In this document: piece after piece, positions 1 to 64,000 of the stretch
How the letters are laid out: each line of letters opens with the position of its first letter
How positions within the stretch are numbered: the stretch's first letter is position 1
Source of the DNA: Sporocytophaga sp.
GTDB lineage: Bacteria; Bacteroidota; Bacteroidia; Cytophagales; Cytophagaceae
Direction: 5' to 3'
Length of the DNA stretch: 64,000 nt
Assembly (NCBI RefSeq): GCF_017745095.1
Contig: NZ_JAGHZZ010000004.1
Location: 186,001-250,000 of the forward strand
The notes under the pieces: model-generated
What the model was told of the DNA's origin: nothing
Databases searched by the model: none
Seen by the model: only the letters and a program-made list of their open reading frames with translations
Made by a program: the position numbers and the translations under genes

Positions 1-2
1 CA

Positions 3-2021
3 GATACATTAAAATTATGCTTTAGCGCTTACAAACCAGGAGTAGGACAACCTGGTGTTCCGGGAGCTCCGGGAGGTAGCATAGGTCAGCCTGGAAGCCC
101 AGGTGGTTCAGGTGGTCCTGGAAACGGAACAACTCCTGCTGGCCCAGGTGGCCCAGGTGGTCCTGGTGGGCCTGGTGCTCCAGGCGGCCCAGGTGGCCCT
201 GGTGGTCCTGGCGGTCCTGGAAATAGCCCTGGTGGTCCCGGTGGTCCAGGTGGACCTGGTGGTCCTGGAAATGGTCCTGGTGGTCCTGGTTCTCCTGGTG
301 GCCCTGGCGGTCCTGGTGGTCCTGGCGGGCCGAGTGGTCCTGGTGGTCCCGGAGGTCCTGGTGGCCCAGGAGGTCCCGGTGGTCCAAGCGGTCCGAGTGG
401 TCCTGGCCCAGGTGGCCCTGGAGGTCCGGGTGGTCCCGGAGGTCCTGGTCCTGGCGGAAATGGCCCAAGCGGCCCTGGTGGTCCAAGCGGGCCAAGTGGT
501 CCGGATGGTCCTGGTCCAGGTGGCCCTGGTCCTGGCGGTCCTGGAGGACAGCCAAGATGTGGTAATAACGGAACTGTAGGTACAGCAATTTGTAATACAT
601 TCTTTACAATAACCGGTTGTGCTATAACAGTAGGAAGTTGTGCAGAAAGCTTATTTGAGTCTGTAGCACTTACACCAGCTTGGGGAGTTGCTAACTGTTC
701 TATGGGAGCATTTGGTTGTGGATATGCTATTGGTGGATTGATGACAGATCCTAAAGCGCCTCCGGGATGGGGTGTTGGTCCTGGTGATGTTGGATGTGTG
801 CCAGGTGGATTTAATATATTAGGTGCTGCAACTGTATTGAACTGTCTTGCTCAAAGGATTATCTGTAATCAGATTGTAGCATCTTGTGATCCGAATGACA
901 TCATAGGTCCAAAAGGTTATGGTGAAGGTAAATATGTTTCAAGAAGCGAGGTATTACCATATACAATCCGTTATGAAAATGATCCTGAAGCTGCTACTGC
1001 TCCTGCTCAAAAAGTTGAAATAAGACAGGTGCTGGATAGCGACTTGAATCCTTTAACATTCAGAGTTAAAGACTTCGGATTTGCAGATTATGTATTTACA
1101 GTGGACGGAAACGTGTCATCTTATTTTAATACAGTAGATCTACCGGATTCTTTAGGATATGATCTTGAAGTAACTGCGGGTATTGATATTGAGAAGAATG
1201 AGGCTTTTTGGATTTTACAGACAATAGATCCTAAAACAGGATTACCTCCTGTAGATCCATTGAAAGGTTTCCTTGCACTTAATGATTCTTCTGGTGTCGG
1301 AGAGGGATTTGTGAACTATACGATTAAAGCGAAGAACAATGCCATCACAGGTGATTCAATTCTGGCTCAGGCTGACATTGTATTTGATATTAATGCTCCG
1401 ATCATAACTCCGGAGATATTTAATATCATTGATGCAGAGCCTCCGGTATCTAAGGTAAAAGTACTGGGCTCGAATAGTGATTCAATATCAGTAAAGGCTT
1501 CAATAGCGGATGACCTTAAAGGCAGCGGAGCGAAATCTTTTGATCTGTATGTTGCAGTTGGGAATGCTGACTACAAGCTTGTTGCTTCTGATATTCCAAA
1601 TGACACAATATTCAAGATTCCGGCAAAAGAAGGTGAAGCTTATTGTTTGTATGCTGTATCTAAGGATAACGTGAATAATAAAGAAGCCATAAAAATTCAG
1701 CCTGATACCTGCTTTATTTTCACTGGCGTAGTTACTGGAAATATGGATCCAAAAGTTGAAGGAACGTTTATACTTTATCCGAATCCTTCCGATGGCTTTA
1801 AGTTCAATGTCCTTATAACAGGACTTGAAATTCAGGAAACGGTTACTCTTGAAGTAATAGATGTTCTTGGAAGGTCAATGTTTGTTACAGACTTTAGAGA
1901 TGCTACTTATTTTATAGATTCTGAAGTTAAACTTTCAACCAAACTGGATCCGGGAATTTATTTCGTCAATTGTTATACGAAGAAAGGAAAGTCAGTTAAG
2001 AAAATGGTTGTAGAGAGATAG
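3..2021 (+). CDS. T9SS-exported surface protein with Gly-Gly-Pro tract (5' partial)
   Basis: The frame is open from base 3 without a start, so the N-terminus lies outside the window; 672 codons are visible. Residues about 12-181 are dominated by Gly-Gly-Pro triplets with occasional Asn, Ser or Asp and a few Gly-Pro breaks, resembling collagen-like or polyglycine-II helices. A Cys-rich segment follows (about 185-300). Next comes a domain beginning with [13 protein letters not shown] and containing [12 protein letters not shown], a motif I know from large secreted proteins of Bacteroidota and cyanobacteria. A beta-sandwich-like region follows, and the last 80 residues (YPNPSDG near the start, ending KKMVVER) form a type A T9SS sorting domain. 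It is probably a cell-surface adhesin or stalk-like protein. The function is inferred from architecture only. The long antisense and alternate frames over the repeat are by-products of its composition. Confidence 0.85.
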
Positions 2022-2045
2022 AAGACTGAATAAGTTAATAATACG

Positions 2046-2086
2046 AAGAGGCTGCGGTAAGAGAAATCTTACGCAGCCTCTTTTGT
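2046..2086 (+). terminator. Rho-independent terminator
   Basis: The inverted repeat AAGAGGCTGC...GCAGCCTCTT with an inner GTAAG/CTTAC extension and a 6-base loop is followed by TTTTG. It lies 25 bases after the stop of the Gly-Gly-Pro protein. Confidence 0.8.
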
Positions 2087-2146
2087 TTTGAGTTTGGTTT
2101 TAGATCATAAGAAGGACTTAATCTGGAGGCTTTGATTAGCAGCTGC

Positions 2147-2239
2147 GCTGGTTCAAGCGCCCACTTGCTATAGTTAGTTTTAATTATCATCAAGCGGACG
2201 CTTGATTCATTTTGGTTCAAGCGGATACGCAGAACCAGC
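2147..2239. repeat. Small palindromic intergenic element
   Basis: GCTGGTTC at 2147-2154 and its exact reverse complement GAACCAGC at 2232-2239 bracket 77 bases. Inside is the palindrome CAAGCG-GA-CGCTTG (2191-2204) and the motif GGTTCAAGCG in two places (2150-2159 and 2214-2223). This looks like a decayed MITE-like or REP-like element. The rest of the 390-base gap up to 2412 shows no gene or clear promoter. Confidence 0.4.
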
Positions 2240-2412
2240 ATAATGCCAGCTTATCGGGTAAAAGTCATGTCAATAGTACCTCCTAGAAATATATTTATAA
2301 TACCTAATTTAAAACCATAACTATAGCCAGCTTAAATTTGAATGGAGGGTATCTGTTTGAGCATTAATTGAGTATCATTTTCAGGAACCTAATTAAATAA
2401 CTTCATGTCAAT

Positions 2413-3699
2413 ATGAGCAAAATATCTACGGTTAATTCAGCAACTCAGCCCAAAAGAAATATAGTACTTCATGAAGACTGGGCGGTAGTTTTACTTGGAT
2501 TTATAATTATAACCATCCTACTTTCAGGTTTTAGTATAGCATCTCCTTCTTACAACTGGAATAATGGTCACGAATTCGGAGATAAAGTACTTGAAAGTTC
2601 TAATCTGATTAAAATTCTTAATCAGTTTCTGGTAACAATAATTATTGCATTAATTGGTGTCTACCTTACAAATAAATCAATTAAGTCACTATTGCTTGCT
2701 TTTCCGGGTATTTACCTGTTATCTGTATTTGCTCTGATCCTTGCTGGCAATAGTCAGATGAAAAGTCTGAATCTGGAGGCAGTTATATTTAGCTTAGGTA
2801 TTGGCTTACTTGTGAGTAATCTGATAAATTTACCACAATGGTTCAGATCCATTCTTTCAACTGAATTGTTCGTGAAAATCGGGCTTGTTTTGCTTGGCAC
2901 AGGAGTAATATTTGGTGATATTCTGAAAGCTGGTGGTCTTGGGCTGATTCAGGCTTTGGTAGTGGTTGTATCTGTTTGGTATTTTGCATTTTGGATATGT
3001 AAAAAACTGAAGCTCGATGAAGAGCTAAGTCTGATGATCTCCAGTGCTGTATCTATCTGTGGAGTATCTGCCGCTATTGCTACAGCTGGAGCTATAAAAG
3101 GTGACAGCAAAAAACTTTCTTATGTAATAAGTCTTGTATTAATTACCGCAATACCTATGATGATTGTTATGCCTTATATGGCAAATTACATGGGTTTATC
3201 TCAAGAAGTAACCGGTGCATGGCTTGGAGGTAGTATTGATACTACAGGTGCTGTCGTTGCTTCCGACTCTCTCGTAGGTGAAACTGCATTGAAAATAAGT
3301 ACAATAGTCAAATTCAGTCAAAATGTGTTGTTAGGGGTGGCAGCGTTTGTAATCAGTATTTATTGGACTTATAGTAACAATCCTCAATCAGCAAGAAGGA
3401 ATGAAAAGCAAACACTTGCGGTAATATGGGAGAGATTCCCCAAATTTGTTTTGGGGTTTATCGCTGCTTCCTTAATATTTTCATTTCTATTAAATACTCA
3501 AGCAACAAATGCTGTTAAAGATAGTATGAAAAGTATGCAGACATTATGGTTTGTGCTTGCATTTACAAGCATAGGACTCGAAACAAAGTTTTCAGACCTT
3601 ATCAATCAAAGCAACAGAAAGCCTATGTATGCTTTTGTAATTGCGCAAGCCTTTAACATTGTTATTACTTTGATTATTGCTTTGCTCCTTTTTAAATAA
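2413..3699 (+). CDS. YeiH-family putative sulfate exporter
   Basis: A 428-residue protein with about ten hydrophobic segments. It matches the YeiH/UPF0324 (PSE, Cons_hypoth698) family: the stretches KIGLVLLGTGVIFGDIL (about 155-171) and SICGVSAAIATAGAI (about 216-230), plus WLGGSIDTTGAVVASDSLVG (about 273-292), are typical. It is an inner-membrane protein; the family is annotated as putative sulfate or sulfonate exporters, but the substrate is not proven. The start is the ATG at 2413 because the ATG 8 bases upstream hits a stop after three codons. It is a single transcription unit with no linked sulfur-metabolism gene. Confidence 0.85.
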   Translation: MSKISTVNSATQPKRNIVLHEDWAVVLLGFIIITILLSGFSIASPSYNWNNGHEFGDKVLESSNLIKILNQFLVTIIIALIGVYLTNKSIKSLLLAFPGIYLLSVFALILAGNSQMKSLNLEAVIFSLGIGLLVSNLINLPQWFRSILSTELFVKIGLVLLGTGVIFGDILKAGGLGLIQALVVVVSVWYFAFWICKKLKLDEELSLMISSAVSICGVSAAIATAGAIKGDSKKLSYVISLVLITAIPMMIVMPYMANYMGLSQEVTGAWLGGSIDTTGAVVASDSLVGETALKISTIVKFSQNVLLGVAAFVISIYWTYSNNPQSARRNEKQTLAVIWERFPKFVLGFIAASLIFSFLLNTQATNAVKDSMKSMQTLWFVLAFTSIGLETKFSDLINQSNRKPMYAFVIAQAFNIVITLIIALLLFK

Positions 3700-3799
3700 C
3701 TGATATAAGACAATCTTTGCCGATTCAAGCCGAATGTTTAGCTAGTGAATACTGTTAATATTAGAATGGTTTAAATTTGATATTCTGGTCTGAATGTTT

Positions 3800-4585
3800 T
3801 TAAGAACCTTTTATTTTAATATTTTCCTCTTTGATTTTTATTCTATAAGTATTATTATCTGCATTTAAATAGTAAATGCCATCGGAAAGGAAGGAGAGAT
3901 CAACTGTTGAAGAGGAGCCTTTCAAAAGTCTGTTGCCATAAGCGTTTAAGATTTCAAAGTCAATCTCATGTGAGAATAAAAGCTCTTTATTGATAGTTTG
4001 AACTTTGAGGTTAGGAGTTTCTGAGAAAACTTCTACTACACTTGAATAAATGACTTCACCATTCTCCTGCAAAAATTTAATTCTATATTTATTAAGTCCG
4101 GAATAGTGTTTAACTAAGGAAGAATATTTCGCAGCGTCAGATGCTTTGACTTCTTTGTGATTCACCCATCTATTATAATCAAATCTCTCGATTTGAAATT
4201 TTCCTTTGGGAATGATTGAACAGGTCCAGAAGAGACTATCTCGTTTTATTTCTAGTGATTTGAACCAAAAACTTTTAATATGGGGACATGTATTTCTGTT
4301 TAATAGTCTGGGTTTACAACTTTTCTTATGAAATACTTTCACTTGAAATGTATCATGCATTGCCAAGTGTGAAAGGTCAACCTCAAATGCCGACATATGA
4401 ATATAGTCAAGCGTTGTTTTTTCATTTACAAAAACAGAATCTGTACAAAATGTATCGAAACTGTCATTACTATATGGATTGGTAAAGTAGAGATTTGTTC
4501 CTTCATATTTACCTTTTATAGTGACTTGCGCTTGTGTCTGGGTGTATAGAAGAATACCAAGTGTTATGAGTAATAATCGGATCAT
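3800..4585 (-). CDS. Secreted protein of unknown function
   Basis: 261 residues with a signal peptide (cleavage likely after TQTQAQ, about residue 19). I do not recognise a catalytic domain. Four Cys lie in the first half (about 47, 90, 99 and 121). The C-terminus (FEILNAYGNRLLKG followed by LSDGIYYL and a basic tail) resembles a short, weak type A T9SS sorting domain. It is leftward-facing and may be transcribed after the membrane protein at 4624-5079, from which it is separated by 38 bases. Confidence 0.65.
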   Translation of the reverse strand: MIRLLLITLGILLYTQTQAQVTIKGKYEGTNLYFTNPYSNDSFDTFCTDSVFVNEKTTLDYIHMSAFEVDLSHLAMHDTFQVKVFHKKSCKPRLLNRNTCPHIKSFWFKSLEIKRDSLFWTCSIIPKGKFQIERFDYNRWVNHKEVKASDAAKYSSLVKHYSGLNKYRIKFLQENGEVIYSSVVEVFSETPNLKVQTINKELLFSHEIDFEILNAYGNRLLKGSSSTVDLSFLSDGIYYLNADNNTYRIKIKEENIKIKGS

Positions 4586-4623
4586 GTACGAACTCTTTAT
4601 ATTACTTTTATCAACTATTTAAC

Positions 4624-5079
4624 TTAATGATTTGAATAGTATTGATTTTCTCTTTTGGGCTGATCTTTATCACAATTGAGGTTTGAAGAATGTGGGGTAA
4701 GTTTGAAAAATAATTGGTTTGTCATTCTATTGACTGAGAAGGTCAGTGCACTTACAAATAAAGTCATTGTGATAATCAGCATAATGAAATTTGTATAGGT
4801 GTATTGTATATTAAAAACTCTGTTTAATAAAATAGAAAATCCAATGGAAATAAATAAACTAAGAATAAAAACTAATAAAGGGGTAAGCCAAAAATTGGCA
4901 GGAGCATATTTAGAATTTATCTCGATTATTGAAATGATAAAAGCTAGAATACTAAATAATGCACTTAAGAGCTGTATTTTAGAATTTGACTTTGCTAAAT
5001 GTGATTTTTGAGTTGAATTTATTTTTGGTTTGTAAGCTAAAAGTTCACCCAAAAAACTAAGTGCGTCGAGTATATCCAT
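4624..5079 (-). CDS. Small membrane protein of unknown function
   Basis: 151 residues with three predicted membrane segments (about 37-54, 66-86 and 95-113), a basic cytoplasmic-looking N-terminus and a hydrophilic Asn/Lys-rich tail. I recognise no family. It lies 38 bases upstream of the secreted protein at 3800-4585 on the same strand, so the two could be co-transcribed. Codon use looks like that of its neighbours. Confidence 0.5.
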   Translation of the reverse strand: MDILDALSFLGELLAYKPKINSTQKSHLAKSNSKIQLLSALFSILAFIISIIEINSKYAPANFWLTPLLVFILSLFISIGFSILLNRVFNIQYTYTNFIMLIITMTLFVSALTFSVNRMTNQLFFKLTPHSSNLNCDKDQPKRENQYYSNH

Positions 5080-5325
5080 AATTATATAAAAATGCTACAA
5101 ATGTTTGCCGCTTAACCAAGCCTATGAATTTAATTATTTAAAGTAATAAAAAGAAATTAAAGATCTAACAAATGATAGGTTAGAACTTTCAGAAATAGCT
5201 TTAATTGGAATTATAGAAAAATTGCAGTTGGTTTCTAAATAACATTGAAACCCAATGTGTAACTATAAATTTTGATTAGAGTATATTTATTTCATCATCT
5301 CCTCTTTATATTAATCGTGAAAATT

Positions 5326-6465
5326 ATGTCTTTGAAACTTAATATCTTATTTAGGTTTAGCTTGTCTTTCTTATTGCTTCTATCTATAAATGTATATGGT
5401 CAGATAGTTGGATCTACAGATTTTGAGCAATTTTCCAAGGGATCCTATTTTACTAAAGCAGATTGGCAATCAGCAGGCTTTACAGTTCCTTGGGTCAATG
5501 GATTTGATGTTAACAGAGCTATTATTGATGATGCATTTTCCAAGAGCGGTTCAAACGCGCTTCGCCTTTTTTATCCTAAGGGACAATTCGGAACAGCAAA
5601 TACAGGAGGGCAGGCACCTTTAATGGTTCCTCCACATGATGAATATTTCATATCATATTATGTTCGTTTTAGTGATGATTTCAGCTGGGGGACTTCCAGT
5701 GAAGGAGGCAAACTACCAGGATTAGCTGGCGGGGATCGTTGCAGTGGCTGTGCAACTTGCACAGGTAGTAATGGATTTACAGCAAGATTAATGTGGCGTG
5801 CTGAGGGAAAAGCTGTTATTTACCTATATCATTTGAATAAAGTTAGTCCGCCTTGTGGAGATAATTATGATATAGTTATAGATGGGAAGACTTTAAACTT
5901 TGAAAAAGGCCAGTGGTATAAAATTTCTCAGAGAGTTAAAGTAAATAGTGGTGTGAATAAAGACGGTGAAGTGGAAATGTGGATTAATGATAAACATGCC
6001 CAAATAAGACTTTATAACGGAGCATTGGTTGATAAGCTTTCAGGGATACAGTTTGTAAGTAATGGAGATAAAGTTGATGCACTTTATTTTTCTACATTTC
6101 ATGGTGGAAGTACTGCTGATTGGGCACCTCTTGTTGATTCTTATATATGGTTCGATGATATTGTTATTTCAACCAGCCTTTCTGATGTTGTTAATGGTAC
6201 TGTTACCTCAAATATGCAATCTAATACTAGTATTGATAAATTAGAGATATTTCCAGTGCCAGTAAAACAGAATGAGATTGTTTATATACCAGAAGTGATA
6301 GGGAATACCAGTATTGAATGGATTGATATGATGGGAAAAGTTCTTACAAGCAGTGCGGTACAGAATGGAGGCATAGTCGTTGCTCCTTCGATTAATAAAG
6401 GTGTTTATTTGATTAGATATGCCAGTCAGAATGAAATCTTTGTTAAACGAATTATGGTAGAGTGA
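5326..6465 (+). CDS. Secreted polysaccharide lyase, PL14-type, with T9SS signal
   Basis: 379 residues from the ATG at 5326, which puts a good signal peptide (ending NVYGQ, about residue 25) at the N-terminus; an in-frame TTG at 5272 is less likely. Residues about 28-285 match the PL14-like lyase fold (PL14/PL20 group, uronic-acid-cleaving beta-jelly-roll enzymes): GGKLPGLAGG (about 128-137), a Cys-rich loop with CSGCATC, then GFTARLMWR, and a C-terminal strand VDSYIWFDDIVIS. Enzymes of these families cleave alginate or glucuronan by beta-elimination; the substrate here is not certain. The last 75 residues are a type A T9SS sorting domain, so the enzyme should be exported to the surface or medium. 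The TTYACC-N16/17-GTA element found before other secreted enzymes here is not seen upstream. Confidence 0.75.
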   Translation: MSLKLNILFRFSLSFLLLLSINVYGQIVGSTDFEQFSKGSYFTKADWQSAGFTVPWVNGFDVNRAIIDDAFSKSGSNALRLFYPKGQFGTANTGGQAPLMVPPHDEYFISYYVRFSDDFSWGTSSEGGKLPGLAGGDRCSGCATCTGSNGFTARLMWRAEGKAVIYLYHLNKVSPPCGDNYDIVIDGKTLNFEKGQWYKISQRVKVNSGVNKDGEVEMWINDKHAQIRLYNGALVDKLSGIQFVSNGDKVDALYFSTFHGGSTADWAPLVDSYIWFDDIVISTSLSDVVNGTVTSNMQSNTSIDKLEIFPVPVKQNEIVYIPEVIGNTSIEWIDMMGKVLTSSAVQNGGIVVAPSINKGVYLIRYASQNEIFVKRIMVE

Positions 6466-6606
6466 ATAAATTGTGTGTAGGTAAAACTAGGATTAGTTAA
6501 CAATGGATTTGAATTTTAAATTCTATTTTTTTTGCAAAAAAAAGGACTATTGCATTACTTTTTATTTTCTCAAGTGTATAAGTCTGTAACAATAATTTCA
6601 AATTCA

Positions 6607-7188
6607 ATGAATCAATTTAGCATATATTTTCAGTTAGGTCTGGAGCATATTTCTGATTTTCAGGGTATAGATCATATTGTTTTTTTAATGACCTTATGTG
6701 CCGTTTATTCTGCTTCTGAATGGAAGAAGGTTACAATTCTAGTAACAGCGTTTACAATAGGTCATTCATTATCTTTGGCTCTTTCAGCGCTGCACATTGT
6801 CTCTGCTAACAGTCAGCTAGTTGAATTTTTGATTCCTTTGACGATTCTCTGTACTGCAGTTACTAATATTTTTTATGCTACAAAGTCTATTAGGAATAAT
6901 ACATTCCGATACCTTATAGTTCTTCTTTTTGGAGTTATCCATGGGTTGGGTTTTTCAAACTTCTTCTCTGCTTTGATGGGAAGCAATCAAAGCATCACTT
7001 TTCCGCTGCTTGCTTTTAACATTGGGCTGGAAGTGGGACAAATGCTGATTGTTTGTGCTTTCTTTTCTCTTTATTTTCTTCTCAATCGATTTGAATCTTT
7101 TACACATAATAAATGGAAATATCTATTTTCTTTCACAGGAGCAGTGATAGCACTATTTCTGATTTATAGCCGCATTAGTTTATTGTAA
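6607..7188 (+). CDS. HupE/UreJ-family membrane protein
   Basis: 193 residues from the ATG at 6607; an upstream in-frame TTG at 6532 would add an unlikely extension. Features are GLEHISDFQGIDHIVFLMTL near the N-terminus, FTIGHSLSLALSAL (about 49-62) and FGVIHGLGFSNFFSAL (about 108-123), typical of the HupE/UreJ_2 family, with about six membrane spans and conserved His in the IDH, GHS and IHGLGF motifs. HupE/UreJ members are nickel or cobalt permeases or accessory membrane proteins; no hydrogenase or urease gene is nearby, so the metal role is only inferred. Confidence 0.75.
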   Translation: MNQFSIYFQLGLEHISDFQGIDHIVFLMTLCAVYSASEWKKVTILVTAFTIGHSLSLALSALHIVSANSQLVEFLIPLTILCTAVTNIFYATKSIRNNTFRYLIVLLFGVIHGLGFSNFFSALMGSNQSITFPLLAFNIGLEVGQMLIVCAFFSLYFLLNRFESFTHNKWKYLFSFTGAVIALFLIYSRISLL

Positions 7189-7215
7189 TACCATTGATAT
7201 GACTTATAATAACAA

Positions 7216-7248
7216 CAAAGGTCAGGTAATGTGCCTGGCTTTTGTTTT
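7216..7248 (+). terminator. Probable terminator after the HupE-like gene
   Basis: The AAAGGTCAGG / CCTGGCTTT hairpin with a TAATGTG loop (two G-T pairs) is followed by TTTGTTTT. Confidence 0.55.
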
Positions 7249-7300
7249 ATAAGGCCATACTTCTTTTGAATTCCTTCTTAGTGCATTCTATCATCCCCAT

Positions 7301-7349
7301 TTTTTTAAATAATTATTTTGAATGTTTACCTTTTTTCAGGTTCAGTGTA
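7301..7349 (+). promoter_or_regulatory. Promoter-like element upstream of the CE6-like esterase
   Basis: A run of T with AAAT (7300-7310), then TGTTTACCTT at 7323-7332 and GTA at 7347-7349. The core TTTACC to GTA spacing is 16 bases. The motif ends 129 bases before the ATG at 7461, the same distance as in the first PL11 gene. It is one of several matching elements in the window. Confidence 0.5.
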
Positions 7350-7460
7350 AAGCTTAAATCTCTGAAAGATATTAAAGAAGTCTGGCTAATAACTTATTAG
7401 CTCATTTCATCACCTCCGGTTTTGAAAGATTCTCTATTATTCTCTAGAACATTCATTAAG

Positions 7461-9395
7461 ATGAAAAACACACTAATTAAAGGACTCATTTTATTCTCAC
7501 TATTTATGGGCAGTCATTTCCTTGTATATGCCCAGGATCCTAATTTTCATATTTACTTGTGCTTCGGACAATCCAACATGGAGGGTCAAGGTACTATAGA
7601 AAGTCAGGATCAATCTGTAGATAGCAGGTTCAGGATTATGCAGGCTGTTAATTGTTCCGGTCAGCCTCAGGAAACCTGGCGGACTGCTACGCCACCTCTT
7701 TCGAGATGTAACACTAAACTAGGACCTGCTGATTATTTCGGTCGTGAGATGGTTAAAAATCTTCCATCCAACATAAAGGTTGGAATTGTTCATGTTGCTG
7801 TTGCGGGCTGCAAGATAGAGTTGTTCGATAAGATGAATTATGCTAGCTATGCTGCTAGTGAGCAACAATGGATGAAGGACATTATTGCTCAGTATGGAGG
7901 TAATCCTTATGGAAGGCTAGTTCAATTGGCCAAGATTGCACAGAAAGATGGTGTAATAAAAGGCATTCTGATGCATCAGGGTGAATCGAATAGTGGAGAA
8001 ACTACATGGCCAAATAAAGTAAAAGGTGTATATGAAAATCTTTTAAAAGATCTTGGACTTACATCTGCAAATGTTCCTTTACTTGTAGGTCAGGTTGTGG
8101 ATGCGGCTCAGGGAGGGCTTTGCGCAGGCCACAATAATATTATTGATAAGTTGCCTAATACAATTCCAACTGCACACGTCATTTCATCTAGTGGTTGTAC
8201 TGATCAGTCGGATAATTTACATTTTACTTCTGCAGGTTATAGATTGCTTGGTACACGATATGCGCAGAAGATGATAACCTTGCTTCCTCCGACTGAAGAT
8301 ACTGCTCCATCTATTACAGGTAACCTTAGCAATACAACCATTGCACAGAATCAAACACTAACATTAACTATTGCAGTCAGCGGTACTGATCTTAAATATG
8401 TCTGGTATAGAAATGATCAGATTATTAATGGCGCAAGTTCAGCTACACTTACTATTGCCAATGTTGATGCTGCTTATGATAAAAGTACTTTTAAAGTTGT
8501 AGTGTCAAATAAATTAGGTACGGTTACAAGTAACACAATAACACTTACTGTTACAGATTTTGTTGGAGTTAAAGTTGTAAAGACTGAAACTCCTGTCGTT
8601 GTTGATGGTGTGGAAGATCCAATCTGGAGCAATTCCAATACATGTCAACTCAAGAATAAAATACTAACAGTTGATAATGATGCAGATTTGAGTGGGAAAG
8701 TTAATGTTCTTTATGATAATCAAAATTTGTATGTCTTGTATACTGTTACTGATAATCAGAAGAGAGCTTCATCAACAAATTTTTGGGAAAATGATGCTGT
8801 AGAATTATACATCGATGGAAATAGTGATAAAGCTACAAGTTATGATGCTAATGATTTCCAGTTTGTGATCAGGTATGATGCAAGTCAGATTCAGGAAGGG
8901 CATAGTAAATCTGTTACAGGAATTATAGCAAAAGCTACTCAAAACAGCACCGGATATGTGGTAGAGGCATCTATTCCATGGTCTTTAGTTGGAGTGACTC
9001 CTTCAGATCGAAAAAATATAGGTATTGATTTCCATATCAATGATAGTGATCAGGCTTTAAGAGATGGCAAGATTACATGGTTTGCAACACAGGATAATTC
9101 TTATTCAGATCCATCAACTTTTGGTCAGGGAAGGTTGGAGACCTTAGTGGTAACTTCCGTTGTCGGTGTAGATAAAACCAATTTAACTTTGTTTCCTAAT
9201 CCTGCCAAGAATTCTATTCAGATAATAGGTGTTTCAGATAGATTTACTTATAGTATTATGGATTTTTCAGGAAAAGAAGTGCAGTCAGGAACATCCGGAG
9301 CTGATCTAAATATAGCTAACCTTCTTCCGGGATTTTACGCCATATGCATACAACAAGAGTCCAAGAAAATTATTATGAAATTTATTAAAGAATAA
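7461..9395 (+). CDS. Secreted carbohydrate esterase (SASA/CE6-like) with CBM9 and T9SS signal
   Basis: 644 residues from the ATG at 7461; the in-frame TTG at 7422 would put a polar extension before the signal peptide. After cleavage near YAQ (about 25), residues 28-275 form an SGNH-type SASA/CE6 esterase: the nucleophile Ser38 sits in FGQSNMEG, then GILMHQGESN, and the Asp/His pair in DNLHF near the domain end. CE6 enzymes remove acetyl groups from xylan. An Ig-like domain follows (about 282-360), then a CBM9-like domain (about 368-560, starting VKVVKTETPVVVDGVEDPIW), then a type A sorting domain (about 572-644, FPNPAKNSIQI). Exported acetyl-xylan or related sugar esterase is the best call. 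Confidence 0.82.
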   Translation: MKNTLIKGLILFSLFMGSHFLVYAQDPNFHIYLCFGQSNMEGQGTIESQDQSVDSRFRIMQAVNCSGQPQETWRTATPPLSRCNTKLGPADYFGREMVKNLPSNIKVGIVHVAVAGCKIELFDKMNYASYAASEQQWMKDIIAQYGGNPYGRLVQLAKIAQKDGVIKGILMHQGESNSGETTWPNKVKGVYENLLKDLGLTSANVPLLVGQVVDAAQGGLCAGHNNIIDKLPNTIPTAHVISSSGCTDQSDNLHFTSAGYRLLGTRYAQKMITLLPPTEDTAPSITGNLSNTTIAQNQTLTLTIAVSGTDLKYVWYRNDQIINGASSATLTIANVDAAYDKSTFKVVVSNKLGTVTSNTITLTVTDFVGVKVVKTETPVVVDGVEDPIWSNSNTCQLKNKILTVDNDADLSGKVNVLYDNQNLYVLYTVTDNQKRASSTNFWENDAVELYIDGNSDKATSYDANDFQFVIRYDASQIQEGHSKSVTGIIAKATQNSTGYVVEASIPWSLVGVTPSDRKNIGIDFHINDSDQALRDGKITWFATQDNSYSDPSTFGQGRLETLVVTSVVGVDKTNLTLFPNPAKNSIQIIGVSDRFTYSIMDFSGKEVQSGTSGADLNIANLLPGFYAICIQQESKKIIMKFIKE

Positions 9396-9470
9396 TAGTT
9401 GATATTCATATTGTTATTGTTTAAAGTGCCAGTTCATATATAGAATTTATTGTAGTTAGTTGTAGTTTTT

Positions 9471-9505
9471 CAGGGCTCAGGTTTAAAACTGAGCCTTTAT
9501 TTTTT
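9471..9505 (+). terminator. Rho-independent terminator
   Basis: GGCTCAG / CTGAGCC stem with an 8-base loop, followed by TTTATTTTTT. The remaining gap to 9699 is AT-rich with no recognised site. Confidence 0.8.
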
Positions 9506-9699
9506 ATAACTCCAATAATTAGTTTCTAAAGCATGTAACTCTTTGCATATGAGGTTTTGATGCTTAATTGATTATTTTCTTTCTCTAAAAAAACTAAGCC
9601 ATTCATCTCTTTCCTTCTGTCCATTAGACAGAAATTTTTTATAACTTCATATTCTACTACTTGATTTTTAAAAGTTCTTGAAAAGTATTTTAATTATTT

Positions 9700-10488
9700 A
9701 TGAAAGAAAAATTTACAATCTACGGAAGTTCTTATTCTAATGGTGAAGAGAAAGAGTTTGAAAAGGAATTTGAAATTGATTTTGGAGATAGCCTTGAAAA
9801 CTTTGGGGAAACTGACAATCTTCTATCCCTCCTTGAAAATCCATTAAGCCTGATTTTAGGAGGAGGTAACGTTAAAATCAAGGGCCGTAAGAGATTTGCG
9901 TTGATCATTACTTTTTTTGCATTGACTAATACTACTCTTTTTGGGTATTCTTTATATAGACTTGTGACTACTGGTTTTACCGGAGAAAAATTATTTTATG
10001 TTTTTATAGTCCTGTGTTTTGGTATAGGCCTTACTATCAATGCAGGCTATTGGGCTTATCTGTTTATAAGAACAGAAACTATGAAATTGGTATATGAAAG
10101 TTCGAAGCCGCTTGTTGAAAGGCTTTGTGAAATAGCAGTGGAAAAGGTAACGGGCTTTCTGAAAGGAAAATCAAAGGTTGGCAATAAAGAGCTTACTAAT
10201 TTTATAGATTTTGCTAAGGAGATAAATGAGGGCTTTAAATCTATGCCATATTTTCTCCGGTTAGCAATTATCTATATGTTGAAAAAGATCCCTATTGCTA
10301 AGTTTATTCTGGAACGAAAGAATGATTTTCTTTCAAAAGATAAGCAGATTGGAGCTACATTATTATTTCAGCAAATAGATAAATTTGCCCTAAAGAAGTT
10401 TGAGAAGAATAATACGTATTGGGTATTCTGGCTCTGGCCCTTGAATGTTATCTGGATGTTGCTTTTTATTATTTTTATGATTGATTGA
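9700..10488 (+). CDS. Membrane protein of unknown function
   Basis: 262 residues. An acidic N-terminal segment (about 1-45, with GlyGlyGly near 54) precedes two membrane spans (about 66-88 and 98-122), a long charged amphipathic region (about 123-235) and a C-terminal hydrophobic span (about 240-260). No family is recognised. It ends 12 bases before the CadD-type transporter gene, so the two are probably one operon. The role may be linked to that transporter, but nothing in the sequence proves it. Confidence 0.6.
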   Translation: MKEKFTIYGSSYSNGEEKEFEKEFEIDFGDSLENFGETDNLLSLLENPLSLILGGGNVKIKGRKRFALIITFFALTNTTLFGYSLYRLVTTGFTGEKLFYVFIVLCFGIGLTINAGYWAYLFIRTETMKLVYESSKPLVERLCEIAVEKVTGFLKGKSKVGNKELTNFIDFAKEINEGFKSMPYFLRLAIIYMLKKIPIAKFILERKNDFLSKDKQIGATLLFQQIDKFALKKFEKNNTYWVFWLWPLNVIWMLLFIIFMID

Positions 10489-10500
10489 TTTTCATCAAAT

Positions 10501-11103
10501 ATGGAAAATTATCTGCCATCAATTGTTCTGGCAATAACAACATTTGCTTTAACCAATATTGATGATCTCATGATCCTCAGTATGTATTTTTCCAATCACG
10601 AATATAAAAAGAGCAATGTAGTTGCAGGCCAGTACTTGGGAGTAATAACATTAGTGATCGTAAGTCTTTCCGGGTTTATTCTTGGAAAGGTGCTCGAGCC
10701 AATATGGGTTGGATTACTTGGTCTGATACCCATACTGCTTGGGCTGAAGGGGATCATAGCTCTTTTTAGTTCTGAAAATGAAGAAACACAAAATGCTGAG
10801 GGGGCCTCTAAATCAAAGACTCAATTTATAAATGTAGCTTTAGTGACCATTGCAAACGGAGGAGACAACCTGGGCGTTTATACTCCTTTGTTTGCAAATA
10901 ATTCATTACACACTGTTATTTTATTTGTTATCGTATTTTTGGTGATGATTGCTGTTTGGTGTGTGCTTGCTTTTTATTTTGTTAAACATCCTTTTATAGA
11001 AAAGATTTTAGGAAGATATGGTCATATTATTCTTCCCATATTTTTGATTGTTCTTGGTATATGGATATTAAGAGAATCTGGCAGCTTTAACTTGTTGTTT
11101 TAA
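10501..11103 (+). CDS. CadD-family cation transporter
   Basis: 200 residues with about six membrane spans. The N-terminal TNIDDLMIL (about 18-26) and central ANGGDNLGVYTPLF (about 118-131) are the paired Asp-containing motifs of the CadD/cadmium-resistance transporter family (a LysE-like fold). Members export Cd2+ or other small cations at the inner membrane. It is the second gene of a probable two-gene operon with the unknown membrane protein upstream. No metal-responsive regulator lies next to it, so cadmium as substrate is by family only. Confidence 0.78.
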   Translation: MENYLPSIVLAITTFALTNIDDLMILSMYFSNHEYKKSNVVAGQYLGVITLVIVSLSGFILGKVLEPIWVGLLGLIPILLGLKGIIALFSSENEETQNAEGASKSKTQFINVALVTIANGGDNLGVYTPLFANNSLHTVILFVIVFLVMIAVWCVLAFYFVKHPFIEKILGRYGHIILPIFLIVLGIWILRESGSFNLLF

Positions 11104-11284
11104 TCCTTTCCTGTGTTAAATGTCCAAAGCTTTTCCTAATATAGCCGCTGTGTTTCTCTATGGCTCCTATATATCTCCTTAAAATAATATAACTAAGAGA
11201 GAGAGCCAAGGACAATTATAGAGACATGAGTATGCAGTTTGTTGACTGTTTTTAATCTTTTTGAAAAAAAAACTTGTCAATAAC

Positions 11285-11311
11285 TGTTACCCTTACATCT
11301 TCCAATTTGTA
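11285..11311 (+). promoter_or_regulatory. Relaxed match to the shared promoter element, upstream of CE12
   Basis: TGTTACCCTT (11285-11294) then 14 bases then GTA (11309-11311), inside CCAATTTGTATA; two mismatches from TGTTYACCTT but the same spacing. It lies 56 bases before the ATG chosen at 11351 and would fall inside the gene if the TTG at 11261 were the start. Confidence 0.35.
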
Positions 11312-11350
11312 TATGGATTAATTTTCGAGTTTTTAATGATTAATCTATAT

Positions 11351-13744
11351 ATGAAAGGACTCCTACTAAGAATTATTAAAGACAGTAAGCTGGCTATCCT
11401 TATTAGTTTAACCTTTGTTTCCATTTCAGCATATTCCAGGGAGATAAATAAATTAAGTTATGATAAAAAAATAAAGGCATTCATTGCTCCCGAGGCTTGT
11501 CATTATCAATGGTTTTTTAATGGCCAAAGACTCAGTGCCGAAGATAGACAAGTTTTAAAAGCCTCTGCAACAGGTGAATATTCAGTTCAGCTGATTGATG
11601 AAGAAGGTGTATCAACATATCAAAAAGTATTGCTTGCTGTTGATGCAACTGGCGCAGTTATAACCATATACCTGATTGGAGACTCCACTGTCTGCAACTA
11701 TGCTGCATCAGCTTATCCTATGACAGGATGGGGGCAAATGCTTCCCTATTTTTTCAATAGTACCAATGTAAAGATAGATAATAGGGCAATAGGTGGGAGG
11801 AGTAGCCGAAGCTTTTATGAAGAGGGAAGATGGACAACCGTTAAAAATGCTTTGACAGCAGGGGATTATCTTTTTATTCAGTTCGGGCATAACGATAGAG
11901 ATTTTTCAAAGACTGAACGATATACTTCTGTTGAAGATTATAAGAAATTCCTTACCATTTATGTAAATGAGAGTAGAGCAAAAGGAGCTATACCAGTCCT
12001 GATTTCCCCTATGGTGATGAACGCCTGGAGTAATGGAACTTTGCGTAATGTTTTTACAGAAACTGGTAACAACTATCGAGGTGGAATGCTGGAAGTAGCT
12101 ACTGCTTTAAATGTGCCATTTATTGACCTAAATATGAAGTCCTGGAACCTATTTAAAGGGCTTGGGCAGAATTATATCACGAGGTTTGTTTATCATACTT
12201 ATCCTGCAGGTGAATATCCTAATTACCGCGATGGCATTACAGACGGTACACATTTTCAGGAGATGGGTGCTATAGAGAATGCGCGAATGATCGTTCAGGG
12301 TATTTCAGAATTAACAGGTAATATCAATATGTCAAGTCTGGCTAAATTCCTGAAGCCTATGTATGAGATAAAAGTGCTTGTTAATCCTGTTGGATCAGAC
12401 CTGATGACTACTCGTACAGCAAGCTATCCTGAAGGACTGACTGTCACTTTAAAGACCTTACCTAAAACAGGTAGCACCTTTCAGTTGTGGAAAAGTTCTG
12501 CTGGAGGACAAGTGTCCACAGTTACACTTACAACTGTTAAATCAGGTACAACAGCTACCAACTATACTGCAATATATAAAGGAGCAACAACAACCTGTTC
12601 TGCAATCATCAGCGCCTCCGGTGCAACTACGTTTTGTGAAGGAGGTAGTGTTACTCTAACATCTTCTGTTGGTTCATCTTATCTTTGGAAAAATGGAACT
12701 ACTCAGGTAGCAACCACTCAGACTTATGTTGCTAAAACTTCCGGTAATTATACTGTAGAAGTAACAGATGCCAATGGTTGCAAAGCTGTTGCTGCAGCAA
12801 CTAATGTAACTATTCAAAACAAAACTATTTGGTATGCAGATGCTGATGGAGACGGTAAAGGAGATTCAAAGGTTGCTCAATCATCATGCACTCAGCCGAC
12901 AGGTTATGTTGCAGACAAAACAGATCTTTGTCCGGAAGATAAAAACAAAACTGAACCTGGAAATTGTGGTTGTGGAAGAACAGAATCAAGTTGTATGGAT
13001 TGTGCAAATGTATTGAATGGTACCGCGACTTTGGATGTATGCGGTGTTTGTATTGGTGGTAATACCGGGAAGAAATCTTGCGTTTATAAATTACAAGCAG
13101 AAGAAGCTTGTGAAGTTGATGGTGTTCTGAATGAATCTACCAATGCAGGTTTTGAAGGTACTGGATATGTGAATGCGGAAAATGCTATTGGTAAATCAGC
13201 TTCCTTTTCTTTTGATGCAACTGCTTCTGGATATTATAAACTATTGATCAGATATGCGAATGGAGGAGCAGCAAATCGCTCTTCCGGAGTTACTGTTAAT
13301 TCGATAGAACAAAGTAGCGTATTGGCATTTCCTTCAACCGGGGCTTTTACAGCCTGGTCAACTTTAGAGGCAGAAGTTTTTCTCAATGAAGGTAATAATA
13401 TAGTAAGGTTGATTGCCAGGACTGTTGATGGACTTCCCAATATCGATTTCATTGGTTTTACTGAAAATGCCATTGCTGCCGGTCCTTGCTTGGTCACAGG
13501 AATTGATATGGGAAATATAAATTCGACTGAAGGTGTTTGTTATCCAAACCCATTTACTGGAGCATTTACATTGCAGGCACCTCAGGAATATTCTTATGCT
13601 ATTTATGATCTTACCGGTAAAGAAGTTGAATCGGGTAAAGGATTGAATACCGGTTTTGCCGGTAATGAATTGTTGCCTGGTATTTATACAGTAAAATTAC
13701 AAACATTGAAGTCTACAAGGTCTCTGCTTATTATTAAAAGGTAA
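11351..13744 (+). CDS. Secreted CE12-like rhamnogalacturonan acetylesterase, copy 1
   Basis: 797 residues from ATG 11351, which directly begins a signal peptide. A short Ig-like segment (about 45-100) precedes the SGNH domain (about 103-325): Ser in IGDSTVCNY, Gly in AIGGRSSRSF, Asn in QFGHND, and Asp/His in DGTHFQEMG, the CE12 pattern of rhamnogalacturonan acetylesterases. Then come a repeat-type beta domain (NPVGSDL, SYPEGLTVTLKTLP), an Ig-like domain with FCEGGSVTLTSS, a Ca-binding YADADGDGKGD/CPEDKNKTEPG segment with clustered Cys, a CBM35/CBM6-like domain (about 580-715) and a type A T9SS sorting domain. It is followed after 20 bases by a paralogue of identical architecture. Likely role: deacetylation of pectin outside the cell. 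Confidence 0.85.
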   Translation: MKGLLLRIIKDSKLAILISLTFVSISAYSREINKLSYDKKIKAFIAPEACHYQWFFNGQRLSAEDRQVLKASATGEYSVQLIDEEGVSTYQKVLLAVDATGAVITIYLIGDSTVCNYAASAYPMTGWGQMLPYFFNSTNVKIDNRAIGGRSSRSFYEEGRWTTVKNALTAGDYLFIQFGHNDRDFSKTERYTSVEDYKKFLTIYVNESRAKGAIPVLISPMVMNAWSNGTLRNVFTETGNNYRGGMLEVATALNVPFIDLNMKSWNLFKGLGQNYITRFVYHTYPAGEYPNYRDGITDGTHFQEMGAIENARMIVQGISELTGNINMSSLAKFLKPMYEIKVLVNPVGSDLMTTRTASYPEGLTVTLKTLPKTGSTFQLWKSSAGGQVSTVTLTTVKSGTTATNYTAIYKGATTTCSAIISASGATTFCEGGSVTLTSSVGSSYLWKNGTTQVATTQTYVAKTSGNYTVEVTDANGCKAVAAATNVTIQNKTIWYADADGDGKGDSKVAQSSCTQPTGYVADKTDLCPEDKNKTEPGNCGCGRTESSCMDCANVLNGTATLDVCGVCIGGNTGKKSCVYKLQAEEACEVDGVLNESTNAGFEGTGYVNAENAIGKSASFSFDATASGYYKLLIRYANGGAANRSSGVTVNSIEQSSVLAFPSTGAFTAWSTLEAEVFLNEGNNIVRLIARTVDGLPNIDFIGFTENAIAAGPCLVTGIDMGNINSTEGVCYPNPFTGAFTLQAPQEYSYAIYDLTGKEVESGKGLNTGFAGNELLPGIYTVKLQTLKSTRSLLIIKR

Positions 13745-13764
13745 TCTCAGAATCTATCATAACA

Positions 13765-16131
13765 ATGGGAAATGTCAACAAAATAATCTTCTTCTTAATA
13801 TTCATTTTATTATCGTCACCCTCATTGGGTTATGGTTTATCCGAAAAAGGAATAGTGACGGATAATGATTTAAAATCATTGGTCGCCCCAGATGCTTGTT
13901 CCTATCAATGGTTTAAAGAGGGTAAACTTATTGATGGAGCAATCAATCAATCGCTTTCAGTTCATGATGGTGGTAATTATGTGGTAATGATTACAGAAGA
14001 ATCCGGATACACGTACACGGAGGATATATCTATAGCCATCAACTCAGTTGGAGCGATAATAAAAATATACACGATAGGAGATTCCACTGTTCAGGATTAT
14101 ACAGATGGGTATTATCCTAGAAAAGGATGGGGGCAGGTCTTGCCTTACTTCTTTAAAAGTAGTAATGTTCAGGTGATCAATAAAGCTGTTGGTGGAACAA
14201 GCTCAAAAAGTTTTTACAACAGCTTCTGGCCTGCCGTTAGAAATGCTTTACAGCCGGGTGATTATGTATTTATTCAGTTTGGGATAAATGACAGAAATAA
14301 AGCAGATACCGCTCGCTATGCCCCTACAGGAGGAGTGTTCGAAGGTTATTTAACAAAGTTTATAAATGAAGCAAAAGCCAAAGGAGCTTATCCTGTTCTT
14401 GTCGCTACTTTGAGAAGAAATGCATGGAATGCGGATGGTACAGTCTATGATTCATATCATGATCATCCAATTGCTGTTCGAACAGTAGCAAATAATTTGA
14501 AAGTGCCTCTGATAGATCTGGATGCAAAGGCAAAAGCTCAGATGGAATCTGCAGGGCAGGCCTATACTACTCGTTTTTGGTATAATAATTACATTGCCGG
14601 TGAATATCTAAACTATCCTAATGGAAATACGGATGATGTCCACTTTCAGGAGATGGGTGCTATAGCAATGGCGAATCTTGTGATACAGGGCATTGAAGAG
14701 TTGAAATCAGATGCCAATGTTAGCAAACTCATTCCTTTTATAAAACCAAGATATCAGATAGCTGTCACTGTAAATCCTGTTGGATCGGATTTAGCAACTA
14801 CACATACAGCGAGCTATCCTGAAGGACTTACTATTACCCTAAAAACATTACCCAAAACAACTGAAACCTTTCAAAAGTGGAACAATACTTCCGGCGGACA
14901 ATTGTCTACTGCAACACTTACTACTGTTAAATCAGGGACTTCAGCGACGAATTATACGGCCATTTATAAAGGTGCAACAACTTGTACTGCTATAGTAACT
15001 GTATCCGGAACAACTTCTTTATGTGAGGGTGGAAGTGTTACATTAACAGCCTCTTCAGGTTCTTCCTATATTTGGAAAAACGGGGCTAATCAGGTTGGTA
15101 CAGCTCAGGCTTATGTCGCTAAAACTGCGGGTGTTTATACAGTAGATGTGATCAATTCTAGTGGTTGCAAAGCTACTGCAGCTGATGTAACGGTGTCTGT
15201 TCAAGCAAAAAGTATATGGTATGCAGATACTGACGGAGATGGAAAAGGAGATCCTAAAGTTTCTCAATCCTCATGCACTCAGCCAACGGGTTATGTTGCA
15301 GACCAAACGGATCTTTGTCCTGATGATAAAAATAAATCAGAACCGGGAGCTTGTGGTTGCGGTAAAACAGAATCAATTTGTATGGATTGTGCAAATGTTC
15401 TGAACGGTACTGCAGCATTGGATGCATGCGGAATTTGCGTTGGTGGCAATACTGGGAGAAAAGCTTGTGTCGTTAAACTTCAGGCTGAAGAAGCCTGTGA
15501 AGTAGATGGTATCCGGAACGAAGCTACCAATGCAGGTTTTGAAGGCAGTGGATACGTGAATGCTGATAATGCTATTGGAAAATCTGTTACTTTTTCCTTT
15601 AATGCAGAAGCTTCCGGAAATTATAAACTCTTGATCAGATATGCGAATGGAGGAACAGCAAGTAGATTTTCTGGCATTGTAATCAACTCAGCAGAACAGA
15701 GCGATGTCCTTGTTTTTTCCTCTACAGGAGCCTTTACCACATGGGCTACGATGGAAGCAGATGTTTATCTTAATAAAGGTGAAAATATGGTAAAGTTAAT
15801 AGCAAAGACTGCTGACGGATTACCTAATCTTGATTATATCGGTTTTATTGATCATTCAATCTCAGGAGGATCTTGTCTGGTGACTAGCGTTTTATCTAAA
15901 GATTTTGGATCAAGTGAAATTATTTGTTATCCAAATCCATTTATGGGGTCTGTTGTATTAAAAGCTTCAGGATACTATTCTTACTCTTTTTATGATCATA
16001 CCGGTAAGGAGATTGAATCGGGTAAAGGTTTTGAAACTGGTCTAGTGGGAAGCGAATTATTACCAGGCGTTTACATGCTAACATTAAAAACAGAAAAAAG
16101 TACTAGGACTTTAAGAATTGTTAAAAAATAG
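13765..16131 (+). CDS. Secreted CE12-like rhamnogalacturonan acetylesterase, copy 2
   Basis: 788 residues, signal peptide ending about LGYG. It has the same domain order as the gene 20 bases upstream: Ig-like segment, SGNH domain (IGDSTVQDY, AVGGTSSKSF, QFGIND, DDVHFQEMG), beta domain, Ig-like domain, TSP3-like Ca-binding segment (YADTDGDGKGD), CBM35/6-like domain and type A sorting domain. The oxyanion Asn is kept (FGIND) but the residue before it is Ile where copy 1 has His. The pair arose by tandem duplication and is probably transcribed as one operon from the promoter before copy 1. Divergence in the catalytic half suggests a different acetylated substrate or site. Confidence 0.85.
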   Translation: MGNVNKIIFFLIFILLSSPSLGYGLSEKGIVTDNDLKSLVAPDACSYQWFKEGKLIDGAINQSLSVHDGGNYVVMITEESGYTYTEDISIAINSVGAIIKIYTIGDSTVQDYTDGYYPRKGWGQVLPYFFKSSNVQVINKAVGGTSSKSFYNSFWPAVRNALQPGDYVFIQFGINDRNKADTARYAPTGGVFEGYLTKFINEAKAKGAYPVLVATLRRNAWNADGTVYDSYHDHPIAVRTVANNLKVPLIDLDAKAKAQMESAGQAYTTRFWYNNYIAGEYLNYPNGNTDDVHFQEMGAIAMANLVIQGIEELKSDANVSKLIPFIKPRYQIAVTVNPVGSDLATTHTASYPEGLTITLKTLPKTTETFQKWNNTSGGQLSTATLTTVKSGTSATNYTAIYKGATTCTAIVTVSGTTSLCEGGSVTLTASSGSSYIWKNGANQVGTAQAYVAKTAGVYTVDVINSSGCKATAADVTVSVQAKSIWYADTDGDGKGDPKVSQSSCTQPTGYVADQTDLCPDDKNKSEPGACGCGKTESICMDCANVLNGTAALDACGICVGGNTGRKACVVKLQAEEACEVDGIRNEATNAGFEGSGYVNADNAIGKSVTFSFNAEASGNYKLLIRYANGGTASRFSGIVINSAEQSDVLVFSSTGAFTTWATMEADVYLNKGENMVKLIAKTADGLPNLDYIGFIDHSISGGSCLVTSVLSKDFGSSEIICYPNPFMGSVVLKASGYYSYSFYDHTGKEIESGKGFETGLVGSELLPGVYMLTLKTEKSTRTLRIVKK

Positions 16132-16233
16132 GATCCTGAAGATATATTTCTGTTATAGTCTGAGTGGTATGAATATAATAGTTGTTTAATCGGTTGATAT
16201 TGAGTGATTCATGTTGCCGAAATTATTTGAATT

Positions 16234-16272
16234 AAAAAATCCCTGTCTTTATAAATAAGGCAGGGATTTTTA
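16234..16272 (+). terminator. Rho-independent terminator after the CE12 pair
   Basis: AAAAATCCCTG...CAGGGATTTTT hairpin with a short AT loop and a trailing T run. Confidence 0.85.
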
Positions 16273-16330
16273 ATTTAAACTGGTCTTCGAAATTAAATTG
16301 CTATTCAAAGCGTATTTTATTTTAGAATAT

Positions 16331-16357
16331 TGTTCACCTTCAGTTATTTCAATTGTA
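16331..16357 (+). promoter_or_regulatory. Promoter-like element, distal to the ECF sigma gene
   Basis: TGTTCACCTT (16331-16340), 14 bases, GTA (16355-16357). It matches the elements before the PL11 and GH11 genes exactly in core and spacing. It is 325 bases before the sigma gene; no gene lies between, so it would give a long leader. The rest of the 550-base gap holds only the terminator and a second, closer match at 16648. Confidence 0.4.
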
Positions 16358-16647
16358 ATGGGTCTAGGGTTTTTATTTTAAAAATCGGATGCGTAAAACA
16401 AACTGCAATGAAGAGAATTCGTATACCCTAAGTGATTTATTAATAGCATTTTAATAGTTTTGGAATGTTACTCTTATGAAGTATTTTAAATCTTGCTAAA
16501 GAAGTATAAACAAACACTTTAAATCATAAGAACAGAAGATTTTAGTTTGAGGTCTTATAGAAAATATAAATTTGATGAATCCGTCCAATCTGTTTATAAG
16601 AAAGAATATGCTTTGTTACAGAGTTCAGAGTATTAAGCAAAACTCTT

Positions 16648-16675
16648 TGTTCACATTTACCTCACCATCTTTGTA
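16648..16675 (+). promoter_or_regulatory. Promoter-like element immediately before the ECF sigma gene
   Basis: TGTTCACATT (16648-16657), 15 bases, GTATA (GTA at 16673-16675): one mismatch in the upstream box, spacing as in the PL11 promoters. If transcription starts about seven bases on, the message would begin at or near the ATG at 16682 (leaderless). An alternative reading is a weak general promoter (TTTG at 16646, then CATCTTTG at 16666, one base off TAnnTTTG). Confidence 0.4.
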
Positions 16676-16681
16676 TAAGAA

Positions 16682-17257
16682 ATGAGAAGGCTAAATGATA
16701 AAGAAATATTGAAGGCAATCAGGACAGGAGATAATGAATCTGTTCTGAGCAATCTGTATAAAGAAGTCCTTCCTCATATCAAGAAATATATCACCAGTAA
16801 TAGTGGTTCTCATGAGGATGCTAAGGATATATTTCAGGATACTGTAGTAATATTCTATAATCAGGTCAAGCTTAATAAGTTTGATGAAAGAAAGGAGATA
16901 GGCGCCTTTATGTTTAGTGTGGCCAGAAATCTTTGGATCAATAAGGCAAAGAGGGATAACAGACTTGTTAATACAACGGAGTTTGATGACAGTGAAGAAG
17001 AAGGTATGGATGTATTGGCAGATATGATTACAGCAGAGAAGGCTAAGGCAATAGAAGATATAATGGAAAGAGTTGGAGAAGAATGTAAGAAGCTGTTGAT
17101 GTATACCATTTATGATAAGATCAGTCTTAAAGAAATAGCAATAAAAATGGGCTACTCAAGTGATCAGGTAGCTAAAACATATAGTTACAGATGCAGACAA
17201 AAACTGTCCAATCTGGTAAAAGATAATTCTCACATCATATCATTATTTAAGCAATGA
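16682..17257 (+). CDS. ECF-type RNA polymerase sigma factor
   Basis: 191 residues. Region 2 (about 20-100) includes HEDAKDIFQDTVVIFYNQV and FMFSVARNLWINKAKRDNR; region 4 (about 128-180) includes LKEIAIKMGYSSDQVAKTYSYRCRQKL as a helix-turn-helix. There is no region 1 or 3, as in group 4 (ECF) sigma factors. The stop codon overlaps the ATG of the next gene (ATGA), so it is translationally coupled to a membrane protein of anti-sigma layout. Downstream genes encode a T9SS type B substrate and a PorP/SprF-like partner. A promoter-like element matching those of several secreted carbohydrate-active enzymes lies directly upstream, suggesting autoregulation; this is inference. Confidence 0.9.
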   Translation: MRRLNDKEILKAIRTGDNESVLSNLYKEVLPHIKKYITSNSGSHEDAKDIFQDTVVIFYNQVKLNKFDERKEIGAFMFSVARNLWINKAKRDNRLVNTTEFDDSEEEGMDVLADMITAEKAKAIEDIMERVGEECKKLLMYTIYDKISLKEIAIKMGYSSDQVAKTYSYRCRQKLSNLVKDNSHIISLFKQ

Positions 17258-17994
17258 GTCTCCCTGATAATCCATATGAATTGATAGATCGCTATCTCAA
17301 TGGTGAGATGAGCATAGGGGAGAAGGCTGATTTTGAAGAAAGGCTTAAATCCGATAAGGAATTTGCGGAACAATTTGAAATACAAAATATAAGCTACCAG
17401 ATTGTTGTAGGCCAAAATCTTCTTGATTTAAAAGCCAGAATGCAAAAGGATCTTAGCGGTAGTAAATACGATGGTAATAAGAATAATAGCTGGAAATATT
17501 TTGGCGGAGGTGCAGGATTGATTTTAATTGCTGCTCTATTGTACTTCTTTCTTAAGTCAGATGGACAAGTTAAACCTGAGGTTAAGAGCAGTCCTGTACC
17601 AGTCGATACGGTTACTTCTGTTACAGAAAATAATGAGGTCGATACAGCAGCATGGAATAATATTCCTGAATTTATTCCAGAAAATAGTAAGGATCAAAAC
17701 GCTGTTATAAATAAAGACAACGATCTTTGTAAAGATACCTTGATCAGTTTCTCATGCCAGGCAAGAGCAGCTTGTGCTGATCAAAGTAATGGTGCTATTG
17801 AAGTTGATTTGAATACCATTAAATATGGTAAAGCACCGTTTGAGTTTTCAATACACCCCAATGGGGAATTTATTTCTGAGCCATTTATAGGAGACCTTAA
17901 ACAAGGAAAGTACAGTTTATTTGTAAGAGATGCCAAAGGTTGCATTCGTAGGTTGAATGTTAAAGTGGAGGTTCCTTCAATAGATTGCAAATAG
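17254..17994 (+). CDS. Membrane anti-sigma-like protein with SprB-like periplasmic repeat
   Basis: 246 residues, starting 4 bases inside the sigma gene. The N-terminal 75 residues are acidic/helical (NPYELIDRYLNGEMSIGEKADFE), resembling the cytoplasmic sigma-binding region of Bacteroidota anti-sigma factors; no zinc-binding His-Cys motif is seen. One membrane span follows (about 82-100), then a Pro/Ser/Asn-rich linker (about 104-155). The C-terminus is a Cys-containing beta domain (about 160-240: SNGAIEVDLNTI, APFEFSIHPNGEF, LKQGKYSLFVRDAKGC) that resembles a SprB repeat. Placement after an ECF sigma gene makes an anti-sigma role likely; the SprB-like periplasmic part could be the sensor. Confidence 0.7.
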   Translation: MSLPDNPYELIDRYLNGEMSIGEKADFEERLKSDKEFAEQFEIQNISYQIVVGQNLLDLKARMQKDLSGSKYDGNKNNSWKYFGGGAGLILIAALLYFFLKSDGQVKPEVKSSPVPVDTVTSVTENNEVDTAAWNNIPEFIPENSKDQNAVINKDNDLCKDTLISFSCQARAACADQSNGAIEVDLNTIKYGKAPFEFSIHPNGEFISEPFIGDLKQGKYSLFVRDAKGCIRRLNVKVEVPSIDCK

Positions 17995-18044
17995 TATTCA
18001 CGTTTATAGTCACTAAGTTAAATTTGAAATTGTAAGTCCTTTAA

Positions 18045-20105
18045 ATGCATTTCAGAGTTGTTCTTTTTAGTATATTGTTTGCCACCCTTGCTTTATCAGG
18101 AGCAAAGGGCCAGAATGTATTTTTTTCTGCTAACGATGATAACTCTGCTTTTTTGTGTGAAGATGGAAGGATATTCATAACTGGCGAAAACAACGTTGGT
18201 CAGCTTGGAATAGGCTCCTTAATTCCTTCCAATGTGCCTATAATGATTTCTGGTATAAATGGTGGACTGCCTCCCAGATGTAAACAAGTTTCTTTAGAAG
18301 GAGTAACAACTTTTATGGCCCTTACCAATTCAGGAGACACTGTATTATCCTGGGGGCCCAATGACCATGGGCAGGTGGGTGATGGAACAACGAACAAAAG
18401 ACTTACTCCATATATTGTAAAAGGCGTTAATGGTGCAGGACATTTAAGCAATATAAAACAGATCTCGACAGGAAATACAACAGGGTATGCATTAACCAAT
18501 GATGGAAAGGTACTTAGTTGGGGAGGCAATGCCAGCGGAGAAACAGGTACAGGTAATTTTACTGATCCTGTATATTACCCTTCCTATGTGTTAAAAGCAC
18601 CTGGAGATACTTTGAAGAATGTAAAAGCGATTAGCGGTGGCGGTACATTTTGCATAGCTTTATTGTGTGATGGGAGCGTGTGGGGATGGGGGAAAAACCA
18701 CGTCGGACAACTTGGTCAGAATAATAAAACCAATTCTGCATATGCTATACCTGTTAAAGATAAATCGGGAAAGACGGTTCTTAATAATATTATAAAAATA
18801 GAAGCTGCGGATAATTATTCATATGCGTTATCTAATAATGATACTCTGTGGGTTTGGGGACCTAATTGGGATGGTAGGCTTGGCACAGGCAATAAAACAG
18901 ATCGTTTACTACCTGACTATGTAAGGAGTATTGACGGTACCAAGCATTTGTCTGGTGTAATTACTATTGCAGGCGGACAGGGTGTGACTCTTGCTTTAAT
19001 GTCAGATAAGACAGTCTGCTCATGGGGACTTAATGATTATGGCCAGCTAGGTAGAAATGATACTATTGATTCTTCACTTCCTGTAAAGGTTAAAGATCCT
19101 TCAGGTTCTGGAGATCTGAAGGATATTAATTATGTGTCAGTCGGGGATATTCATTGCATAGTGAGAAGTGATAAGAATGAAATTTACGTTTGGGGAGGAA
19201 ATCCTCTCGGTCAACTGGGGCTCAATGACCACGTGGATAGATGGCTTCCTGTCTTGCTAAACCTGCCATGTGAACCAGATAGAGATGTTTTTCCAGGCAA
19301 TGGAAAAATGGAAAATACTCCTTCTGCATGTGTTGAATCTAATAAAGGCAAAGTTTATATCACTAAATACCATTCTGCAATTGAACGATGGGAACAATCA
19401 ACAGATAATTTTGAGACTTTTACGCCTATTGTAAATACTAGTTTTTCTAACGAATATACAAATCTTAAGAAAAAGACTTATTACAGAGTTTTATTAAATG
19501 ATTGTGGTAGAAATTTCTATTCTCCTGTAACAGTAATAGATATAGATTCACTGACCAAAAGTGGTATAGTTGAATCGTCAGCGAATGTGCGTGCAAATTT
19601 GAATAAAGATACACTTCATTTAAAAAATTATAAAGGAACCATTTTGTTCTGGGAATATTCAAAAGATAATTTTACTACAGACTGGCAAATTATAAAGTCA
19701 TCGGAGTCATCTTGTATCTATAATAACTTGTTAAAAACGACTTATTACAGAGCTTATGTTAAGAGAGGCAGTTGTCCTGCCAGGTATTCTGAAGCTGCGG
19801 AGATAAGGATTGTTGAGGCATCCGAAGTTAAGGTTTATAACGGATTTACTCCTAATGGCGATAATATCAACGATGAATGGATAATAGATTTTATTGATTT
19901 ATATCCTGATAACAAAGTTGAAATATATAACCGCTGGGGACAATTGGTTTACAGAAATACTTCATATAATAATGAATCTAAAGTGTGGAGAGGAGAAAGT
20001 AATATTGCGGGTAAAGAAGCTTTAGCAGATGATACTTATTTTTATGTGATTAATTTGGGGGAAGGGAATCCGGTAATGAAGGGATATGTAGTTATTAACA
20101 GATAG
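18045..20105 (+). CDS. RCC1-repeat protein with T9SS type B (CHU_C) sorting domain
   Basis: 686 residues with a signal peptide (about 1-22, ending GAKG). Seven RCC1-type repeats span about 40-405, each with a W-G-N-hydrophobic-GQLG core (for example WGPNDHGQVG, WGKNHVGQLG, WGLNDYGQLG), enough for a complete seven-bladed propeller. Two or three Ig-like beta domains follow (about 420-595), then the gliding-motility-associated C-terminal domain (about 598-686: YNGFTPNGDNINDEW, VEIYNRWGQLVYR, DDTYFYVIN), a type B T9SS signal. It is a surface-exposed propeller. The PorP/SprF-like gene begins 54 bases downstream, the usual pairing for type B substrates. Confidence 0.88.
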   Translation: MHFRVVLFSILFATLALSGAKGQNVFFSANDDNSAFLCEDGRIFITGENNVGQLGIGSLIPSNVPIMISGINGGLPPRCKQVSLEGVTTFMALTNSGDTVLSWGPNDHGQVGDGTTNKRLTPYIVKGVNGAGHLSNIKQISTGNTTGYALTNDGKVLSWGGNASGETGTGNFTDPVYYPSYVLKAPGDTLKNVKAISGGGTFCIALLCDGSVWGWGKNHVGQLGQNNKTNSAYAIPVKDKSGKTVLNNIIKIEAADNYSYALSNNDTLWVWGPNWDGRLGTGNKTDRLLPDYVRSIDGTKHLSGVITIAGGQGVTLALMSDKTVCSWGLNDYGQLGRNDTIDSSLPVKVKDPSGSGDLKDINYVSVGDIHCIVRSDKNEIYVWGGNPLGQLGLNDHVDRWLPVLLNLPCEPDRDVFPGNGKMENTPSACVESNKGKVYITKYHSAIERWEQSTDNFETFTPIVNTSFSNEYTNLKKKTYYRVLLNDCGRNFYSPVTVIDIDSLTKSGIVESSANVRANLNKDTLHLKNYKGTILFWEYSKDNFTTDWQIIKSSESSCIYNNLLKTTYYRAYVKRGSCPARYSEAAEIRIVEASEVKVYNGFTPNGDNINDEWIIDFIDLYPDNKVEIYNRWGQLVYRNTSYNNESKVWRGESNIAGKEALADDTYFYVINLGEGNPVMKGYVVINR

Positions 20106-20159
20106 ACTAAATTGAATTGTAATTTATATTTGTGCCTATCCATCAGAAGGAAGAATTAC

Positions 20160-21056
20160 ATGGTTTTAATCATGATGTTTCTTCTCAAGACTGGCATTGT
20201 ATATGCTCAAAATGAACCGATGTATAGCCAGTATATTTTTAATACATTGGTTATTAATCCTGCTTACGCCGGCAGTCAGGGTGATCTGAATGCTACAGCA
20301 GTATATAGAAAGCAATGGATGGATATTGACGGAGCTCCTTCTACTCAAACATTTTCAATCCATAGTCCTATTAAGAAAAAAAAGATTGCGCTTGGTTTAT
20401 TGGCGGTACATGATAAAATAGGTGTTACGGGAAAGACAGGTTTGTATGGTGTCTATGCATATAGGATAAGCTTCAATAATAATTCAAAGTTGTCCCTTGG
20501 ATTAGAAGGAGGATTTGTACAGATGGTCTCGAGGTTCAGCAGGATTCAGACCAAGCAGGCCAATGATCCTGATATGAGTATAGATAAATCTATATATGCA
20601 GCTCCTGGTGTAGGTGCAGGAGTTTATTGGTACTCCCCTAAATATTATCTTGGTGCTTCTATTCCGGATCTTCTGGAGGTCAGAATTAATGAGGCTGGTG
20701 AAGCTGTAAAATACAGACACATATTTGTTCATGGAGGATATGTTTTTAAATTATCTTATCAGGTTAAATATCTTCCGGGGTTTCTTGTAAAAAATGTGAA
20801 GGGAAGTAAAGCTCAGGTAGATATAAATAATATCTTTATTTTGAATGATGTGTTATGGCTAGGTTTAGGCTATAGAGTAGGGACTTCTTTAAATTTTATA
20901 GTTCAGGCTCAGCTTACCAATCAGCTTCAGGCTGGCTATTCTTATGATGCTCCATTCTCTCGCTTTAGTTCAATCGCTGGGGCTAGTCATGAATTTAAAC
21001 TGAGTTATAGATTTGTCTTTTTTAAGGATAATGCATATATGCCAAGATATTTTTAA
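20160..21056 (+). CDS. PorP/SprF-family T9SS outer-membrane protein
   Basis: 298 residues from ATG 20160 (preceded by AGAAGGAAGA as a ribosome binding site; the in-frame TTG at 20112 is unlikely). The signal peptide ends at about IVYAQ (residue 17). The mature start NEPMYSQYIFNTLVINPAYAGS is the hallmark of the family, followed by an outer-membrane beta-barrel ending in aromatic-rich strands. SprF/PorP proteins are needed for export or surface attachment of type B CTD substrates in Flavobacterium johnsoniae and Porphyromonas gingivalis. It lies directly after the RCC1/CHU_C protein and is probably its dedicated partner. Confidence 0.9.
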   Translation: MVLIMMFLLKTGIVYAQNEPMYSQYIFNTLVINPAYAGSQGDLNATAVYRKQWMDIDGAPSTQTFSIHSPIKKKKIALGLLAVHDKIGVTGKTGLYGVYAYRISFNNNSKLSLGLEGGFVQMVSRFSRIQTKQANDPDMSIDKSIYAAPGVGAGVYWYSPKYYLGASIPDLLEVRINEAGEAVKYRHIFVHGGYVFKLSYQVKYLPGFLVKNVKGSKAQVDINNIFILNDVLWLGLGYRVGTSLNFIVQAQLTNQLQAGYSYDAPFSRFSSIAGASHEFKLSYRFVFFKDNAYMPRYF

Positions 21057-21060
21057 TGAG

Positions 21061-23103
21061 ATGAAGAGGTTGCTGGTTATATTGTTTTTAATATTAAAAG
21101 TCGGTGAAACTTTTGGTCAGACTGTTTTTACTGACGTTAATAGCCTTAAAAAACGTGCGGATTATTATTATAAGCAGTTGGCTTATGCAAAGGCCGCTGA
21201 CTTATATGCAGAGGCTTTAAAGAAAAAGAAAAACATCAAGGATTGTGATCTTAACAGAAAAGCCGCAATACTGTTTAAGAAGATGTCCAGATATGAAGAG
21301 GCGAAAAGGTGCTTTGAAAATATTCAGATATCAGGGCATGCTCTAGGTTCTCAAGACAGCATAGATTATTTCAATACGTTACGGGCAATCAATGATTCAA
21401 AGGCTGATACGATTTTTACAAAGGTTCATTCTAGGATTGTATTAAATAATCTATTCAGAGATAGTCTGTACTATAACATTTTTAATTTGCCTTTTAATAC
21501 TTCTGGCTCTGAGTACTGTCCCGTTCAGTTGCATAAAGGAATGTTTTATGTTGCTGAGGAAGAGGATACTTCAATAGTTCGGAAATACAATGCATTAAAC
21601 AACGGTGGTTTTGCTCATATTTATTATTCTCAAAAAGGTGATACTGGATGGAGTAAATCAGTTAAAGTAGATTTCGATAAGGAAAATGTACTTCATATAG
21701 GACCTGTTGCATTTTATGATAGTCTTAAAGCAATAGTGAACCTTTGTGTAAAAGGAGATCGAGAGCCTTACAGATTGGAGCTCTATTCTGCTGAGTTTGA
21801 TGAATCGTTAATTAGATGGAAATATCTTTCTCCTATCCCCATCAATAATGCTGAATATTCAATTGGTCATCCCGCAATAAGTATGGATGGAAAACAATTG
21901 TTTTTTGTTTCAGATAAGCAAGGTGGTTATGGCGGTACTGATATTTATAGGAGTGTATTGAAGAACAGTGGTTGGTCTGAACCAACGAATCTTGGACCTA
22001 AGATCAATACTAAAGGGGATGAGAAATATCCGTTTTTAACTGATGATAATATTTTGTTTTTCTCTTCAGATGGTAAGTATGGAATGGGAGGTCTTGATAT
22101 TTATTATGTCGATCTTTTATTCAAGGATACCACTGTTGTAAATATGGGATTCCCTGTGAATTCTAATCTTGATGACTTCGGATTCAGTTATAGCAAAAAG
22201 GCTAAGACTGGATACTTTTCTTCTAACAGAAAAAGCAATGGAGGTGACGATGATCTTTACATGTATACTGAAAATAAAGTGTTTTTTGAGCTTAGTGTTT
22301 TTGATGATTTTGACGAAAAGGAATTGGTTGATTATACAGCAAGCCTTGTTGACGCAGAGTTAAATATACCTATCAGATGTATACCTGGTTCTTCTCCGAA
22401 TTCAATTAAAGCAAATCTCCGTCCTGGTCATGCATATAGATTGATTATCTATAAGGATGATTATAAGAATGATACTTTGAATATTTCAACTCATGGAAAT
22501 GCAGCATATACTAATAAAATTTCCCCGAAAATTTATTTAAAGAGAAAGCATATATATAATGCAAGTCTTCAGTTTAAAGGTGAGTTTTCCAAAGAGAATT
22601 TCAGCGGAGCTTTAATCCTAATAAATAACATGACTGAAAATACCCTGGATACTCTTGATAATAATACAGCTACAGCGACTATAAAATTGGATGGGGATTG
22701 TGAATATATTATTACTTCAAGAAATGGTGATAAGCTTAGATATATTTATGTAGAAAAGAAATCTTTCAGGTTATCTGATTTGGTACCATACTATAATTTA
22801 TATCTTGGAGCAGCCACTCCTTCTATATTATATGTGAGGATAAAAGAGTGTGTGCCAGCAAAAGATGTGGAAGCTTCTAATATTCCTGAGGTCACGGTTT
22901 GGGATTGGGTAAACAGAAATCAGTTTAATATAACTCCAGGTCCAGAAGGTGATTTTCAGATCGTTGTAATGGATGATAGATTATACGATCTTCTGATTAA
23001 TGGTAAGGAAGTTAGGCTTGATGCAAGTGAGATTGTTCATGATAAATATTGTATTAAATATCTTCATGATTCTAGTCGTCAGTTATTAAGATTTAAAAAA
23101 TAA
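21061..23103 (+). CDS. TPR and PD40-repeat protein (PorE-like without OmpA domain)
   Basis: 680 residues from ATG 21061, four bases after the PorP-like stop; the longer frame from 21013 overlaps that gene. Signal peptide ends about TFGQ (20). TPR-like helices occupy about 25-115. A PD40-type propeller spans about 150-430 with blades such as GHPAISMDGKQLFFVSD, EKYPFLTDDNILFFSSD and GFSYSKKAKTGYFSSN. Two beta domains of carboxypeptidase-regulatory type follow. PorE-type T9SS proteins combine TPR, PD40, CRD and a peptidoglycan-binding OmpA domain; here no OmpA_C motif is visible, so it would not bind peptidoglycan in the usual way. Last gene of the sigma-led operon. Confidence 0.78.
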   Translation: MKRLLVILFLILKVGETFGQTVFTDVNSLKKRADYYYKQLAYAKAADLYAEALKKKKNIKDCDLNRKAAILFKKMSRYEEAKRCFENIQISGHALGSQDSIDYFNTLRAINDSKADTIFTKVHSRIVLNNLFRDSLYYNIFNLPFNTSGSEYCPVQLHKGMFYVAEEEDTSIVRKYNALNNGGFAHIYYSQKGDTGWSKSVKVDFDKENVLHIGPVAFYDSLKAIVNLCVKGDREPYRLELYSAEFDESLIRWKYLSPIPINNAEYSIGHPAISMDGKQLFFVSDKQGGYGGTDIYRSVLKNSGWSEPTNLGPKINTKGDEKYPFLTDDNILFFSSDGKYGMGGLDIYYVDLLFKDTTVVNMGFPVNSNLDDFGFSYSKKAKTGYFSSNRKSNGGDDDLYMYTENKVFFELSVFDDFDEKELVDYTASLVDAELNIPIRCIPGSSPNSIKANLRPGHAYRLIIYKDDYKNDTLNISTHGNAAYTNKISPKIYLKRKHIYNASLQFKGEFSKENFSGALILINNMTENTLDTLDNNTATATIKLDGDCEYIITSRNGDKLRYIYVEKKSFRLSDLVPYYNLYLGAATPSILYVRIKECVPAKDVEASNIPEVTVWDWVNRNQFNITPGPEGDFQIVVMDDRLYDLLINGKEVRLDASEIVHDKYCIKYLHDSSRQLLRFKK

Positions 23104-23175
23104 ACTTTTAATTGTGTGTCTCTATATTTTCTTTTACGATCCGGTTAAGTAAAAAATTGTAAATCAGTATTAAAG

Positions 23176-23219
23176 ATACAATAAAAAAGCTATCCTTATG
23201 GATAGCTTTTTTATTGTAT
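23176..23219. terminator. Strong bidirectional-looking terminator
   Basis: Perfect 20-base stem (23176-23195 with 23200-23219) around a TTAT loop; the stem contains A6 and T6 tracts flanking GCTATCC/GGATAGC. It closes the sigma-PorP operon. Confidence 0.9.
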
Positions 23220-23222
23220 AAA

Positions 23223-23267
23223 TTTTTTTAAATGATAATTGTTCACCTTCCGATTTGTCGAATTGTA
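23223..23267 (+). promoter_or_regulatory. Shared promoter-like element of PL11 gene 1
   Basis: T7-AAAT (23223-23233), TGTTCACCTT (23240-23249), 15 bases, GTATAC (GTA 23265-23267). It ends 129 bases before the start codon and is nearly identical to the copy before PL11 gene 2. Confidence 0.55.
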
Positions 23268-23290
23268 TACTACTCAAGAAACTGAAAAAG

Positions 23291-23335
23291 GTAAACAGTA
23301 TATATTTTTCCTAGGCTATTGTTTATACTGTTGAC
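23291..23335 (+). promoter_or_regulatory. Conserved inverted repeat in the PL11 gene 1 leader
   Basis: GTAAACAGTATATA at 23291 and TTTATACTGTTGAC ending at 23335 are inverted (12 of 14 matches; the core AACAGTATA/TATACTGTT is perfect) around a loop holding CCTAGG. It lies between the putative promoter and the start codon, so it could be an operator or an RNA hairpin. Confidence 0.45.
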
Positions 23336-23377
23336 TTCTAAAAAAGGTTTTGTTTGGTATTAATTAAACTTTATTTT

Positions 23378-26300
23378 ATGAAAAGAACTCAACTTTCAAA
23401 AATCATTTTTCTACTGTGGCTGTCAATATTGCCCTTTTATTCCAAGGGGCAATATGCAATGGAGAAACTCAATAGGGGAGTTGTTTCTGTTCGTTCGGGT
23501 AGCAATAACTTTGTTAGCTGGCGTTGGCTGGGGACAGAAGATAATATAACATTCAACCTGTATCGAAATGGTACTAAGGTAAACACCGCTCCATTAACAG
23601 TTACGAATTATACAGATAAAGGTGCTCCTGCAAATGCTCAATACAATGTAAAACCTGTTGTCGGTGGTGTAGAACAAGCTGCATCAGAAACAGTAGCTAC
23701 GTGGGGGCAGAATTACTTATCTGTGCCGATCCAGGCACCATCGGGCACCTATAGCGCTAATGACTGTAGTATTGGAGATGTGGATGGTGACGGTGTTTAT
23801 GAAATTCTTTTAAAATGGGATCCGGCTAATGCAAAAGATAACTCGCAAGCTGGCGTAACTGATAATGTATTTATAGACTGCTACCGATTGAATGGTACAA
23901 GACTATGGAGAATTAATCTGGGAAGAAACATCAGAGCAGGGGCTCATTATACACAATTAGCATTTTATGATTTTGATGGTGACGGGAAAGCTGAATTTAT
24001 GTGTAAAACTGCTGACGCCACAATTGACGGAACGGGTAAGGTAATTGGAAATGCCAATGCAGATTATAGAAATGCCGACGGATATATATTAACAGGTCCT
24101 GAATTTATAACAGTATTTAATGGTCTTACAGGAGCTGCAATGGCAACATCAAATTATATTCCTGCAAGAGGTACTGTGTCAAGTTGGGGAGATAGTTACG
24201 GAAACCGTGTCGACCGTTTTAGGTCAGGTGTTGCATATTTAGATGGGAAAAGGCCATCTGCCATATTTGGCAGAGGTTATTATACAAGACTTGTACTAGC
24301 TGCCTGGGACTGGCGTGATGGGAAACTTACAAACAGATGGACATTTGATGGTAATTCTAATAGTGGTTACAATGGTCAAGGGGATCATAGTTTAAGCGTT
24401 GCTGATGTCGATAATGATGGAAAACAGGAAATTATTTCTGGTGCAGCTATCATTGATGATGATGGTAAGCCTTACTATACTACAGGCTATGGTCATGGAG
24501 ATGCTTTGCATGTCTCAGATTTCGATCCTTCTGTACCTGGCATTGAAGTGGTAAACATTCAGGAGAGATTTGATAAGCAAGGAATTTATATGTACAGTGC
24601 TACTGGTAAAAAGGTTCTTTGGGCAATACCATCAGTGGCTGCAGGAAGTGATGGAGAAGGTCCGGGTAGAGGTGTATGTGCTGATATTTCAGCTTCTTCT
24701 CCTGGTGCGGAGTCCTGGGCTGCAGGTGCCGGCATTACTGGTGTTTTTAATACGAAAGGTGAAAGAACGGGATTGGCAACTCCTTCATCTTGCAACTTTC
24801 TTGCTTGGTGGGATGGAGATTTGTTAAGAGAGTTGCTTGATAAAACGTCAATTAGCAAATATCAAGGAAATACTCTTCTTAGTGCGACGGGCTGTGCGTC
24901 AAATAATGGAACTAAATCAACCCCATGTATAAGTGGTGATATTATAGGAGATTGGCGTGAAGAGGTGATTTTCAGAACTTCTGATAACACTGCTTTACGA
25001 ATTTATACAACCAATATTCCTTCCACGTATAAATTTAGAACTCTTGTGCATGATGCTCAATACAGGGTAGCTTTGGCATCTCAAAATAGTGCTTATAATC
25101 AGCCGCCGCATGTAAGCTTCTTTTTGGGTGATAAAATGGAGGAACCTGTTAAACCTGTTATTACTATTGTTGGATCCCTTGATCCTCCAAATCAAATTCC
25201 AACTGTCTCGTTGACAGCTCCTTTAAATAATGCAAGTTATCTTGCACCAGCTTCCATCAGTATTGCTGCTACTGCCAATGATGCTGACGGAACTATATCC
25301 TCTGTAGCTTTCTATCACGGCGCTACTTTAATTGGTACAGATGCTACAGCTCCTTATTCCTTTAACTGGACAAATGTAGCAGCTGGTACTTATTCGATAA
25401 CTGCAGTTGCTACAGATAATGCTGGAGCAACTGCCACTTCAGGTCCTGTAACTGTGATTGTGGATTCTACCCCGTCATTTAAAGTTCAAGGAGAAGCAGC
25501 ATGTTCTGTAGATGGTGTATTAAATGAAAATACAAATACAGGTTTTTATGGCACTGGTTATGCAAATGTCAATAATGCTATAGGAAGCAAAGCTACTTGG
25601 GCAGTGTCTGCAAGTGCAGCTGGTAATGTAAGCCTGACAATCCGTTTTGCAAATGGAACAACGGTAAACAGAACCATGTCTGTAGCAGTAAATGGCGTTA
25701 CTCAAGTTGCTTCACAGAACTTTGCCGGTACAGGAACATGGACAACCTGGAATACAGCAGTCGTGCAGATTTCTGTTTCCCAGGGAAATAATATAATAAC
25801 ATTAGCATCTCTAACAGCTGATGGCGGACCGAATATAGATGAATTAGTGTTAGCCTCAGAAAATATATCGGAGGGACAATGTATTACTACTCCTGCTAAT
25901 CTACTTCCATCTATAAATATTACACATCCTGTAGACGGCGGAGAATATACAGCTCCTGCAAATATAAATCTTAGTGCTACTGCAATAGATAGTGATGGTT
26001 CTGTAAGTAAAGTAGAATTCTATAATGGTTCAGAGCTGCTAAGTTCAATTCCCACTGCTCCTTATGAATTTTCCTGGACGAACGTTGCTGCTGGTACTTA
26101 TATTATAACAGCTAAAGCAACCGACAATCAAGGGGCAGTGACTACAAGTTCGCCAAAGACGATCATAGTAAATCCTGTTATTACTTCCATAGACTACACG
26201 AATAGTAACGGTGTTCTTATCGGACCGAATCCTTCAGAGAATAATTTCATTCTTACCGCGGCCGAGAGTGTAGAGTCTTTAATAGTTATTAATTCCAACG

Positions 26301-26443
26301 GAACTGTTGTTTTTAGTTCTGGAAGGGTAGAAGATGGAGCTCAGCTTAGATTTGGAGCAGGGTTGGAATCTGGTCTCTATATTGCATCTGTTGTTCATTC
26401 TTCAGGGAAAGTTGAAGTTATAAAATTGCAAAAAGTGAAATAA
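23378..26443 (+). CDS. Secreted PL11 rhamnogalacturonan lyase, copy 1
   Basis: 1021 residues from ATG 23378 (a longer in-frame start at 23354 adds eight residues before the signal peptide MKRTQLSK). The PL11 domain (about 25-605) begins QYAMEKLNRGVVSV and carries repeated acidic Ca-binding loops such as DVDGDGVYEILLKWDP, DFDGDGKAEFMCKTAD and VADVDNDGKQEI, typical of YesW/YesX-type rhamnogalacturonan I lyases. After it come a bacterial Ig-like domain (about 610-700), a CBM35/6-like domain (about 705-835), a second Ig-like domain (about 850-935) and a type A T9SS sorting domain. It cleaves the rhamnose-galacturonate backbone of pectin outside the cell. Tandem paralogue downstream. Confidence 0.92.
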   Translation: MKRTQLSKIIFLLWLSILPFYSKGQYAMEKLNRGVVSVRSGSNNFVSWRWLGTEDNITFNLYRNGTKVNTAPLTVTNYTDKGAPANAQYNVKPVVGGVEQAASETVATWGQNYLSVPIQAPSGTYSANDCSIGDVDGDGVYEILLKWDPANAKDNSQAGVTDNVFIDCYRLNGTRLWRINLGRNIRAGAHYTQLAFYDFDGDGKAEFMCKTADATIDGTGKVIGNANADYRNADGYILTGPEFITVFNGLTGAAMATSNYIPARGTVSSWGDSYGNRVDRFRSGVAYLDGKRPSAIFGRGYYTRLVLAAWDWRDGKLTNRWTFDGNSNSGYNGQGDHSLSVADVDNDGKQEIISGAAIIDDDGKPYYTTGYGHGDALHVSDFDPSVPGIEVVNIQERFDKQGIYMYSATGKKVLWAIPSVAAGSDGEGPGRGVCADISASSPGAESWAAGAGITGVFNTKGERTGLATPSSCNFLAWWDGDLLRELLDKTSISKYQGNTLLSATGCASNNGTKSTPCISGDIIGDWREEVIFRTSDNTALRIYTTNIPSTYKFRTLVHDAQYRVALASQNSAYNQPPHVSFFLGDKMEEPVKPVITIVGSLDPPNQIPTVSLTAPLNNASYLAPASISIAATANDADGTISSVAFYHGATLIGTDATAPYSFNWTNVAAGTYSITAVATDNAGATATSGPVTVIVDSTPSFKVQGEAACSVDGVLNENTNTGFYGTGYANVNNAIGSKATWAVSASAAGNVSLTIRFANGTTVNRTMSVAVNGVTQVASQNFAGTGTWTTWNTAVVQISVSQGNNIITLASLTADGGPNIDELVLASENISEGQCITTPANLLPSINITHPVDGGEYTAPANINLSATAIDSDGSVSKVEFYNGSELLSSIPTAPYEFSWTNVAAGTYIITAKATDNQGAVTTSSPKTIIVNPVITSIDYTNSNGVLIGPNPSENNFILTAAESVESLIVINSNGTVVFSSGRVEDGAQLRFGAGLESGLYIASVVHSSGKVEVIKLQKVK

Positions 26444-26493
26444 TGAATAGTGAAGAATATGTTTTGTTAATACCTTCTCTCACATTATAAATA

Positions 26494-26527
26494 AAAGAGG
26501 TTGTCTTAAAAGGGCAGCCTCTTTTTA
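26494..26527 (+). terminator. Terminator between the PL11 genes
   Basis: AAAGAGG...CCTCTTT stem extended by TTGTC/GGCAG with G-T pairs, followed by TTTATTTG. The rest of this 460-base gap holds AT-rich sequence and then the promoter and leader elements of copy 2. Confidence 0.75.
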
Positions 26528-26749
26528 TTTGTACATTGTAAAATCATTCTATGATGTTTATTAATAATGACAATTGTTACCGATAATATTATTGCTAGTC
26601 TGATTTATTTTTAATAGGCCATGAAATGCATCCCATGTGACTATATCTAGCTACTTCTTCCTTGTGATAAGAAACACTGCTTAAGCATATATATATCATT
26701 CATTAAGTCATTTTAAAATTATGCTATCAATATTGATAGCTGAATAAAA

Positions 26750-26793
26750 TTTTTTAAATAAAAAATGTTCACCTTCCAATTTGGCGAATTGTA
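26750..26793 (+). promoter_or_regulatory. Shared promoter-like element of PL11 gene 2
   Basis: T6-AAAT (26750-26759), TGTTCACCTT (26766-26775), 15 bases, GTATAC (GTA 26791-26793). It ends 130 bases before the start codon. The whole region to the ATG is conserved with that of copy 1. Confidence 0.55.
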
Positions 26794-26816
26794 TACTACA
26801 CTAGAAACTGAAAAAA

Positions 26817-26862
26817 GTAAACAGTATATATTTTTTCCTAGGCTATTATTTATGCTGTTGAC
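26817..26862 (+). promoter_or_regulatory. Conserved inverted repeat in the PL11 gene 2 leader
   Basis: GTAAACAGTATATA and TTTATGCTGTTGAC, inverted with 11 of 14 matches, around the same CCTAGG-containing loop as in copy 1. Confidence 0.4.
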
Positions 26863-26904
26863 TTTTAGAAAAGGTTTTGTTTGGTATTAATTAAACTTAG
26901 CATC

Positions 26905-29900
26905 ATGAAAAAAACACAACTTTCAAAAGTCATTTTTCTACTATGGTTATCCATACTGCCCTTTTATTCAAGAGGCCAATATGCAATGGAGAAACTTAAT
27001 AGAGGAGTAGTTTCTGTTCGTTCTGGTAACAATAATTTTGTTAGCTGGCGATGGCTCGGAACAGAAGATAATATTACATTTAACTTGTATCGAAATGGTA
27101 CAAAGGTAAACACAACTCCGTTAACTGTTACGAACTACACAGATAATGGTGCTCCAGCAAATTCCCAATACAATGTAAAAGCTGTTGTCGGTGGCATAGA
27201 ACAAGCTGCATCAGAAACTGTGTCAACATGGGGGCAGAACTACTTATCTGTTCCGATACAAGCTCCATCAGGTTCCTATAATGCTAATGATTGCAGTATT
27301 GCTGACGTAGATGGAGATGGTATTTACGAAATTTTATTAAAGTGGGATCCTTCAAATGCCAAAGATAATTCTCAGTCTGGAGTAACCGATAACGTATATA
27401 TTGATTGTTACAGAATGAATGGTACAAGACTATGGAGGATTAATCTTGGAAGAAATATCAGAGCCGGTGCACACTATACTCAAATGGCTTTTTATGATTT
27501 TGATGGTGATGGTAAAGCAGAGTTCATGTGTAAAACTGCTGACGCAACGGTTGATGGTACAGGTAAAGTAATCGGAAATGCCAATGCAGATTATAGAAAC
27601 AGTGGTGGATATATATTGACCGGTCCTGAATATCTTACTGTTTTTAATGGACTTACTGGAGCTGCAATGGCAACGGCCAATTATGTTCCTGCAAGAGGAA
27701 ATGTAGGCTCATGGGGAGATACATATGGAAATCGTGTTGACCGATTTAGAGTTGGAGTGGCATATCTTGATGGGAAAAGACCTACAGCTCTTTTCGGAAG
27801 AGGCTACTATACAAGACTAGTAATGGCAGCCTGGGACTGGAGAGATGGTAAACTAACCAACAGATGGACTTTTGATAGTAACAATTCCGGCAATGGAGCT
27901 TATGCTGGCCAGGGCAACCACAGCTTAAGTGTTGCTGATGTTGATAATGATGGTAAGCAAGAAATCATATCAGGTGCAGCTGTAATTGATGATGATGGCA
28001 AACCGTTTTATACAACTGGTAATGGACATGGTGATGCAGGACATGTTTCTGATTTTGATCCTTCAACGCCAGGTATTGAAGTTGTAAATATTCAGGAAAG
28101 GTTTGATGATGAAGGTATTTATATGTATAACGCTACAAATAAAAAGATGGTATGGGCCATTCCTTCTGTAGCGGCAGGTTCCGATGGTGAAGGTCCGGCA
28201 AGAGGAGTTTGTGCTGATATCTCTGCATCATCTCCTGGTGCTGAATCATGGGCAGCAGGTGCTGGGGTAACCGGTGTATTCAATACCAAAGGTCAAAGAA
28301 CAGGTTTGCCAACCCCTTCTTCTTGCAACTTTCTATCATGGTGGGATGGAGACTTGCTTAGAGAGCTGTTAAATGGTACTTCAATTAGCAAGTACCAGGG
28401 AAGTACGTTGTTAAGCGCTTCTGGTTGTGCATCAAACAATGGAACCAAGTCAAATCCTTGCTTAAGCGGTGATATCCTAGGTGATTGGAGGGAAGAAGTA
28501 ATATTTCGTACCTCAGATAACAAAGCATTAAGAATTTATACAACGAATATTCCTAGCAACTACAAGATCAGAACGTTAGTGCACGATCCACAATATAGGG
28601 TAGCATTGGCTTGGCAAAACGGTGCTTATAATCAGCCTCCTCACGTAAGCTTTTTTCTAGGAGATAAAATGGCAGAACCTGCAAAGCCGAATATTACTAT
28701 TGTAGGAGCTCAGAACCCCCAAAATCAATTACCGACTGTTACATTAACAGCTCCCGTTACTAATGCAAATTATCTTGCCCCTGCATCTATCAATATATCG
28801 GCTAGTGCCAGTGATTCTGACGGAACAATAAGTTCTGTCTCTTTCTACAATGGAACTACTCTGATCGGCACTGATGCTGCAGCTCCTTATTCCTTTAGCT
28901 GGACAAATGTAGCAGCAGGTTCTTATTCGATTACTGCAGTTGCTACGGATAATGCTGGTGGAACGGCTACTTCAACTGCCGTATCAGTAACTGTAAGTTC
29001 TACTCCGGTCGCTTCATTCAAATTGCAAGGGGAGTCAGCTTGTTCAGTGGATGGAGTTTCAAATGAAAATACCAATACTGGATTTAATGGTACTGGTTAT
29101 GCAAATGTTAATAATGTCATAGGTAGCAAAGCAACCTGGGCAATATCAGCTACTGCTGCTGGGAATATTAGTCTGACTATACGTTTTGCAAACGGTACAA
29201 CTGCAAATAGAACTATGTCCCTTAGTGTAAATGGCGTTACTCAGATAGCTTCAGTAAGTTTTGCGGGAACAGGTGCATGGACAACTTGGAATACAGCGGT
29301 AGTTCAGGTTCCAGTCTCTCAAGGAAATAATTTGATAACATTAACTTCTTTAACAGAAAACGGAGGTCCTAATATTGATGAACTTACATTTGCTTCTGAA
29401 AATATAATAGCTGGGCAATGCAATGCTACTCAGAATATGCCTCCTTCTGTTAGTTTGACCTCACCTCCTTCTAATGAAGATTATACAGCACCGGCAACTA
29501 TTACCTTGTCAGCATCAGCTAGTGATAGTGATGGTTCTGTAACAAAGGTAGAATTCTTCAATGGCTCAATGTTAGTAGCAACTGATATTACAGCTCCTTA
29601 TTCGTTCTTCTGGACAAATCTTGCTGCAGGCGTTTATAATATTACTGCTAAGGCTACTGATAATCAGGGAGCTTCAACTACTTCTTCTGCTGTTTCTATC
29701 AACGTGAAATCAATTAACAACTCTCAGGAAAGTATTACTGGTCCTTCTTGCAGTGTGCCTAATACGACAATTTCTTTAGAAGTAAGTTCTTCATTAAGAA
29801 ATGGAGCAACGGCATACTCATGGTGGACAAATGGTTATAGTAAGAGCTTAAACGCAGAATCAGGAACTGCTTATAAAGCAAATCTTGAAACAGGAGAACA

Positions 29901-30252
29901 CTATACCGGTGGAGATGTTTGTGTTGGGATTAGCTATAACATCGCTCCTTACTATGCTTCTTATTGCAAAAAAATAGATGTTTGTGCTGCTCCAGCTACC
30001 CGTTCATTACGAACAGAATCCATAGCTCCGGTAGGACCTAATCCATCTATAGGAACTTTCAATTTAACTGCTCCTGACGATATTGAGACTTTATTAGTAT
30101 CTAATTCTAATGGAATTGAAGTGTTCAGATATGGAAAAGTGATAAAGGGAGATCAATTAGAATTCGGAAGCTCTCTTGATACTGGCTTGTATACTTTAAC
30201 TATAGTTTATTCTTCAGGAAAAGTTGAGGTAATAAGATTACAAAAGTTATAA
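26905..30252 (+). CDS. Secreted PL11 rhamnogalacturonan lyase, copy 2, with extra C-terminal domain
   Basis: 1115 residues from ATG 26905. It is collinear with and highly similar to the PL11 protein upstream: signal peptide, PL11 domain with the same Ca-binding loops (DVDGDGIYEILLKWDP, DFDGDGKAEFMCKTAD), Ig-like, CBM35/6-like and Ig-like domains. Copy 2 then has about 85 extra residues (about 945-1035) with paired Cys and many Trp/Tyr (YSWWTNGYSKSLNA, GEHYTGGDVCVGISYN), which looks like an added carbohydrate-binding-like beta domain, before the type A sorting domain. Same substrate class as copy 1; the extra domain and sequence drift suggest a different target region on pectin. Confidence 0.92.
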   Translation: MKKTQLSKVIFLLWLSILPFYSRGQYAMEKLNRGVVSVRSGNNNFVSWRWLGTEDNITFNLYRNGTKVNTTPLTVTNYTDNGAPANSQYNVKAVVGGIEQAASETVSTWGQNYLSVPIQAPSGSYNANDCSIADVDGDGIYEILLKWDPSNAKDNSQSGVTDNVYIDCYRMNGTRLWRINLGRNIRAGAHYTQMAFYDFDGDGKAEFMCKTADATVDGTGKVIGNANADYRNSGGYILTGPEYLTVFNGLTGAAMATANYVPARGNVGSWGDTYGNRVDRFRVGVAYLDGKRPTALFGRGYYTRLVMAAWDWRDGKLTNRWTFDSNNSGNGAYAGQGNHSLSVADVDNDGKQEIISGAAVIDDDGKPFYTTGNGHGDAGHVSDFDPSTPGIEVVNIQERFDDEGIYMYNATNKKMVWAIPSVAAGSDGEGPARGVCADISASSPGAESWAAGAGVTGVFNTKGQRTGLPTPSSCNFLSWWDGDLLRELLNGTSISKYQGSTLLSASGCASNNGTKSNPCLSGDILGDWREEVIFRTSDNKALRIYTTNIPSNYKIRTLVHDPQYRVALAWQNGAYNQPPHVSFFLGDKMAEPAKPNITIVGAQNPQNQLPTVTLTAPVTNANYLAPASINISASASDSDGTISSVSFYNGTTLIGTDAAAPYSFSWTNVAAGSYSITAVATDNAGGTATSTAVSVTVSSTPVASFKLQGESACSVDGVSNENTNTGFNGTGYANVNNVIGSKATWAISATAAGNISLTIRFANGTTANRTMSLSVNGVTQIASVSFAGTGAWTTWNTAVVQVPVSQGNNLITLTSLTENGGPNIDELTFASENIIAGQCNATQNMPPSVSLTSPPSNEDYTAPATITLSASASDSDGSVTKVEFFNGSMLVATDITAPYSFFWTNLAAGVYNITAKATDNQGASTTSSAVSINVKSINNSQESITGPSCSVPNTTISLEVSSSLRNGATAYSWWTNGYSKSLNAESGTAYKANLETGEHYTGGDVCVGISYNIAPYYASYCKKIDVCAAPATRSLRTESIAPVGPNPSIGTFNLTAPDDIETLLVSNSNGIEVFRYGKVIKGDQLEFGSSLDTGLYTLTIVYSSGKVEVIRLQKL

Positions 30253-30280
30253 TTATATTTTAAGGGGGATTTTTTTAAAT

Positions 30281-30313
30281 AAGTAAGCCACTGGTATCAG
30301 TGGCTTTACTTTT
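30281..30313 (+). terminator. Terminator after PL11 gene 2
   Basis: AGCCACTG-GTAT-CAGTGGCT stem flanked by AAGTA and TACTT (one bulged base), followed by TTTTAT. Confidence 0.8.
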
Positions 30314-30330
30314 ATATATCTTTAGAATTG

Positions 30331-30371
30331 AGAAAAAGAAAATCCCCAATATATGGGGCTTTCTTTTTCTC
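30331..30371 (-). terminator. Terminator of asnA
   Basis: AGAAAAAGAAAA-TCCCC / GGGG-CTTTCTTTTTCT hairpin next to the asnA stop on the minus strand; symmetric enough to act both ways. Confidence 0.75.
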
Positions 30372-30381
30372 TAATATCTTT

Positions 30382-31422
30382 TTATATAATATTGATATTA
30401 TGTTTTCTGCATTCCCCAACCATCTCGTCAGGCCATATACTTGATTGAACTTCGCCTATATGTGCTTTCTTTAAAAGATACATACATAGTCTTGACTGAC
30501 CTATTCCACCTCCGATACTTTGTGGAAGTTCTCCGTTAAGAAGCATTTTGTGCCACATGAGGTCTGCTCGGTTCTCACAGCCGGCAATCTCCAATTGCTT
30601 TTTCAATGCTGTCTTATTTACTCTGATACCCATTGAAGATAATTCAAAAGATCTTTGCAGTACTGAGTTCCAGACAACAATGTCTCCATTTAGTCCTTTG
30701 AATCCGTTTTCAGAGTCTGAGCTCCAATCGTCGTAGTCTGGAGCTCTTCCGTCGTGTTTCTGACCATTCTTTAATGCTCCTCCAATTCCAATAATAAAAA
30801 CAGCTCCATACTCCTTTGCAATTCTGTCTTCTTTTTCTTTAGAGCTTAAGTCGGGATATTTTTCCAGTAACTCTTCGCTATGAATAAAGTGAATATGCTC
30901 AGGAAGTTCCGGATTTAATTCTGGATATTCTTCGCATAGCAGATATTCTGTACGCTTCATTGCAGTATAAATCTGCGTAACTGTCTTCTTTAGAAAATTG
31001 ATACTTCTTTCGTTGTCCGACATCACCCTTTCCCAGTCCCATTGGTCAACATAAAGAGAGTGAATATTGTCAAGATCTTCATCCGGACGGATGGCGTTCA
31101 TATCAGTATAAAGTCCGAAGCCTGTAGGGAACTCCAATTTAGCCAGCATCATCCTTTTCCATTTCGCAAGGGAATGAACGATTTCAGCAGGAGTTTCTTT
31201 CATGAATTTTATCGGAAAGGTAACAGGCCTTTCAATTCCATTCAGGTCATCGTTAATGCCCGTTCCTTTAAGAACGAACAATGGAGCCGTAACCCTTCTG
31301 AGTCTTAGTTCAGAGGCTAACTGATGTTCAAAAGTATCCTTGATAAGCTTGATAGCTTTTTCTGTCTTTTTAAGATTAAGGATTGGATCGTAGTTTTTGG
31401 GTATAAAAAGGTGATTCAGCAT
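30382..31422 (-). CDS. asnA: Aspartate-ammonia ligase (AsnA)
   Basis: 346 residues, full length for the family. It makes asparagine from aspartate, ammonia and ATP in the cytoplasm; AsnA is related to class II aminoacyl-tRNA synthetases. Motifs include RVTAPLFVLKGTGINDDLNG (about 43-62), PTGFGLYTDMNAIRPDED, HSLYVDQWDWE (about 122-132) and the C-terminal SIGGGIGQSRLCMYLL, all typical of bacterial AsnA. Single-gene unit with its own terminator; it has no functional link to the surrounding secreted proteins. Confidence 0.96.
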   Translation of the reverse strand: MLNHLFIPKNYDPILNLKKTEKAIKLIKDTFEHQLASELRLRRVTAPLFVLKGTGINDDLNGIERPVTFPIKFMKETPAEIVHSLAKWKRMMLAKLEFPTGFGLYTDMNAIRPDEDLDNIHSLYVDQWDWERVMSDNERSINFLKKTVTQIYTAMKRTEYLLCEEYPELNPELPEHIHFIHSEELLEKYPDLSSKEKEDRIAKEYGAVFIIGIGGALKNGQKHDGRAPDYDDWSSDSENGFKGLNGDIVVWNSVLQRSFELSSMGIRVNKTALKKQLEIAGCENRADLMWHKMLLNGELPQSIGGGIGQSRLCMYLLKKAHIGEVQSSIWPDEMVGECRKHNINII

Positions 31423-31607
31423 TGTGTTATTTTATAGCAATGTAAAAGTATAAATTCTTATGCTTTTATACGCATACTTAATTTTTGTCCTTGCTCAGGG
31501 TTTATACTGATAGGGTTAGTGTTTTATATTCTATTGGTAGTAACACATTTGAAAAAAAATGAGTTTTGTGGCTGACAAAAAAACAGATTAAAATCTGATG
31601 TAAAAGT

Positions 31608-31638
31608 GGAATAGCAATGGCAATGATATTGCTATTCC
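31608..31638 (-). terminator. Hairpin after the gene at 31700-32554
   Basis: Perfect 11-base stem GGAATAGCAAT / ATTGCTATTCC with a 9-base loop. It is 60 bases beyond the stop codon; the T run on the minus strand is short, so the terminator call is tentative. Confidence 0.5.
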
Positions 31639-31699
31639 TTGTATTTCAGGATTATTAGGCTGAGAATTGAAATTTGATTCAATTTGATATTTAAGGAAA

Positions 31700-32554
31700 T
31701 TATCTGGTAGGCCAGGATTGTACTGCGACAAATGGAATTCTACCTGCAATAGATGCCATGGATAAAGCAGGACTTCCTATATATTTTGCTTCACCCCAGC
31801 ACCAAATCCATACCAGATAAGTATCACCTTCTGTCATTGCAAAATAACTTTCAGCTGCAGATGTACTGCTAAGATAAGTGGTGGATTCAGATTCATTCTC
31901 AAAGCCAGCTCCTACCAATGTATTGTTCCATAATTTAGCTCTGTTGTCCAGAAGAGGTTGACCAGATTTAACATCATAAATCATAACTCCTATTCCTCCG
32001 TTAGTGCTCGAATAGCCGCTGTTTATGATCCAGCTAAACCAGGAGAAAGTAATGGGAACATACGCAGTAAAGCGTCCTATGACATTTTGTAATGGAGATA
32101 TAAATATTCCGATAGCTGCAGCTACCTGACCGTTAAATGGTGTTATCCCGAATTCTCCTATGTTCTGATGCGCATACCCCACAGCGCCGCTTGTCCAATC
32201 TACATCATAGGGTGGCCCCATAATGTTATATCGCTCATCAATTCTCAGCATGTATCGGGCTCTTTCTTCTACATCAGTATGTTCTTCTTTTAGATTTAAG
32301 CGGTGTAGTTCGTGTTCGTTAAGGGCCAGTTCTTTCAAAGATTTAAAATCAGGAGAACTCAGTTCCATATTATCAATAATTGGAGTTTTATATGGTTCTG
32401 AAATCTTAGTAACGAGATGTGCTCGTTTCTCTTCTGTTTCTGCTTTCTGTTTGAACTCTTTTGAAATTTTTTCATCAAAATAAGCTACCGAATCTCTGAT
32501 TTCTTCCTTTGTAGGAGATACTCTTTGAATTAACTCACTAACATCCGTAATCAT
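31700..32554 (-). CDS. Protein of unknown function
   Basis: 284 residues, no signal peptide and no membrane span. The N-terminal 115 residues are highly charged and helical (many Glu/Lys, coiled-coil-like, KEFKQKAETEEKRAHLV). The C-terminal 165 residues are Gly/Ser/aromatic-rich and look like a beta domain (GITPFNGQVAAAIGIF, YVPITFSWFSWIINSGYSSTNGG). I recognise no family. The two-part design (helical stalk then beta domain) could fit a self-assembling or extracellularly released protein, but the sequence does not show how it would be exported. It stands alone between asnA and the secreted propeller gene. Confidence 0.6.
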   Translation of the reverse strand: MITDVSELIQRVSPTKEEIRDSVAYFDEKISKEFKQKAETEEKRAHLVTKISEPYKTPIIDNMELSSPDFKSLKELALNEHELHRLNLKEEHTDVEERARYMLRIDERYNIMGPPYDVDWTSGAVGYAHQNIGEFGITPFNGQVAAAIGIFISPLQNVIGRFTAYVPITFSWFSWIINSGYSSTNGGIGVMIYDVKSGQPLLDNRAKLWNNTLVGAGFENESESTTYLSSTSAAESYFAMTEGDTYLVWIWCWGEAKYIGSPALSMASIAGRIPFVAVQSWPTR

Positions 32555-32693
32555 ATACCCTCCTTTTGCTTTCCTTTTAATTTTAAAACCTAAAAATCAA
32601 AATCTTAGTTTGATGTTTTGAATTTGGGCTTAATAAAATATATAAGGTTTTTGAAAAGAAATAAAAAATGGAACTTAAAAGTATTGGATGAGA

Positions 32694-32732
32694 AATATAA
32701 GAGGCATGTCGCAAAAGCATGCCTCTTATATT
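32694..32732 (-). terminator. Terminator of the propeller gene
   Basis: Perfect 15-base stem (32694-32708 with 32718-32732) containing AGGCATG/CATGCCT, immediately after the stop of the minus-strand gene at 32737. Confidence 0.85.
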
Positions 32733-32736
32733 ATAT

Positions 32737-35562
32737 TTAATTTTTAATGAATTTGAGTGTTGCAGAGTGATCAGCACCTTCAGGTATAATCTGGAAGTAA
32801 TAAACACCATCAGGATAGTCGGAAACAGTTATAGAATAATCTTTTGAATTAGAATCAAAGTAAATTGCTTTCTCTGATATCATCTGACTTAAATTGTTGT
32901 ATATCTTTATTGTATATTTTTTACCACCTTCTTCATTAATATTTAAGTTAACTAAATCTCTAGAAGGGTTAGGGTATAAGTTGATATTGATTGATTTATT
33001 TCCATCATGCCATTGTGATATTGAAGAAACAATCCCTGGTACGACTTCTATATAGTCCCATGTTGCACTGAAAGTTTTTCCTGATCCATTTGATGTTGCA
33101 ATAATCCCTACAGCAAGAGCTGTATCACTTTTTTGAATTGAACCGAGCAGTTTGCCTGTTGCTTTAATAGGATCAAAGCTATAGATCTTTTTGTCAACTT
33201 CATATTTGGGAAATACTATGCCTGATGATGGATCCACTGCGAAATAGAAAATAATAATCTTTGATTGTACGCCTCCTTCGGGAAGGTCTTTCTGAAGGGA
33301 ATCGCTTATACCATTTGCTTCTCTCAATACTTGTATACCTCCTTTACCTCCGTTGGAATTATAAACTATTTTTATATAATTATCCTGATCCCCATATCCC
33401 ATAAAGGCACCATGTGATTGGTAGTCTGCCGGATTACCGCCATTAAAGTAATTCGGTAAAATACCTGCTTTAATTATGAATGGCCCGGTATTCTTGTCAA
33501 CATTGACTCCGAACTGGAATGCATATTTTTGTGTATTGAGCAGGCCAGCAGCATCACCTTCTGGAATCTCTTCAACTGTTAATGCACCAACAGCTCCACC
33601 AGCGACTATTTTATCCGGATCGAAGAGTTTGTTGTATGCATCTTTTCCGTTGCTCATAAGTCCTGTAAAACCTAATCCAAATAATCCTGTACCTGGATCA
33701 TTATTAAATAGGTTATAATGGGTAGGGATAGTTGTCGTGAGACCATTTTGAGAATCTAAAGCGTATATGTCAAGAATATCTTTGACGTTATCATTGTCAT
33801 CATCTTCATCATAGTTGTCGCTTATTCCGTCATTGTCGGTATCAGATGGTTTGTCAACAGCATTGCATGGATCTGTTCCGCTAATATTTTCTTCATAGTT
33901 TGAGAAGCCGTCTTTATCATCGTCTAAGACGTGGTCAGTTGTATCTCCTGTACAAACGACATCTTCCGGTTCAAGAATTGTAATGGTGTGAGATCCGTAT
34001 GTTGCAATCCATACTGTCCCTTCAAAAGGCTCATCGTCACCCTGAGCAATTATATCCAGAGGTTTGTCTCCGAATCCGCTAGCGAAAGGCTTGTCAAGAT
34101 TAACTCGGTTTGCTGTTTTACTATTTAATACATTGCCCGCATCATCAAGCTTTATCCGAGCTATTGTGCCATCGAAGCAAGCTGCAAGAATATCACCGTA
34201 AAGGGGATTTTTAGTGTAAGTGTATTCACATAGACCGTTTGTAGAAGTGTTGAAGTAGATTAGTCCTTTATCTTTAGCTGTGCCCGGATTGTAAAACTCA
34301 CCTTCTTGGGGATTAGCCATATCTAAAGGTACAGGAGGCCAGTCAATAGGTAAGGGAAGACTTGTATCCGAATTGTCATTTCTCCATCCTTTATGATCTC
34401 CATATACAGAATGCCATCCTGCATTTTTCGGGTTGGCTCTTATAGGGTTCGGATGCCCTGCGTAATATGATCCGGGAATATAACTGTCAACATGTCCAAT
34501 GTATTCCAATCCGTCCAGATTTTCTACAGAACTTGATCCAGGCTCACCATCAGGGTATTTATTAGTATATGAAACTCCGTCGGGCTCCAGCACAGGAGAG
34601 CCTCCCCATGTTCTATTGGCACCATTATCTATGCTGTATATTCTACCTTTTCTTGTAGCGGATGTTGTTATTAAAATATCATAAGCAGCTCTGAAACCTG
34701 TTGCAAATATTTTTACCGGACCATTAGGGACAATCTTTGCCTGGTTGAGTCCGTTGTTTCCTCCCCAAGGATCATTCACATCAGTTCCATCAGGTTTGTT
34801 GGGTCTGGTTGGGTCATCAAGTGTGGGAATGTCATATCTATATGGGTTCTGGCCACTTTCATCGACTTTAAGTGGCATAGCTTCTATTGCATTCAGGTCG
34901 ATTGATAATACAGCTGCAGATAGGGCATATTCTCCGATGTAGGTAAAAGTCATTGATGGAGCTCCCGCATTTGTAAAGCCTCCCACAATCATGATTATTT
35001 TTCCATTATAAAGTTGCATGCCATTAGGAGCATGATTTTCTTCTGATCTTGGTAGTCCTCTTACAAGGTCAATCTTTTTCCAGACATTTCCTTCTTTATA
35101 AAGCTTAGATAATATTCCTGAATTGGTGCAGAGATTCATATCTCCTGCCGAGGCTGCTCCCATTCTATAGTCACTAGAGGTGACATAAATCAATGGAGAG
35201 TCTGCTGTGCCTGCAACTAATAAACCTGTAACTTGACGTTTACTAGCTGTTTGAACTAAGAGCTGACCATCATCATTATGGTTGGGGATTTTTTTTACTA
35301 GATCTATTTTTTCGGTTGCAATAGCAGTATAGTCTTTAGGGCCATTCTTTTGGATGGTAAAAACCTGGACAATACCGTCTTGCTGACTGACATATAATTT
35401 TCCATCTGGTCCAAACTGTAATGACGTAGGGTTTAATACAGTAACTCCTTTTAGATTACTGAAAGAAAAGCTTTGTCCATATATATTTGTATGTATAGTT
35501 ATAGCATAGAAAAATACATATAGAAGTACAATTTTTTTGTCAAATTTGAATGGGTTTAACAT
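32737..35562 (-). CDS. Secreted beta-propeller protein with TSP3-like Ca repeats and T9SS signal
   Basis: 941 residues; signal peptide ends about NIYGQ (30). Residues about 35-530 form a sorbosone/PQQ-glucose-dehydrogenase-like propeller: LQFGPDGKLYVSQQDG (about 47-62), ENHAPNGMQLYNGKIIMIVGG, FATGFRAAYDILIT, DGLEYIGHVD. An acidic Ca-binding segment follows (about 545-600, DDDKDGFSNYEE, DTDNDGISDNYDEDDDND), then a lectin-like beta domain (about 620-850) and a type A T9SS sorting domain (LYPNPSRDLVNLNINEEGG). The propeller could be an aldose or sorbosone dehydrogenase or only a binding scaffold; no cofactor residue can be assigned with confidence. Well-closed single-gene unit. Confidence 0.82.
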   Translation of the reverse strand: MLNPFKFDKKIVLLYVFFYAITIHTNIYGQSFSFSNLKGVTVLNPTSLQFGPDGKLYVSQQDGIVQVFTIQKNGPKDYTAIATEKIDLVKKIPNHNDDGQLLVQTASKRQVTGLLVAGTADSPLIYVTSSDYRMGAASAGDMNLCTNSGILSKLYKEGNVWKKIDLVRGLPRSEENHAPNGMQLYNGKIIMIVGGFTNAGAPSMTFTYIGEYALSAAVLSIDLNAIEAMPLKVDESGQNPYRYDIPTLDDPTRPNKPDGTDVNDPWGGNNGLNQAKIVPNGPVKIFATGFRAAYDILITTSATRKGRIYSIDNGANRTWGGSPVLEPDGVSYTNKYPDGEPGSSSVENLDGLEYIGHVDSYIPGSYYAGHPNPIRANPKNAGWHSVYGDHKGWRNDNSDTSLPLPIDWPPVPLDMANPQEGEFYNPGTAKDKGLIYFNTSTNGLCEYTYTKNPLYGDILAACFDGTIARIKLDDAGNVLNSKTANRVNLDKPFASGFGDKPLDIIAQGDDEPFEGTVWIATYGSHTITILEPEDVVCTGDTTDHVLDDDKDGFSNYEENISGTDPCNAVDKPSDTDNDGISDNYDEDDDNDNVKDILDIYALDSQNGLTTTIPTHYNLFNNDPGTGLFGLGFTGLMSNGKDAYNKLFDPDKIVAGGAVGALTVEEIPEGDAAGLLNTQKYAFQFGVNVDKNTGPFIIKAGILPNYFNGGNPADYQSHGAFMGYGDQDNYIKIVYNSNGGKGGIQVLREANGISDSLQKDLPEGGVQSKIIIFYFAVDPSSGIVFPKYEVDKKIYSFDPIKATGKLLGSIQKSDTALAVGIIATSNGSGKTFSATWDYIEVVPGIVSSISQWHDGNKSININLYPNPSRDLVNLNINEEGGKKYTIKIYNNLSQMISEKAIYFDSNSKDYSITVSDYPDGVYYFQIIPEGADHSATLKFIKN

Positions 35563-35745
35563 GGTTGAAGTGTGATATATGGATGTATAACAGGAAGCAT
35601 TAGAGCGTGTTTATGTGTTTTTAATATAATTTTAATTTCAATTTTGTAATAAGGGACATCCTTATTTTGTTAGGGTGTAGAAAAATTGATAGGAGTATTT
35701 AAACAAATTTAATTTTACATTTTTGCTCTGGATAATTGTTTTGTT

Positions 35746-36157
35746 GTGTTCAGATATTATATGTTACACTGTATTGTTTCTTTAATAAAAGGAGGGTTTG
35801 TCGGACTGTTTTTTTCATACCTTATTTATGTCTTTAACTCGGAACGTCGGAATGTCGTAGATAAAACTGCTTGTCGATTTTTCCAAAGTGGAGGGTTTAT
35901 TGAGGTGGATGCTTACACAGAAAATAACCGCGATAGACTTGAGGATAATATTTTTCAATACAATTTTTGGTACGAGTATAAGTTCATCTGTTAGTTTTAA
36001 TTATTTTACTGATCCATGCAATGGGGAAGAGATACTATCATGTTTGGATACATTAACAGTAAATGGAAAGCAATATAGAGACGTTTTTCTTTTGGGAATG
36101 GGATCGAAATGGGGCGATTTGCAATATGTTTACTATCACAAAGATTCTGGATATTAA
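35746..36157 (+). pseudogene. Frameshifted remnant of a small membrane or secreted protein
   Basis: Two overlapping frames read as one protein. Frame 1 (GTG 35746, ATG 35761) has a hydrophobic N-terminus then GGFIEVDAYTENNRDRLED...YNFWYEYKF and stops at 35992. Frame 2 carries on with VSFNYFTDPCNGEEIL, LDTLTVNGKQYRDVFLL and LQYVYYHKDSG, ending at 36157. The second half resembles the C-terminal part of small Bacteroidota lipoproteins or secreted proteins (DTLTVNGK, VYYHKDSG). A one-base shift near 35985 would join them; another may have removed the last residues. It could also be a sequencing error. It sits in a 720-base interval otherwise without a gene. Confidence 0.5.
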
Positions 36158-36220
36158 AGCTAAAAAAACAGAGAAGGGAAGGTTTGGGAAAGGGTTAATT
36201 GAAGATTTTATGATTGTGTT

Positions 36221-36265
36221 TCAAATAAAAAGGATCACACTTCAATGCGATCCTTTTTTATTTGA
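36221..36265 (+). terminator. Terminator-like hairpin
   Basis: TCAAATAAAAAGGATC and GATCCTTTTTTATTTGA form a 16-base stem with one extra T; it could serve both the decayed gene and the leftward LamG gene. Confidence 0.8.
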
Positions 36266-36284
36266 AAATAGATAAGAGTGATTG

Positions 36285-37316
36285 TTATTGTTTTACCACC
36301 TTGTTTTGATAAATAACATTACCATTGTTTAAAACACGTATCTGGTAAACTGAATTATGCAAATTGCTTAGGTTTATGTTTGATAGATTGTCCTGTATAT
36401 TCTTTGATAATACCTTTTGTCCTGTCATATCATATATTTCAATAGTAGCATTTTCAAGTGCTATGTCTTTTTGTAGGTAGATTACATCAGTTGCAGGATT
36501 AGGATGTATGCTGATAGCTTGATTACCCATAGATGAGGTATTGCCTGTTATTAAAGTACCTTTCCCTGAATCATCTGTCCAGTTTGAAGATGAACCTGAA
36601 AGTGCGAAATAATTTAAAGTACCATTATTCTCATTTCCGGAAAGGTCAGTCAAAGTTGTATTTTCGGTATTACTTTCGTTAGGGTTTCCATCATTGAAAT
36701 CATAGTAAGCAATTAAATCTTCTTGTGGTATCGCAGGCTTGTAATTCATATCTTCCTGAATTTGAGCTTCAGTACGACTTGCATTCCAGATCTTTACTTC
36801 ATCCATTGTTCCGTCAAGAAAGTTATTCAGGTTCCTTTCTGCTCCCATCAAGAGAGGGCTTACTACTGGATTTTCACTCAAAAGAAGAAGGTCCTCATCG
36901 GTATATTCACCTTCAATAATGCCATCAATATATACCTTTATATTTGCTCCATCGAGGCTCACAGCAACGTGATGCCACGCACCGGCCAGCTCGGTTGTTC
37001 CCAAATAAGATTTTGTTACAGGTAATCCTTCAGAAATCGGAATTGCATGGATCTCGTACCTTAGCATCCCTTCGGGATTCATTGTAAGCTGTATAAATGG
37101 GGCACTATTATCAGTTTCTACTGTTGAACTTGTAACAATTCCGTCCCAATCCCTAGGGGTGTTTATCTTTACCCATGCTTCTATAGTTGAAGGGTTGCTA
37201 ATGGTGATAGCATTGTCTGTCTGAACATAGTCATCGATTCCATCAAAATTAAGAGATTGGGCATTGGTTGTTAATGCGCCTACTAAAAGTGACAATGATA
37301 GTAAAAGTTTCTTCAT
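36285..37316 (-). CDS. Secreted LamG-domain protein with T9SS signal
   Basis: 343 residues; signal peptide ends TTNAQ (about 20). Residues about 22-215 are a LamG/concanavalin-A-like lectin fold: SLNFDGIDDYVQTDNAITIS at the start, IEAWVKINTP, WHHVAVSLDGANIKVYIDG and FLDGTMDEVKIWNASRTEAQI. A type A T9SS sorting domain occupies the last 75 residues (IHPNPATDVIYLQ, VYQIRVLNNG). It is a small exported protein, probably carbohydrate- or protein-binding. No catalytic domain is present. Confidence 0.85.
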   Translation of the reverse strand: MKKLLLSLSLLVGALTTNAQSLNFDGIDDYVQTDNAITISNPSTIEAWVKINTPRDWDGIVTSSTVETDNSAPFIQLTMNPEGMLRYEIHAIPISEGLPVTKSYLGTTELAGAWHHVAVSLDGANIKVYIDGIIEGEYTDEDLLLLSENPVVSPLLMGAERNLNNFLDGTMDEVKIWNASRTEAQIQEDMNYKPAIPQEDLIAYYDFNDGNPNESNTENTTLTDLSGNENNGTLNYFALSGSSSNWTDDSGKGTLITGNTSSMGNQAISIHPNPATDVIYLQKDIALENATIEIYDMTGQKVLSKNIQDNLSNINLSNLHNSVYQIRVLNNGNVIYQNKVVKQ

Positions 37317-37530
37317 GCTTTTAATATTAAATGTATTGAATACTAGTTAAGTAATTAAAGTGATATAGTATGTATAATTGAAAATCATTCCTTTATTGTT
37401 ATAGAAAGAATTATAGTCGTTAATTAAATATGGGCCTTCAAAAAGTTCATGGATATCTCAAACGTGGGGTAGCCAAAGAAGTTTCCTGATTTTCATATAT
37501 GGGGAGGTTAAAAAATATATCACATTATAT

Positions 37531-37558
37531 AGGTGCCATCGATTTAACGACGGCACCT
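37531..37558 (-). terminator. Terminator of the lipoprotein gene
   Basis: AGGTGCC / GGCACCT stem extended by TCG/CGA across one mismatch, 12 bases past the minus-strand stop. Confidence 0.75.
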
Positions 37559-37569
37559 TATTATATTAC

Positions 37570-38625
37570 TTAATCCAGCTTTAAGAAAAAACAACTAGTG
37601 GATCTATTCCCCCTATCTTCATATTCTAAATTACAAAATACACCTTTTGAATAAGGAGAAAATTTAAATTCAAACGGGCCAATAGAATGAGGCAGAAAAA
37701 TTTTATGAAGGCGGATTTGACCACTAAACAAATTTACAAGTAAGAGATCATAACTATCGTTCCCAGCATAAGTCCAAAAATAAACATTTTTGTTGCACAA
37801 ACTAATATCGTCTGGTAATGATTTATAACTTAAAACAAGCGAATCATTCTGAAAGATACTTACTGAAGAAGATTCTAAATTTCTCTTTACTTCAAAGATC
37901 TCTCCTGTCTTAATATCACAAATAGCATTGCTATCTAATAACATAACGCTTGAGTCCTTGATTGCCAGAAGCCCTTCAACCGAATTTATTAACATAGTAC
38001 TATCGGAATAATAGGAATTTGAAATTAAATTATTAATAAAATCGATTGTTCTTGTGTCAAATTTTAAACTTAATTCATGCTGCTTTACTAGATCATGATT
38101 GAATATTGTAACCCCATATCCCTTTCCCATTGTAGCTATAGAAACATTTTCAGGTGATGAAATCAAAAATCTATGTACTTGACAACCTGAAGAATTATCA
38201 AATTTATCAGAACCACAAGGAGATTGCCTTTCAATAAGATTATTAATGGAAATGGAAGAAACTATATGACCTAAATCTTGATCAAATTTATTTAAAACTA
38301 AATCATCATTATCGTGATCGTCAAGATTCGAACTAATGAAATAAATAAATTTTCCATCAAAAGAATATCCAGAAATTAATTGGCTCAAGGAACTCGCTTC
38401 CTCATCATCATCCAGAAGAGCACTTTGTCTATTAATGAAATCTATATCAAGCCTTATGGTATCTTTTCTTATCTCACTCAAATCATAATCGTTGCCGTTA
38501 AGCCGAACTATATCTTTGTTAGATTCAATCTGTTTATCTTCTCTGATTCTATCGGAATTTTTACACCCAATAATAGTTGTCATCAAAAAAAAGAATAGGG
38601 TTAATTTAGATTTTATGTTATTCAT
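37570..38625 (-). CDS. Lipoprotein of unknown function, propeller-like
   Basis: 351 residues. A lipoprotein signal peptide ends in the lipobox TTIIGC, so Cys21 should be lipidated. The mature part has regularly spaced hydrophobic strands and Asp/Asn-rich turns (FDGKFIYFISSNLDDHDND, GYGVTIFNHDL, KNVYFWTYAGNDSYDLLLV) that suggest a beta-propeller such as the 6-bladed proteins common in Bacteroidota. I do not recognise a named family. It is likely surface- or periplasm-facing and is a single-gene unit with its own terminator. Confidence 0.6.
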   Translation of the reverse strand: MNNIKSKLTLFFFLMTTIIGCKNSDRIREDKQIESNKDIVRLNGNDYDLSEIRKDTIRLDIDFINRQSALLDDDEEASSLSQLISGYSFDGKFIYFISSNLDDHDNDDLVLNKFDQDLGHIVSSISINNLIERQSPCGSDKFDNSSGCQVHRFLISSPENVSIATMGKGYGVTIFNHDLVKQHELSLKFDTRTIDFINNLISNSYYSDSTMLINSVEGLLAIKDSSVMLLDSNAICDIKTGEIFEVKRNLESSSVSIFQNDSLVLSYKSLPDDISLCNKNVYFWTYAGNDSYDLLLVNLFSGQIRLHKIFLPHSIGPFEFKFSPYSKGVFCNLEYEDRGNRSTSCFFLKLD

Positions 38626-38861
38626 TAGAGATTGGATTCATTTTGACAAGGTAGCAGTAAGAAAATAATTTTTTAAATCAGCAGGACTATTATTGCTACT
38701 GTTTTAAAAAAAGAAGGCCTGATGGGGTGATCCTTCTAAACTATAATTCAAAACATACGTCCTGGGAGTCACATCTTCTCAACCATTCGCTTTGCTCCAA
38801 TTGTCTTTCTGTTACCACTTTTCATTCAAGATTCAAAATTTGTATCCTGGCAGAGGAAGCT

Positions 38862-39115
38862 AACCCGAATCCCCGAGCTTTTACCTCAAACCTCCGAGCC
38901 TTTAACTCAAATCTCCGAGCTTTTTGACTCTAATCCCTGAGTTCTTAACTCGAACTTCCGAGTTTTCGACTCGAAATTTGAACCTTTAAGCTCAAAATTG
39001 GGGTCTTTTAACTCAAATCTCCGAGCTTTTTACTTAAAGTCGAAGCTATTAATTCAAAACTCCTATTTTCAGACTCAAATTTTGAAGTTAGGATTTTAAA
39101 ATTTCCTTTTTGGAC
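38862..39115. repeat. Degenerate tandem array of about 21-bp repeats
   Basis: About a dozen units of 20-22 bases with the consensus ACTCAAATCTCCGAGCTTTTT run from 38862 to about 39115, best preserved at 38883-38925 and 39010-39031. Many units hold a small palindrome, for example ACTCG-AACTTC-CGAGT at 38948-38963. The repeats are not separated by unique spacers, so this is not a CRISPR array. It lies between the lipoprotein gene and the DACNV-type gene. Confidence 0.75.
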
Positions 39116-39146
39116 TCCAATTTTTACATTTTAAGGAGATAATTGA

Positions 39147-39175
39147 TTTGCCTTAAGTAGAAACCTATAAATTTG
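39147..39175 (+). promoter_or_regulatory. Bacteroidota-type promoter of the DACNV gene
   Basis: TTTG at 39147-39150, 17 bases, TAAATTTG at 39168-39175, a full match to TAnnTTTG. A palindrome GTTACCT-N10-AGGTAAC (39175-39198) begins at the last base of the -7 box and spans the expected transcription start, so it may be a repressor site. Confidence 0.55.
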
Positions 39176-39218
39176 TTACCTTATTGAAGTTAGGTAACAG
39201 AGATTTTTAGGATTGTAT

Positions 39219-40361
39219 ATGAATAAGAAGTCTACATATAAGGCAGCTTCGTCAGTAGCAAAAACTATTGAAAAGCATTTTGCTCATCAGCTTTCTGCTG
39301 CCCAAATGAGAGGAGATAGTAATTTAGCTATAGTGCCAAGCGTGAAGATGATAGAGACGATGATTGATACGGCATTCTGGGCCAGCTTGAGAAGGGAGGA
39401 GGGAAACTCCACTAAAATTTCATTAGCTTTTTTGCCTCCGGAGCAGGCAGGGATACCAATTCTCTTTGAACAGAAAATGGCTTTTACAGCATATCACCTT
39501 ACCAAATTGTCGCTTGGAGTAGAACGGCCAGGAGTGCATTTGGGCGTTTGGTATGAAGATGATCAATTGTTTATATGGGGAACAACACTAAAGATTCCAA
39601 ATCTTTGTTTTATTCTCGACGTGAGTGAGCCCGGGATATTGGTTGTCAAACACAGAAGGGTACATGGTTTTGGTAAATTTGCCAATGTGGCTGTACTTAT
39701 TGGAGATCAGATTAAAATTATTGATGAAAACAGTGCGAACCATCCTGATTGCCCTGAACTTTTAAAATATCTTTTGGGCTATACGGTTCCTCATTCCTGG
39801 AGTGATTCGATGAATGTACTGGTCCAGCTGGCTGTATCTATGAGAGCGCATCGACATGGTGGTTCTCTTCTTGTAGTACCCTCAATAAATGATGAGTGGC
39901 GAAAGTCAATCCTGCATCCTATTAAATATGCTGTATCTCCACCTTATTTAGGGCTTTCAGATCTCATGAGCAAAGATGTGAATGTTCGTTCGGAAGTAAT
40001 GTGGCAGGGAGCATTGCGGACTGAGGTAGAAACTCTTGCCGGGCTCACTGCTGTGGATGGGGCAACTATTATCAGTGATAAGTATGAGCTTTATGCTTTC
40101 GGAGCTAAAATAGGAAGGTCTGTCGGTAATGCGAGAGTAGAGAAGGTATATATGAGCGAACCGATTGTCGGTGGCGGAGCCGTCATAATTAACCCATCTA
40201 ATTCGGGTGGAACAAGACATCTTTCAGCTGCGCAATTTGTATATGATCAGAAAAATGCCCTGGCTTTTGTGGCTTCTCAGGACGGACACTTTACTATTTT
40301 TACCTGGTCACCGACTGAAGAAGTGGTTCAGGCCCATAAAATTGATACATTATTGTTGTAA
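39219..40361 (+). CDS. DACNV / DisA_N-like putative sensor protein
   Basis: 380 residues from ATG 39219. The N-terminal 240 residues match the DACNV sensor region (FAHQLSAAQMRGDSNLAIVPSVKMIETMID, SLGVERPGVHLGVWYEDDQLFIWG). The C-terminal part (about 270-365) resembles a diadenylate-cyclase (DisA_N/DAC) domain: DGATIISDKYELYAFGAKI and GGTRHLSAAQFV match the DGA and GTRH motifs in order and spacing. True DAC enzymes make cyclic di-AMP; whether this one is active cannot be told. The family was described in comparative studies of nucleotide-signalling systems, so a nucleotide sensor/effector role is plausible. No partner gene is adjacent. Confidence 0.75.
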   Translation: MNKKSTYKAASSVAKTIEKHFAHQLSAAQMRGDSNLAIVPSVKMIETMIDTAFWASLRREEGNSTKISLAFLPPEQAGIPILFEQKMAFTAYHLTKLSLGVERPGVHLGVWYEDDQLFIWGTTLKIPNLCFILDVSEPGILVVKHRRVHGFGKFANVAVLIGDQIKIIDENSANHPDCPELLKYLLGYTVPHSWSDSMNVLVQLAVSMRAHRHGGSLLVVPSINDEWRKSILHPIKYAVSPPYLGLSDLMSKDVNVRSEVMWQGALRTEVETLAGLTAVDGATIISDKYELYAFGAKIGRSVGNARVEKVYMSEPIVGGGAVIINPSNSGGTRHLSAAQFVYDQKNALAFVASQDGHFTIFTWSPTEEVVQAHKIDTLLL

Positions 40362-40471
40362 GTAAATTGGTGAAAGTAAATTCAGATCATTTGAATGAGT
40401 GACCAATCTCCTGAATAATGGTTGAGTTGTAATGAATATTTTTAAAATTAATTTTATATAAAATCTATTAT

Positions 40472-40954
40472 ATGGAAATAACTTTCAGAAACATTTCAGA
40501 CGATGATTATCCATATGTCATCAGTAATCTGAACAGCTGGTGGGATGGAAGGGCCATGGTGAATATGCTTCCTCGTTTGTTCTTTAAATATTTTAAAGAG
40601 ACTGGCTTTGTGGCTATTGCCGATGGAAAGGTCCTGGGCTTTATCATTGGATTTTTCAGTCAGGATGATCATAGGGATGCTTATGTACATTTTGTGGGAG
40701 TTGATCCTGGATATAGGAATTATAAAATAGGTAAAAGGTTATATGATTTCTTTGTTGAAAGGGTACAAGGAGCTGGTGTAGAAAAAATCTTTTGTGTAAC
40801 CTCTCCCTTTAATAAAAACTCAATTGCATTTCACAAGAGAATTGGTTTTGAGATAATGCCAGGAAGTAACAAGACCGTTGATGGCGTAGATTTTTTTAGT
40901 GACTACGATGGAAACGGAGAAGACAGAGTTTTATTTGTAAAATACCTCGTTTAA
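40472..40954 (+). CDS. GNAT-family N-acetyltransferase
   Basis: 160 residues covering one GNAT fold. The acetyl-CoA loop is visible as VDPGYRNYKIGKRLYDFF (about 76-93, R/Q-x-x-G-x-G/A-like), preceded by strand LGFIIGFFSQ and followed by FNKNSIAFHKRIGFEIMPG, the usual motif B region. It transfers an acetyl group from acetyl-CoA to an amine; substrate unknown. Convergent with the cyclase-family gene, 6 bases apart. Confidence 0.85.
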   Translation: MEITFRNISDDDYPYVISNLNSWWDGRAMVNMLPRLFFKYFKETGFVAIADGKVLGFIIGFFSQDDHRDAYVHFVGVDPGYRNYKIGKRLYDFFVERVQGAGVEKIFCVTSPFNKNSIAFHKRIGFEIMPGSNKTVDGVDFFSDYDGNGEDRVLFVKYLV

Positions 40955-40960
40955 CTGCTA

Positions 40961-41608
40961 TTAGATTTTTCTAACAATGACTCTTGCAGGTGCTCCGTCA
41001 GAATCCTTTATTTTGACGGGCATGCATATCATTTCATATAGCCCTGGTTTTATTCCGTTAAGGTATAAACCTTCAATGACCCATATTTCATTACCCAAGA
41101 GCATTTCATGCACAGCCTTTCCATTATCTTTTCCACCGACAGAAATGTAATCAACTCCTACCACTGAGACTTTTTTTTCTTTGAGGTAACCGGCTGCTTC
41201 TAAGGAAAGATATATGTAATCTCTCTTAAACTCTTGCTTTGGCCAATCAGAGGAGGAGTTCTTAGTTTTGAATATTACCCTTTCGTTTGGATTGATCTCA
41301 TGTTGTTGTACCTCTTCGAGCGGAATAAATCGATCATGTTTGATTTCTATGATACGTGCAGGCCCAATCATCATATCAATGGGAAACATAGAGATATCTT
41401 TTCCATTTTTTATGAAATGCAAGGGAGCGTCCATATGAGTTCCCGTATGGGCGCTCATGGAGAGGATCGTAACATTGGCTGGCCCTCCTTTGTTCATGTC
41501 AAAAAGTTTACAAACGGAAACTTCAGGTTCTCCCGGCCAATGAACCATTTTGTTTGTCACTGGCGCAGATAGATCAGTCCAGCTTTTGGAATTGTTTATA
41601 GTCTTCAT
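40961..41608 (-). CDS. Cyclase-family protein (kynurenine formamidase-like)
   Basis: 215 residues. The signature HTGTHMDAPLHF (residues 54-65) supplies His54, His58 and Asp60 as metal ligands of the cyclase/KynB family (PF04199). The family hydrolyses formamide or similar bonds, as in N-formylkynurenine hydrolysis, or acts on other cyclic or amide substrates. No tryptophan-catabolism gene is adjacent, so the substrate is open. Length is typical of the family. Confidence 0.88.
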   Translation of the reverse strand: MKTINNSKSWTDLSAPVTNKMVHWPGEPEVSVCKLFDMNKGGPANVTILSMSAHTGTHMDAPLHFIKNGKDISMFPIDMMIGPARIIEIKHDRFIPLEEVQQHEINPNERVIFKTKNSSSDWPKQEFKRDYIYLSLEAAGYLKEKKVSVVGVDYISVGGKDNGKAVHEMLLGNEIWVIEGLYLNGIKPGLYEMICMPVKIKDSDGAPARVIVRKI

Positions 41609-41799
41609 ATAATATTAACCTGAAAAATGTGAGACAGTTTTAGAAGGGATTTTTTGTGTGTTAGTACATGATATTTACTGGGTTATGACGAGGAAGAACG
41701 AATTAAGATGCCATTGAGTTCTGTTTTGAGGAGCGGAATTGAATGTAAAATAAAATTTTAATTCCGTTAGAGAGGGTTTTAAGTATAAACAAAAGATAT

Positions 41800-43635
41800 A
41801 TGGCGTCGAGAATAGGGGATTACGGCTTGATAGGAAATTTGAGAACATCTGCGCTAGTGTCAGATACAGGATCTGTAGATTGGCTTTGTGCACCTCGTTT
41901 TGACTCAGATGCAATGTTTGCATCATTGATAGGTTATGATGAGCATGGCCAGTGGGCACTGAGGCCATCTACTCGTGTAAAAGAATTTAAGCAAAGGTAC
42001 AGGGGAGATACGCTGATCCTTGAAACAGACATTATCTGCGATACAGGTATCGTCAGAAGGACAGAATTTATGCCTCTTACAGAAGATGGTTCTGAAATCA
42101 TCAGAGTTTTGGAAGGAATTGAAGGAGAAGTATCCATGGAAATGCTTCTTAATGTCAAATTCGGTTATGGAGCTTACCCTCCATTGATCGATGGCATAGA
42201 CAAAGAGTTTACGCTTATAGCCGGCCCAGATGCTGTTGTACTTCGGGGTAACGTTGAAATGAAGAGAAATGATAAAGGGGTAAGCGCTTATTTTAATGTT
42301 AAAAAGGGCGATCGCATTGAGTTTCAGATGGCCTGGTATATGTCCAATTTACAACCACCAAAGCCTCTTGATTTTGAAAAAGAATTCAGAGCCACAGAAA
42401 ATTTCTGGGTTGACTGGTCTTCTAAATGTACTTACCAGGGAAAATACAGAGATGCAGTAATGCGCTCATTGATAACCCTCAAAGCATTAATATATGCTCC
42501 TACAGGTGGTATCGTTGCTGCTCCTACAACATCTTTACCAGAAGAACTTGGAGGTGTACGTAACTGGGATTACCGATTCTGCTGGATAAGAGACTCAAGT
42601 CTTACGCTTCAGGCACTTATGTTATGCGGATATGCAGATGAAGCAACTGCCTTCAGAGATTGGTTGATTCGTGCTGTTGCAGGTGATCCGGAGCAGATAC
42701 AGATCATGTATAATATTGATGGAGGACGAAGGCTCACTGAGTTTGAGTTAGATTTTTTGCCAGGTTATGAAAATTCTAAACCGGTTCATATCGGAAATGC
42801 AGCTTCTGATCAGTTTCAGTTGGATATCTTCGGAGAGGTGCTTAATGCCTTGTATCTGGCTTCTAAAATGGGTATGCCAAGGAAAGAAGAGGCAACAAGA
42901 ACATTAAGAAGAATAGTGAATCATTTGACTACTATTTGGCAGTATCCGGATGATGGAATATGGGAAGTGAGAGGTGGTCGCCGACACTTTACCCATTCTA
43001 AGGTTATGGCTTGGGTAGCGGTAGACAGGGTTGTCAGATACATCGATGAAAATCCTGATATAGAGTTTGATCCTTCTTTACTGTCGCATTTAAGGACGCT
43101 TCGCGAAAGAATCCATGAGGAAGTTAGTCAGCGTGGGTTTCATAAAGGAGTTAATGCATTTACGCAATCTTATGGAGTGGAGGTGCTTGATGCAAGTGTG
43201 CTACTTATACCTCATTATGGTTTCTTACCTGCGGATGATCCCAAAGTTAAAGGAACGGTGGAAGCAGTAGAGAATACATTGTTAAGAGATGGATTCGTTC
43301 TTCGCTACGAAAATCAAAAGGCTGGTGATGGTCTGCCTGGTTCGGAAGGAGCCTTTCTGGCATGTAGTTTCTGGTTGGTCGACAATTATTTTATGGTGGG
43401 GAGAAAGAAAGAAGCTGAAGAGCTCTTTGATAAATTACTATCACTCAGAAATCATTTAGGCCTTCTGGCAGAAGAATTTGAACCATCCGTTAAACGACAG
43501 GTAGGTAACTTTCCGCAGGCTTTCTCTCATCTTGCTTTAATTGCTTCCGCCCATCTTTTAACTAATGGAATTGATGACGGAAATACAATTGGTATAAGTG
43601 CAATGCCAATAAAAGAAGAAGAAGAAGTTAGATAG
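41800..43635 (+). CDS. Glycoside hydrolase family 15 protein
   Basis: 611 residues, no signal peptide, so cytoplasmic. The N-terminal beta-sandwich (about 1-205) starts RIGDYGLIGNLRTSALVSDTGSVDWLC, typical of bacterial GH15 glucoamylase/trehalase-like proteins. The (alpha/alpha)6 barrel begins about residue 225 and carries APTTSLPEELGGVRNWDYRF and CWIRDSS (254-267), the conserved subsite of the family, and GLLAEEFEP near the end with the acid/base-type Glu pair. It should hydrolyse alpha-linked glucose from the non-reducing end (maltooligosaccharides or trehalose). Single gene, own terminator. Confidence 0.93.
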   Translation: MASRIGDYGLIGNLRTSALVSDTGSVDWLCAPRFDSDAMFASLIGYDEHGQWALRPSTRVKEFKQRYRGDTLILETDIICDTGIVRRTEFMPLTEDGSEIIRVLEGIEGEVSMEMLLNVKFGYGAYPPLIDGIDKEFTLIAGPDAVVLRGNVEMKRNDKGVSAYFNVKKGDRIEFQMAWYMSNLQPPKPLDFEKEFRATENFWVDWSSKCTYQGKYRDAVMRSLITLKALIYAPTGGIVAAPTTSLPEELGGVRNWDYRFCWIRDSSLTLQALMLCGYADEATAFRDWLIRAVAGDPEQIQIMYNIDGGRRLTEFELDFLPGYENSKPVHIGNAASDQFQLDIFGEVLNALYLASKMGMPRKEEATRTLRRIVNHLTTIWQYPDDGIWEVRGGRRHFTHSKVMAWVAVDRVVRYIDENPDIEFDPSLLSHLRTLRERIHEEVSQRGFHKGVNAFTQSYGVEVLDASVLLIPHYGFLPADDPKVKGTVEAVENTLLRDGFVLRYENQKAGDGLPGSEGAFLACSFWLVDNYFMVGRKKEAEELFDKLLSLRNHLGLLAEEFEPSVKRQVGNFPQAFSHLALIASAHLLTNGIDDGNTIGISAMPIKEEEEVR

Positions 43636-43660
43636 TTTTTGTCATACTATTGATCTCATT

Positions 43661-43705
43661 GGCCGGGTGAATAATTCGTAAGATATTCGCCCGGTTTATT
43701 TTTGT
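43661..43705 (+). terminator. Terminator of the GH15 gene
   Basis: CCGGGTGAATA / TATTCGCCCGG stem (one G-T pair) followed by TTTATTTTTG. Confidence 0.85.
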
Positions 43706-43842
43706 CAAAAAAAATTTTAATTTTTAAAGTGTTCATAAAGAGATTGTATGTGCAAATGGGGATAAAAATGACGATCGATTTTAAATGTATTGCGTAAATT
43801 CGGTATTCAATTATTTTATCATTAATTAAATTTCTATTTATC

Positions 43843-44493
43843 ATGAAAAGAATTTATTTATTTTTTCTACTATGCCTGCTAACCTTTTCGTCTTTTGCAG
43901 GAGGAAACAACATGATCGGTCTTACAAGTAAAAAGAGTAATGACGATGGTATGATCAGTAAGGGTTTTTATTGGAATCTTGGGATAGGTTTCCCGTCGTA
44001 TAAATCAGTTGATTTTCCAGAATTAAAGCGTCAAAGTCAAGGCGTTCAGTTCACATTGGAGGCAGGTAATCAGTGGATGTTCGTTAAGAACGACCGTTTC
44101 GGATTTGGAATGAACGTAAGCTGGTTGACTATAGGTGGAAGTACCTACAAATTTGAAAATGCAGATTTTAATGTGTACGATATTAATCTTGGGCTTTTAA
44201 GATTTGGTCCGATGGCTTCTGTAGGCTTTGGTGAGAACATAGCAGTTGACGTGTTTTTTAACCTTAATCCAACAGTAAAATACAACTTCTGGTCTTATAA
44301 TCAGTTTGAAAGTAATACCTTGCTTTATGGAGCTACATGGACTCCTGGCGTAAAATTCAGATTTAAGAAATTTGCTGTTGGTTTTGAAAATAGCTTTGGC
44401 CGTCTTAAAGTGGTTGATTTAGATAATTCAGATGCTGAGGATGGTAAAATATCTTATATGAATCCAAGAATCCTGTTAGGAATGAAGTTTTAA
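43843..44493 (+). CDS. Outer-membrane beta-barrel-like protein, copy 1
   Basis: 216 residues; signal peptide ends SSFAGG (about 20). Regular beta-strand pattern with many aromatic residues and a C-terminal Phe (ILLGMKF), as in outer-membrane barrels. It shares with the next gene the motifs MIGLTSKKS, LGLLRFGPMASVGFGENIAVDVFFNLNPT (broken here into parts) and WTPGVKFRF. Function is unknown; the two genes are paralogues lying in tandem but with separate terminators. Confidence 0.7.
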   Translation: MKRIYLFFLLCLLTFSSFAGGNNMIGLTSKKSNDDGMISKGFYWNLGIGFPSYKSVDFPELKRQSQGVQFTLEAGNQWMFVKNDRFGFGMNVSWLTIGGSTYKFENADFNVYDINLGLLRFGPMASVGFGENIAVDVFFNLNPTVKYNFWSYNQFESNTLLYGATWTPGVKFRFKKFAVGFENSFGRLKVVDLDNSDAEDGKISYMNPRILLGMKF

Positions 44494-44514
44494 TTAAGAA
44501 AAGATAAAAGCATT

Positions 44515-44556
44515 TAAAAGAGGGAGTTGACACAAAGTCAATTTCCTCTTTTCTTT
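44515..44556 (+). terminator. Terminator after barrel copy 1
   Basis: AAAAGAGGGAGTTGAC / GTCAATTTCCTCTTTT stem with two G-T pairs, followed by CTTTT. Confidence 0.8.
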
Positions 44557-44653
44557 TAGAGTGGCTTTTAATAACCTTTATTAACATTTTTTGATTGTTT
44601 TCTTTAAATTAGTATTAAAATTATTTTTAATCTGAGAGTTCATTTTGTTTCTT

Positions 44654-45286
44654 ATGAAGAGGTTCTGTTTTGTTTTATCATTTTTTTTAATTGCAATGTC
44701 ATCAATTGCAGGAGATCAGTTAATTGGTCTTACCAGCCGTGTTAAAGGCAAGGATATGTTTAGTGATGGAGTTTACCTGCATTTTGGAATTGGTATGCCA
44801 CGGCTTGACTATTTAGGACGAGGTAAAATATACCAAGGATTACAACCTTCTTTCGAGTTTGGAAGTCAATTTTTATTCTCTAAGAAAAATAAAGTTGCTA
44901 TTGGTGCAAACTTTAGTTGGGTGACTATAGCGACCAGTATTTGCGATGGGGAAGATATTTTTGGCTGGGATGTAAACTTTGGCCTCATAAGATTTGGGCC
45001 AATGCTTTCAGTTAAACTGGATGAAAATACAGCATTTGATTTATTCTTTAACCTTAGTCCAACTGCTAAATTTAATTTTTTTAACTATGATGATCAGGGA
45101 TATGTGTATTTATATTATGGGGCCCTTTGGGTTCCGGGTATTAAATTCAGATATAACAAATTTGTAGCAGGTGTTGAAGTTAATTTCGGTACTCTTTTTA
45201 TTGATGATCTTGATAGAGATGAAGATCCGGTTCATGATAGAGCATCGTATTTTAATCCAAGAGCTTTTGTAGGATTAAAATTTTAA
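44654..45286 (+). CDS. Outer-membrane beta-barrel-like protein, copy 2
   Basis: 210 residues from ATG 44654 (an in-frame TTG at 44645 is less likely). Signal peptide ends SSIAG (about 19). It aligns along its whole length with the upstream gene: QLIGLTSRVKGK, NFGLIRFGPMLSVKLDENTAFDLFFNL, WVPGIKFRYNKF and a terminal GLKF. It contains more acidic loops near the end (DDLDRDEDPVHD). Function unknown; probably a tandem duplicate of the gene before it. Confidence 0.7.
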   Translation: MKRFCFVLSFFLIAMSSIAGDQLIGLTSRVKGKDMFSDGVYLHFGIGMPRLDYLGRGKIYQGLQPSFEFGSQFLFSKKNKVAIGANFSWVTIATSICDGEDIFGWDVNFGLIRFGPMLSVKLDENTAFDLFFNLSPTAKFNFFNYDDQGYVYLYYGALWVPGIKFRYNKFVAGVEVNFGTLFIDDLDRDEDPVHDRASYFNPRAFVGLKF

Positions 45287-45331
45287 AGCTTTCTGATTGC
45301 ACGGAAGTATAGATTTTTATGGAGCCATAAT

Positions 45332-45370
45332 AAAAAAGAGAAGCCTGTAATACTATAGCTTCTCTTTTTT
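45332..45370. terminator. Convergent terminator
   Basis: AAAAAAGAGAAGC / GCTTCTCTTTTTT stem of 13 bases between barrel copy 2 and the leftward superoxide dismutase gene. Confidence 0.85.
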
Positions 45371-45415
45371 GACTTTAGTTTTTAAACTTTAAGCTTTTTG
45401 CATTCCGCTTTAAGC

Positions 45416-46084
45416 TTATTTCTTCTTTGCTTCAGTATATCTTCTGTTTACTTCGTCCCAGTTTACAATGTTCCAGAATGCTGTGATATAATCAGGCCTT
45501 TTGTTCTGATACTTCAGGTAATAAGCATGTTCCCATACATCAAGCGCGAGTACTGGAGTTCCTTTAACTTTTACAATATCCATCAAAGGATTGTCCTGAT
45601 TTGGAGTCGTTGTGATTTTTAATTTCCCATCTTGACCCACAATCAGCCAGGCCCATCCTGATCCAAATCTTGTCTTTGCTGAATCGCTGAATTGAGCTTT
45701 GAAATTGTCAAATGAACCAAAAGTCTTGTTGATATCTTCAGAAAGAGCTCCTGCAGGCGCTCCACCTTTTGGAGAAAGAACTGTCCAGAACAAGCTATGG
45801 TTATAATGCCCACCTCCATTGTTTCTTACTGCTGTGTTATACTTGCTTACATTCTTGCAAATATCTTCAATTGTTTTTCCATTGAGAGAAGGATTGGCCG
45901 TTACTTCCTTGTTTAAGTTTTTTACATATGCATCATGATGTTTGTCGTGATGTATTTGCATTGTCTGTGTATCGAAGCTTGGTTCCAGTGCTTCATAAGC
46001 ATAAGGCAATGCAGGAAGGGTAAATTGTGCGAATGTTAATGTAGAAACGAACAATACTAAAACGCTTAACAATATTTTTTTCAT
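45416..46084 (-). CDS. Exported Mn/Fe superoxide dismutase
   Basis: 222 residues with a clear signal peptide ([20 protein letters not shown]). Metal ligands are His45 (QIHHDKHH), His96 (GGGHYNHS), Asp182 and His186 (DVWEHAYY). GGH before NHS and NQDNP (162-166) point to the Mn-preferring or cambialistic type. It converts superoxide to oxygen and hydrogen peroxide. The signal peptide places it in the periplasm or outside, unlike the usual cytoplasmic SodA/SodB. Single gene. Confidence 0.95.
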
Positions 46085-46244
46085 AGGGATTGAGTTAGGG
46101 TTATTATTGGCTAAAAATAATAAGTTTTAGATTTATTTATATAAACTTAATGATACTATGTTGTAATGGTTTGATAATTATATGATTATTGTAACTCTTT
46201 AATTTATGATTTTTAAAAAAGATCAAAAAGAAAAATAGATTTAG

Positions 46245-46252
46245 TATATTTG
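46245..46252 (+). promoter_or_regulatory. TAnnTTTG promoter box of the B12 locus
   Basis: TATATTTG matches the Bacteroidota -7 box; expected start at about 46257, right where the riboswitch begins. No clear TTTG box lies at the -33 position. Confidence 0.5.
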
Positions 46253-46257
46253 TCACA

Positions 46258-46432
46258 AGTTTTGGTTTCCGGGTGGTCTACACCTTCGGAATTAAAAGGG
46301 AATCAGGTGGAAATCCTGAACAGTTCCCGCTGCTGTAAGCTTTGTAAAAACGATTGACATCCTCGCCACTGTCCTTTATGGATGGGAAGGCCGTCAAAAG
46401 TAAAGTGAGTCAGAAGACCTGCCAGAATCTGT
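46258..46432 (+). ncRNA. Cobalamin (B12) riboswitch
   Basis: Conserved blocks in order: GGGAATCAGGTGG-AAATCCTGAACAGTTCCCGC-TGCTGTAA, then GCCACTGTC, then GGGAAGGCC, then the B12 box AGTCAGAAGACCTGCC (46409-46424 region). It lies in the leader of the TonB-receptor gene and should lower expression when cobalamin binds. Confidence 0.93.
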
Positions 46433-46553
46433 ACATTCGTAGCTTTCGGAGAAAGGGCAAAGGATATATGCTTCATTGATAGGGATACCTGTATTCACTC
46501 AAGGCCGTATTTTCATTGTTACGAATGATTGTTTAAATAATGATCATCTTGTA

Positions 46554-48491
46554 ATGAAGTTAGTTAAGTTATTATTTCTGTCACTATTCTGCATACTGAG
46601 TCAGGGTTTGTCCGCTCAGACTATTGCAGATACAGCATCGCATCTGCAGGAGATTGTGATAGAAGGTAACAGGCTGAATACTTTTACTGCAGGAAACAAA
46701 GTACAAAAAATTGATTCTGCAACTATACAAAGGTATAAGGCCGGCAATTTAGGAGATCTTCTGGCTTTCAACGCTCATCTGTTTATTAAGTCTTATGGAA
46801 TTGGAAATATGGCTTCCATATCTTCCAGAGGTACAAATGCCAGTCAGACAGCAGTGTTGTGGAATGGCTTTAATATTCAATCACCTACTCTTGGTCAGGC
46901 CGACTTTTCTTATATTCCGGTATCTTTCACAGATAATATTGAAATACAATATGGTGGTGCAGGTGCGCTATTCGGTAGCGGCGCTACTGGTGGAGTTATA
47001 AGTCTTAACTCTTCTCCCGGATTTAACAAGGGATTAACTATTGGTGCCTCTTTTAATGGAGGAAGTTTTAATTCCTATCAACAATCGGCTAATGCTTGCT
47101 TTTCAAAAAACAGATTTGTAAGTGTACTTAAAGTATTTAATTACAAAGCTCAGAATGATTTTCCATTTTATGTAGGAGATTACAAAGTTCGACAGATCAA
47201 CGCTGCAGTGCGTCAGAATGGATTGATGTCAGAGAACTTTTTCAGAATAAAAAAAGATCAGGAACTGAATGTCAGGATCTGGTTGCAGGATAATTATCGA
47301 GAGATTCCGCCATCCATGGCTTCCAGATCCGGCAATCAGCCTAAGCTCTTAGTTAATGAGACTCTTGGTTCAGATTTTTTTAGAGTTAGCTCTGAATGGA
47401 AGAAATCGGGAAAGGTAGCTTCTTATTTTGTACGGACCGCTTATTTCAATGAGCGTATGAGTTATGAAGATACACTTGCACACATGCGTTCTGTGACGAG
47501 GTTCCATACATCAATTTCAGAAGCTGAGAGCAATGTACGGTTAGGAAAAAATCATTTATTGAATATAGGGTTGAATAATACTTTTAATCAGGCTATTTCC
47601 AATGGATATCCTGATTCTCCTTCACAGAATAGAATAGCATTGTTCGGATCATATAAATTTTCTTTCCTGGATGATCATTGGAGGACTGTAGTGAGTCTAC
47701 GTCAGGAGATGGTCCTGGGAAAGCTAATACCTCTTACACCTTCAGCAGGTATTGAAGGAAGGCTTATTAAATTTTTGTCTGTAAAAGCGAATGTTTCAAG
47801 AACATACAGGGTACCAACTTTTAATGACTTGTACTGGACCCCCGGTGGAAACAGAAACCTTAAACCTGAATCGGGGTGGAGCGAGGAGGTAAGTTTAATA
47901 GCTTCGCAAATCACGGGAAGCGGAAGTAAAAATTCTATCATGCTGACATTCTTCAATAGCAATGTTGAAAACTGTATCATGTGGCTGCCCTCTGGTGGTA
48001 CATGGAATGCACAGAATGTTCAATCTGTTTGGTCCAGAGGTTTGGAGAGCAATGTTTCCTTTAACAAAGAAATCAGGGATTTTAAATTAAGACTCACTGT
48101 ACTATATAACTATGTTGTTGCTACCAACCAGAAAGCAAGAATGGCTAATGATAATATTGTAGGTAAGCAATTGATCTATGTACCTGTATATTCCAGTCAG
48201 GCCACTCTGGAGCTTATATACAAAGGTTTTTATGTGAATTATATTCATTGCTATACTGGAAACAGATACTATACTACAGACAATTCAAAGGTGGTAGAAG
48301 CCTATCAGCTTGGGAATATTATAGCAGGAAAGAATTTTAAAATGGGTAATTCATTTTTGAATGTAAATGTTAGAGTGAATAATCTCTGGAATGAATCCTA
48401 TCAGGTAGTTTTAAATCAGGCCATGCCAATGAGGTATTTTCAGGCAGGTCTTTCATATGCCTTTAATAAACCAAATAAACATATAAACTAG
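46554..48491 (+). CDS. btuB: TonB-dependent outer-membrane cobalamin receptor (BtuB-like)
   Basis: 645 residues from ATG 46554, which starts a signal peptide ending GLSAQ; the in-frame ATG at 46476 overlaps the leader. Plug domain (about 25-135) holds LQEIVIEGNRL (TonB-box region), ISSRGTNASQTAVLWNGFNI and IEIQYGGAGALFGSGATGGVI. The remaining residues form the barrel, ending in aromatic-rich strands (YFQAGLSYAFN). The upstream cobalamin riboswitch and downstream BtuG-like lipoprotein support cobalamin or a related corrinoid as substrate. First gene of a three-gene operon. Confidence 0.9.
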   Translation: MKLVKLLFLSLFCILSQGLSAQTIADTASHLQEIVIEGNRLNTFTAGNKVQKIDSATIQRYKAGNLGDLLAFNAHLFIKSYGIGNMASISSRGTNASQTAVLWNGFNIQSPTLGQADFSYIPVSFTDNIEIQYGGAGALFGSGATGGVISLNSSPGFNKGLTIGASFNGGSFNSYQQSANACFSKNRFVSVLKVFNYKAQNDFPFYVGDYKVRQINAAVRQNGLMSENFFRIKKDQELNVRIWLQDNYREIPPSMASRSGNQPKLLVNETLGSDFFRVSSEWKKSGKVASYFVRTAYFNERMSYEDTLAHMRSVTRFHTSISEAESNVRLGKNHLLNIGLNNTFNQAISNGYPDSPSQNRIALFGSYKFSFLDDHWRTVVSLRQEMVLGKLIPLTPSAGIEGRLIKFLSVKANVSRTYRVPTFNDLYWTPGGNRNLKPESGWSEEVSLIASQITGSGSKNSIMLTFFNSNVENCIMWLPSGGTWNAQNVQSVWSRGLESNVSFNKEIRDFKLRLTVLYNYVVATNQKARMANDNIVGKQLIYVPVYSSQATLELIYKGFYVNYIHCYTGNRYYTTDNSKVVEAYQLGNIIAGKNFKMGNSFLNVNVRVNNLWNESYQVVLNQAMPMRYFQAGLSYAFNKPNKHIN

Positions 48492-48497
48492 AATAAT

Positions 48498-50183
48498 ATG
48501 ATGAAAAAAGATTACAGTAAAGGGAGTATGCGAGCTTATAAATTGCTACGTTACCTTATGGTATCAGTAATATTGTGCAGTTCATTTAGTTTGACACAGG
48601 CTCAGAAAGTTTCTGATTTTGAAGATCTGACACTTGAAGAAAATTCTTATTGGGATGGCTCTGATGGTTCGAATGGATTCACAAGTGGTGATGCCTATTT
48701 TAATAATAGTAATTCTTCTGGTTACTTTTCGAATTTCATATACTCAAATAAATTTGATACAATAACAGCCGGTTACAAGAATTCTGTTACTGCAATTACC
48801 GGAATGGGATATGGAGGAAATGGCAACTATGCTGTAGCATTTGCTTCCAATCCTTATATCAAGCTTCAGTCGGATTTAAAGGGAAAGACTGTAAGTGGTT
48901 TCTTTGTTACCAATACTACTTATTCAGCGCTTTCAATGAGGAATGGTGATCTTTTCTCAAAGAAATTCGGAGGAGAATCAGGGGATGATGAAGACTGGTT
49001 TAAATTGACTGTTAAAGGCTATCTCAATGGTGAAGCCAAAGTTAATAACGTGGATTTCTTCCTTGCAGATTATCGTTCTCCTGATAATCTATTTGATTAT
49101 ATCGTAAATACCTGGCAGTGGGTGGATCTTACTCCGCTTGGGAATGTTGATAGTCTTTCATTTGAACTCACTTCATCTGATGTGGGAGAGTGGGGTATGA
49201 ATACTCCTGCTTATTTTGCAATGGATAATTTTAACAATCCTCAGTTTCCTGGTAAGCCTGGCGTGGCAGGAAGCTCTGCTATTCACAAGGATAGTGAATT
49301 GTTTAAGGTATGGGCTTCTGGGGGGGGGATTTCCAGAGGATTTCAGAATATTTCAAACCAGGACCTAGGCAAAGCATCAACAGGAGATTTAACTGGTGCT
49401 TATGGAAAAGCTGGCGGAGGGTTAGTAAGTCTTGGTGATAGCGGATATGCTACACTTACATTTGACCTGCCAATTATAAATGGTGTGGGTCCTGACTTTG
49501 CAGTTTTTGAATACAGTTTTGCTCAAGAGTTTAAAGAGTTGGCCTTTGTGGAAGTGAGTTCTGATGGAGAGCATTTTTTCCGTTTCCCTGCTACTTCATA
49601 TACAGACCCTGTAACGCATCAAATTGATCAGGCAGGAACGAATGCCTATCTTGTTGAAAACCTTTTGAGTAACTTAGCAGGAAAGTATAACGGAGAATAT
49701 GGCACACCTTTCGATCTTGAGGAATTAAAAGATGTAGAAGGCCTGAATATATATGCAGTGACTCATATACGTATAGTAGACGTTGTCGGAAGTATTAATC
49801 CATTGTACGCTAGCAAAGATGCTGAAGGTAGAAATGTAAATGATCCTTGGCCTACTCCATTTGCGTCCAGTGGTTTTGATCTGGATGCTGTTGGTGTGAT
49901 TAATACTGGTGTTCCTGCTGGTATTACTAATGCAGGGGAAAATCGTATCAGTGTTTATCCTAACCCTTCGCAAAAAAATCAGTTCGTAAATGTTACCCTA
50001 AATGTTCCTGTTAATCAGGAGTATGAAGTTCAAGTATATGATTTTGCAGGTCAGCTAGTGAAATCGCAGAAGGCGGATTCACAACAGTTCACTATTTCAA
50101 CTGAAGGCTTTATCGCTGGCATTTACGTAGTAAAAGTAGTTGAGGAAGGTGAAGTAATTACAAGAAAATTTGTTGTTAACTAA
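48498..50183 (+). CDS. DUF4465 protein fused to a second beta domain, T9SS-exported (BtuH-like)
   Basis: 561 residues, starting 6 bases after btuB. Signal peptide ends LTQAQ (about 36; start ATG 48498 or 48501). Residues about 40-250 match DUF4465 (SYWDGSDGSNGFTSGDAYFNNS, WQWVDLTPLGNVDSLSFELTSSD). DUF4465 proteins of Bacteroides B12 loci (BtuH) have been reported to bind cobalamin; I recall this but cannot check it here. A second domain (about 258-475) has VFEYSFAQEFKELAFVEVSSDG, THIRIVDVVGSI and PWPTPFASSGFDLDAVGV. A type A T9SS sorting domain ends the protein (YPNPSQKNQF). Bacteroides BtuH is a lipoprotein; here the anchor is replaced by a T9SS signal. Confidence 0.82.
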   Translation: MMKKDYSKGSMRAYKLLRYLMVSVILCSSFSLTQAQKVSDFEDLTLEENSYWDGSDGSNGFTSGDAYFNNSNSSGYFSNFIYSNKFDTITAGYKNSVTAITGMGYGGNGNYAVAFASNPYIKLQSDLKGKTVSGFFVTNTTYSALSMRNGDLFSKKFGGESGDDEDWFKLTVKGYLNGEAKVNNVDFFLADYRSPDNLFDYIVNTWQWVDLTPLGNVDSLSFELTSSDVGEWGMNTPAYFAMDNFNNPQFPGKPGVAGSSAIHKDSELFKVWASGGGISRGFQNISNQDLGKASTGDLTGAYGKAGGGLVSLGDSGYATLTFDLPIINGVGPDFAVFEYSFAQEFKELAFVEVSSDGEHFFRFPATSYTDPVTHQIDQAGTNAYLVENLLSNLAGKYNGEYGTPFDLEELKDVEGLNIYAVTHIRIVDVVGSINPLYASKDAEGRNVNDPWPTPFASSGFDLDAVGVINTGVPAGITNAGENRISVYPNPSQKNQFVNVTLNVPVNQEYEVQVYDFAGQLVKSQKADSQQFTISTEGFIAGIYVVKVVEEGEVITRKFVVN

Positions 50184-50190
50184 TTTAAAA

Positions 50191-51222
50191 ATGAAATATA
50201 TCACAGGATTTGTTTGCCTTGGTATTTTGCTATTAAGTGCTTGTGTAAGTGACAAAGCCAAAGATGTGAAACCTGAAATACCGGTAGCAGCGAAACCTGC
50301 TACCGGTGTATATATTACCAATGAAGGAAACTTCACTTGGGGAAATGCTTCTGTGAGTTATTATAACTTCTCAGATCAACAGGTGACTGAAGATGCATTT
50401 AAAGCAGCCAATAATCGTCAACTCGGAGATGTTTGTCAATCTATGGCTGTTATCAATGGAAAGGCTTACATTGTTGTGAATAATTCATTTAAAATTGAAG
50501 TTGTCACTCCAGATAGTCTCAAATCGGTGGGGGTGATAAGCGGTCTAAGTTCTCCAAGGTATATAATAGCTGTTGGTGAGAATAAGGCTTATGTTACTGA
50601 TTACAAAAGAAATGCTATATACGTTGTGGATCTTTCAACCAACAATGTGATTAAAGAGATTCCTTGTAAAGGCTGGACAGAAGAACTGGTGCTTGCAGGT
50701 AACAAGGTCTTTATAACGAATGTAAGAAAGCAGTATTTATATGTTGTTAATCCTGTAAGTGATATCATAGAAGATAGCATCAAAATTGGGCTGAATGCTT
50801 ATTCGATTAAAACAGATAAGAATAATAAGGTCTGGGTACTTGCAGGAAAGAATGGCTCAGTTGCTGCAACCTTGCACAAAATAAACCCTGTTAATAATGC
50901 AATTGAACAAACTTTTACATTTAGTACCTCAGACACCCCTGGCTCATTAGAGATTAATGGTACAAAAGATACATTATATTATCTGAATAAAGGAGTATGT
51001 CAATTGTCGATTTCGGGTGTCTCATTACCTGGCACAGTATTAATCCCACAAGGCGATATGTTGTTTTATGGGTTAGGCATTGACCCGGTTTCAGGGGTTA
51101 TTTATGTTTCGAACGCAATCGATTATGTTCAGCAGGGGATAGTATACCGCCATCTTTCAAACGGAACTTTATTAAATAGTTTTAAAGTAGGCACAACCCC
51201 AGGAGATTTCTGTTTTTATTAA
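50191..51222 (+). CDS. BtuG-like surface beta-propeller lipoprotein
   Basis: 343 residues from ATG 50191; the longer frame from 50170 overlaps the previous gene. Lipobox LLSAC gives a lipidated Cys18. The rest is a YncE-like/DUF5074 propeller with repeated strands (GVYITNEGNFTWGNASVSYYN, NKAYVTDYKRNAIYVVDLSTN, KVFITNVRKQYLYVVNP). BtuG of Bacteroides thetaiotaomicron is such a propeller that caps BtuB and binds B12 tightly. Third gene of the riboswitch-controlled operon, so a cobalamin-capture role is likely. Confidence 0.85.
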   Translation: MKYITGFVCLGILLLSACVSDKAKDVKPEIPVAAKPATGVYITNEGNFTWGNASVSYYNFSDQQVTEDAFKAANNRQLGDVCQSMAVINGKAYIVVNNSFKIEVVTPDSLKSVGVISGLSSPRYIIAVGENKAYVTDYKRNAIYVVDLSTNNVIKEIPCKGWTEELVLAGNKVFITNVRKQYLYVVNPVSDIIEDSIKIGLNAYSIKTDKNNKVWVLAGKNGSVAATLHKINPVNNAIEQTFTFSTSDTPGSLEINGTKDTLYYLNKGVCQLSISGVSLPGTVLIPQGDMLFYGLGIDPVSGVIYVSNAIDYVQQGIVYRHLSNGTLLNSFKVGTTPGDFCFY

Positions 51223-51247
51223 CTTGTTTATCCCCCAGGTAAGAAGA

Positions 51248-51286
51248 GTAAAAGGCCATCTATTTTCTGTAGATGGCCTTTTTTAT
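51248..51286 (+). terminator. Terminator of the B12 operon
   Basis: AAAGGCCATCTA-TTTTC-TGTAGATGGCCTTT hairpin followed by TTTTA. Confidence 0.9.
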
Positions 51287-51530
51287 GGTAAGTTATTAGT
51301 CTTGGCAAAGAATGTTTGGATTATTGCTGAATTTTTTCTTTATTTTTGTTATATAAACCTTTTGCTTATTGGAATATAAAGTCGTACATAATTTGATAAT
51401 CCATTGTGTAAAATGTTTTATATTTTTTTAGATTAATGCTAGATCGGAAAGGAGAGATTAAGAAGAAGAGCTCTCTAATAAGTAATGAATAAATGATATC
51501 CAGGGGTATAAAATTCGAAAGAATTACAAT
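51287..51530. other. Non-coding gap
   Basis: AT-rich sequence after the B12 operon terminator. No gene, repeat or recognised promoter box was found. Confidence 0.4.
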
Positions 51531-52070
51531 ATGATGAAATATTTCTCGACACTTTTATTAGTGGTAGCTTTCTGTCACTTTTCATATAGTCAAACGAGTG
51601 ATAGAATCAAGGTGATGAAGATTAGTTCGTCAGACTCGGTTTTATTGGACAAAGCATTCAATCAGTTAATAGAGGCTATTGAGAAGAAAAATGTCCCAAC
51701 AATAAGAAGTTTATCTTTAAGTCAGATTAATTGCGCCGTTTGCATATTCGATTATCATAATGAACCACCGGCAGACTATATAGTTCCAATCGATACATTT
51801 ATAAATCAATCATCCAAAATAATTTTAGAAACTCCACTGGAGACAGCAATCCACAATAGAGGGTACAATGCTACTTTAAGACTTATCAGAAATTACAAAT
51901 CCAGAAATTTACCTCTTGATTATCCAAAAGACTTGAAAATATATGAACTTTGGATTCAGACATACTTGCCCAATGAATTGGCGAAAGGACATGAAGGAGG
52001 GTCTCACGGATTTCAGTTTGTAAAGGTTGGTGAACAATTTAAATTTTACGGATTAACATCAGTTCCCTGA
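51531..52070 (+). CDS. Small secreted protein of unknown function
   Basis: 179 residues; signal peptide ends about FSYSQ (21). The mature part is helical at first (SSSDSVLLDKAFNQLIEAIEKKNVPTIRSLS), then contains NCAVCIFDYHNEPPADYIVP with two Cys. It ends in GFQFVKVGEQFKFYGLTSVP, which resembles the final strand of small NTF2-like/SnoaL or DUF4440-type proteins. No family is assigned. The stop codon forms part of the terminator hairpin. Confidence 0.6.
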   Translation: MMKYFSTLLLVVAFCHFSYSQTSDRIKVMKISSSDSVLLDKAFNQLIEAIEKKNVPTIRSLSLSQINCAVCIFDYHNEPPADYIVPIDTFINQSSKIILETPLETAIHNRGYNATLRLIRNYKSRNLPLDYPKDLKIYELWIQTYLPNELAKGHEGGSHGFQFVKVGEQFKFYGLTSVP

Positions 52071-52094
52071 ATAATCTTGGGTTATTCATTTTTT
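52068..52094 (+). terminator. Terminator overlapping the stop codon
   Basis: TGAATAA / TTATTCA stem with a 7-base loop followed by TTTTTT; its first bases are the stop codon of the preceding gene. Confidence 0.75.
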
Positions 52095-52280
52095 ACAAAT
52101 CTTTTTTCTTCTATTATTTTCCAATTTACCGTTACTTATTGAGAATTTCAGCTGCTTTATAGTTAATCGTTTAACTGTAATTTCTGACTAATTGATTATC
52201 TCTGACTTTTTTTTGATATTTAATCTATATTAATATCTGATTACTCCTAAAGTTTATTTTTAAGTACAAATCCGCAATTA

Positions 52281-54224
52281 ATGAAAAATGCAACTAAAGC
52301 CCTCATGTTAGTAATTATGGTTATTAATTATTTAACAGTAAGTGGACAAGGTATCACGGAAAAGCTCACTAGTAAAAATGTTATTGGCACAGGTAATAAT
52401 TTGTTCAATGCATTTGACGGCAAGCTCGAGACCGTATTTGGTACTAATCAAAATAGTGGAGGCTGGGTTGGCTTGGACTTGGGTGAAAAATATGTAATTG
52501 AGAAGATTGCATATTGTCCTCTAAAGTCCCAGTCTTCCAAATTACAACTTGGGGTATTTGAAGGTGCAAATAATCCTGATTTCGGTGATGCTTTGCCACT
52601 TTTCATTATAAAGGACGTACCTCCAGAAAATATGCTTACCGAACAGGTTGTTAATTGTTCCAAAGGATTTCGGTATGTAAGATATGTTGGCCCCTCCGGT
52701 GCATATTGCAACATTGCAGAGCTTGAATTTTATGGATACAAAGGAGAGGGCGATAATAACAAACTTTTTCAACTGACAAATTTGCCAACAGTTACAATTC
52801 ATACTAAAGATGCTGCTGAAATAGTTTCAAAAGATAATTATATAAAGGGAATAGTAACTATAATTTCTGATAATGGCACTCAGCTATTTACTGATAGTCT
52901 TGAGATAAAAGGCAGAGGAAACGCCAGCTGGACTTTTCCAAAGAAACCATATAAGATGAAGCTTTATAATAAGGCATCATTATTGAAATTACCTGCTAAA
53001 GAGAAAAACTGGACACTTATAAATAACTATGGAGACAAAACTCTGATGAGAAACCTGTTGGCTTTTGATTTAAGCCAACGTTTGGATATGTCTTATACTC
53101 CGGCAGGAAAAGCAGTGGATGTTATTTTAAACGGAGAATACAAAGGTACCTATCAATTGTGTGATCAGATTGAAGTTGCTAAACAAAGAATTGATATAGA
53201 GAAAATGGCGACGGAAGATGTTTCTCTGCCCAATTTATCAGGAGGGTACTTATTAGAAATAGACGCATATGCTAATGAGGGAATTTCGTGGTTTGTATCC
53301 ACTAGAACTTATACACCGGTAACTATCCAATATCCGAAAGACGATGAGATCGTACCGGCCCAGAAAAGTTATATAACTGCTTATTTCAATTCAATGGAAA
53401 CTGCATTGTTTTCACCCGACTACAAAGACAATATAAATGGATACTCAAAGTACATAGATAAAGGAAGCTTTATACGTCAATTCTTAGTGGGTGAGTTTAG
53501 TGGCAATACTGACACATATTGGAGTACTTACTTATACAAGAAAAGGAATGATGATCTCTTTAGATTTGGTCCGGTGTGGGATTTTGATATAGCATATGAA
53601 AATGATTATCGTACTTATCCTATCAATAATAATCCCGAGTGGGTTTATGCCTCTAAAGGAAGTGCTGCGGGAGGAGCACGCTCAATAGTGAATAGGTTAC
53701 TTTCCGATTCAAGTCTATATGCTGATTTAAAATCTGTATATGCCACATATCGGGATCATGGAATATTGAGTGAATCAACTTTGTTAAATGTTGTTAATGA
53801 TTATGCAGTTGAATTAGAGCAATCTCAGCAGTTAAATTTTATTCGTTGGAATACACTCAATTCTCCGGTTCACATGAATCCGAGAACCTATGGGAGTTAT
53901 GTTGCTGAAGTAAATAATGTAAAAGAGTATATCAAAAAAAGATTAGTCTGGATGGATAAAAAATTGGAGTACATTCCTGCAGTTGTTGCTTCTACCGATC
54001 ATAGAAAGAACTCGAAACTCTGGATACAAACTGATGAAAATAGTATACAAATAAATAACCCTGTACAACCACAGCAAGTCGATATTGTAGATGTTTTGGG
54101 AAGAACAAAATTTTCCAAAGTATTAACAGATTATACTGTAATCAATATTGAAAAAGGTATTTACCTGATACATGTAACCAGCTTATCAGGAGAATCAGAA
54201 GTTATAAAATGCATGGTCCCTTAA
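52281..54224 (+). CDS. Secreted CotH-family protein with T9SS signal
   Basis: 647 residues; signal peptide ends about VSGQ (23). N-terminal F5/8-type C (discoidin)-like domain at about 25-155 (NAFDGKLETVFGT, GGWVGLDLGEKYVIEKI, FRYVRYVGP). CotH domain (about 165-540) with IKGRGNASWTFPKKPYKMKL, WTLINNYGDKTLMRNLLAFDL, GTYQLCDQIEV and the acidic motif PVWDFDIAYEND. CotH proteins are atypical protein kinases of spore coats and are frequent as secreted proteins in many bacteria. Type A T9SS sorting domain at about 575-647 (VDIVDVLGRTKF, EKGIYLIHVT). Probable surface scaffold or extracellular kinase. Confidence 0.85.
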   Translation: MKNATKALMLVIMVINYLTVSGQGITEKLTSKNVIGTGNNLFNAFDGKLETVFGTNQNSGGWVGLDLGEKYVIEKIAYCPLKSQSSKLQLGVFEGANNPDFGDALPLFIIKDVPPENMLTEQVVNCSKGFRYVRYVGPSGAYCNIAELEFYGYKGEGDNNKLFQLTNLPTVTIHTKDAAEIVSKDNYIKGIVTIISDNGTQLFTDSLEIKGRGNASWTFPKKPYKMKLYNKASLLKLPAKEKNWTLINNYGDKTLMRNLLAFDLSQRLDMSYTPAGKAVDVILNGEYKGTYQLCDQIEVAKQRIDIEKMATEDVSLPNLSGGYLLEIDAYANEGISWFVSTRTYTPVTIQYPKDDEIVPAQKSYITAYFNSMETALFSPDYKDNINGYSKYIDKGSFIRQFLVGEFSGNTDTYWSTYLYKKRNDDLFRFGPVWDFDIAYENDYRTYPINNNPEWVYASKGSAAGGARSIVNRLLSDSSLYADLKSVYATYRDHGILSESTLLNVVNDYAVELEQSQQLNFIRWNTLNSPVHMNPRTYGSYVAEVNNVKEYIKKRLVWMDKKLEYIPAVVASTDHRKNSKLWIQTDENSIQINNPVQPQQVDIVDVLGRTKFSKVLTDYTVINIEKGIYLIHVTSLSGESEVIKCMVP

Positions 54225-54298
54225 GGAAATTAAAGTATATAATAATTTGCCGGTAATAGAGCGAATGCCTGAAACTAATATAGATATCAAAAAGAGAA

Positions 54299-54919
54299 AT
54301 GAAAAGCACCTTTGAAAAAATCGAAAAGTGGTTGAAAGAAAATGCCGATAAAATTATTGAGTTTTCATTGCAAGAACCTGCAACCGAAGTTGAAATTCAT
54401 GAACTGGAAAGGGTAATAAACAAGAGCCTTCCGAAAGACTTTAAAGAGCTTTACTTATGGCATAATGGCCTGGGTGATAATGGAAACTTTGGAAGTCTTT
54501 TCTTTGGAATGGATTTTTATCCGATAGATAGAATACTTGAGGAATATAATAGCAAAGGAAGGTACACCGCTGAAAACATCTCTTTAAAGAATGCAGATAA
54601 AGAAATAGACAAGACAAATATTTACAATTTGGATTGGGTGAAGTTTGCTTTTGATGGTTCACATACGAGTTTATATCTTGATCTCAAGCCAACTAATGAA
54701 GGTAAGTATGGACAAATAATTTTTATTGATGATGAATATGAAATGGGAATATTGGTGGCTGATTCAACATCAGAATTAGTAGAAAATTTTGCAAAGGATT
54801 TAGAAAGTAATCTATATCATCTTAACGAAGACGCATTAGAAGATGACAATCATTATCTGGAAACTGATCAAACCATTGATGTAGTTAACTGGCAATCGAG
54901 CGAAAGGTGGAAGCGATGA
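54299..54919 (+). CDS. SMI1/KNR4-family protein
   Basis: 206 residues. The SMI1/KNR4 (SUKH) fold covers about 5-175: ATEVEIHELERVINKSLPKDFKELYLWHNGLGD (given in parts), then SLFFGMDFYPIDRIL, KFAFDGSHTSLYLDLKPTNEGKYGQII (in parts). SUKH proteins are often immunity proteins of polymorphic toxin systems but also have housekeeping roles. No toxin gene is adjacent on the same strand; the gene converges with an unknown gene 29 bases away. Cytoplasmic. Confidence 0.85.
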   Translation: MKSTFEKIEKWLKENADKIIEFSLQEPATEVEIHELERVINKSLPKDFKELYLWHNGLGDNGNFGSLFFGMDFYPIDRILEEYNSKGRYTAENISLKNADKEIDKTNIYNLDWVKFAFDGSHTSLYLDLKPTNEGKYGQIIFIDDEYEMGILVADSTSELVENFAKDLESNLYHLNEDALEDDNHYLETDQTIDVVNWQSSERWKR

Positions 54920-54948
54920 GTATAAATAAGGCGATCATGAAGAGAATT

Positions 54949-55629
54949 TCAAATAAAGGGTTCAATAAAGCCGATAAACTTTTGTCCATCCGATGTCCAT
55001 CTAGCTCCATGTCCAGTAGATATACGAACTTCAAATACCAACTGATGCTTGAAATGATAATAGACATTCCACCAGGTGGCATGGTGTAAAATGTGTTCAA
55101 TAAAACTTATAGCTTTTCTATTTTTAAACTCATTATCTCCTTCAATCTTTCCCCAAAAAGAATCTTGCGAACGATTAGTATGTTTGGTCCATTCTCGTGC
55201 AGCAACAGTTAATGTTTGATCAAAAATTTTAGAAGCAGATTCTATAAGGGTTATTTGAAGTGGTGGTATAACGTCAGTGACACTTCCGGGAGTCAATCTC
55301 TGCCCCATCAGCAGCAATATGTTTTCGATACCAGCAGCTTCTATTGACCTTGCAAACTCTTTTGCTAATAGACCATTTGCTTTAATTTCTTTTTTCCAGT
55401 CATTCATTGAATTCTCAAAGAAAATATATGCATCTTGTAATGAAGGCGTACATTCCTTGTCAAAAAATGGAAGCCTCTCTTTACTTGCCAAACCTTCGTT
55501 TTGATATTGTATCAGTTTTTGACAAAAAGTAGTTAAATGTTCTTCGTTAAAAAAAAGACGATAGGTTTTGTAAAATTGATCTGAAACTAAAAAAGAGCTT
55601 TCTTTTAAAAGAGCGAAAAGATTAGACAT
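54949..55629 (-). CDS. Protein of unknown function
   Basis: 226 residues from ATG 55629 (a GTG at 55641 would add four residues). No signal peptide or membrane span. Helical first half, then a C-terminal region with conserved-looking His/Trp-rich motifs: HILHHATWWNVYYHFKHQLVFE and STGHGARWTSDGQKFIGFIEPF (given here in two parts). The latter resembles a family of uncharacterised bacterial proteins with a GYGxRWSxDG..FxGFLEP ending. It converges with the SMI1/KNR4 gene, so co-transcription is not possible from one promoter; the function is open. Confidence 0.65.
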   Translation of the reverse strand: MSNLFALLKESSFLVSDQFYKTYRLFFNEEHLTTFCQKLIQYQNEGLASKERLPFFDKECTPSLQDAYIFFENSMNDWKKEIKANGLLAKEFARSIEAAGIENILLLMGQRLTPGSVTDVIPPLQITLIESASKIFDQTLTVAAREWTKHTNRSQDSFWGKIEGDNEFKNRKAISFIEHILHHATWWNVYYHFKHQLVFEVRISTGHGARWTSDGQKFIGFIEPFI

Positions 55630-55928
55630 ATGTATATTCACCCTATATCATATTTAGATATTCTATCTATTTACAATCAACTGATATTGCAGCAAAAAGT
55701 ATAATGGTTTTAATATATGAAGGTTTAATTATTAAGTTACTTTGCAGATATTACTGCCAGTTAAAGCCTAAAAATAGAATTGTATTTCAAGTTATTTGTA
55801 GTGGAGATTTTTTTTGATTAAATCTTCAGATTCAAAATCAAGCAATAATTCTTTCCTCACCGTGGAAAAATTCTTGGTGTTTTTTAGAGTGCTTTTATAA
55901 GTGTCTAATAAACAGAGTAAAATAGATG
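55630..55928. other. Non-coding gap before the GH11 xylanase gene
   Basis: Mostly AT-rich; an antisense frame at 55792-55983 is rejected as a gene. No terminator or general promoter box is evident; the promoter-like element of the xylanase gene starts at 55929. Confidence 0.4.
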
Positions 55929-55975
55929 TTTTTTTAATGCTATTTCGATGTTTACCTTTTAGATCTGGATGTGTA
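55929..55975 (+). promoter_or_regulatory. Shared promoter-like element of the GH11 xylanase
   Basis: T7-AATG (55929-55939), TGTTTACCTT (55949-55958), 14 bases, GTA (55973-55975), ending 49 bases before the ATG at 56024. It matches the CE6-like and PL11 elements in core and spacing. Confidence 0.5.
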
Positions 55976-56023
55976 GAACCCAAAATTTCCTTTAATTTAT
56001 CCTAATTCTAAATCCGTAAAGGC

Positions 56024-59000
56024 ATGAAAATAAAACTACCTCAAATGTTGTCCCGTGTCGTCTTTTCATTTGTGATGTTATATATAACATCACATACGTA
56101 TGCACAGACCGTAACCACAAATACGCAAAGTACCCATAATGGTTTTTTTTATTCTTTCTGGAATGATAATAGCCAAGGATCAGCATCCATGACTCTGGGG
56201 GCAGCAGGTAATTATAGTACAACATGGAACAATGTTGGAAACTTCACTGCTGGAAAAGGCTGGGCTGTGGGAAAACCGGATAGGGTAGTTTGTTTTTCGG
56301 GTTCCTTTAATGGTGGAAGCAACGGTTTTTTGGCTTTATATGGATGGACAAAAAATGCTTTAATTGAATATTATGTCTGTGAAAACCATGGACAATGGAC
56401 ACCTCCGGGAAATACAAGTGATATTCAAAAAAAAGGCACCTATACAAGTGATGGTGGTACATATACTATATATACGGCTACTCGTACTAATCAGCCTTCT
56501 ATTATAGGTACAGCGACATTTCAGCAATTCTGGAGCGTTCGTTCCGAAACAAGATCAAGCGGAACCATCACCTTTGCCAACCACGTTGCTGCATGGAAAG
56601 CAGCAGGGATGAACATGGGCTCAACATGGGATTACCAAATCATGGAGTCAGAAGGGTATCATAGTTCAGGAAGCTCAAATATAACTGTGAGTGAATGCGT
56701 GTCTTGCTCAACTCCTGCGCCGACAACGACAGCTTCGTTTGATTATGAAGTAGGGGAAACGGCTAAACAATTAACAGCAACAGGTACTAATCTAAAATGG
56801 TATACTGCATCATCCGGTGGTACAGCGTTATCTTCTGCTCCCACACCAAGCACTGCTACAGCTGGTACTACGAAGTATTATGTAGGACAAACACTGAACG
56901 GATGTGAAGGACCGCGAGCTGAAGTTACTATTCGCGTGTCACAGAAATATAAGATTTATAAAGTGCCAACACCGATAGCCATTGATGGAGCAATTGAGTC
57001 CACTTGGACGAATGCAAGTGTGCTGCCTGCATCTGCAGCCAAATTACTTACAGGAACCGTCACGAATAGCACAGACCTCTCGGGCAATTTTAAAGCCTTG
57101 TGGGATGACACCTATTTATATGTGCTGGCAGATGTGACAGATGATAAAAAGGTAAATGAAAGTAGCAATGTGTTCGATGATGACGCTGTAGAAGTCTATG
57201 TAGATATTAATAATGAAAAGGCTACGACTTATGGAGCGAACGATGTACAATATTCTTTTGGGTGGAACGATGGAACAACGGTAGGAGTATTGCCTTCAGG
57301 GCGTTCAACAACTAATGTTACCTATAAAGTTGTTGACAAAACAGGAGGTTATATTGTGGAAGCTCGTATTCCATGGACTACTTTGCAAGGTACACCGGCC
57401 ATTGGTCAGCTAGTGGGTATGGACTTTATGATCAACGATGATGACGATAATGGAACGCGCGATGGTAAATTGTCCTGGAATGCTAGTGAAGATGATGCCT
57501 GGGAAAATCCTTCTTTATTTGGTACTGCTATCTTACAAGGGTTATTGCCATGCACGACGCCTGCAGCACCAACTGTTGTTTCACCGGTTACATATTGTCA
57601 GAATGAAACAGCAACAGCATTAACCGCAACAGGTACAAACTTATTATGGTATGCATCTTCAACAGGAGGTACAGGAACATCCACCGCCACACCTGTTACA
57701 ACTGCAGCAGGAGAAGTCACTTATTATGTAACGCAGAATGTCGGAGGATGTGAAAGTTCACGTGCTCAGATTAAAGTGACTGTAAATGCTTTACCTACAG
57801 CAACTATCACCCCAGGTTCTGCAACTACATTCTGCTCTGGCGGTTCAGTAACATTAACTGCAAGTTCTGGTTCTTCATATGTTTGGAAAAATGGAGCAAC
57901 CCAGGTTGGTACAGGAGCAACATATTCAGCAACAACAGCTGGTTCTTATACCGTTGAAGTTACCAATTCAAATAACTGCAAAGCTACATCTGTTGCAACA
58001 ACTGTAACAGTTAATGTAGCACCATCTGAGCCAACGGTTACCGCATCCGTGGCTTATTGTCAGAACGCACCTGCAACACCATTAACTGCAACAGGTACAT
58101 CATTGAAATGGTATGCAGACAATACAACAACTACCGTATTGTCATCAGCTCCAACGCCTTCAACGGCATCAGCAGGTACGATAAACTATTTTGTTTCGCA
58201 AACAACAAACGGTTGTGAGAGTGCGAGGTCAAAAATTTCAGTCACAGTAAATGCTTTACCAGCAGCAGTGATCACCACGGCCGGTTCAACAACTATCCCT
58301 TCAGGAAGTTCTGTTACCTTGAATGCGAATACTGGTTCAGGTTTAACATACAAATGGTTCAATGGCTCGGTGCAGGTAGGAACAGGCGAATCCTATACAG
58401 CTTCTACTGCCGGTGGTTATGCTGTTGAAGTAACAAATGCATCTGGCTGTAAGTCTACATCTCAGGCAACAAATGTGAGTGTCGTGGCCAATCAGCCATC
58501 AGTGATTGCAATTACTTCACCAGCAGCGAATGAAACGATTGAAGGAACAATTACTATTTCAGCAAACGTTTCGGACCCGGATGGAAGTGTTACATTGGTT
58601 GAATACTTAGATGGAAATACAGTACTTGGCACAAGCGCATCACAGCCGTATAGCTTTGCGTGGACGAACGCTAGCATAGGTTCTCATGTGATTTCTGTTC
58701 GTGTAACAGACAGTAACGGAGGCGTTACAACTTCAAGTCCAGTAACAGTTAATGCCGGTATAACTACAGGAATATCATCAGGTAATAATGTGTTTGCGAA
58801 TGTATATCCAGTGCCTGCCAGAGATGAAGTTGTAATTGAGACAGAATTGAATCTGATCAATGCGTCTGTTAAAATGACAAATGCTTTAGGAACGGAAGTT
58901 TCATTACCTGTAAATATTCAAGGTGGTAATGTCATGCTAAATGTAAGCGAATTAGCTGAAGGACCTTATATTTTGATGGTAAGACAGGATTCAAAGATTG

Positions 59001-59029
59001 TAACAAAAAAGATTATCGTAGCACACTAA
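56024..59029 (+). CDS. Secreted GH11 xylanase with CBM9, Ig-like modules and T9SS signal
   Basis: 1001 residues; signal peptide ends HTYAQ (about 28). GH11 domain (about 30-225): nucleophile Glu115 in NALIEYYVCENHG and acid/base Glu210 in MESEGYHSSGSS, both in canonical context; it is an endo-beta-1,4-xylanase. An Ig-like module (about 230-305) precedes a CBM9-like domain (about 310-505, PIAIDGAIESTW, DDDAVEVYVD, IPWTTLQG). Four further Ig-like modules follow (TATGTNLLWYASS, SGSSYVWKNGAT, TATGTSLKWYADN, LTYKWFNGSVQ), then a Big_7-like module (ITSPAANETIEGTI) and the type A sorting domain. The upstream promoter-like element links it to the esterase and pectinase genes. Confidence 0.93.
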   Translation: MKIKLPQMLSRVVFSFVMLYITSHTYAQTVTTNTQSTHNGFFYSFWNDNSQGSASMTLGAAGNYSTTWNNVGNFTAGKGWAVGKPDRVVCFSGSFNGGSNGFLALYGWTKNALIEYYVCENHGQWTPPGNTSDIQKKGTYTSDGGTYTIYTATRTNQPSIIGTATFQQFWSVRSETRSSGTITFANHVAAWKAAGMNMGSTWDYQIMESEGYHSSGSSNITVSECVSCSTPAPTTTASFDYEVGETAKQLTATGTNLKWYTASSGGTALSSAPTPSTATAGTTKYYVGQTLNGCEGPRAEVTIRVSQKYKIYKVPTPIAIDGAIESTWTNASVLPASAAKLLTGTVTNSTDLSGNFKALWDDTYLYVLADVTDDKKVNESSNVFDDDAVEVYVDINNEKATTYGANDVQYSFGWNDGTTVGVLPSGRSTTNVTYKVVDKTGGYIVEARIPWTTLQGTPAIGQLVGMDFMINDDDDNGTRDGKLSWNASEDDAWENPSLFGTAILQGLLPCTTPAAPTVVSPVTYCQNETATALTATGTNLLWYASSTGGTGTSTATPVTTAAGEVTYYVTQNVGGCESSRAQIKVTVNALPTATITPGSATTFCSGGSVTLTASSGSSYVWKNGATQVGTGATYSATTAGSYTVEVTNSNNCKATSVATTVTVNVAPSEPTVTASVAYCQNAPATPLTATGTSLKWYADNTTTTVLSSAPTPSTASAGTINYFVSQTTNGCESARSKISVTVNALPAAVITTAGSTTIPSGSSVTLNANTGSGLTYKWFNGSVQVGTGESYTASTAGGYAVEVTNASGCKSTSQATNVSVVANQPSVIAITSPAANETIEGTITISANVSDPDGSVTLVEYLDGNTVLGTSASQPYSFAWTNASIGSHVISVRVTDSNGGVTTSSPVTVNAGITTGISSGNNVFANVYPVPARDEVVIETELNLINASVKMTNALGTEVSLPVNIQGGNVMLNVSELAEGPYILMVRQDSKIVTKKIIVAH

Positions 59030-59061
59030 TTAAAAACACATACATCTATTATTTGCTTCCT

Positions 59062-59100
59062 AAAACTCCAGTTGATGTAAATCGACTGGAGTTTTGTTTT
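59062..59100 (+). terminator. Terminator of the xylanase gene
   Basis: AAAACTCCAGTTGA / TCGACTGGAGTTTT hairpin (one G-T pair) with a 6-base loop followed by GTTTT. Confidence 0.9.
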
Positions 59101-59346
59101 TTATGAGATTTTTTGTTTTTGCTAAGTTGAAGTTCTTATTATGACTTTTTTATAGATAAAGTAAAATCATTTGAAAAATGAAATTTCAGCGAATAAAGAA
59201 AAAATAGCAGATAACAAAAGGTTTTTATTATATATTCAATAAGTTACGTTTACAAGTTTGTGTCTTTTGCAATATTTTAAATTAATTTAGTAGAGGATAT
59301 CTATCCGGAATATTTTCGGACATACAAAAGCTAGTGGCAATTCAAT
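59101..59346. other. Non-coding gap
   Basis: AT-rich sequence between the xylanase terminator and the next gene; nothing else recognisable. Confidence 0.4.
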
Positions 59347-59832
59347 ATGAAAACAATTTTTACAATTTTTACAATTATTATTACACTCTTTATTTTTCAA
59401 AACAATTTGTTTGGACAGAAAAGGATTGATAGCCTAGTTGGAGAATGGAAGTTGGAAAAATACTTTAGCCCTCAAAAGAATAGTGAGGTGAAAAATTCGG
59501 AAGACAATGGATGTGAGAATTTTCTAATAATTAAAGTGAATGAAAATAAAAGGCTTAAATTAATTTTCACTAACAATAAGGATAGTTTTGTATTTTCAGG
59601 CAAGATAGTATTTCTCAAAAATGGCACAATTAAGCTGAAAAATAATATCCATGAAATAGTATATTTAGATGAACTTGAAAAATGTATTACTCCTTCATTA
59701 CGAATGGAGATACGTGGAATTTTATATAGGACATACCAGTATTCAATCAAGGAGAATCAATTACATTTAATTTTTAATCTTCCGGAAGATATCCATAGTG
59801 TCAAACAGATGGTATTCCAGCGAATAAATTAG
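59347..59832 (+). CDS. Secreted lipocalin-like small protein
   Basis: 161 residues with a signal peptide (MKTIFTIFTIIITLFIFQ, cleavage near LFGQ). The mature start LVGEWKLEKYF and regular strands through the rest resemble the small lipocalin-like domain common in Bacteroidota secreted proteins. Two Cys (about 54 and 117) could form a disulfide. No specific ligand or neighbour clue. Confidence 0.55.
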   Translation: MKTIFTIFTIIITLFIFQNNLFGQKRIDSLVGEWKLEKYFSPQKNSEVKNSEDNGCENFLIIKVNENKRLKLIFTNNKDSFVFSGKIVFLKNGTIKLKNNIHEIVYLDELEKCITPSLRMEIRGILYRTYQYSIKENQLHLIFNLPEDIHSVKQMVFQRIN

Positions 59833-59885
59833 GGATAAGGAGCCACTAATATCATGTTAAACCCATAGCAGCTAAATCGGAAAAT

Positions 59886-60287
59886 TTAAGTGCTGTGCTT
59901 GGCGTACATTTCTTTTGGTTGAAATAACTCTATTAGGTTACCGGAAGGATCAATCAGTAAAATTTGTGAGCCAGCGGGTCCGGGTAATATCTCATTTCGG
60001 AAATGAAGACCGTTAGCTTTTAATTGCGCCACTTCTGAAGCCAGATCTTTTACAACCAGCTCAATGCGATTCCAGCCTCCGGGAAAAGGTAATGTTCCGT
60101 CAGGCATAGGGCTGCCTCCTGAACTCTTTCTTCCACTAAGTAACAATCGCAAGTTTCCTCTTGTCACATCTGCGAATGCTGGTGAAGCGTTGATTCCGAG
60201 TGTAAAGCCTAGATGTTTTGTATAAAATTCAATTGAGGCATCAACATCTTCAACAATATATCGAACATTTACTTGATCTGATTTCAT
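59886..60287 (-). CDS. VOC-family (glyoxalase/bleomycin-resistance fold) protein
   Basis: 133 residues with the paired beta-alpha-beta-beta-beta modules of the VOC fold: VNVRYIVEDVDASIEFYTKHLGF at the start and AQLKANGLHFRNEI plus PAGSQILLIDPSGNLIELFQP at the end, the latter with the metal-binding Glu position. VOC proteins are glyoxalases, dioxygenases or drug-binding proteins; the substrate is unknown. It stands alone and divergent from the SDR operon. Confidence 0.85.
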   Translation of the reverse strand: MKSDQVNVRYIVEDVDASIEFYTKHLGFTLGINASPAFADVTRGNLRLLLSGRKSSGGSPMPDGTLPFPGGWNRIELVVKDLASEVAQLKANGLHFRNEILPGPAGSQILLIDPSGNLIELFQPKEMYAKHST

Positions 60288-60580
60288 AAACTTTGCCTTG
60301 GATTAATTTGTAAAATTGTCACCCTTTTTACTTGTAACATTCATTTGCTCATTTGTGTAAAACCTATCAGGAATCAGAAATGTTATAGAACCTGTAAAAG
60401 TCAGGGGATAGCTATGAAGGTTTATGAAAACTAAATGCTTTATTCTAAATTCAGGGCAACAGCATAACATTAACGACAAGTCTAGGCGAATACACCCCGA
60501 AAATAAATGCAGCAAGTTCCGGGTTTCCAGATAGCGCATACCTTCCAATCTTTGCATGAGAAATTTAAAGTGAAAAAACA

Positions 60581-61333
60581 ATGCAAAGATTTAAAAACAA
60601 ATTCGCACTTATCACAGGCGGAACCAATGGTATAGGCTTAGCCACAGCTCAGCAATTCATCAAAGAAGGTGGCAAAGTAATCATCACAGGACGGTCATCG
60701 GAAACAGTAAATAAAGCACTGATACAATTAGAAGACAATGCGTTTGGTATTGTGTCCAATGCAGGTAATATGAAAGATATATTGTCTTTACAAGAGCAGG
60801 TAAAGCGACTTACGGAAAACATTGACTTCCTTTTTGTTAATGCAGGTTATGGGAAATTTGCTTCTATTGAAAATGCTGATGAAGCTCATATCGACGAGTT
60901 GTTCAATATGTTGGTAAAAGGGACTTTTTTTACTGTTCAGCAAATTCTTCCTTTAATGAAAGGAGGAAGTGCAATAGTACTCAATACGTCAGTAGTCACA
61001 GAAATGGGAATGCAAAATTTCTCTGTTTATTCGGCAGCAAAAGCCGCAGTTCAATCATTTATCAAAACCTTTGCGGCAGAGCTTACAGTAAAAGACATTC
61101 GTGTAAATGGTATCAGTCCTGGTTATATCAAAACAAACGGTTTTAATAATACAGGTTTAGATGCCAAACAAATTGAAGGAGCTATTCAAAGCATTATTCC
61201 TACGATACCATTCAAAAGATTTGGTGAGCCTGTTGAAATTGCGAATGCTGTATTATTCCTTGCTTCTCAGGAAGCTTCATATATACATGGAACAGAATTA
61301 ACTGTGGACGCAGGAGTTTCAGTCTTAAAGTAA
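60581..61333 (+). CDS. Short-chain dehydrogenase/reductase
   Basis: 250 residues, classical SDR: nucleotide-binding GGTNGIGLA (about 13-21), NAG (87-89), catalytic Ser137, Tyr150 and Lys154 (VYSAAK). Uses NAD(P)H; ends in VDAGVSVLK like typical cytosolic SDRs. Its TAA overlaps the ATG of the next gene by one base, so it is the first gene of an operon with a 2OG oxygenase, an Ada-like protein and AlkB. Substrate unknown. Confidence 0.92.
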   Translation: MQRFKNKFALITGGTNGIGLATAQQFIKEGGKVIITGRSSETVNKALIQLEDNAFGIVSNAGNMKDILSLQEQVKRLTENIDFLFVNAGYGKFASIENADEAHIDELFNMLVKGTFFTVQQILPLMKGGSAIVLNTSVVTEMGMQNFSVYSAAKAAVQSFIKTFAAELTVKDIRVNGISPGYIKTNGFNNTGLDAKQIEGAIQSIIPTIPFKRFGEPVEIANAVLFLASQEASYIHGTELTVDAGVSVLK

Positions 61334-62037
61334 TGAAGCAAAGGTTACAAAATATAGATTGGCCCTTTGTTGCAGATGAAATGAATCAAAAGGGTTTCGC
61401 CATTATTCCCAAGTTCTTAATGGATGATGAATGTGAGATTTTAAAAGCTGGTTATAAGAACCCTAATGCTTACAGGAAAACGATAGTTATGGAACGCTAT
61501 CGTTTTGGCTTAGGCGAATACAAGTATTTTAATTATCCGCTTCCCAATACCATTCAGCAGATACGAACTGAGGTTTATGAGCAACTTGCCCCAATAGCCA
61601 ACATGTGGTTTAAGGTGTTGGCTATTGATAAACAATTTCCGCCTACACATCAGCAATTATTGGATCAATGCAAAGTTAACAATCAACAAAAGGCAACTGT
61701 TTTGATATTGAAATACGGCAAAGGCGGCTATAATACGCTTCATCAGGATTTATATGGAGATGTTTATTTCCCAATACAAACTGTTTTGTTTTTGAGCGAG
61801 CCCGGCAAGGATTTCACGGGCGGAGAATTTGTGTTGACGCAACAAATACCAAGAGCACAATCCAAAGCTATTGTCTTAAATCCCAAGAAGGGAGATATGC
61901 TGATTTTTACCACTAACTTCAAGCCTGAGAAAGGAGCGAAAGGTTATTTTCGTGTCAATATGAAGCACGGTGTCAGTGAAGTTCACAGTGGAGAGCGCTA
62001 CACATTGGGTATTATTTTTCACGATGCAATAAGTTAA
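61333..62037 (+). CDS. 2OG-Fe(II) oxygenase
   Basis: 234 residues. Fe ligands are His137 and Asp139 (TLHQDLYG) and His212 (KHGVSEV); Arg222 (SGERYTLG) would bind 2-oxoglutarate. It is a prolyl-4-hydroxylase-like double-stranded beta-helix oxygenase. Start overlaps the SDR stop. The gene just downstream encodes an Ada N-domain-like protein and the next AlkB, so a role in alkylation damage repair is suggested by context only. Confidence 0.85.
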   Translation: MKQRLQNIDWPFVADEMNQKGFAIIPKFLMDDECEILKAGYKNPNAYRKTIVMERYRFGLGEYKYFNYPLPNTIQQIRTEVYEQLAPIANMWFKVLAIDKQFPPTHQQLLDQCKVNNQQKATVLILKYGKGGYNTLHQDLYGDVYFPIQTVLFLSEPGKDFTGGEFVLTQQIPRAQSKAIVLNPKKGDMLIFTTNFKPEKGAKGYFRVNMKHGVSEVHSGERYTLGIIFHDAIS

Positions 62038-62041
62038 AAAA

Positions 62042-62287
62042 ATGATACGGCATAATGATATAACTGATAAGGATTTACGTAGTAAAATTAAGCATCAGGA
62101 AATACGTTTTGGTGGAAATAGCAAATTGAAAATTTACGGAACTTTGTCTTGTGCTTCAGGCAAAAAGATGAAGAGAGAAATAAGAGTATTCTTTTTTGAG
62201 GAAACATTAGCTATAAACAAAGGTTTTCGCCCTTGCGGCCTTTGTATGAAAGAAGCATATAAAAAGTGGAAGAATGAAACTATTTGA
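62042..62287 (+). CDS. Ada-type metal-binding domain protein lacking the acceptor Cys
   Basis: 81 residues, corresponding to the N-terminal zinc-binding domain of Ada: LSCASGKKMKREIRVFF and GFRPCGLCMK supply Cys37, Cys65 and Cys68. In Ada the methyl-accepting Cys38 lies four residues before Cys42; here that position is Gly33. So the domain can hold zinc but probably cannot take a methyl group in the Ada way. Family members of this form are known as stand-alone proteins. Its stop overlaps the AlkB gene by 14 bases. Confidence 0.82.
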   Translation: MIRHNDITDKDLRSKIKHQEIRFGGNSKLKIYGTLSCASGKKMKREIRVFFFEETLAINKGFRPCGLCMKEAYKKWKNETI

Positions 62288-62882
62288 GGATATAATTGAC
62301 AAATCACGGAATTGGTTGCCCAAAGATGGGACAGTAAATTATTATGGTAAGTTATTCAACCAGGAAAAAGCTGATCATTATTTGAAAATATTGCTTAACA
62401 CGATTGAATGGCGAAATGATGAAGCGGTTCTTTTCGGAAAGAAAATTATTACCAAACGAAAAGTGGCGTGGTATGGTGACAAACCTTTTGAATATACTTA
62501 TTCAAATACAACCAAATACGCATTGTCTTGGACGAAAGAACTTTTGGAAATCAAAAACATCATTGAAATAGAATCAGGCGAAACATATAATTCTTGTTTA
62601 CTTAATCTGTATCACAACGGAGAAGAAGGAATGGCGTGGCACAGCGATGGTGAAACCGACTTGAAGAAAGATGGGGCAATAGGTTCGTTGAGCTTAGGAG
62701 CAGAGCGGAAATTTGCCTTCAAAAACAAAGCAACGAAAGAAAAAGTAGAATTAATTTTGGAACACGGAAGCCTGTTAGTGATGAAGGACACAACGCAAAC
62801 ACATTGGCTTCATAGGCTACCTTTGAGTAAAAAAATAAAGATGCCCCGAGTAAACCTTACATTTCGGACTATTATTGATTAA
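62274..62882 (+). CDS. alkB: AlkB-family DNA/RNA dealkylating dioxygenase
   Basis: 202 residues. Fe(II) ligands His123 and Asp125 (MAWHSDGE) and His180 (THWLHRLP); Arg192 and Arg198 (PRVNLTFR) bind 2-oxoglutarate. The NLYHNGEEGMAWHSD pattern is diagnostic for AlkB proteins of the ALKBH2/3-like group. It repairs N1-methyladenine and N3-methylcytosine by oxidative demethylation. Translation is coupled to the Ada-like gene by a 14-base overlap. Last gene of the four-gene operon. Confidence 0.94.
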   Translation: MKLFEDIIDKSRNWLPKDGTVNYYGKLFNQEKADHYLKILLNTIEWRNDEAVLFGKKIITKRKVAWYGDKPFEYTYSNTTKYALSWTKELLEIKNIIEIESGETYNSCLLNLYHNGEEGMAWHSDGETDLKKDGAIGSLSLGAERKFAFKNKATKEKVELILEHGSLLVMKDTTQTHWLHRLPLSKKIKMPRVNLTFRTIID

Positions 62883-63113
62883 CCCGTATAGAAAGTAGTA
62901 TTAGCAAAATTTGAAATAGCCTCTTAAATTATTTAATATTATCTAATTGAAAATCTGTATATAGGTTATGGTTGACAATTTATGTTGGCTATAAAGGATT
63001 GTATAAAATTTTCAACCCCACACGGGCAGAACCGTTTGTCCTAATTTTAATAACTAGAAATACTAACAGCTCCGATCTGAATTTTAATTGCTTATAAATT
63101 TTTTGAAAACAAA
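62883..63113. other. Non-coding gap
   Basis: AT-rich; no gene seen. The promoter-operator of the DoxX operon begins at its end. Confidence 0.4.
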
Positions 63114-63145
63114 TTTGCGAAACCAAATAGTTGCGTATATATTTG
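63114..63145 (+). promoter_or_regulatory. Bacteroidota promoter of the DoxX-ArsR operon
   Basis: TTTG (63114-63117), 20 bases, TATATTTG (63138-63145): full match to TTTG-N-TAnnTTTG. Transcription should start near 63150, 33 bases before the DoxX ATG. Confidence 0.75.
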
Positions 63146-63162
63146 CAACCAATTGGTTTCGT
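63117..63162 (+). promoter_or_regulatory. ArsR-type operator palindrome
   Basis: GCGAAACCAAATAGTTGC and its inverted counterpart GCAACCAATTGGTTTCGT overlap the promoter; the arms agree in most positions (GAAACCAA / TTGGTTTC). The site is in the right place to be bound by the ArsR-family protein encoded downstream at 63650. Confidence 0.7.
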
Positions 63163-63182
63163 TATACTAAAAAATAATAATT

Positions 63183-63563
63183 ATGAAAAGGAAAATTCTT
63201 TTTGTTTTATGTCTGCTGGCTGGCCTGATGTTTATTAATTCAGGTTTGGATAAATTCTTTCACTATATGCCAATGCCTGAGAATATGCCTGAGAAAATGG
63301 TGAAAGTTGGGAAGGCATTTACAGAAATAGGCTGGCTCATGCCACTTGTTGGTTTCGCAGAGATTCTCGGCGGTTTGTTATTGATCTTCAACAGGACGAG
63401 AGCCCTTGGCGCAATTGTTATCTTACCTGTTTTGATAGGTATTTTACTTTCTACCATCAGCATTTCTCCAGAAGCTTTACCTATCGTTTTTGTACTGTTT
63501 GCAATCATCGGTTGGGTAATGATTGACAATAGAGAAAAGTACTTACCAATAATAAGAAACTAA
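63183..63563 (+). CDS. DoxX-family membrane protein
   Basis: 126 residues, four membrane spans (about 5-24, 52-70, 77-95 and 99-118). LMFINSGLDKFFHYMPMP and VGFAEILGGLLLIFNRTRALGAI are typical of the DoxX family. It is the first gene of an operon with an ArsR regulator and an SRPBCC protein; this trio is common in Bacteroidota. Biochemical role unknown. Confidence 0.85.
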   Translation: MKRKILFVLCLLAGLMFINSGLDKFFHYMPMPENMPEKMVKVGKAFTEIGWLMPLVGFAEILGGLLLIFNRTRALGAIVILPVLIGILLSTISISPEALPIVFVLFAIIGWVMIDNREKYLPIIRN

Positions 63564-63649
63564 TTTAGTTGCTATAATGTCTCTGATTCTCCTAGGTATA
63601 TATTCCCGGCGAATTGAACCAATTAGAATGAATCAATAATCAAAACAAC

Positions 63650-63976
63650 ATGCCAATGAGGAGAGATATTTTTCAAGCTATCGCAGACCCGACAAGAAGA
63701 GCTATTATTGCTTTAATCGCAATACAAGCAATGACCCCTAATGCTATTGCTGAGCATTTTGATACAACGCGACAAGCAGTTTCAAAGCATTTGAAAATAT
63801 TGACTGAATGTGAGCTTGTAAAACAAGAGCATCAGGGCCGAGAAATTTATTATCAACTTGAGATTGATAAAATGAAAGAAATAGACAAATGGTTGGAACA
63901 ATTCAGAAAGATTTGGGAAAGCCGTTTTGAACAACTTGACATACTTTTATCAACTATTAAAAAACAAAAAAAATGA
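63650..63976 (+). CDS. ArsR-family winged-helix transcriptional regulator
   Basis: 108 residues: [18 protein letters not shown] opens the fold, and [18 protein letters not shown] forms the recognition helix, followed by the wing GREIYYQL. No obvious metal-binding Cys pair, so it is not a classic metal sensor; similar genes next to AHSA1/SRPBCC proteins are known. It probably represses its own operon through the palindrome at 63117. Its TGA overlaps the ATG of the next gene (ATGA). Confidence 0.9.
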
Positions 63977-64000
63977 AACATAATTTACAATTCGACTTTC
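63973..64000 (+). CDS. SRPBCC/AHSA1-type protein (3' partial)
   Basis: ATG at 63973 inside the ArsR stop codon begins MKHNLQFDF, which matches the usual start of SRPBCC (AHSA1-like) proteins found after ArsR genes. Only nine codons are in the window. Confidence 0.6.

Follow-up and report, generated by a model that had tools for sequence, protein, structure and literature searches.

Gene content of the locus

The window, i.e., the whole 64,000-nucleotide stretch of DNA that was analysed, belongs to a genome of 6.6 Mb and carries the gene of an ECF-type sigma factor followed by that of an anti-sigma-like membrane protein (Table 1). In Pfam, the sigma factor matched region 2 at 33.2 bits (cut-off 24) and also exceeded the cut-off for Sigma70_ECF; in NCBIfam it scored 61.8 bits for sigma70-ECF against a cut-off of 42.9, in keeping with a small sigma-70 protein of the ECF model, with regions 2 and 4. 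Its best named relative, 94% identical, was from a Sporocytophaga MAG. The sigma gene and its partner overlapped, as the preliminary description of this DNA had stated, the overlap being 4 bases, and the pairing of a sigma factor with a coupled membrane anti-sigma-like partner is real.

Table 1. Positions of genes and sequence elements at the sigma locus (window coordinates)
Feature	Position	Strand	Remarks
Sigma-type element of the GDSL operon	11284..11313	+	TGTTACCCTT...TTTGTATA
GDSL esterase 1 (GDSL1)	11336..13744	+	CBM35-like module, T9SS type A tail; ATG 11336 or 11351
GDSL esterase 2 (GDSL2)	13765..16131	+	CBM6-like module; tail of T9SS type, under the Pfam cut-off
Distal strict element of sigma	16330..16357	+	TTGTTCACCTT...TTGTA, without TATA after TTGTA
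Proximal element of sigma	16647..16677	+	TTGTTCACATT...TTTGTATA; 4 bases to ATG; kept in four genomes
ECF-type sigma factor	16682..17257	+	191 aa, ATG start
Anti-sigma-like membrane protein	17254..17994	+	246 aa; residues 1-75 helical, then TM, linker, SprB-like domain
RCC1 propeller protein, T9SS type B tail	18045..20105	+	Pfam RCC1 and CHU_C; TIGR04131 52 bits vs 35
PorP/SprF outer-membrane barrel	20112..21056	+	PF11751 E 1.5e-72; TIGR03519 257 bits vs 90.55
PorE-like protein (TPR, PD40 propeller)	21061..23103	+	without OmpA end; ATG 21061
Terminator-like hairpin	23176..23219	+	20 pairs, then T run
PL11a element	23239..23268	+	upstream of PL11a
PL11 rhamnogalacturonan lyase a (PL11a)	23378..26443	+	PF21348 E 1.1e-217; ATG 23378
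PL11b element	26765..26794	+	copy of PL11a region, not independent
PL11 rhamnogalacturonan lyase b (PL11b)	26905..30252	+	PF21348 E 3.4e-219; ATG 26905

The structure model of the partner (pLDDT 72, pTM 0.38) placed helices at residues 7-15, 21-33 and 35-68 of the N-terminal domain. A transmembrane (TM) segment was found at about 82-100 by hydropathy (helix 87-100 in the model), followed by a linker of 60 residues and a single PKD-like domain, predicted as a PKD/Ig-like sandwich at about 160-246. This last domain, SprB-like at about 161-246, matched repeats in open frames of 1915-3992 aa in the same genome (best E 2.7e-5). The partner had no match in Pfam at E up to 0.1 and none to an anti-sigma family in Pfam or NCBIfam; a Foldseek search with its model gave nothing with E < 0.001, the top rows being PKD domains. 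The SprB-like assignment was therefore based on the same-genome repeats, the Pfam SprB matches of tailed relatives and the predicted sandwich, and on these grounds the earlier proposal of a periplasmic SprB-like domain was correct.

The genes behind the pair were of type IX secretion system (T9SS) kinds. The PorP-like barrel and the type B cargo both exceeded their NCBIfam cut-offs. The PorE-like protein matched the PorE model NF052230 over 62-491 of 648 with 171.9 bits, under the cut-off of 600, and a second OmpA-like family with 183.6 against 620. By Pfam, none of these three genes encodes a TonB-dependent receptor, and the partner has no FecR domain. The hairpin that follows had by far the longest stem of four such sites in the stretch (3.1 in shuffles). 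Pectin-type enzyme genes flank this set, with the GDSL genes upstream of the sigma pair and the PL11 genes downstream. GDSL1 resembled the rhamnogalacturonan acetylesterase 1deo (E 1.6e-13, residues 135-219) and YxiM 2o14 (E 2.3e-20), and GDSL2 was ca. 58-60% identical to it; PL11a and PL11b were 81% alike. Listed TTG starts of GDSL1 (11261, upstream of the element), PL11a (23354) and PL11b (26881) were dropped for downstream ATGs, and that of the PorE-like gene was replaced by ATG 21061. The functional unit thus exceeds positions 16331-17994: it comprises an operon-like set at 16330-23219 together with the elements at 11284, 23239 and 26765.

A two-block element shared by the sigma gene and pectin-type enzyme genes

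The pattern GTTCACNTT-N11..19-TTGTA occurred four times in the window against 0.05 expected, and four occurrences were reached in 0 of 100 shuffles. Across four genomes of the genus, TGTTMMCMTT-N10..14-TTGTAT gave 14 matches (reversed control, 1), 13 of which lay in the sigma locus, ahead of GDSL1, the sigma gene and the PL11 genes; the sole off-locus match was at G000:C62:260840. The GDSL1 site had the clearest footprint, as blocks of 10 and 11 bases were invariant in three genomes and the spacer was invariant at 2 of 11 positions. For the sigma and PL11 sites, conservation across genomes covered the blocks but also much flanking sequence. The distal sigma site was found in four genomes, with the spacer also conserved and one base of the first block changed in the copy of genome G003; the PL11 site of G003 had one base changed in the first block and was hence missed by the pattern. 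The two PL11 sites count once, as they are the product of a duplication. Judged from sequence conservation, this putative promoter element is real and specific to the sigma locus. A scan for the sigma-70 consensus was uninformative (35 sites vs 32.5 in shuffles), and Rfam at gathering scores gave no match in 16100-23400.

Both elements described earlier for the sigma gene were located: the strict one ends 325 bases before the A of the ATG, and the near-match with GTATA is separated from the ATG by four bases. Because of this short gap, the sigma message could be leaderless or near-leaderless if transcription begins ca. 7 bases downstream of the -10. The shared element suggests that the sigma factor may turn on its own genes and those of pectin-cutting enzymes. 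Control of its own operon and of an enzyme regulon had been put forward before; conservation in four genomes and the genome-wide search gave good support to autoregulation and to a regulon of the PL11 pair and the GDSL operon, and its CE6-like and GH11 members were not supported.

Pfam confirmed that the CE6-like gene at 7422 and the GH11 gene at 56024 exist; their sites at 7324 and 55950 read GTTTACCTTT...GTGTA. This is an element of another class (GTTTACYTTT...GTGTA), common to xylan-type genes and the sigma promoter of a paralogous locus in the same genome (L014), and on this ground the two genes are probably not controlled by the window sigma. The pattern TGTTTACYTTT-N10..14-GTGTA had 18 matches in four genomes (reversed control, 1), located ahead of GH8-type (4), GH11 (4), CE6-type (4), glucose/sorbosone dehydrogenase (3) and BD-FAE esterase (1) genes, and 2 of the 18 were antisense in the PL11b promoter. 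Pfam-checked targets were GH8, BD-FAE, the dehydrogenase, one GH11 and the window CE6 and GH11; the remainder were assigned from matching protein starts. The dehydrogenases are no obvious fit to a xylan set. With its first base relaxed, the element also lay ahead of the L014 sigma gene (G000:C11:591263) and its GH10 neighbour. When the 17 loci of the genome were scanned, it preceded the sigma gene in L014 only, the other occurrence being the antisense PL11b site. The L014 site was kept in three sister genomes, inside a stretch conserved overall.

A family of tailed anti-sigma proteins

The genome contains 17 sigma genes of the window type at E < 1e-19, the window gene included. Alignment of 14 of their partners revealed a CHU_C-like tail after the SprB-like domain in 11 of the 13 others, absent in L019 and L021. 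The window partner had no CHU_C/TIGR04131 tail in Pfam or NCBIfam and stops before the tail in the alignment. In total, 142 sigma loci were collected, of which 116 were non-redundant at a threshold of 97% sigma identity (so that sister-species orthologs are still included), 111 had a partner and 45 of the partners were tailed. A divergent PorP/SprF-like gene within 600 bases of the sigma gene was present at 40 of the 45 tailed loci, compared with 1 of the 66 untailed ones. Tail and PorP profiles had been trained on own-genome sequences (11 and 13, respectively), and the count without the 11 own-genome tailed loci was 30 of 34. Since the loci are related, this association indicated a conserved module rather than 40 independent events. 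The exceptions had a PorP-like gene elsewhere (L015, L032, L033) or none (L145, and L034, which is cut 94 bases upstream). Among the untailed loci, the single one with such a divergent gene, L021, was itself in the PorP training set; L137, scored as untailed, has a broken frame.

In Pfam at E up to 0.01, the 45 tailed partners matched CHU_C (39), FlgD_ig (31) and SprB (24), with 34.7 bits for CHU_C in the L014 tail (cut-off 27). The untailed alignment covered 61 of 63 partners, the short L025 and L100 being omitted and the window clade having been excluded beforehand; neither CHU_C nor SprB was among the best 25 of its 29 families, and the others had at most one member each. Families listed for these 61 proteins included TPR_6 (20), Trypsin_2 (11), TonB_C (3) and FecR (1). 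The gene behind a tailed anti-sigma mostly encoded a leucine-rich-repeat protein, in many cases bearing a T9SS tail itself (LRR_4 in 25 and CHU_C in 17 of 26). This third-gene alignment comprised 26 of 29 sequences, leaving aside L015, one of L029, and L033, and 16 of the 45 tailed loci show no third gene within the sequence covered. Within the family to which the window genome belongs, tailed anti-sigmas were found in 15 of 19 genomes, its own counted. A phylum search of 392 genomes with the tailed profile returned the own genome only, which is a weak negative, as usually the best 5 candidates per genome were scored.

The structure model of the L014 partner (mean pLDDT 76, pTM 0.41) had a confident helical N-terminal domain and a TM helix, both of which recur in the window model, followed by a stretch of ca. 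110 residues, most of them of low confidence, and by a pair of beta domains. Its last domain superposed on those of translocon-bound T9SS cargo, with Z 9.3 for 8glk (1.5 A over 68 residues), 8.5 for 8gl6 and 7.8 for 8gl8; PorZ was matched with Z 8.7. PorU headed the list (Z 9.5), yet at 17 A over two domains. The unrelated Ig-like domains 4s3r and 5xya (both Z 8.9) tied with the T9SS cargo, so the fold alone proves no T9SS role. In NCBIfam, the L014 and L010 tails each scored 17.8 against 35 for type B (TIGR04131), and 21.6 and 21.4, respectively, against 23 for type A (TIGR04183). Compared with PDB sequences, the tailed profile was led by GhpA, an Aureispira adhesin (E 9.4e-38, strongest at the GhpA C-terminus), with FlgD (E 2.3e-4) and PorZ (E 0.0025) next. 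A tailed anti-sigma would stay in the inner membrane if its TM helix is uncleaved.

Descent of the window pair

In a maximum-likelihood tree of 111 sigma factors, the 45 with tailed partners and the three window-clade rows formed one clade (100/99), and the window rows were nested within it beside L139 (99/83), a locus with a tailed partner and a divergent PorP-like gene. The linker of 60 residues in the window partner compares with 91-133 in 44 tailed relatives. The simplest reading is that the window lineage lost the tail, which goes along with its short linker and with a PorP gene located behind the pair rather than divergently.

In 10 of the 17 own-genome sigma genes, the motif GTT[CT]?AC was no more than 70 bases from the start (mean of 1000 shuffles 0.9, maximum 4). 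Among the family loci, three of which were excluded for having <250 bases upstream, it was near the start of 35 of 44 sigma genes whose partner is tailed, where shuffles averaged 6.1 and the upstream control gave 6, and of 35 of 61 whose partner is untailed, where the corresponding values were 8.5 and 6. As the motif is common with both kinds of partner, an own promoter of this kind would be general and not a trait of the tailed clade. When a more stringent two-block pattern was applied, it matched 17 of 44 tailed, 5 of 61 untailed and 0 of 3 window rows. The window block is one base off this stricter pattern.

Proposed mechanism and alternatives

On balance, we consider it probable that the locus encodes an ECF sigma switch that responds to polysaccharide and is coupled to the T9SS. 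At rest, the N-terminal domain of the partner would hold the sigma factor at the inner membrane, and the SprB-like periplasmic domain would report on an outer-membrane assembly encoded by the same gene set. This assembly would consist of the PorP/SprF barrel, the type B cargo with its RCC1 propeller, which the barrel would display, and the PorE-like protein as periplasmic scaffold. Binding of rhamnogalacturonan-I at the surface, a signal guessed from the target genes, could change the contact of the SprB-like domain with the assembly and inactivate the inhibitor, thereby freeing the sigma factor. Free sigma would then transcribe its own operon in a positive feedback through a near-leaderless message, as well as the genes of both GDSL esterases and both PL11 lyases. 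In the sister systems, the T9SS-like end of the inhibitor would dock on the cognate PorP/SprF barrel, probably bridging both membranes.

This reading draws on an element specific to the locus, seen in four genomes ahead of GDSL1, the PL11 genes and the sigma gene, on rhamnogalacturonan-I-type enzymes as targets, and on the PorP, type B cargo and PorE-like genes behind the pair. It is further favoured by the association of tail and PorP, the CHU_C matches, the superposition of the tail on T9SS cargo and the nested position of the window sigma. Against it, a T9SS tail is absent from the window anti-sigma, and its linker is shorter; the sister tails are under the NCBIfam cut-offs, are FlgD_ig-like and tie with Ig-like domains; and GTT[CT]?AC is also common in sigma genes with untailed partners. 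The earlier suggestion that a T9SS or surface state may be read through a SprB-type module gained strength from the family evidence; the relatives' T9SS-like tail is absent from the window protein.

More broadly, we tentatively propose, as plausible but with less confidence, a new class of trans-envelope signalling. Inner-membrane anti-sigmas resembling T9SS cargo would be docked on PorP/SprF by a C-terminal secretion domain, so that the sigma factor feels the polysaccharide or T9SS pulling. Cytophagaceae would run several such systems side by side, distinguished by their promoter codes (that for pectin in the window, that for xylan in L014), and the window form would be derived and split, its tail gone and the cargo, barrel and scaffold supplied by the operon.

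The strongest competing input is the export state of the T9SS: the sigma factor would be freed, with no glycan involved, when type B cargo backs up or a PorP/SprF barrel is unloaded, and the exported enzymes would be clients. The operon does supply secretion partners, and the surface CTD protein PorA affects PorXY-SigP signalling in P. gingivalis (PMC7712824). However, the window element is limited to one substrate class and one locus, the paralog element is mainly at xylan-type genes, and a general export sensor would need no substrate-specific regulons. We therefore regard export-state sensing as unlikely; the substrate split between the paralogs favours glycan specificity. Less probable still is an ordinary envelope-type ECF pair, in which the SprB-like domain and the adjoining T9SS genes would be irrelevant to the signal. 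The anti-sigmas of related sigma factors bear many other domains (TPR, trypsin-like, TonB_C), as such a pair would allow, but tail and PorP-like neighbour coincide in 40/45 loci vs 1/66, and the window clade, its tail lost, has PorP with cargo and PorE-like genes behind the pair.

The two-block element might instead be the operator of a separate transcription factor, with sigma autoregulation a chance effect of proximity. Its first block (TGTTCACCTT) exceeds the usual -35 length and its promoter role is putative, but the blocks are spaced like a promoter and GTT[CT]?AC is near the starts of 10/17 own-genome and 35/44 tailed-partner sigma genes, making an operator very improbable. Finally, control of the CE6-like and GH11 genes by the window sigma as well, given that their sites share a partial first-block match (GTTTACCTT against GTTCACCTT) and similar spacing, is the least credible alternative, as the GTTTACYTTT...GTGTA class has a separate gene set in four genomes and, in front of sigma genes, matches the L014 promoter alone among the 17 own-genome loci scanned.

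Comparison with known systems

Little is understood of the way in which Cytophaga-type bacteria perceive insoluble plant polysaccharides. In Cytophaga hutchinsonii, of a related genus, the ECF sigma factor Sigma-cel1 reportedly controls a cellulose response (Wang et al. 2019, cited in PMC12016534). Clostridium thermocellum has several paralogous SigI/RsgI pairs with one polysaccharide regulon each, as is proposed here. Unlike the window pair, SigI/RsgI operate in a single-membrane host, and the carbohydrate-binding domains sit on the anti-sigma itself.

In P. gingivalis, PorP is found in a complex with PorE and a type B protein, and SprB is bound by SprF in F. johnsoniae; their described role is anchoring and secretion, with no sigma or anti-sigma factor mentioned (PMC9143113). 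Behind the window pair, the genes are of these three kinds, with a PorE-like protein in the place of PorE. PorXY-SigP of P. gingivalis likewise ties an ECF sigma to the T9SS, and a CTD protein affects its signal. That system acts via a two-component system, and SigP controls T9SS genes and no pectin set, as far as described (PMC4800418, PMC7712824). In F. psychrophilum the arrangement differs, a motif of ECF type being located ahead of T9SS genes and of a sigma/anti-sigma pair (PMC9723704). Searches of the open-access literature turned up no anti-sigma described as carrying a SprB domain or a T9SS tail.

TonB/FecR cell-surface signalling similarly leads from an outer-membrane protein through an anti-sigma to an ECF sigma, often for glycan use (PMC11637429), but the window pair has neither a TonB-dependent receptor nor FecR, PorP/SprF being in their place. 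SusC/D-linked sigma/anti-sigma pairs belong to this mode of signalling (PMC10766802, where SigI/RsgI are mentioned too). Dma/Das of Bacteroides share an N-terminal sigma-binding domain, a TM helix, a long disordered tether, a C-terminal outer-membrane element and an adjacent ECF sigma, and are described as restricted to Bacteroidota (PMC13088901). Dma carries its own C-terminal beta-barrel (PMC13088901), whereas the window sisters have a T9SS-like end and a separate PorP/SprF gene, and the window anti-sigma has neither barrel nor T9SS-like end, just one small beta-sandwich. As proposed, the window system would work like cell-surface signalling and Dma but lacks their defining barrel and FecR features. 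If the proposed mechanism is true, the T9SS would have a signalling role besides secretion, the polysaccharide served by each sigma factor could be predicted from promoter codes, and Dma of Bacteroides, with its fused barrel, would have a split counterpart in anti-sigmas that dock on a barrel of their own.

The second element class
A promoter element of a second class preceded the GH8, GH10, GH11, CE6 and BD-FAE genes as well as the paralog sigma gene of L014, and the genes behind it probably constitute a xylan regulon. A further copy lay antisense in front of PL11b, the rhamnogalacturonan lyase gene at 26905; this copy was also present in the related genome G002, and no gene was found within 500 bases after it. 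Two other paralog modules (L012:7256-9352 and L015:4688-6949) were located close to a GH5 cellulase gene and a CBM6/GH59-like gene, hinting at further substrate-specific regulons.

Positions of the second-class element, GTTTACYTTT...GTGTA
Location	Strand	Remark
Window 7324		
Window 55950		
L014:2418		
L014:6528		
L167-L184		
Window 26797-26822	minus	antisense, immediately 3' of the PL11b element

Anti-sigma partners and adjacent genes
Among the untailed partners, 11 of 61 had Trypsin_2 matches, and the anti-sigma-like partner of paralog sigma L021 contained an HtrA/Deg-like protease domain (L021:3006-3998). The window anti-sigma ortholog (L137:13565-13864, in the G003 MAG, and L026:9573-9872) was broken in frame past the TM region, with the remainder in a different frame; in the MAG, the break may be an error or genuine. 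Directly 3' of the tailed anti-sigmas, the third genes of L009-L020 (e.g., L014:4190-5821) encode a leucine-rich-repeat protein, the C-terminal part of which is similar to the anti-sigma's own SprB-like domain and tail. The two proteins may be rivals for one PorP/SprF-like barrel.
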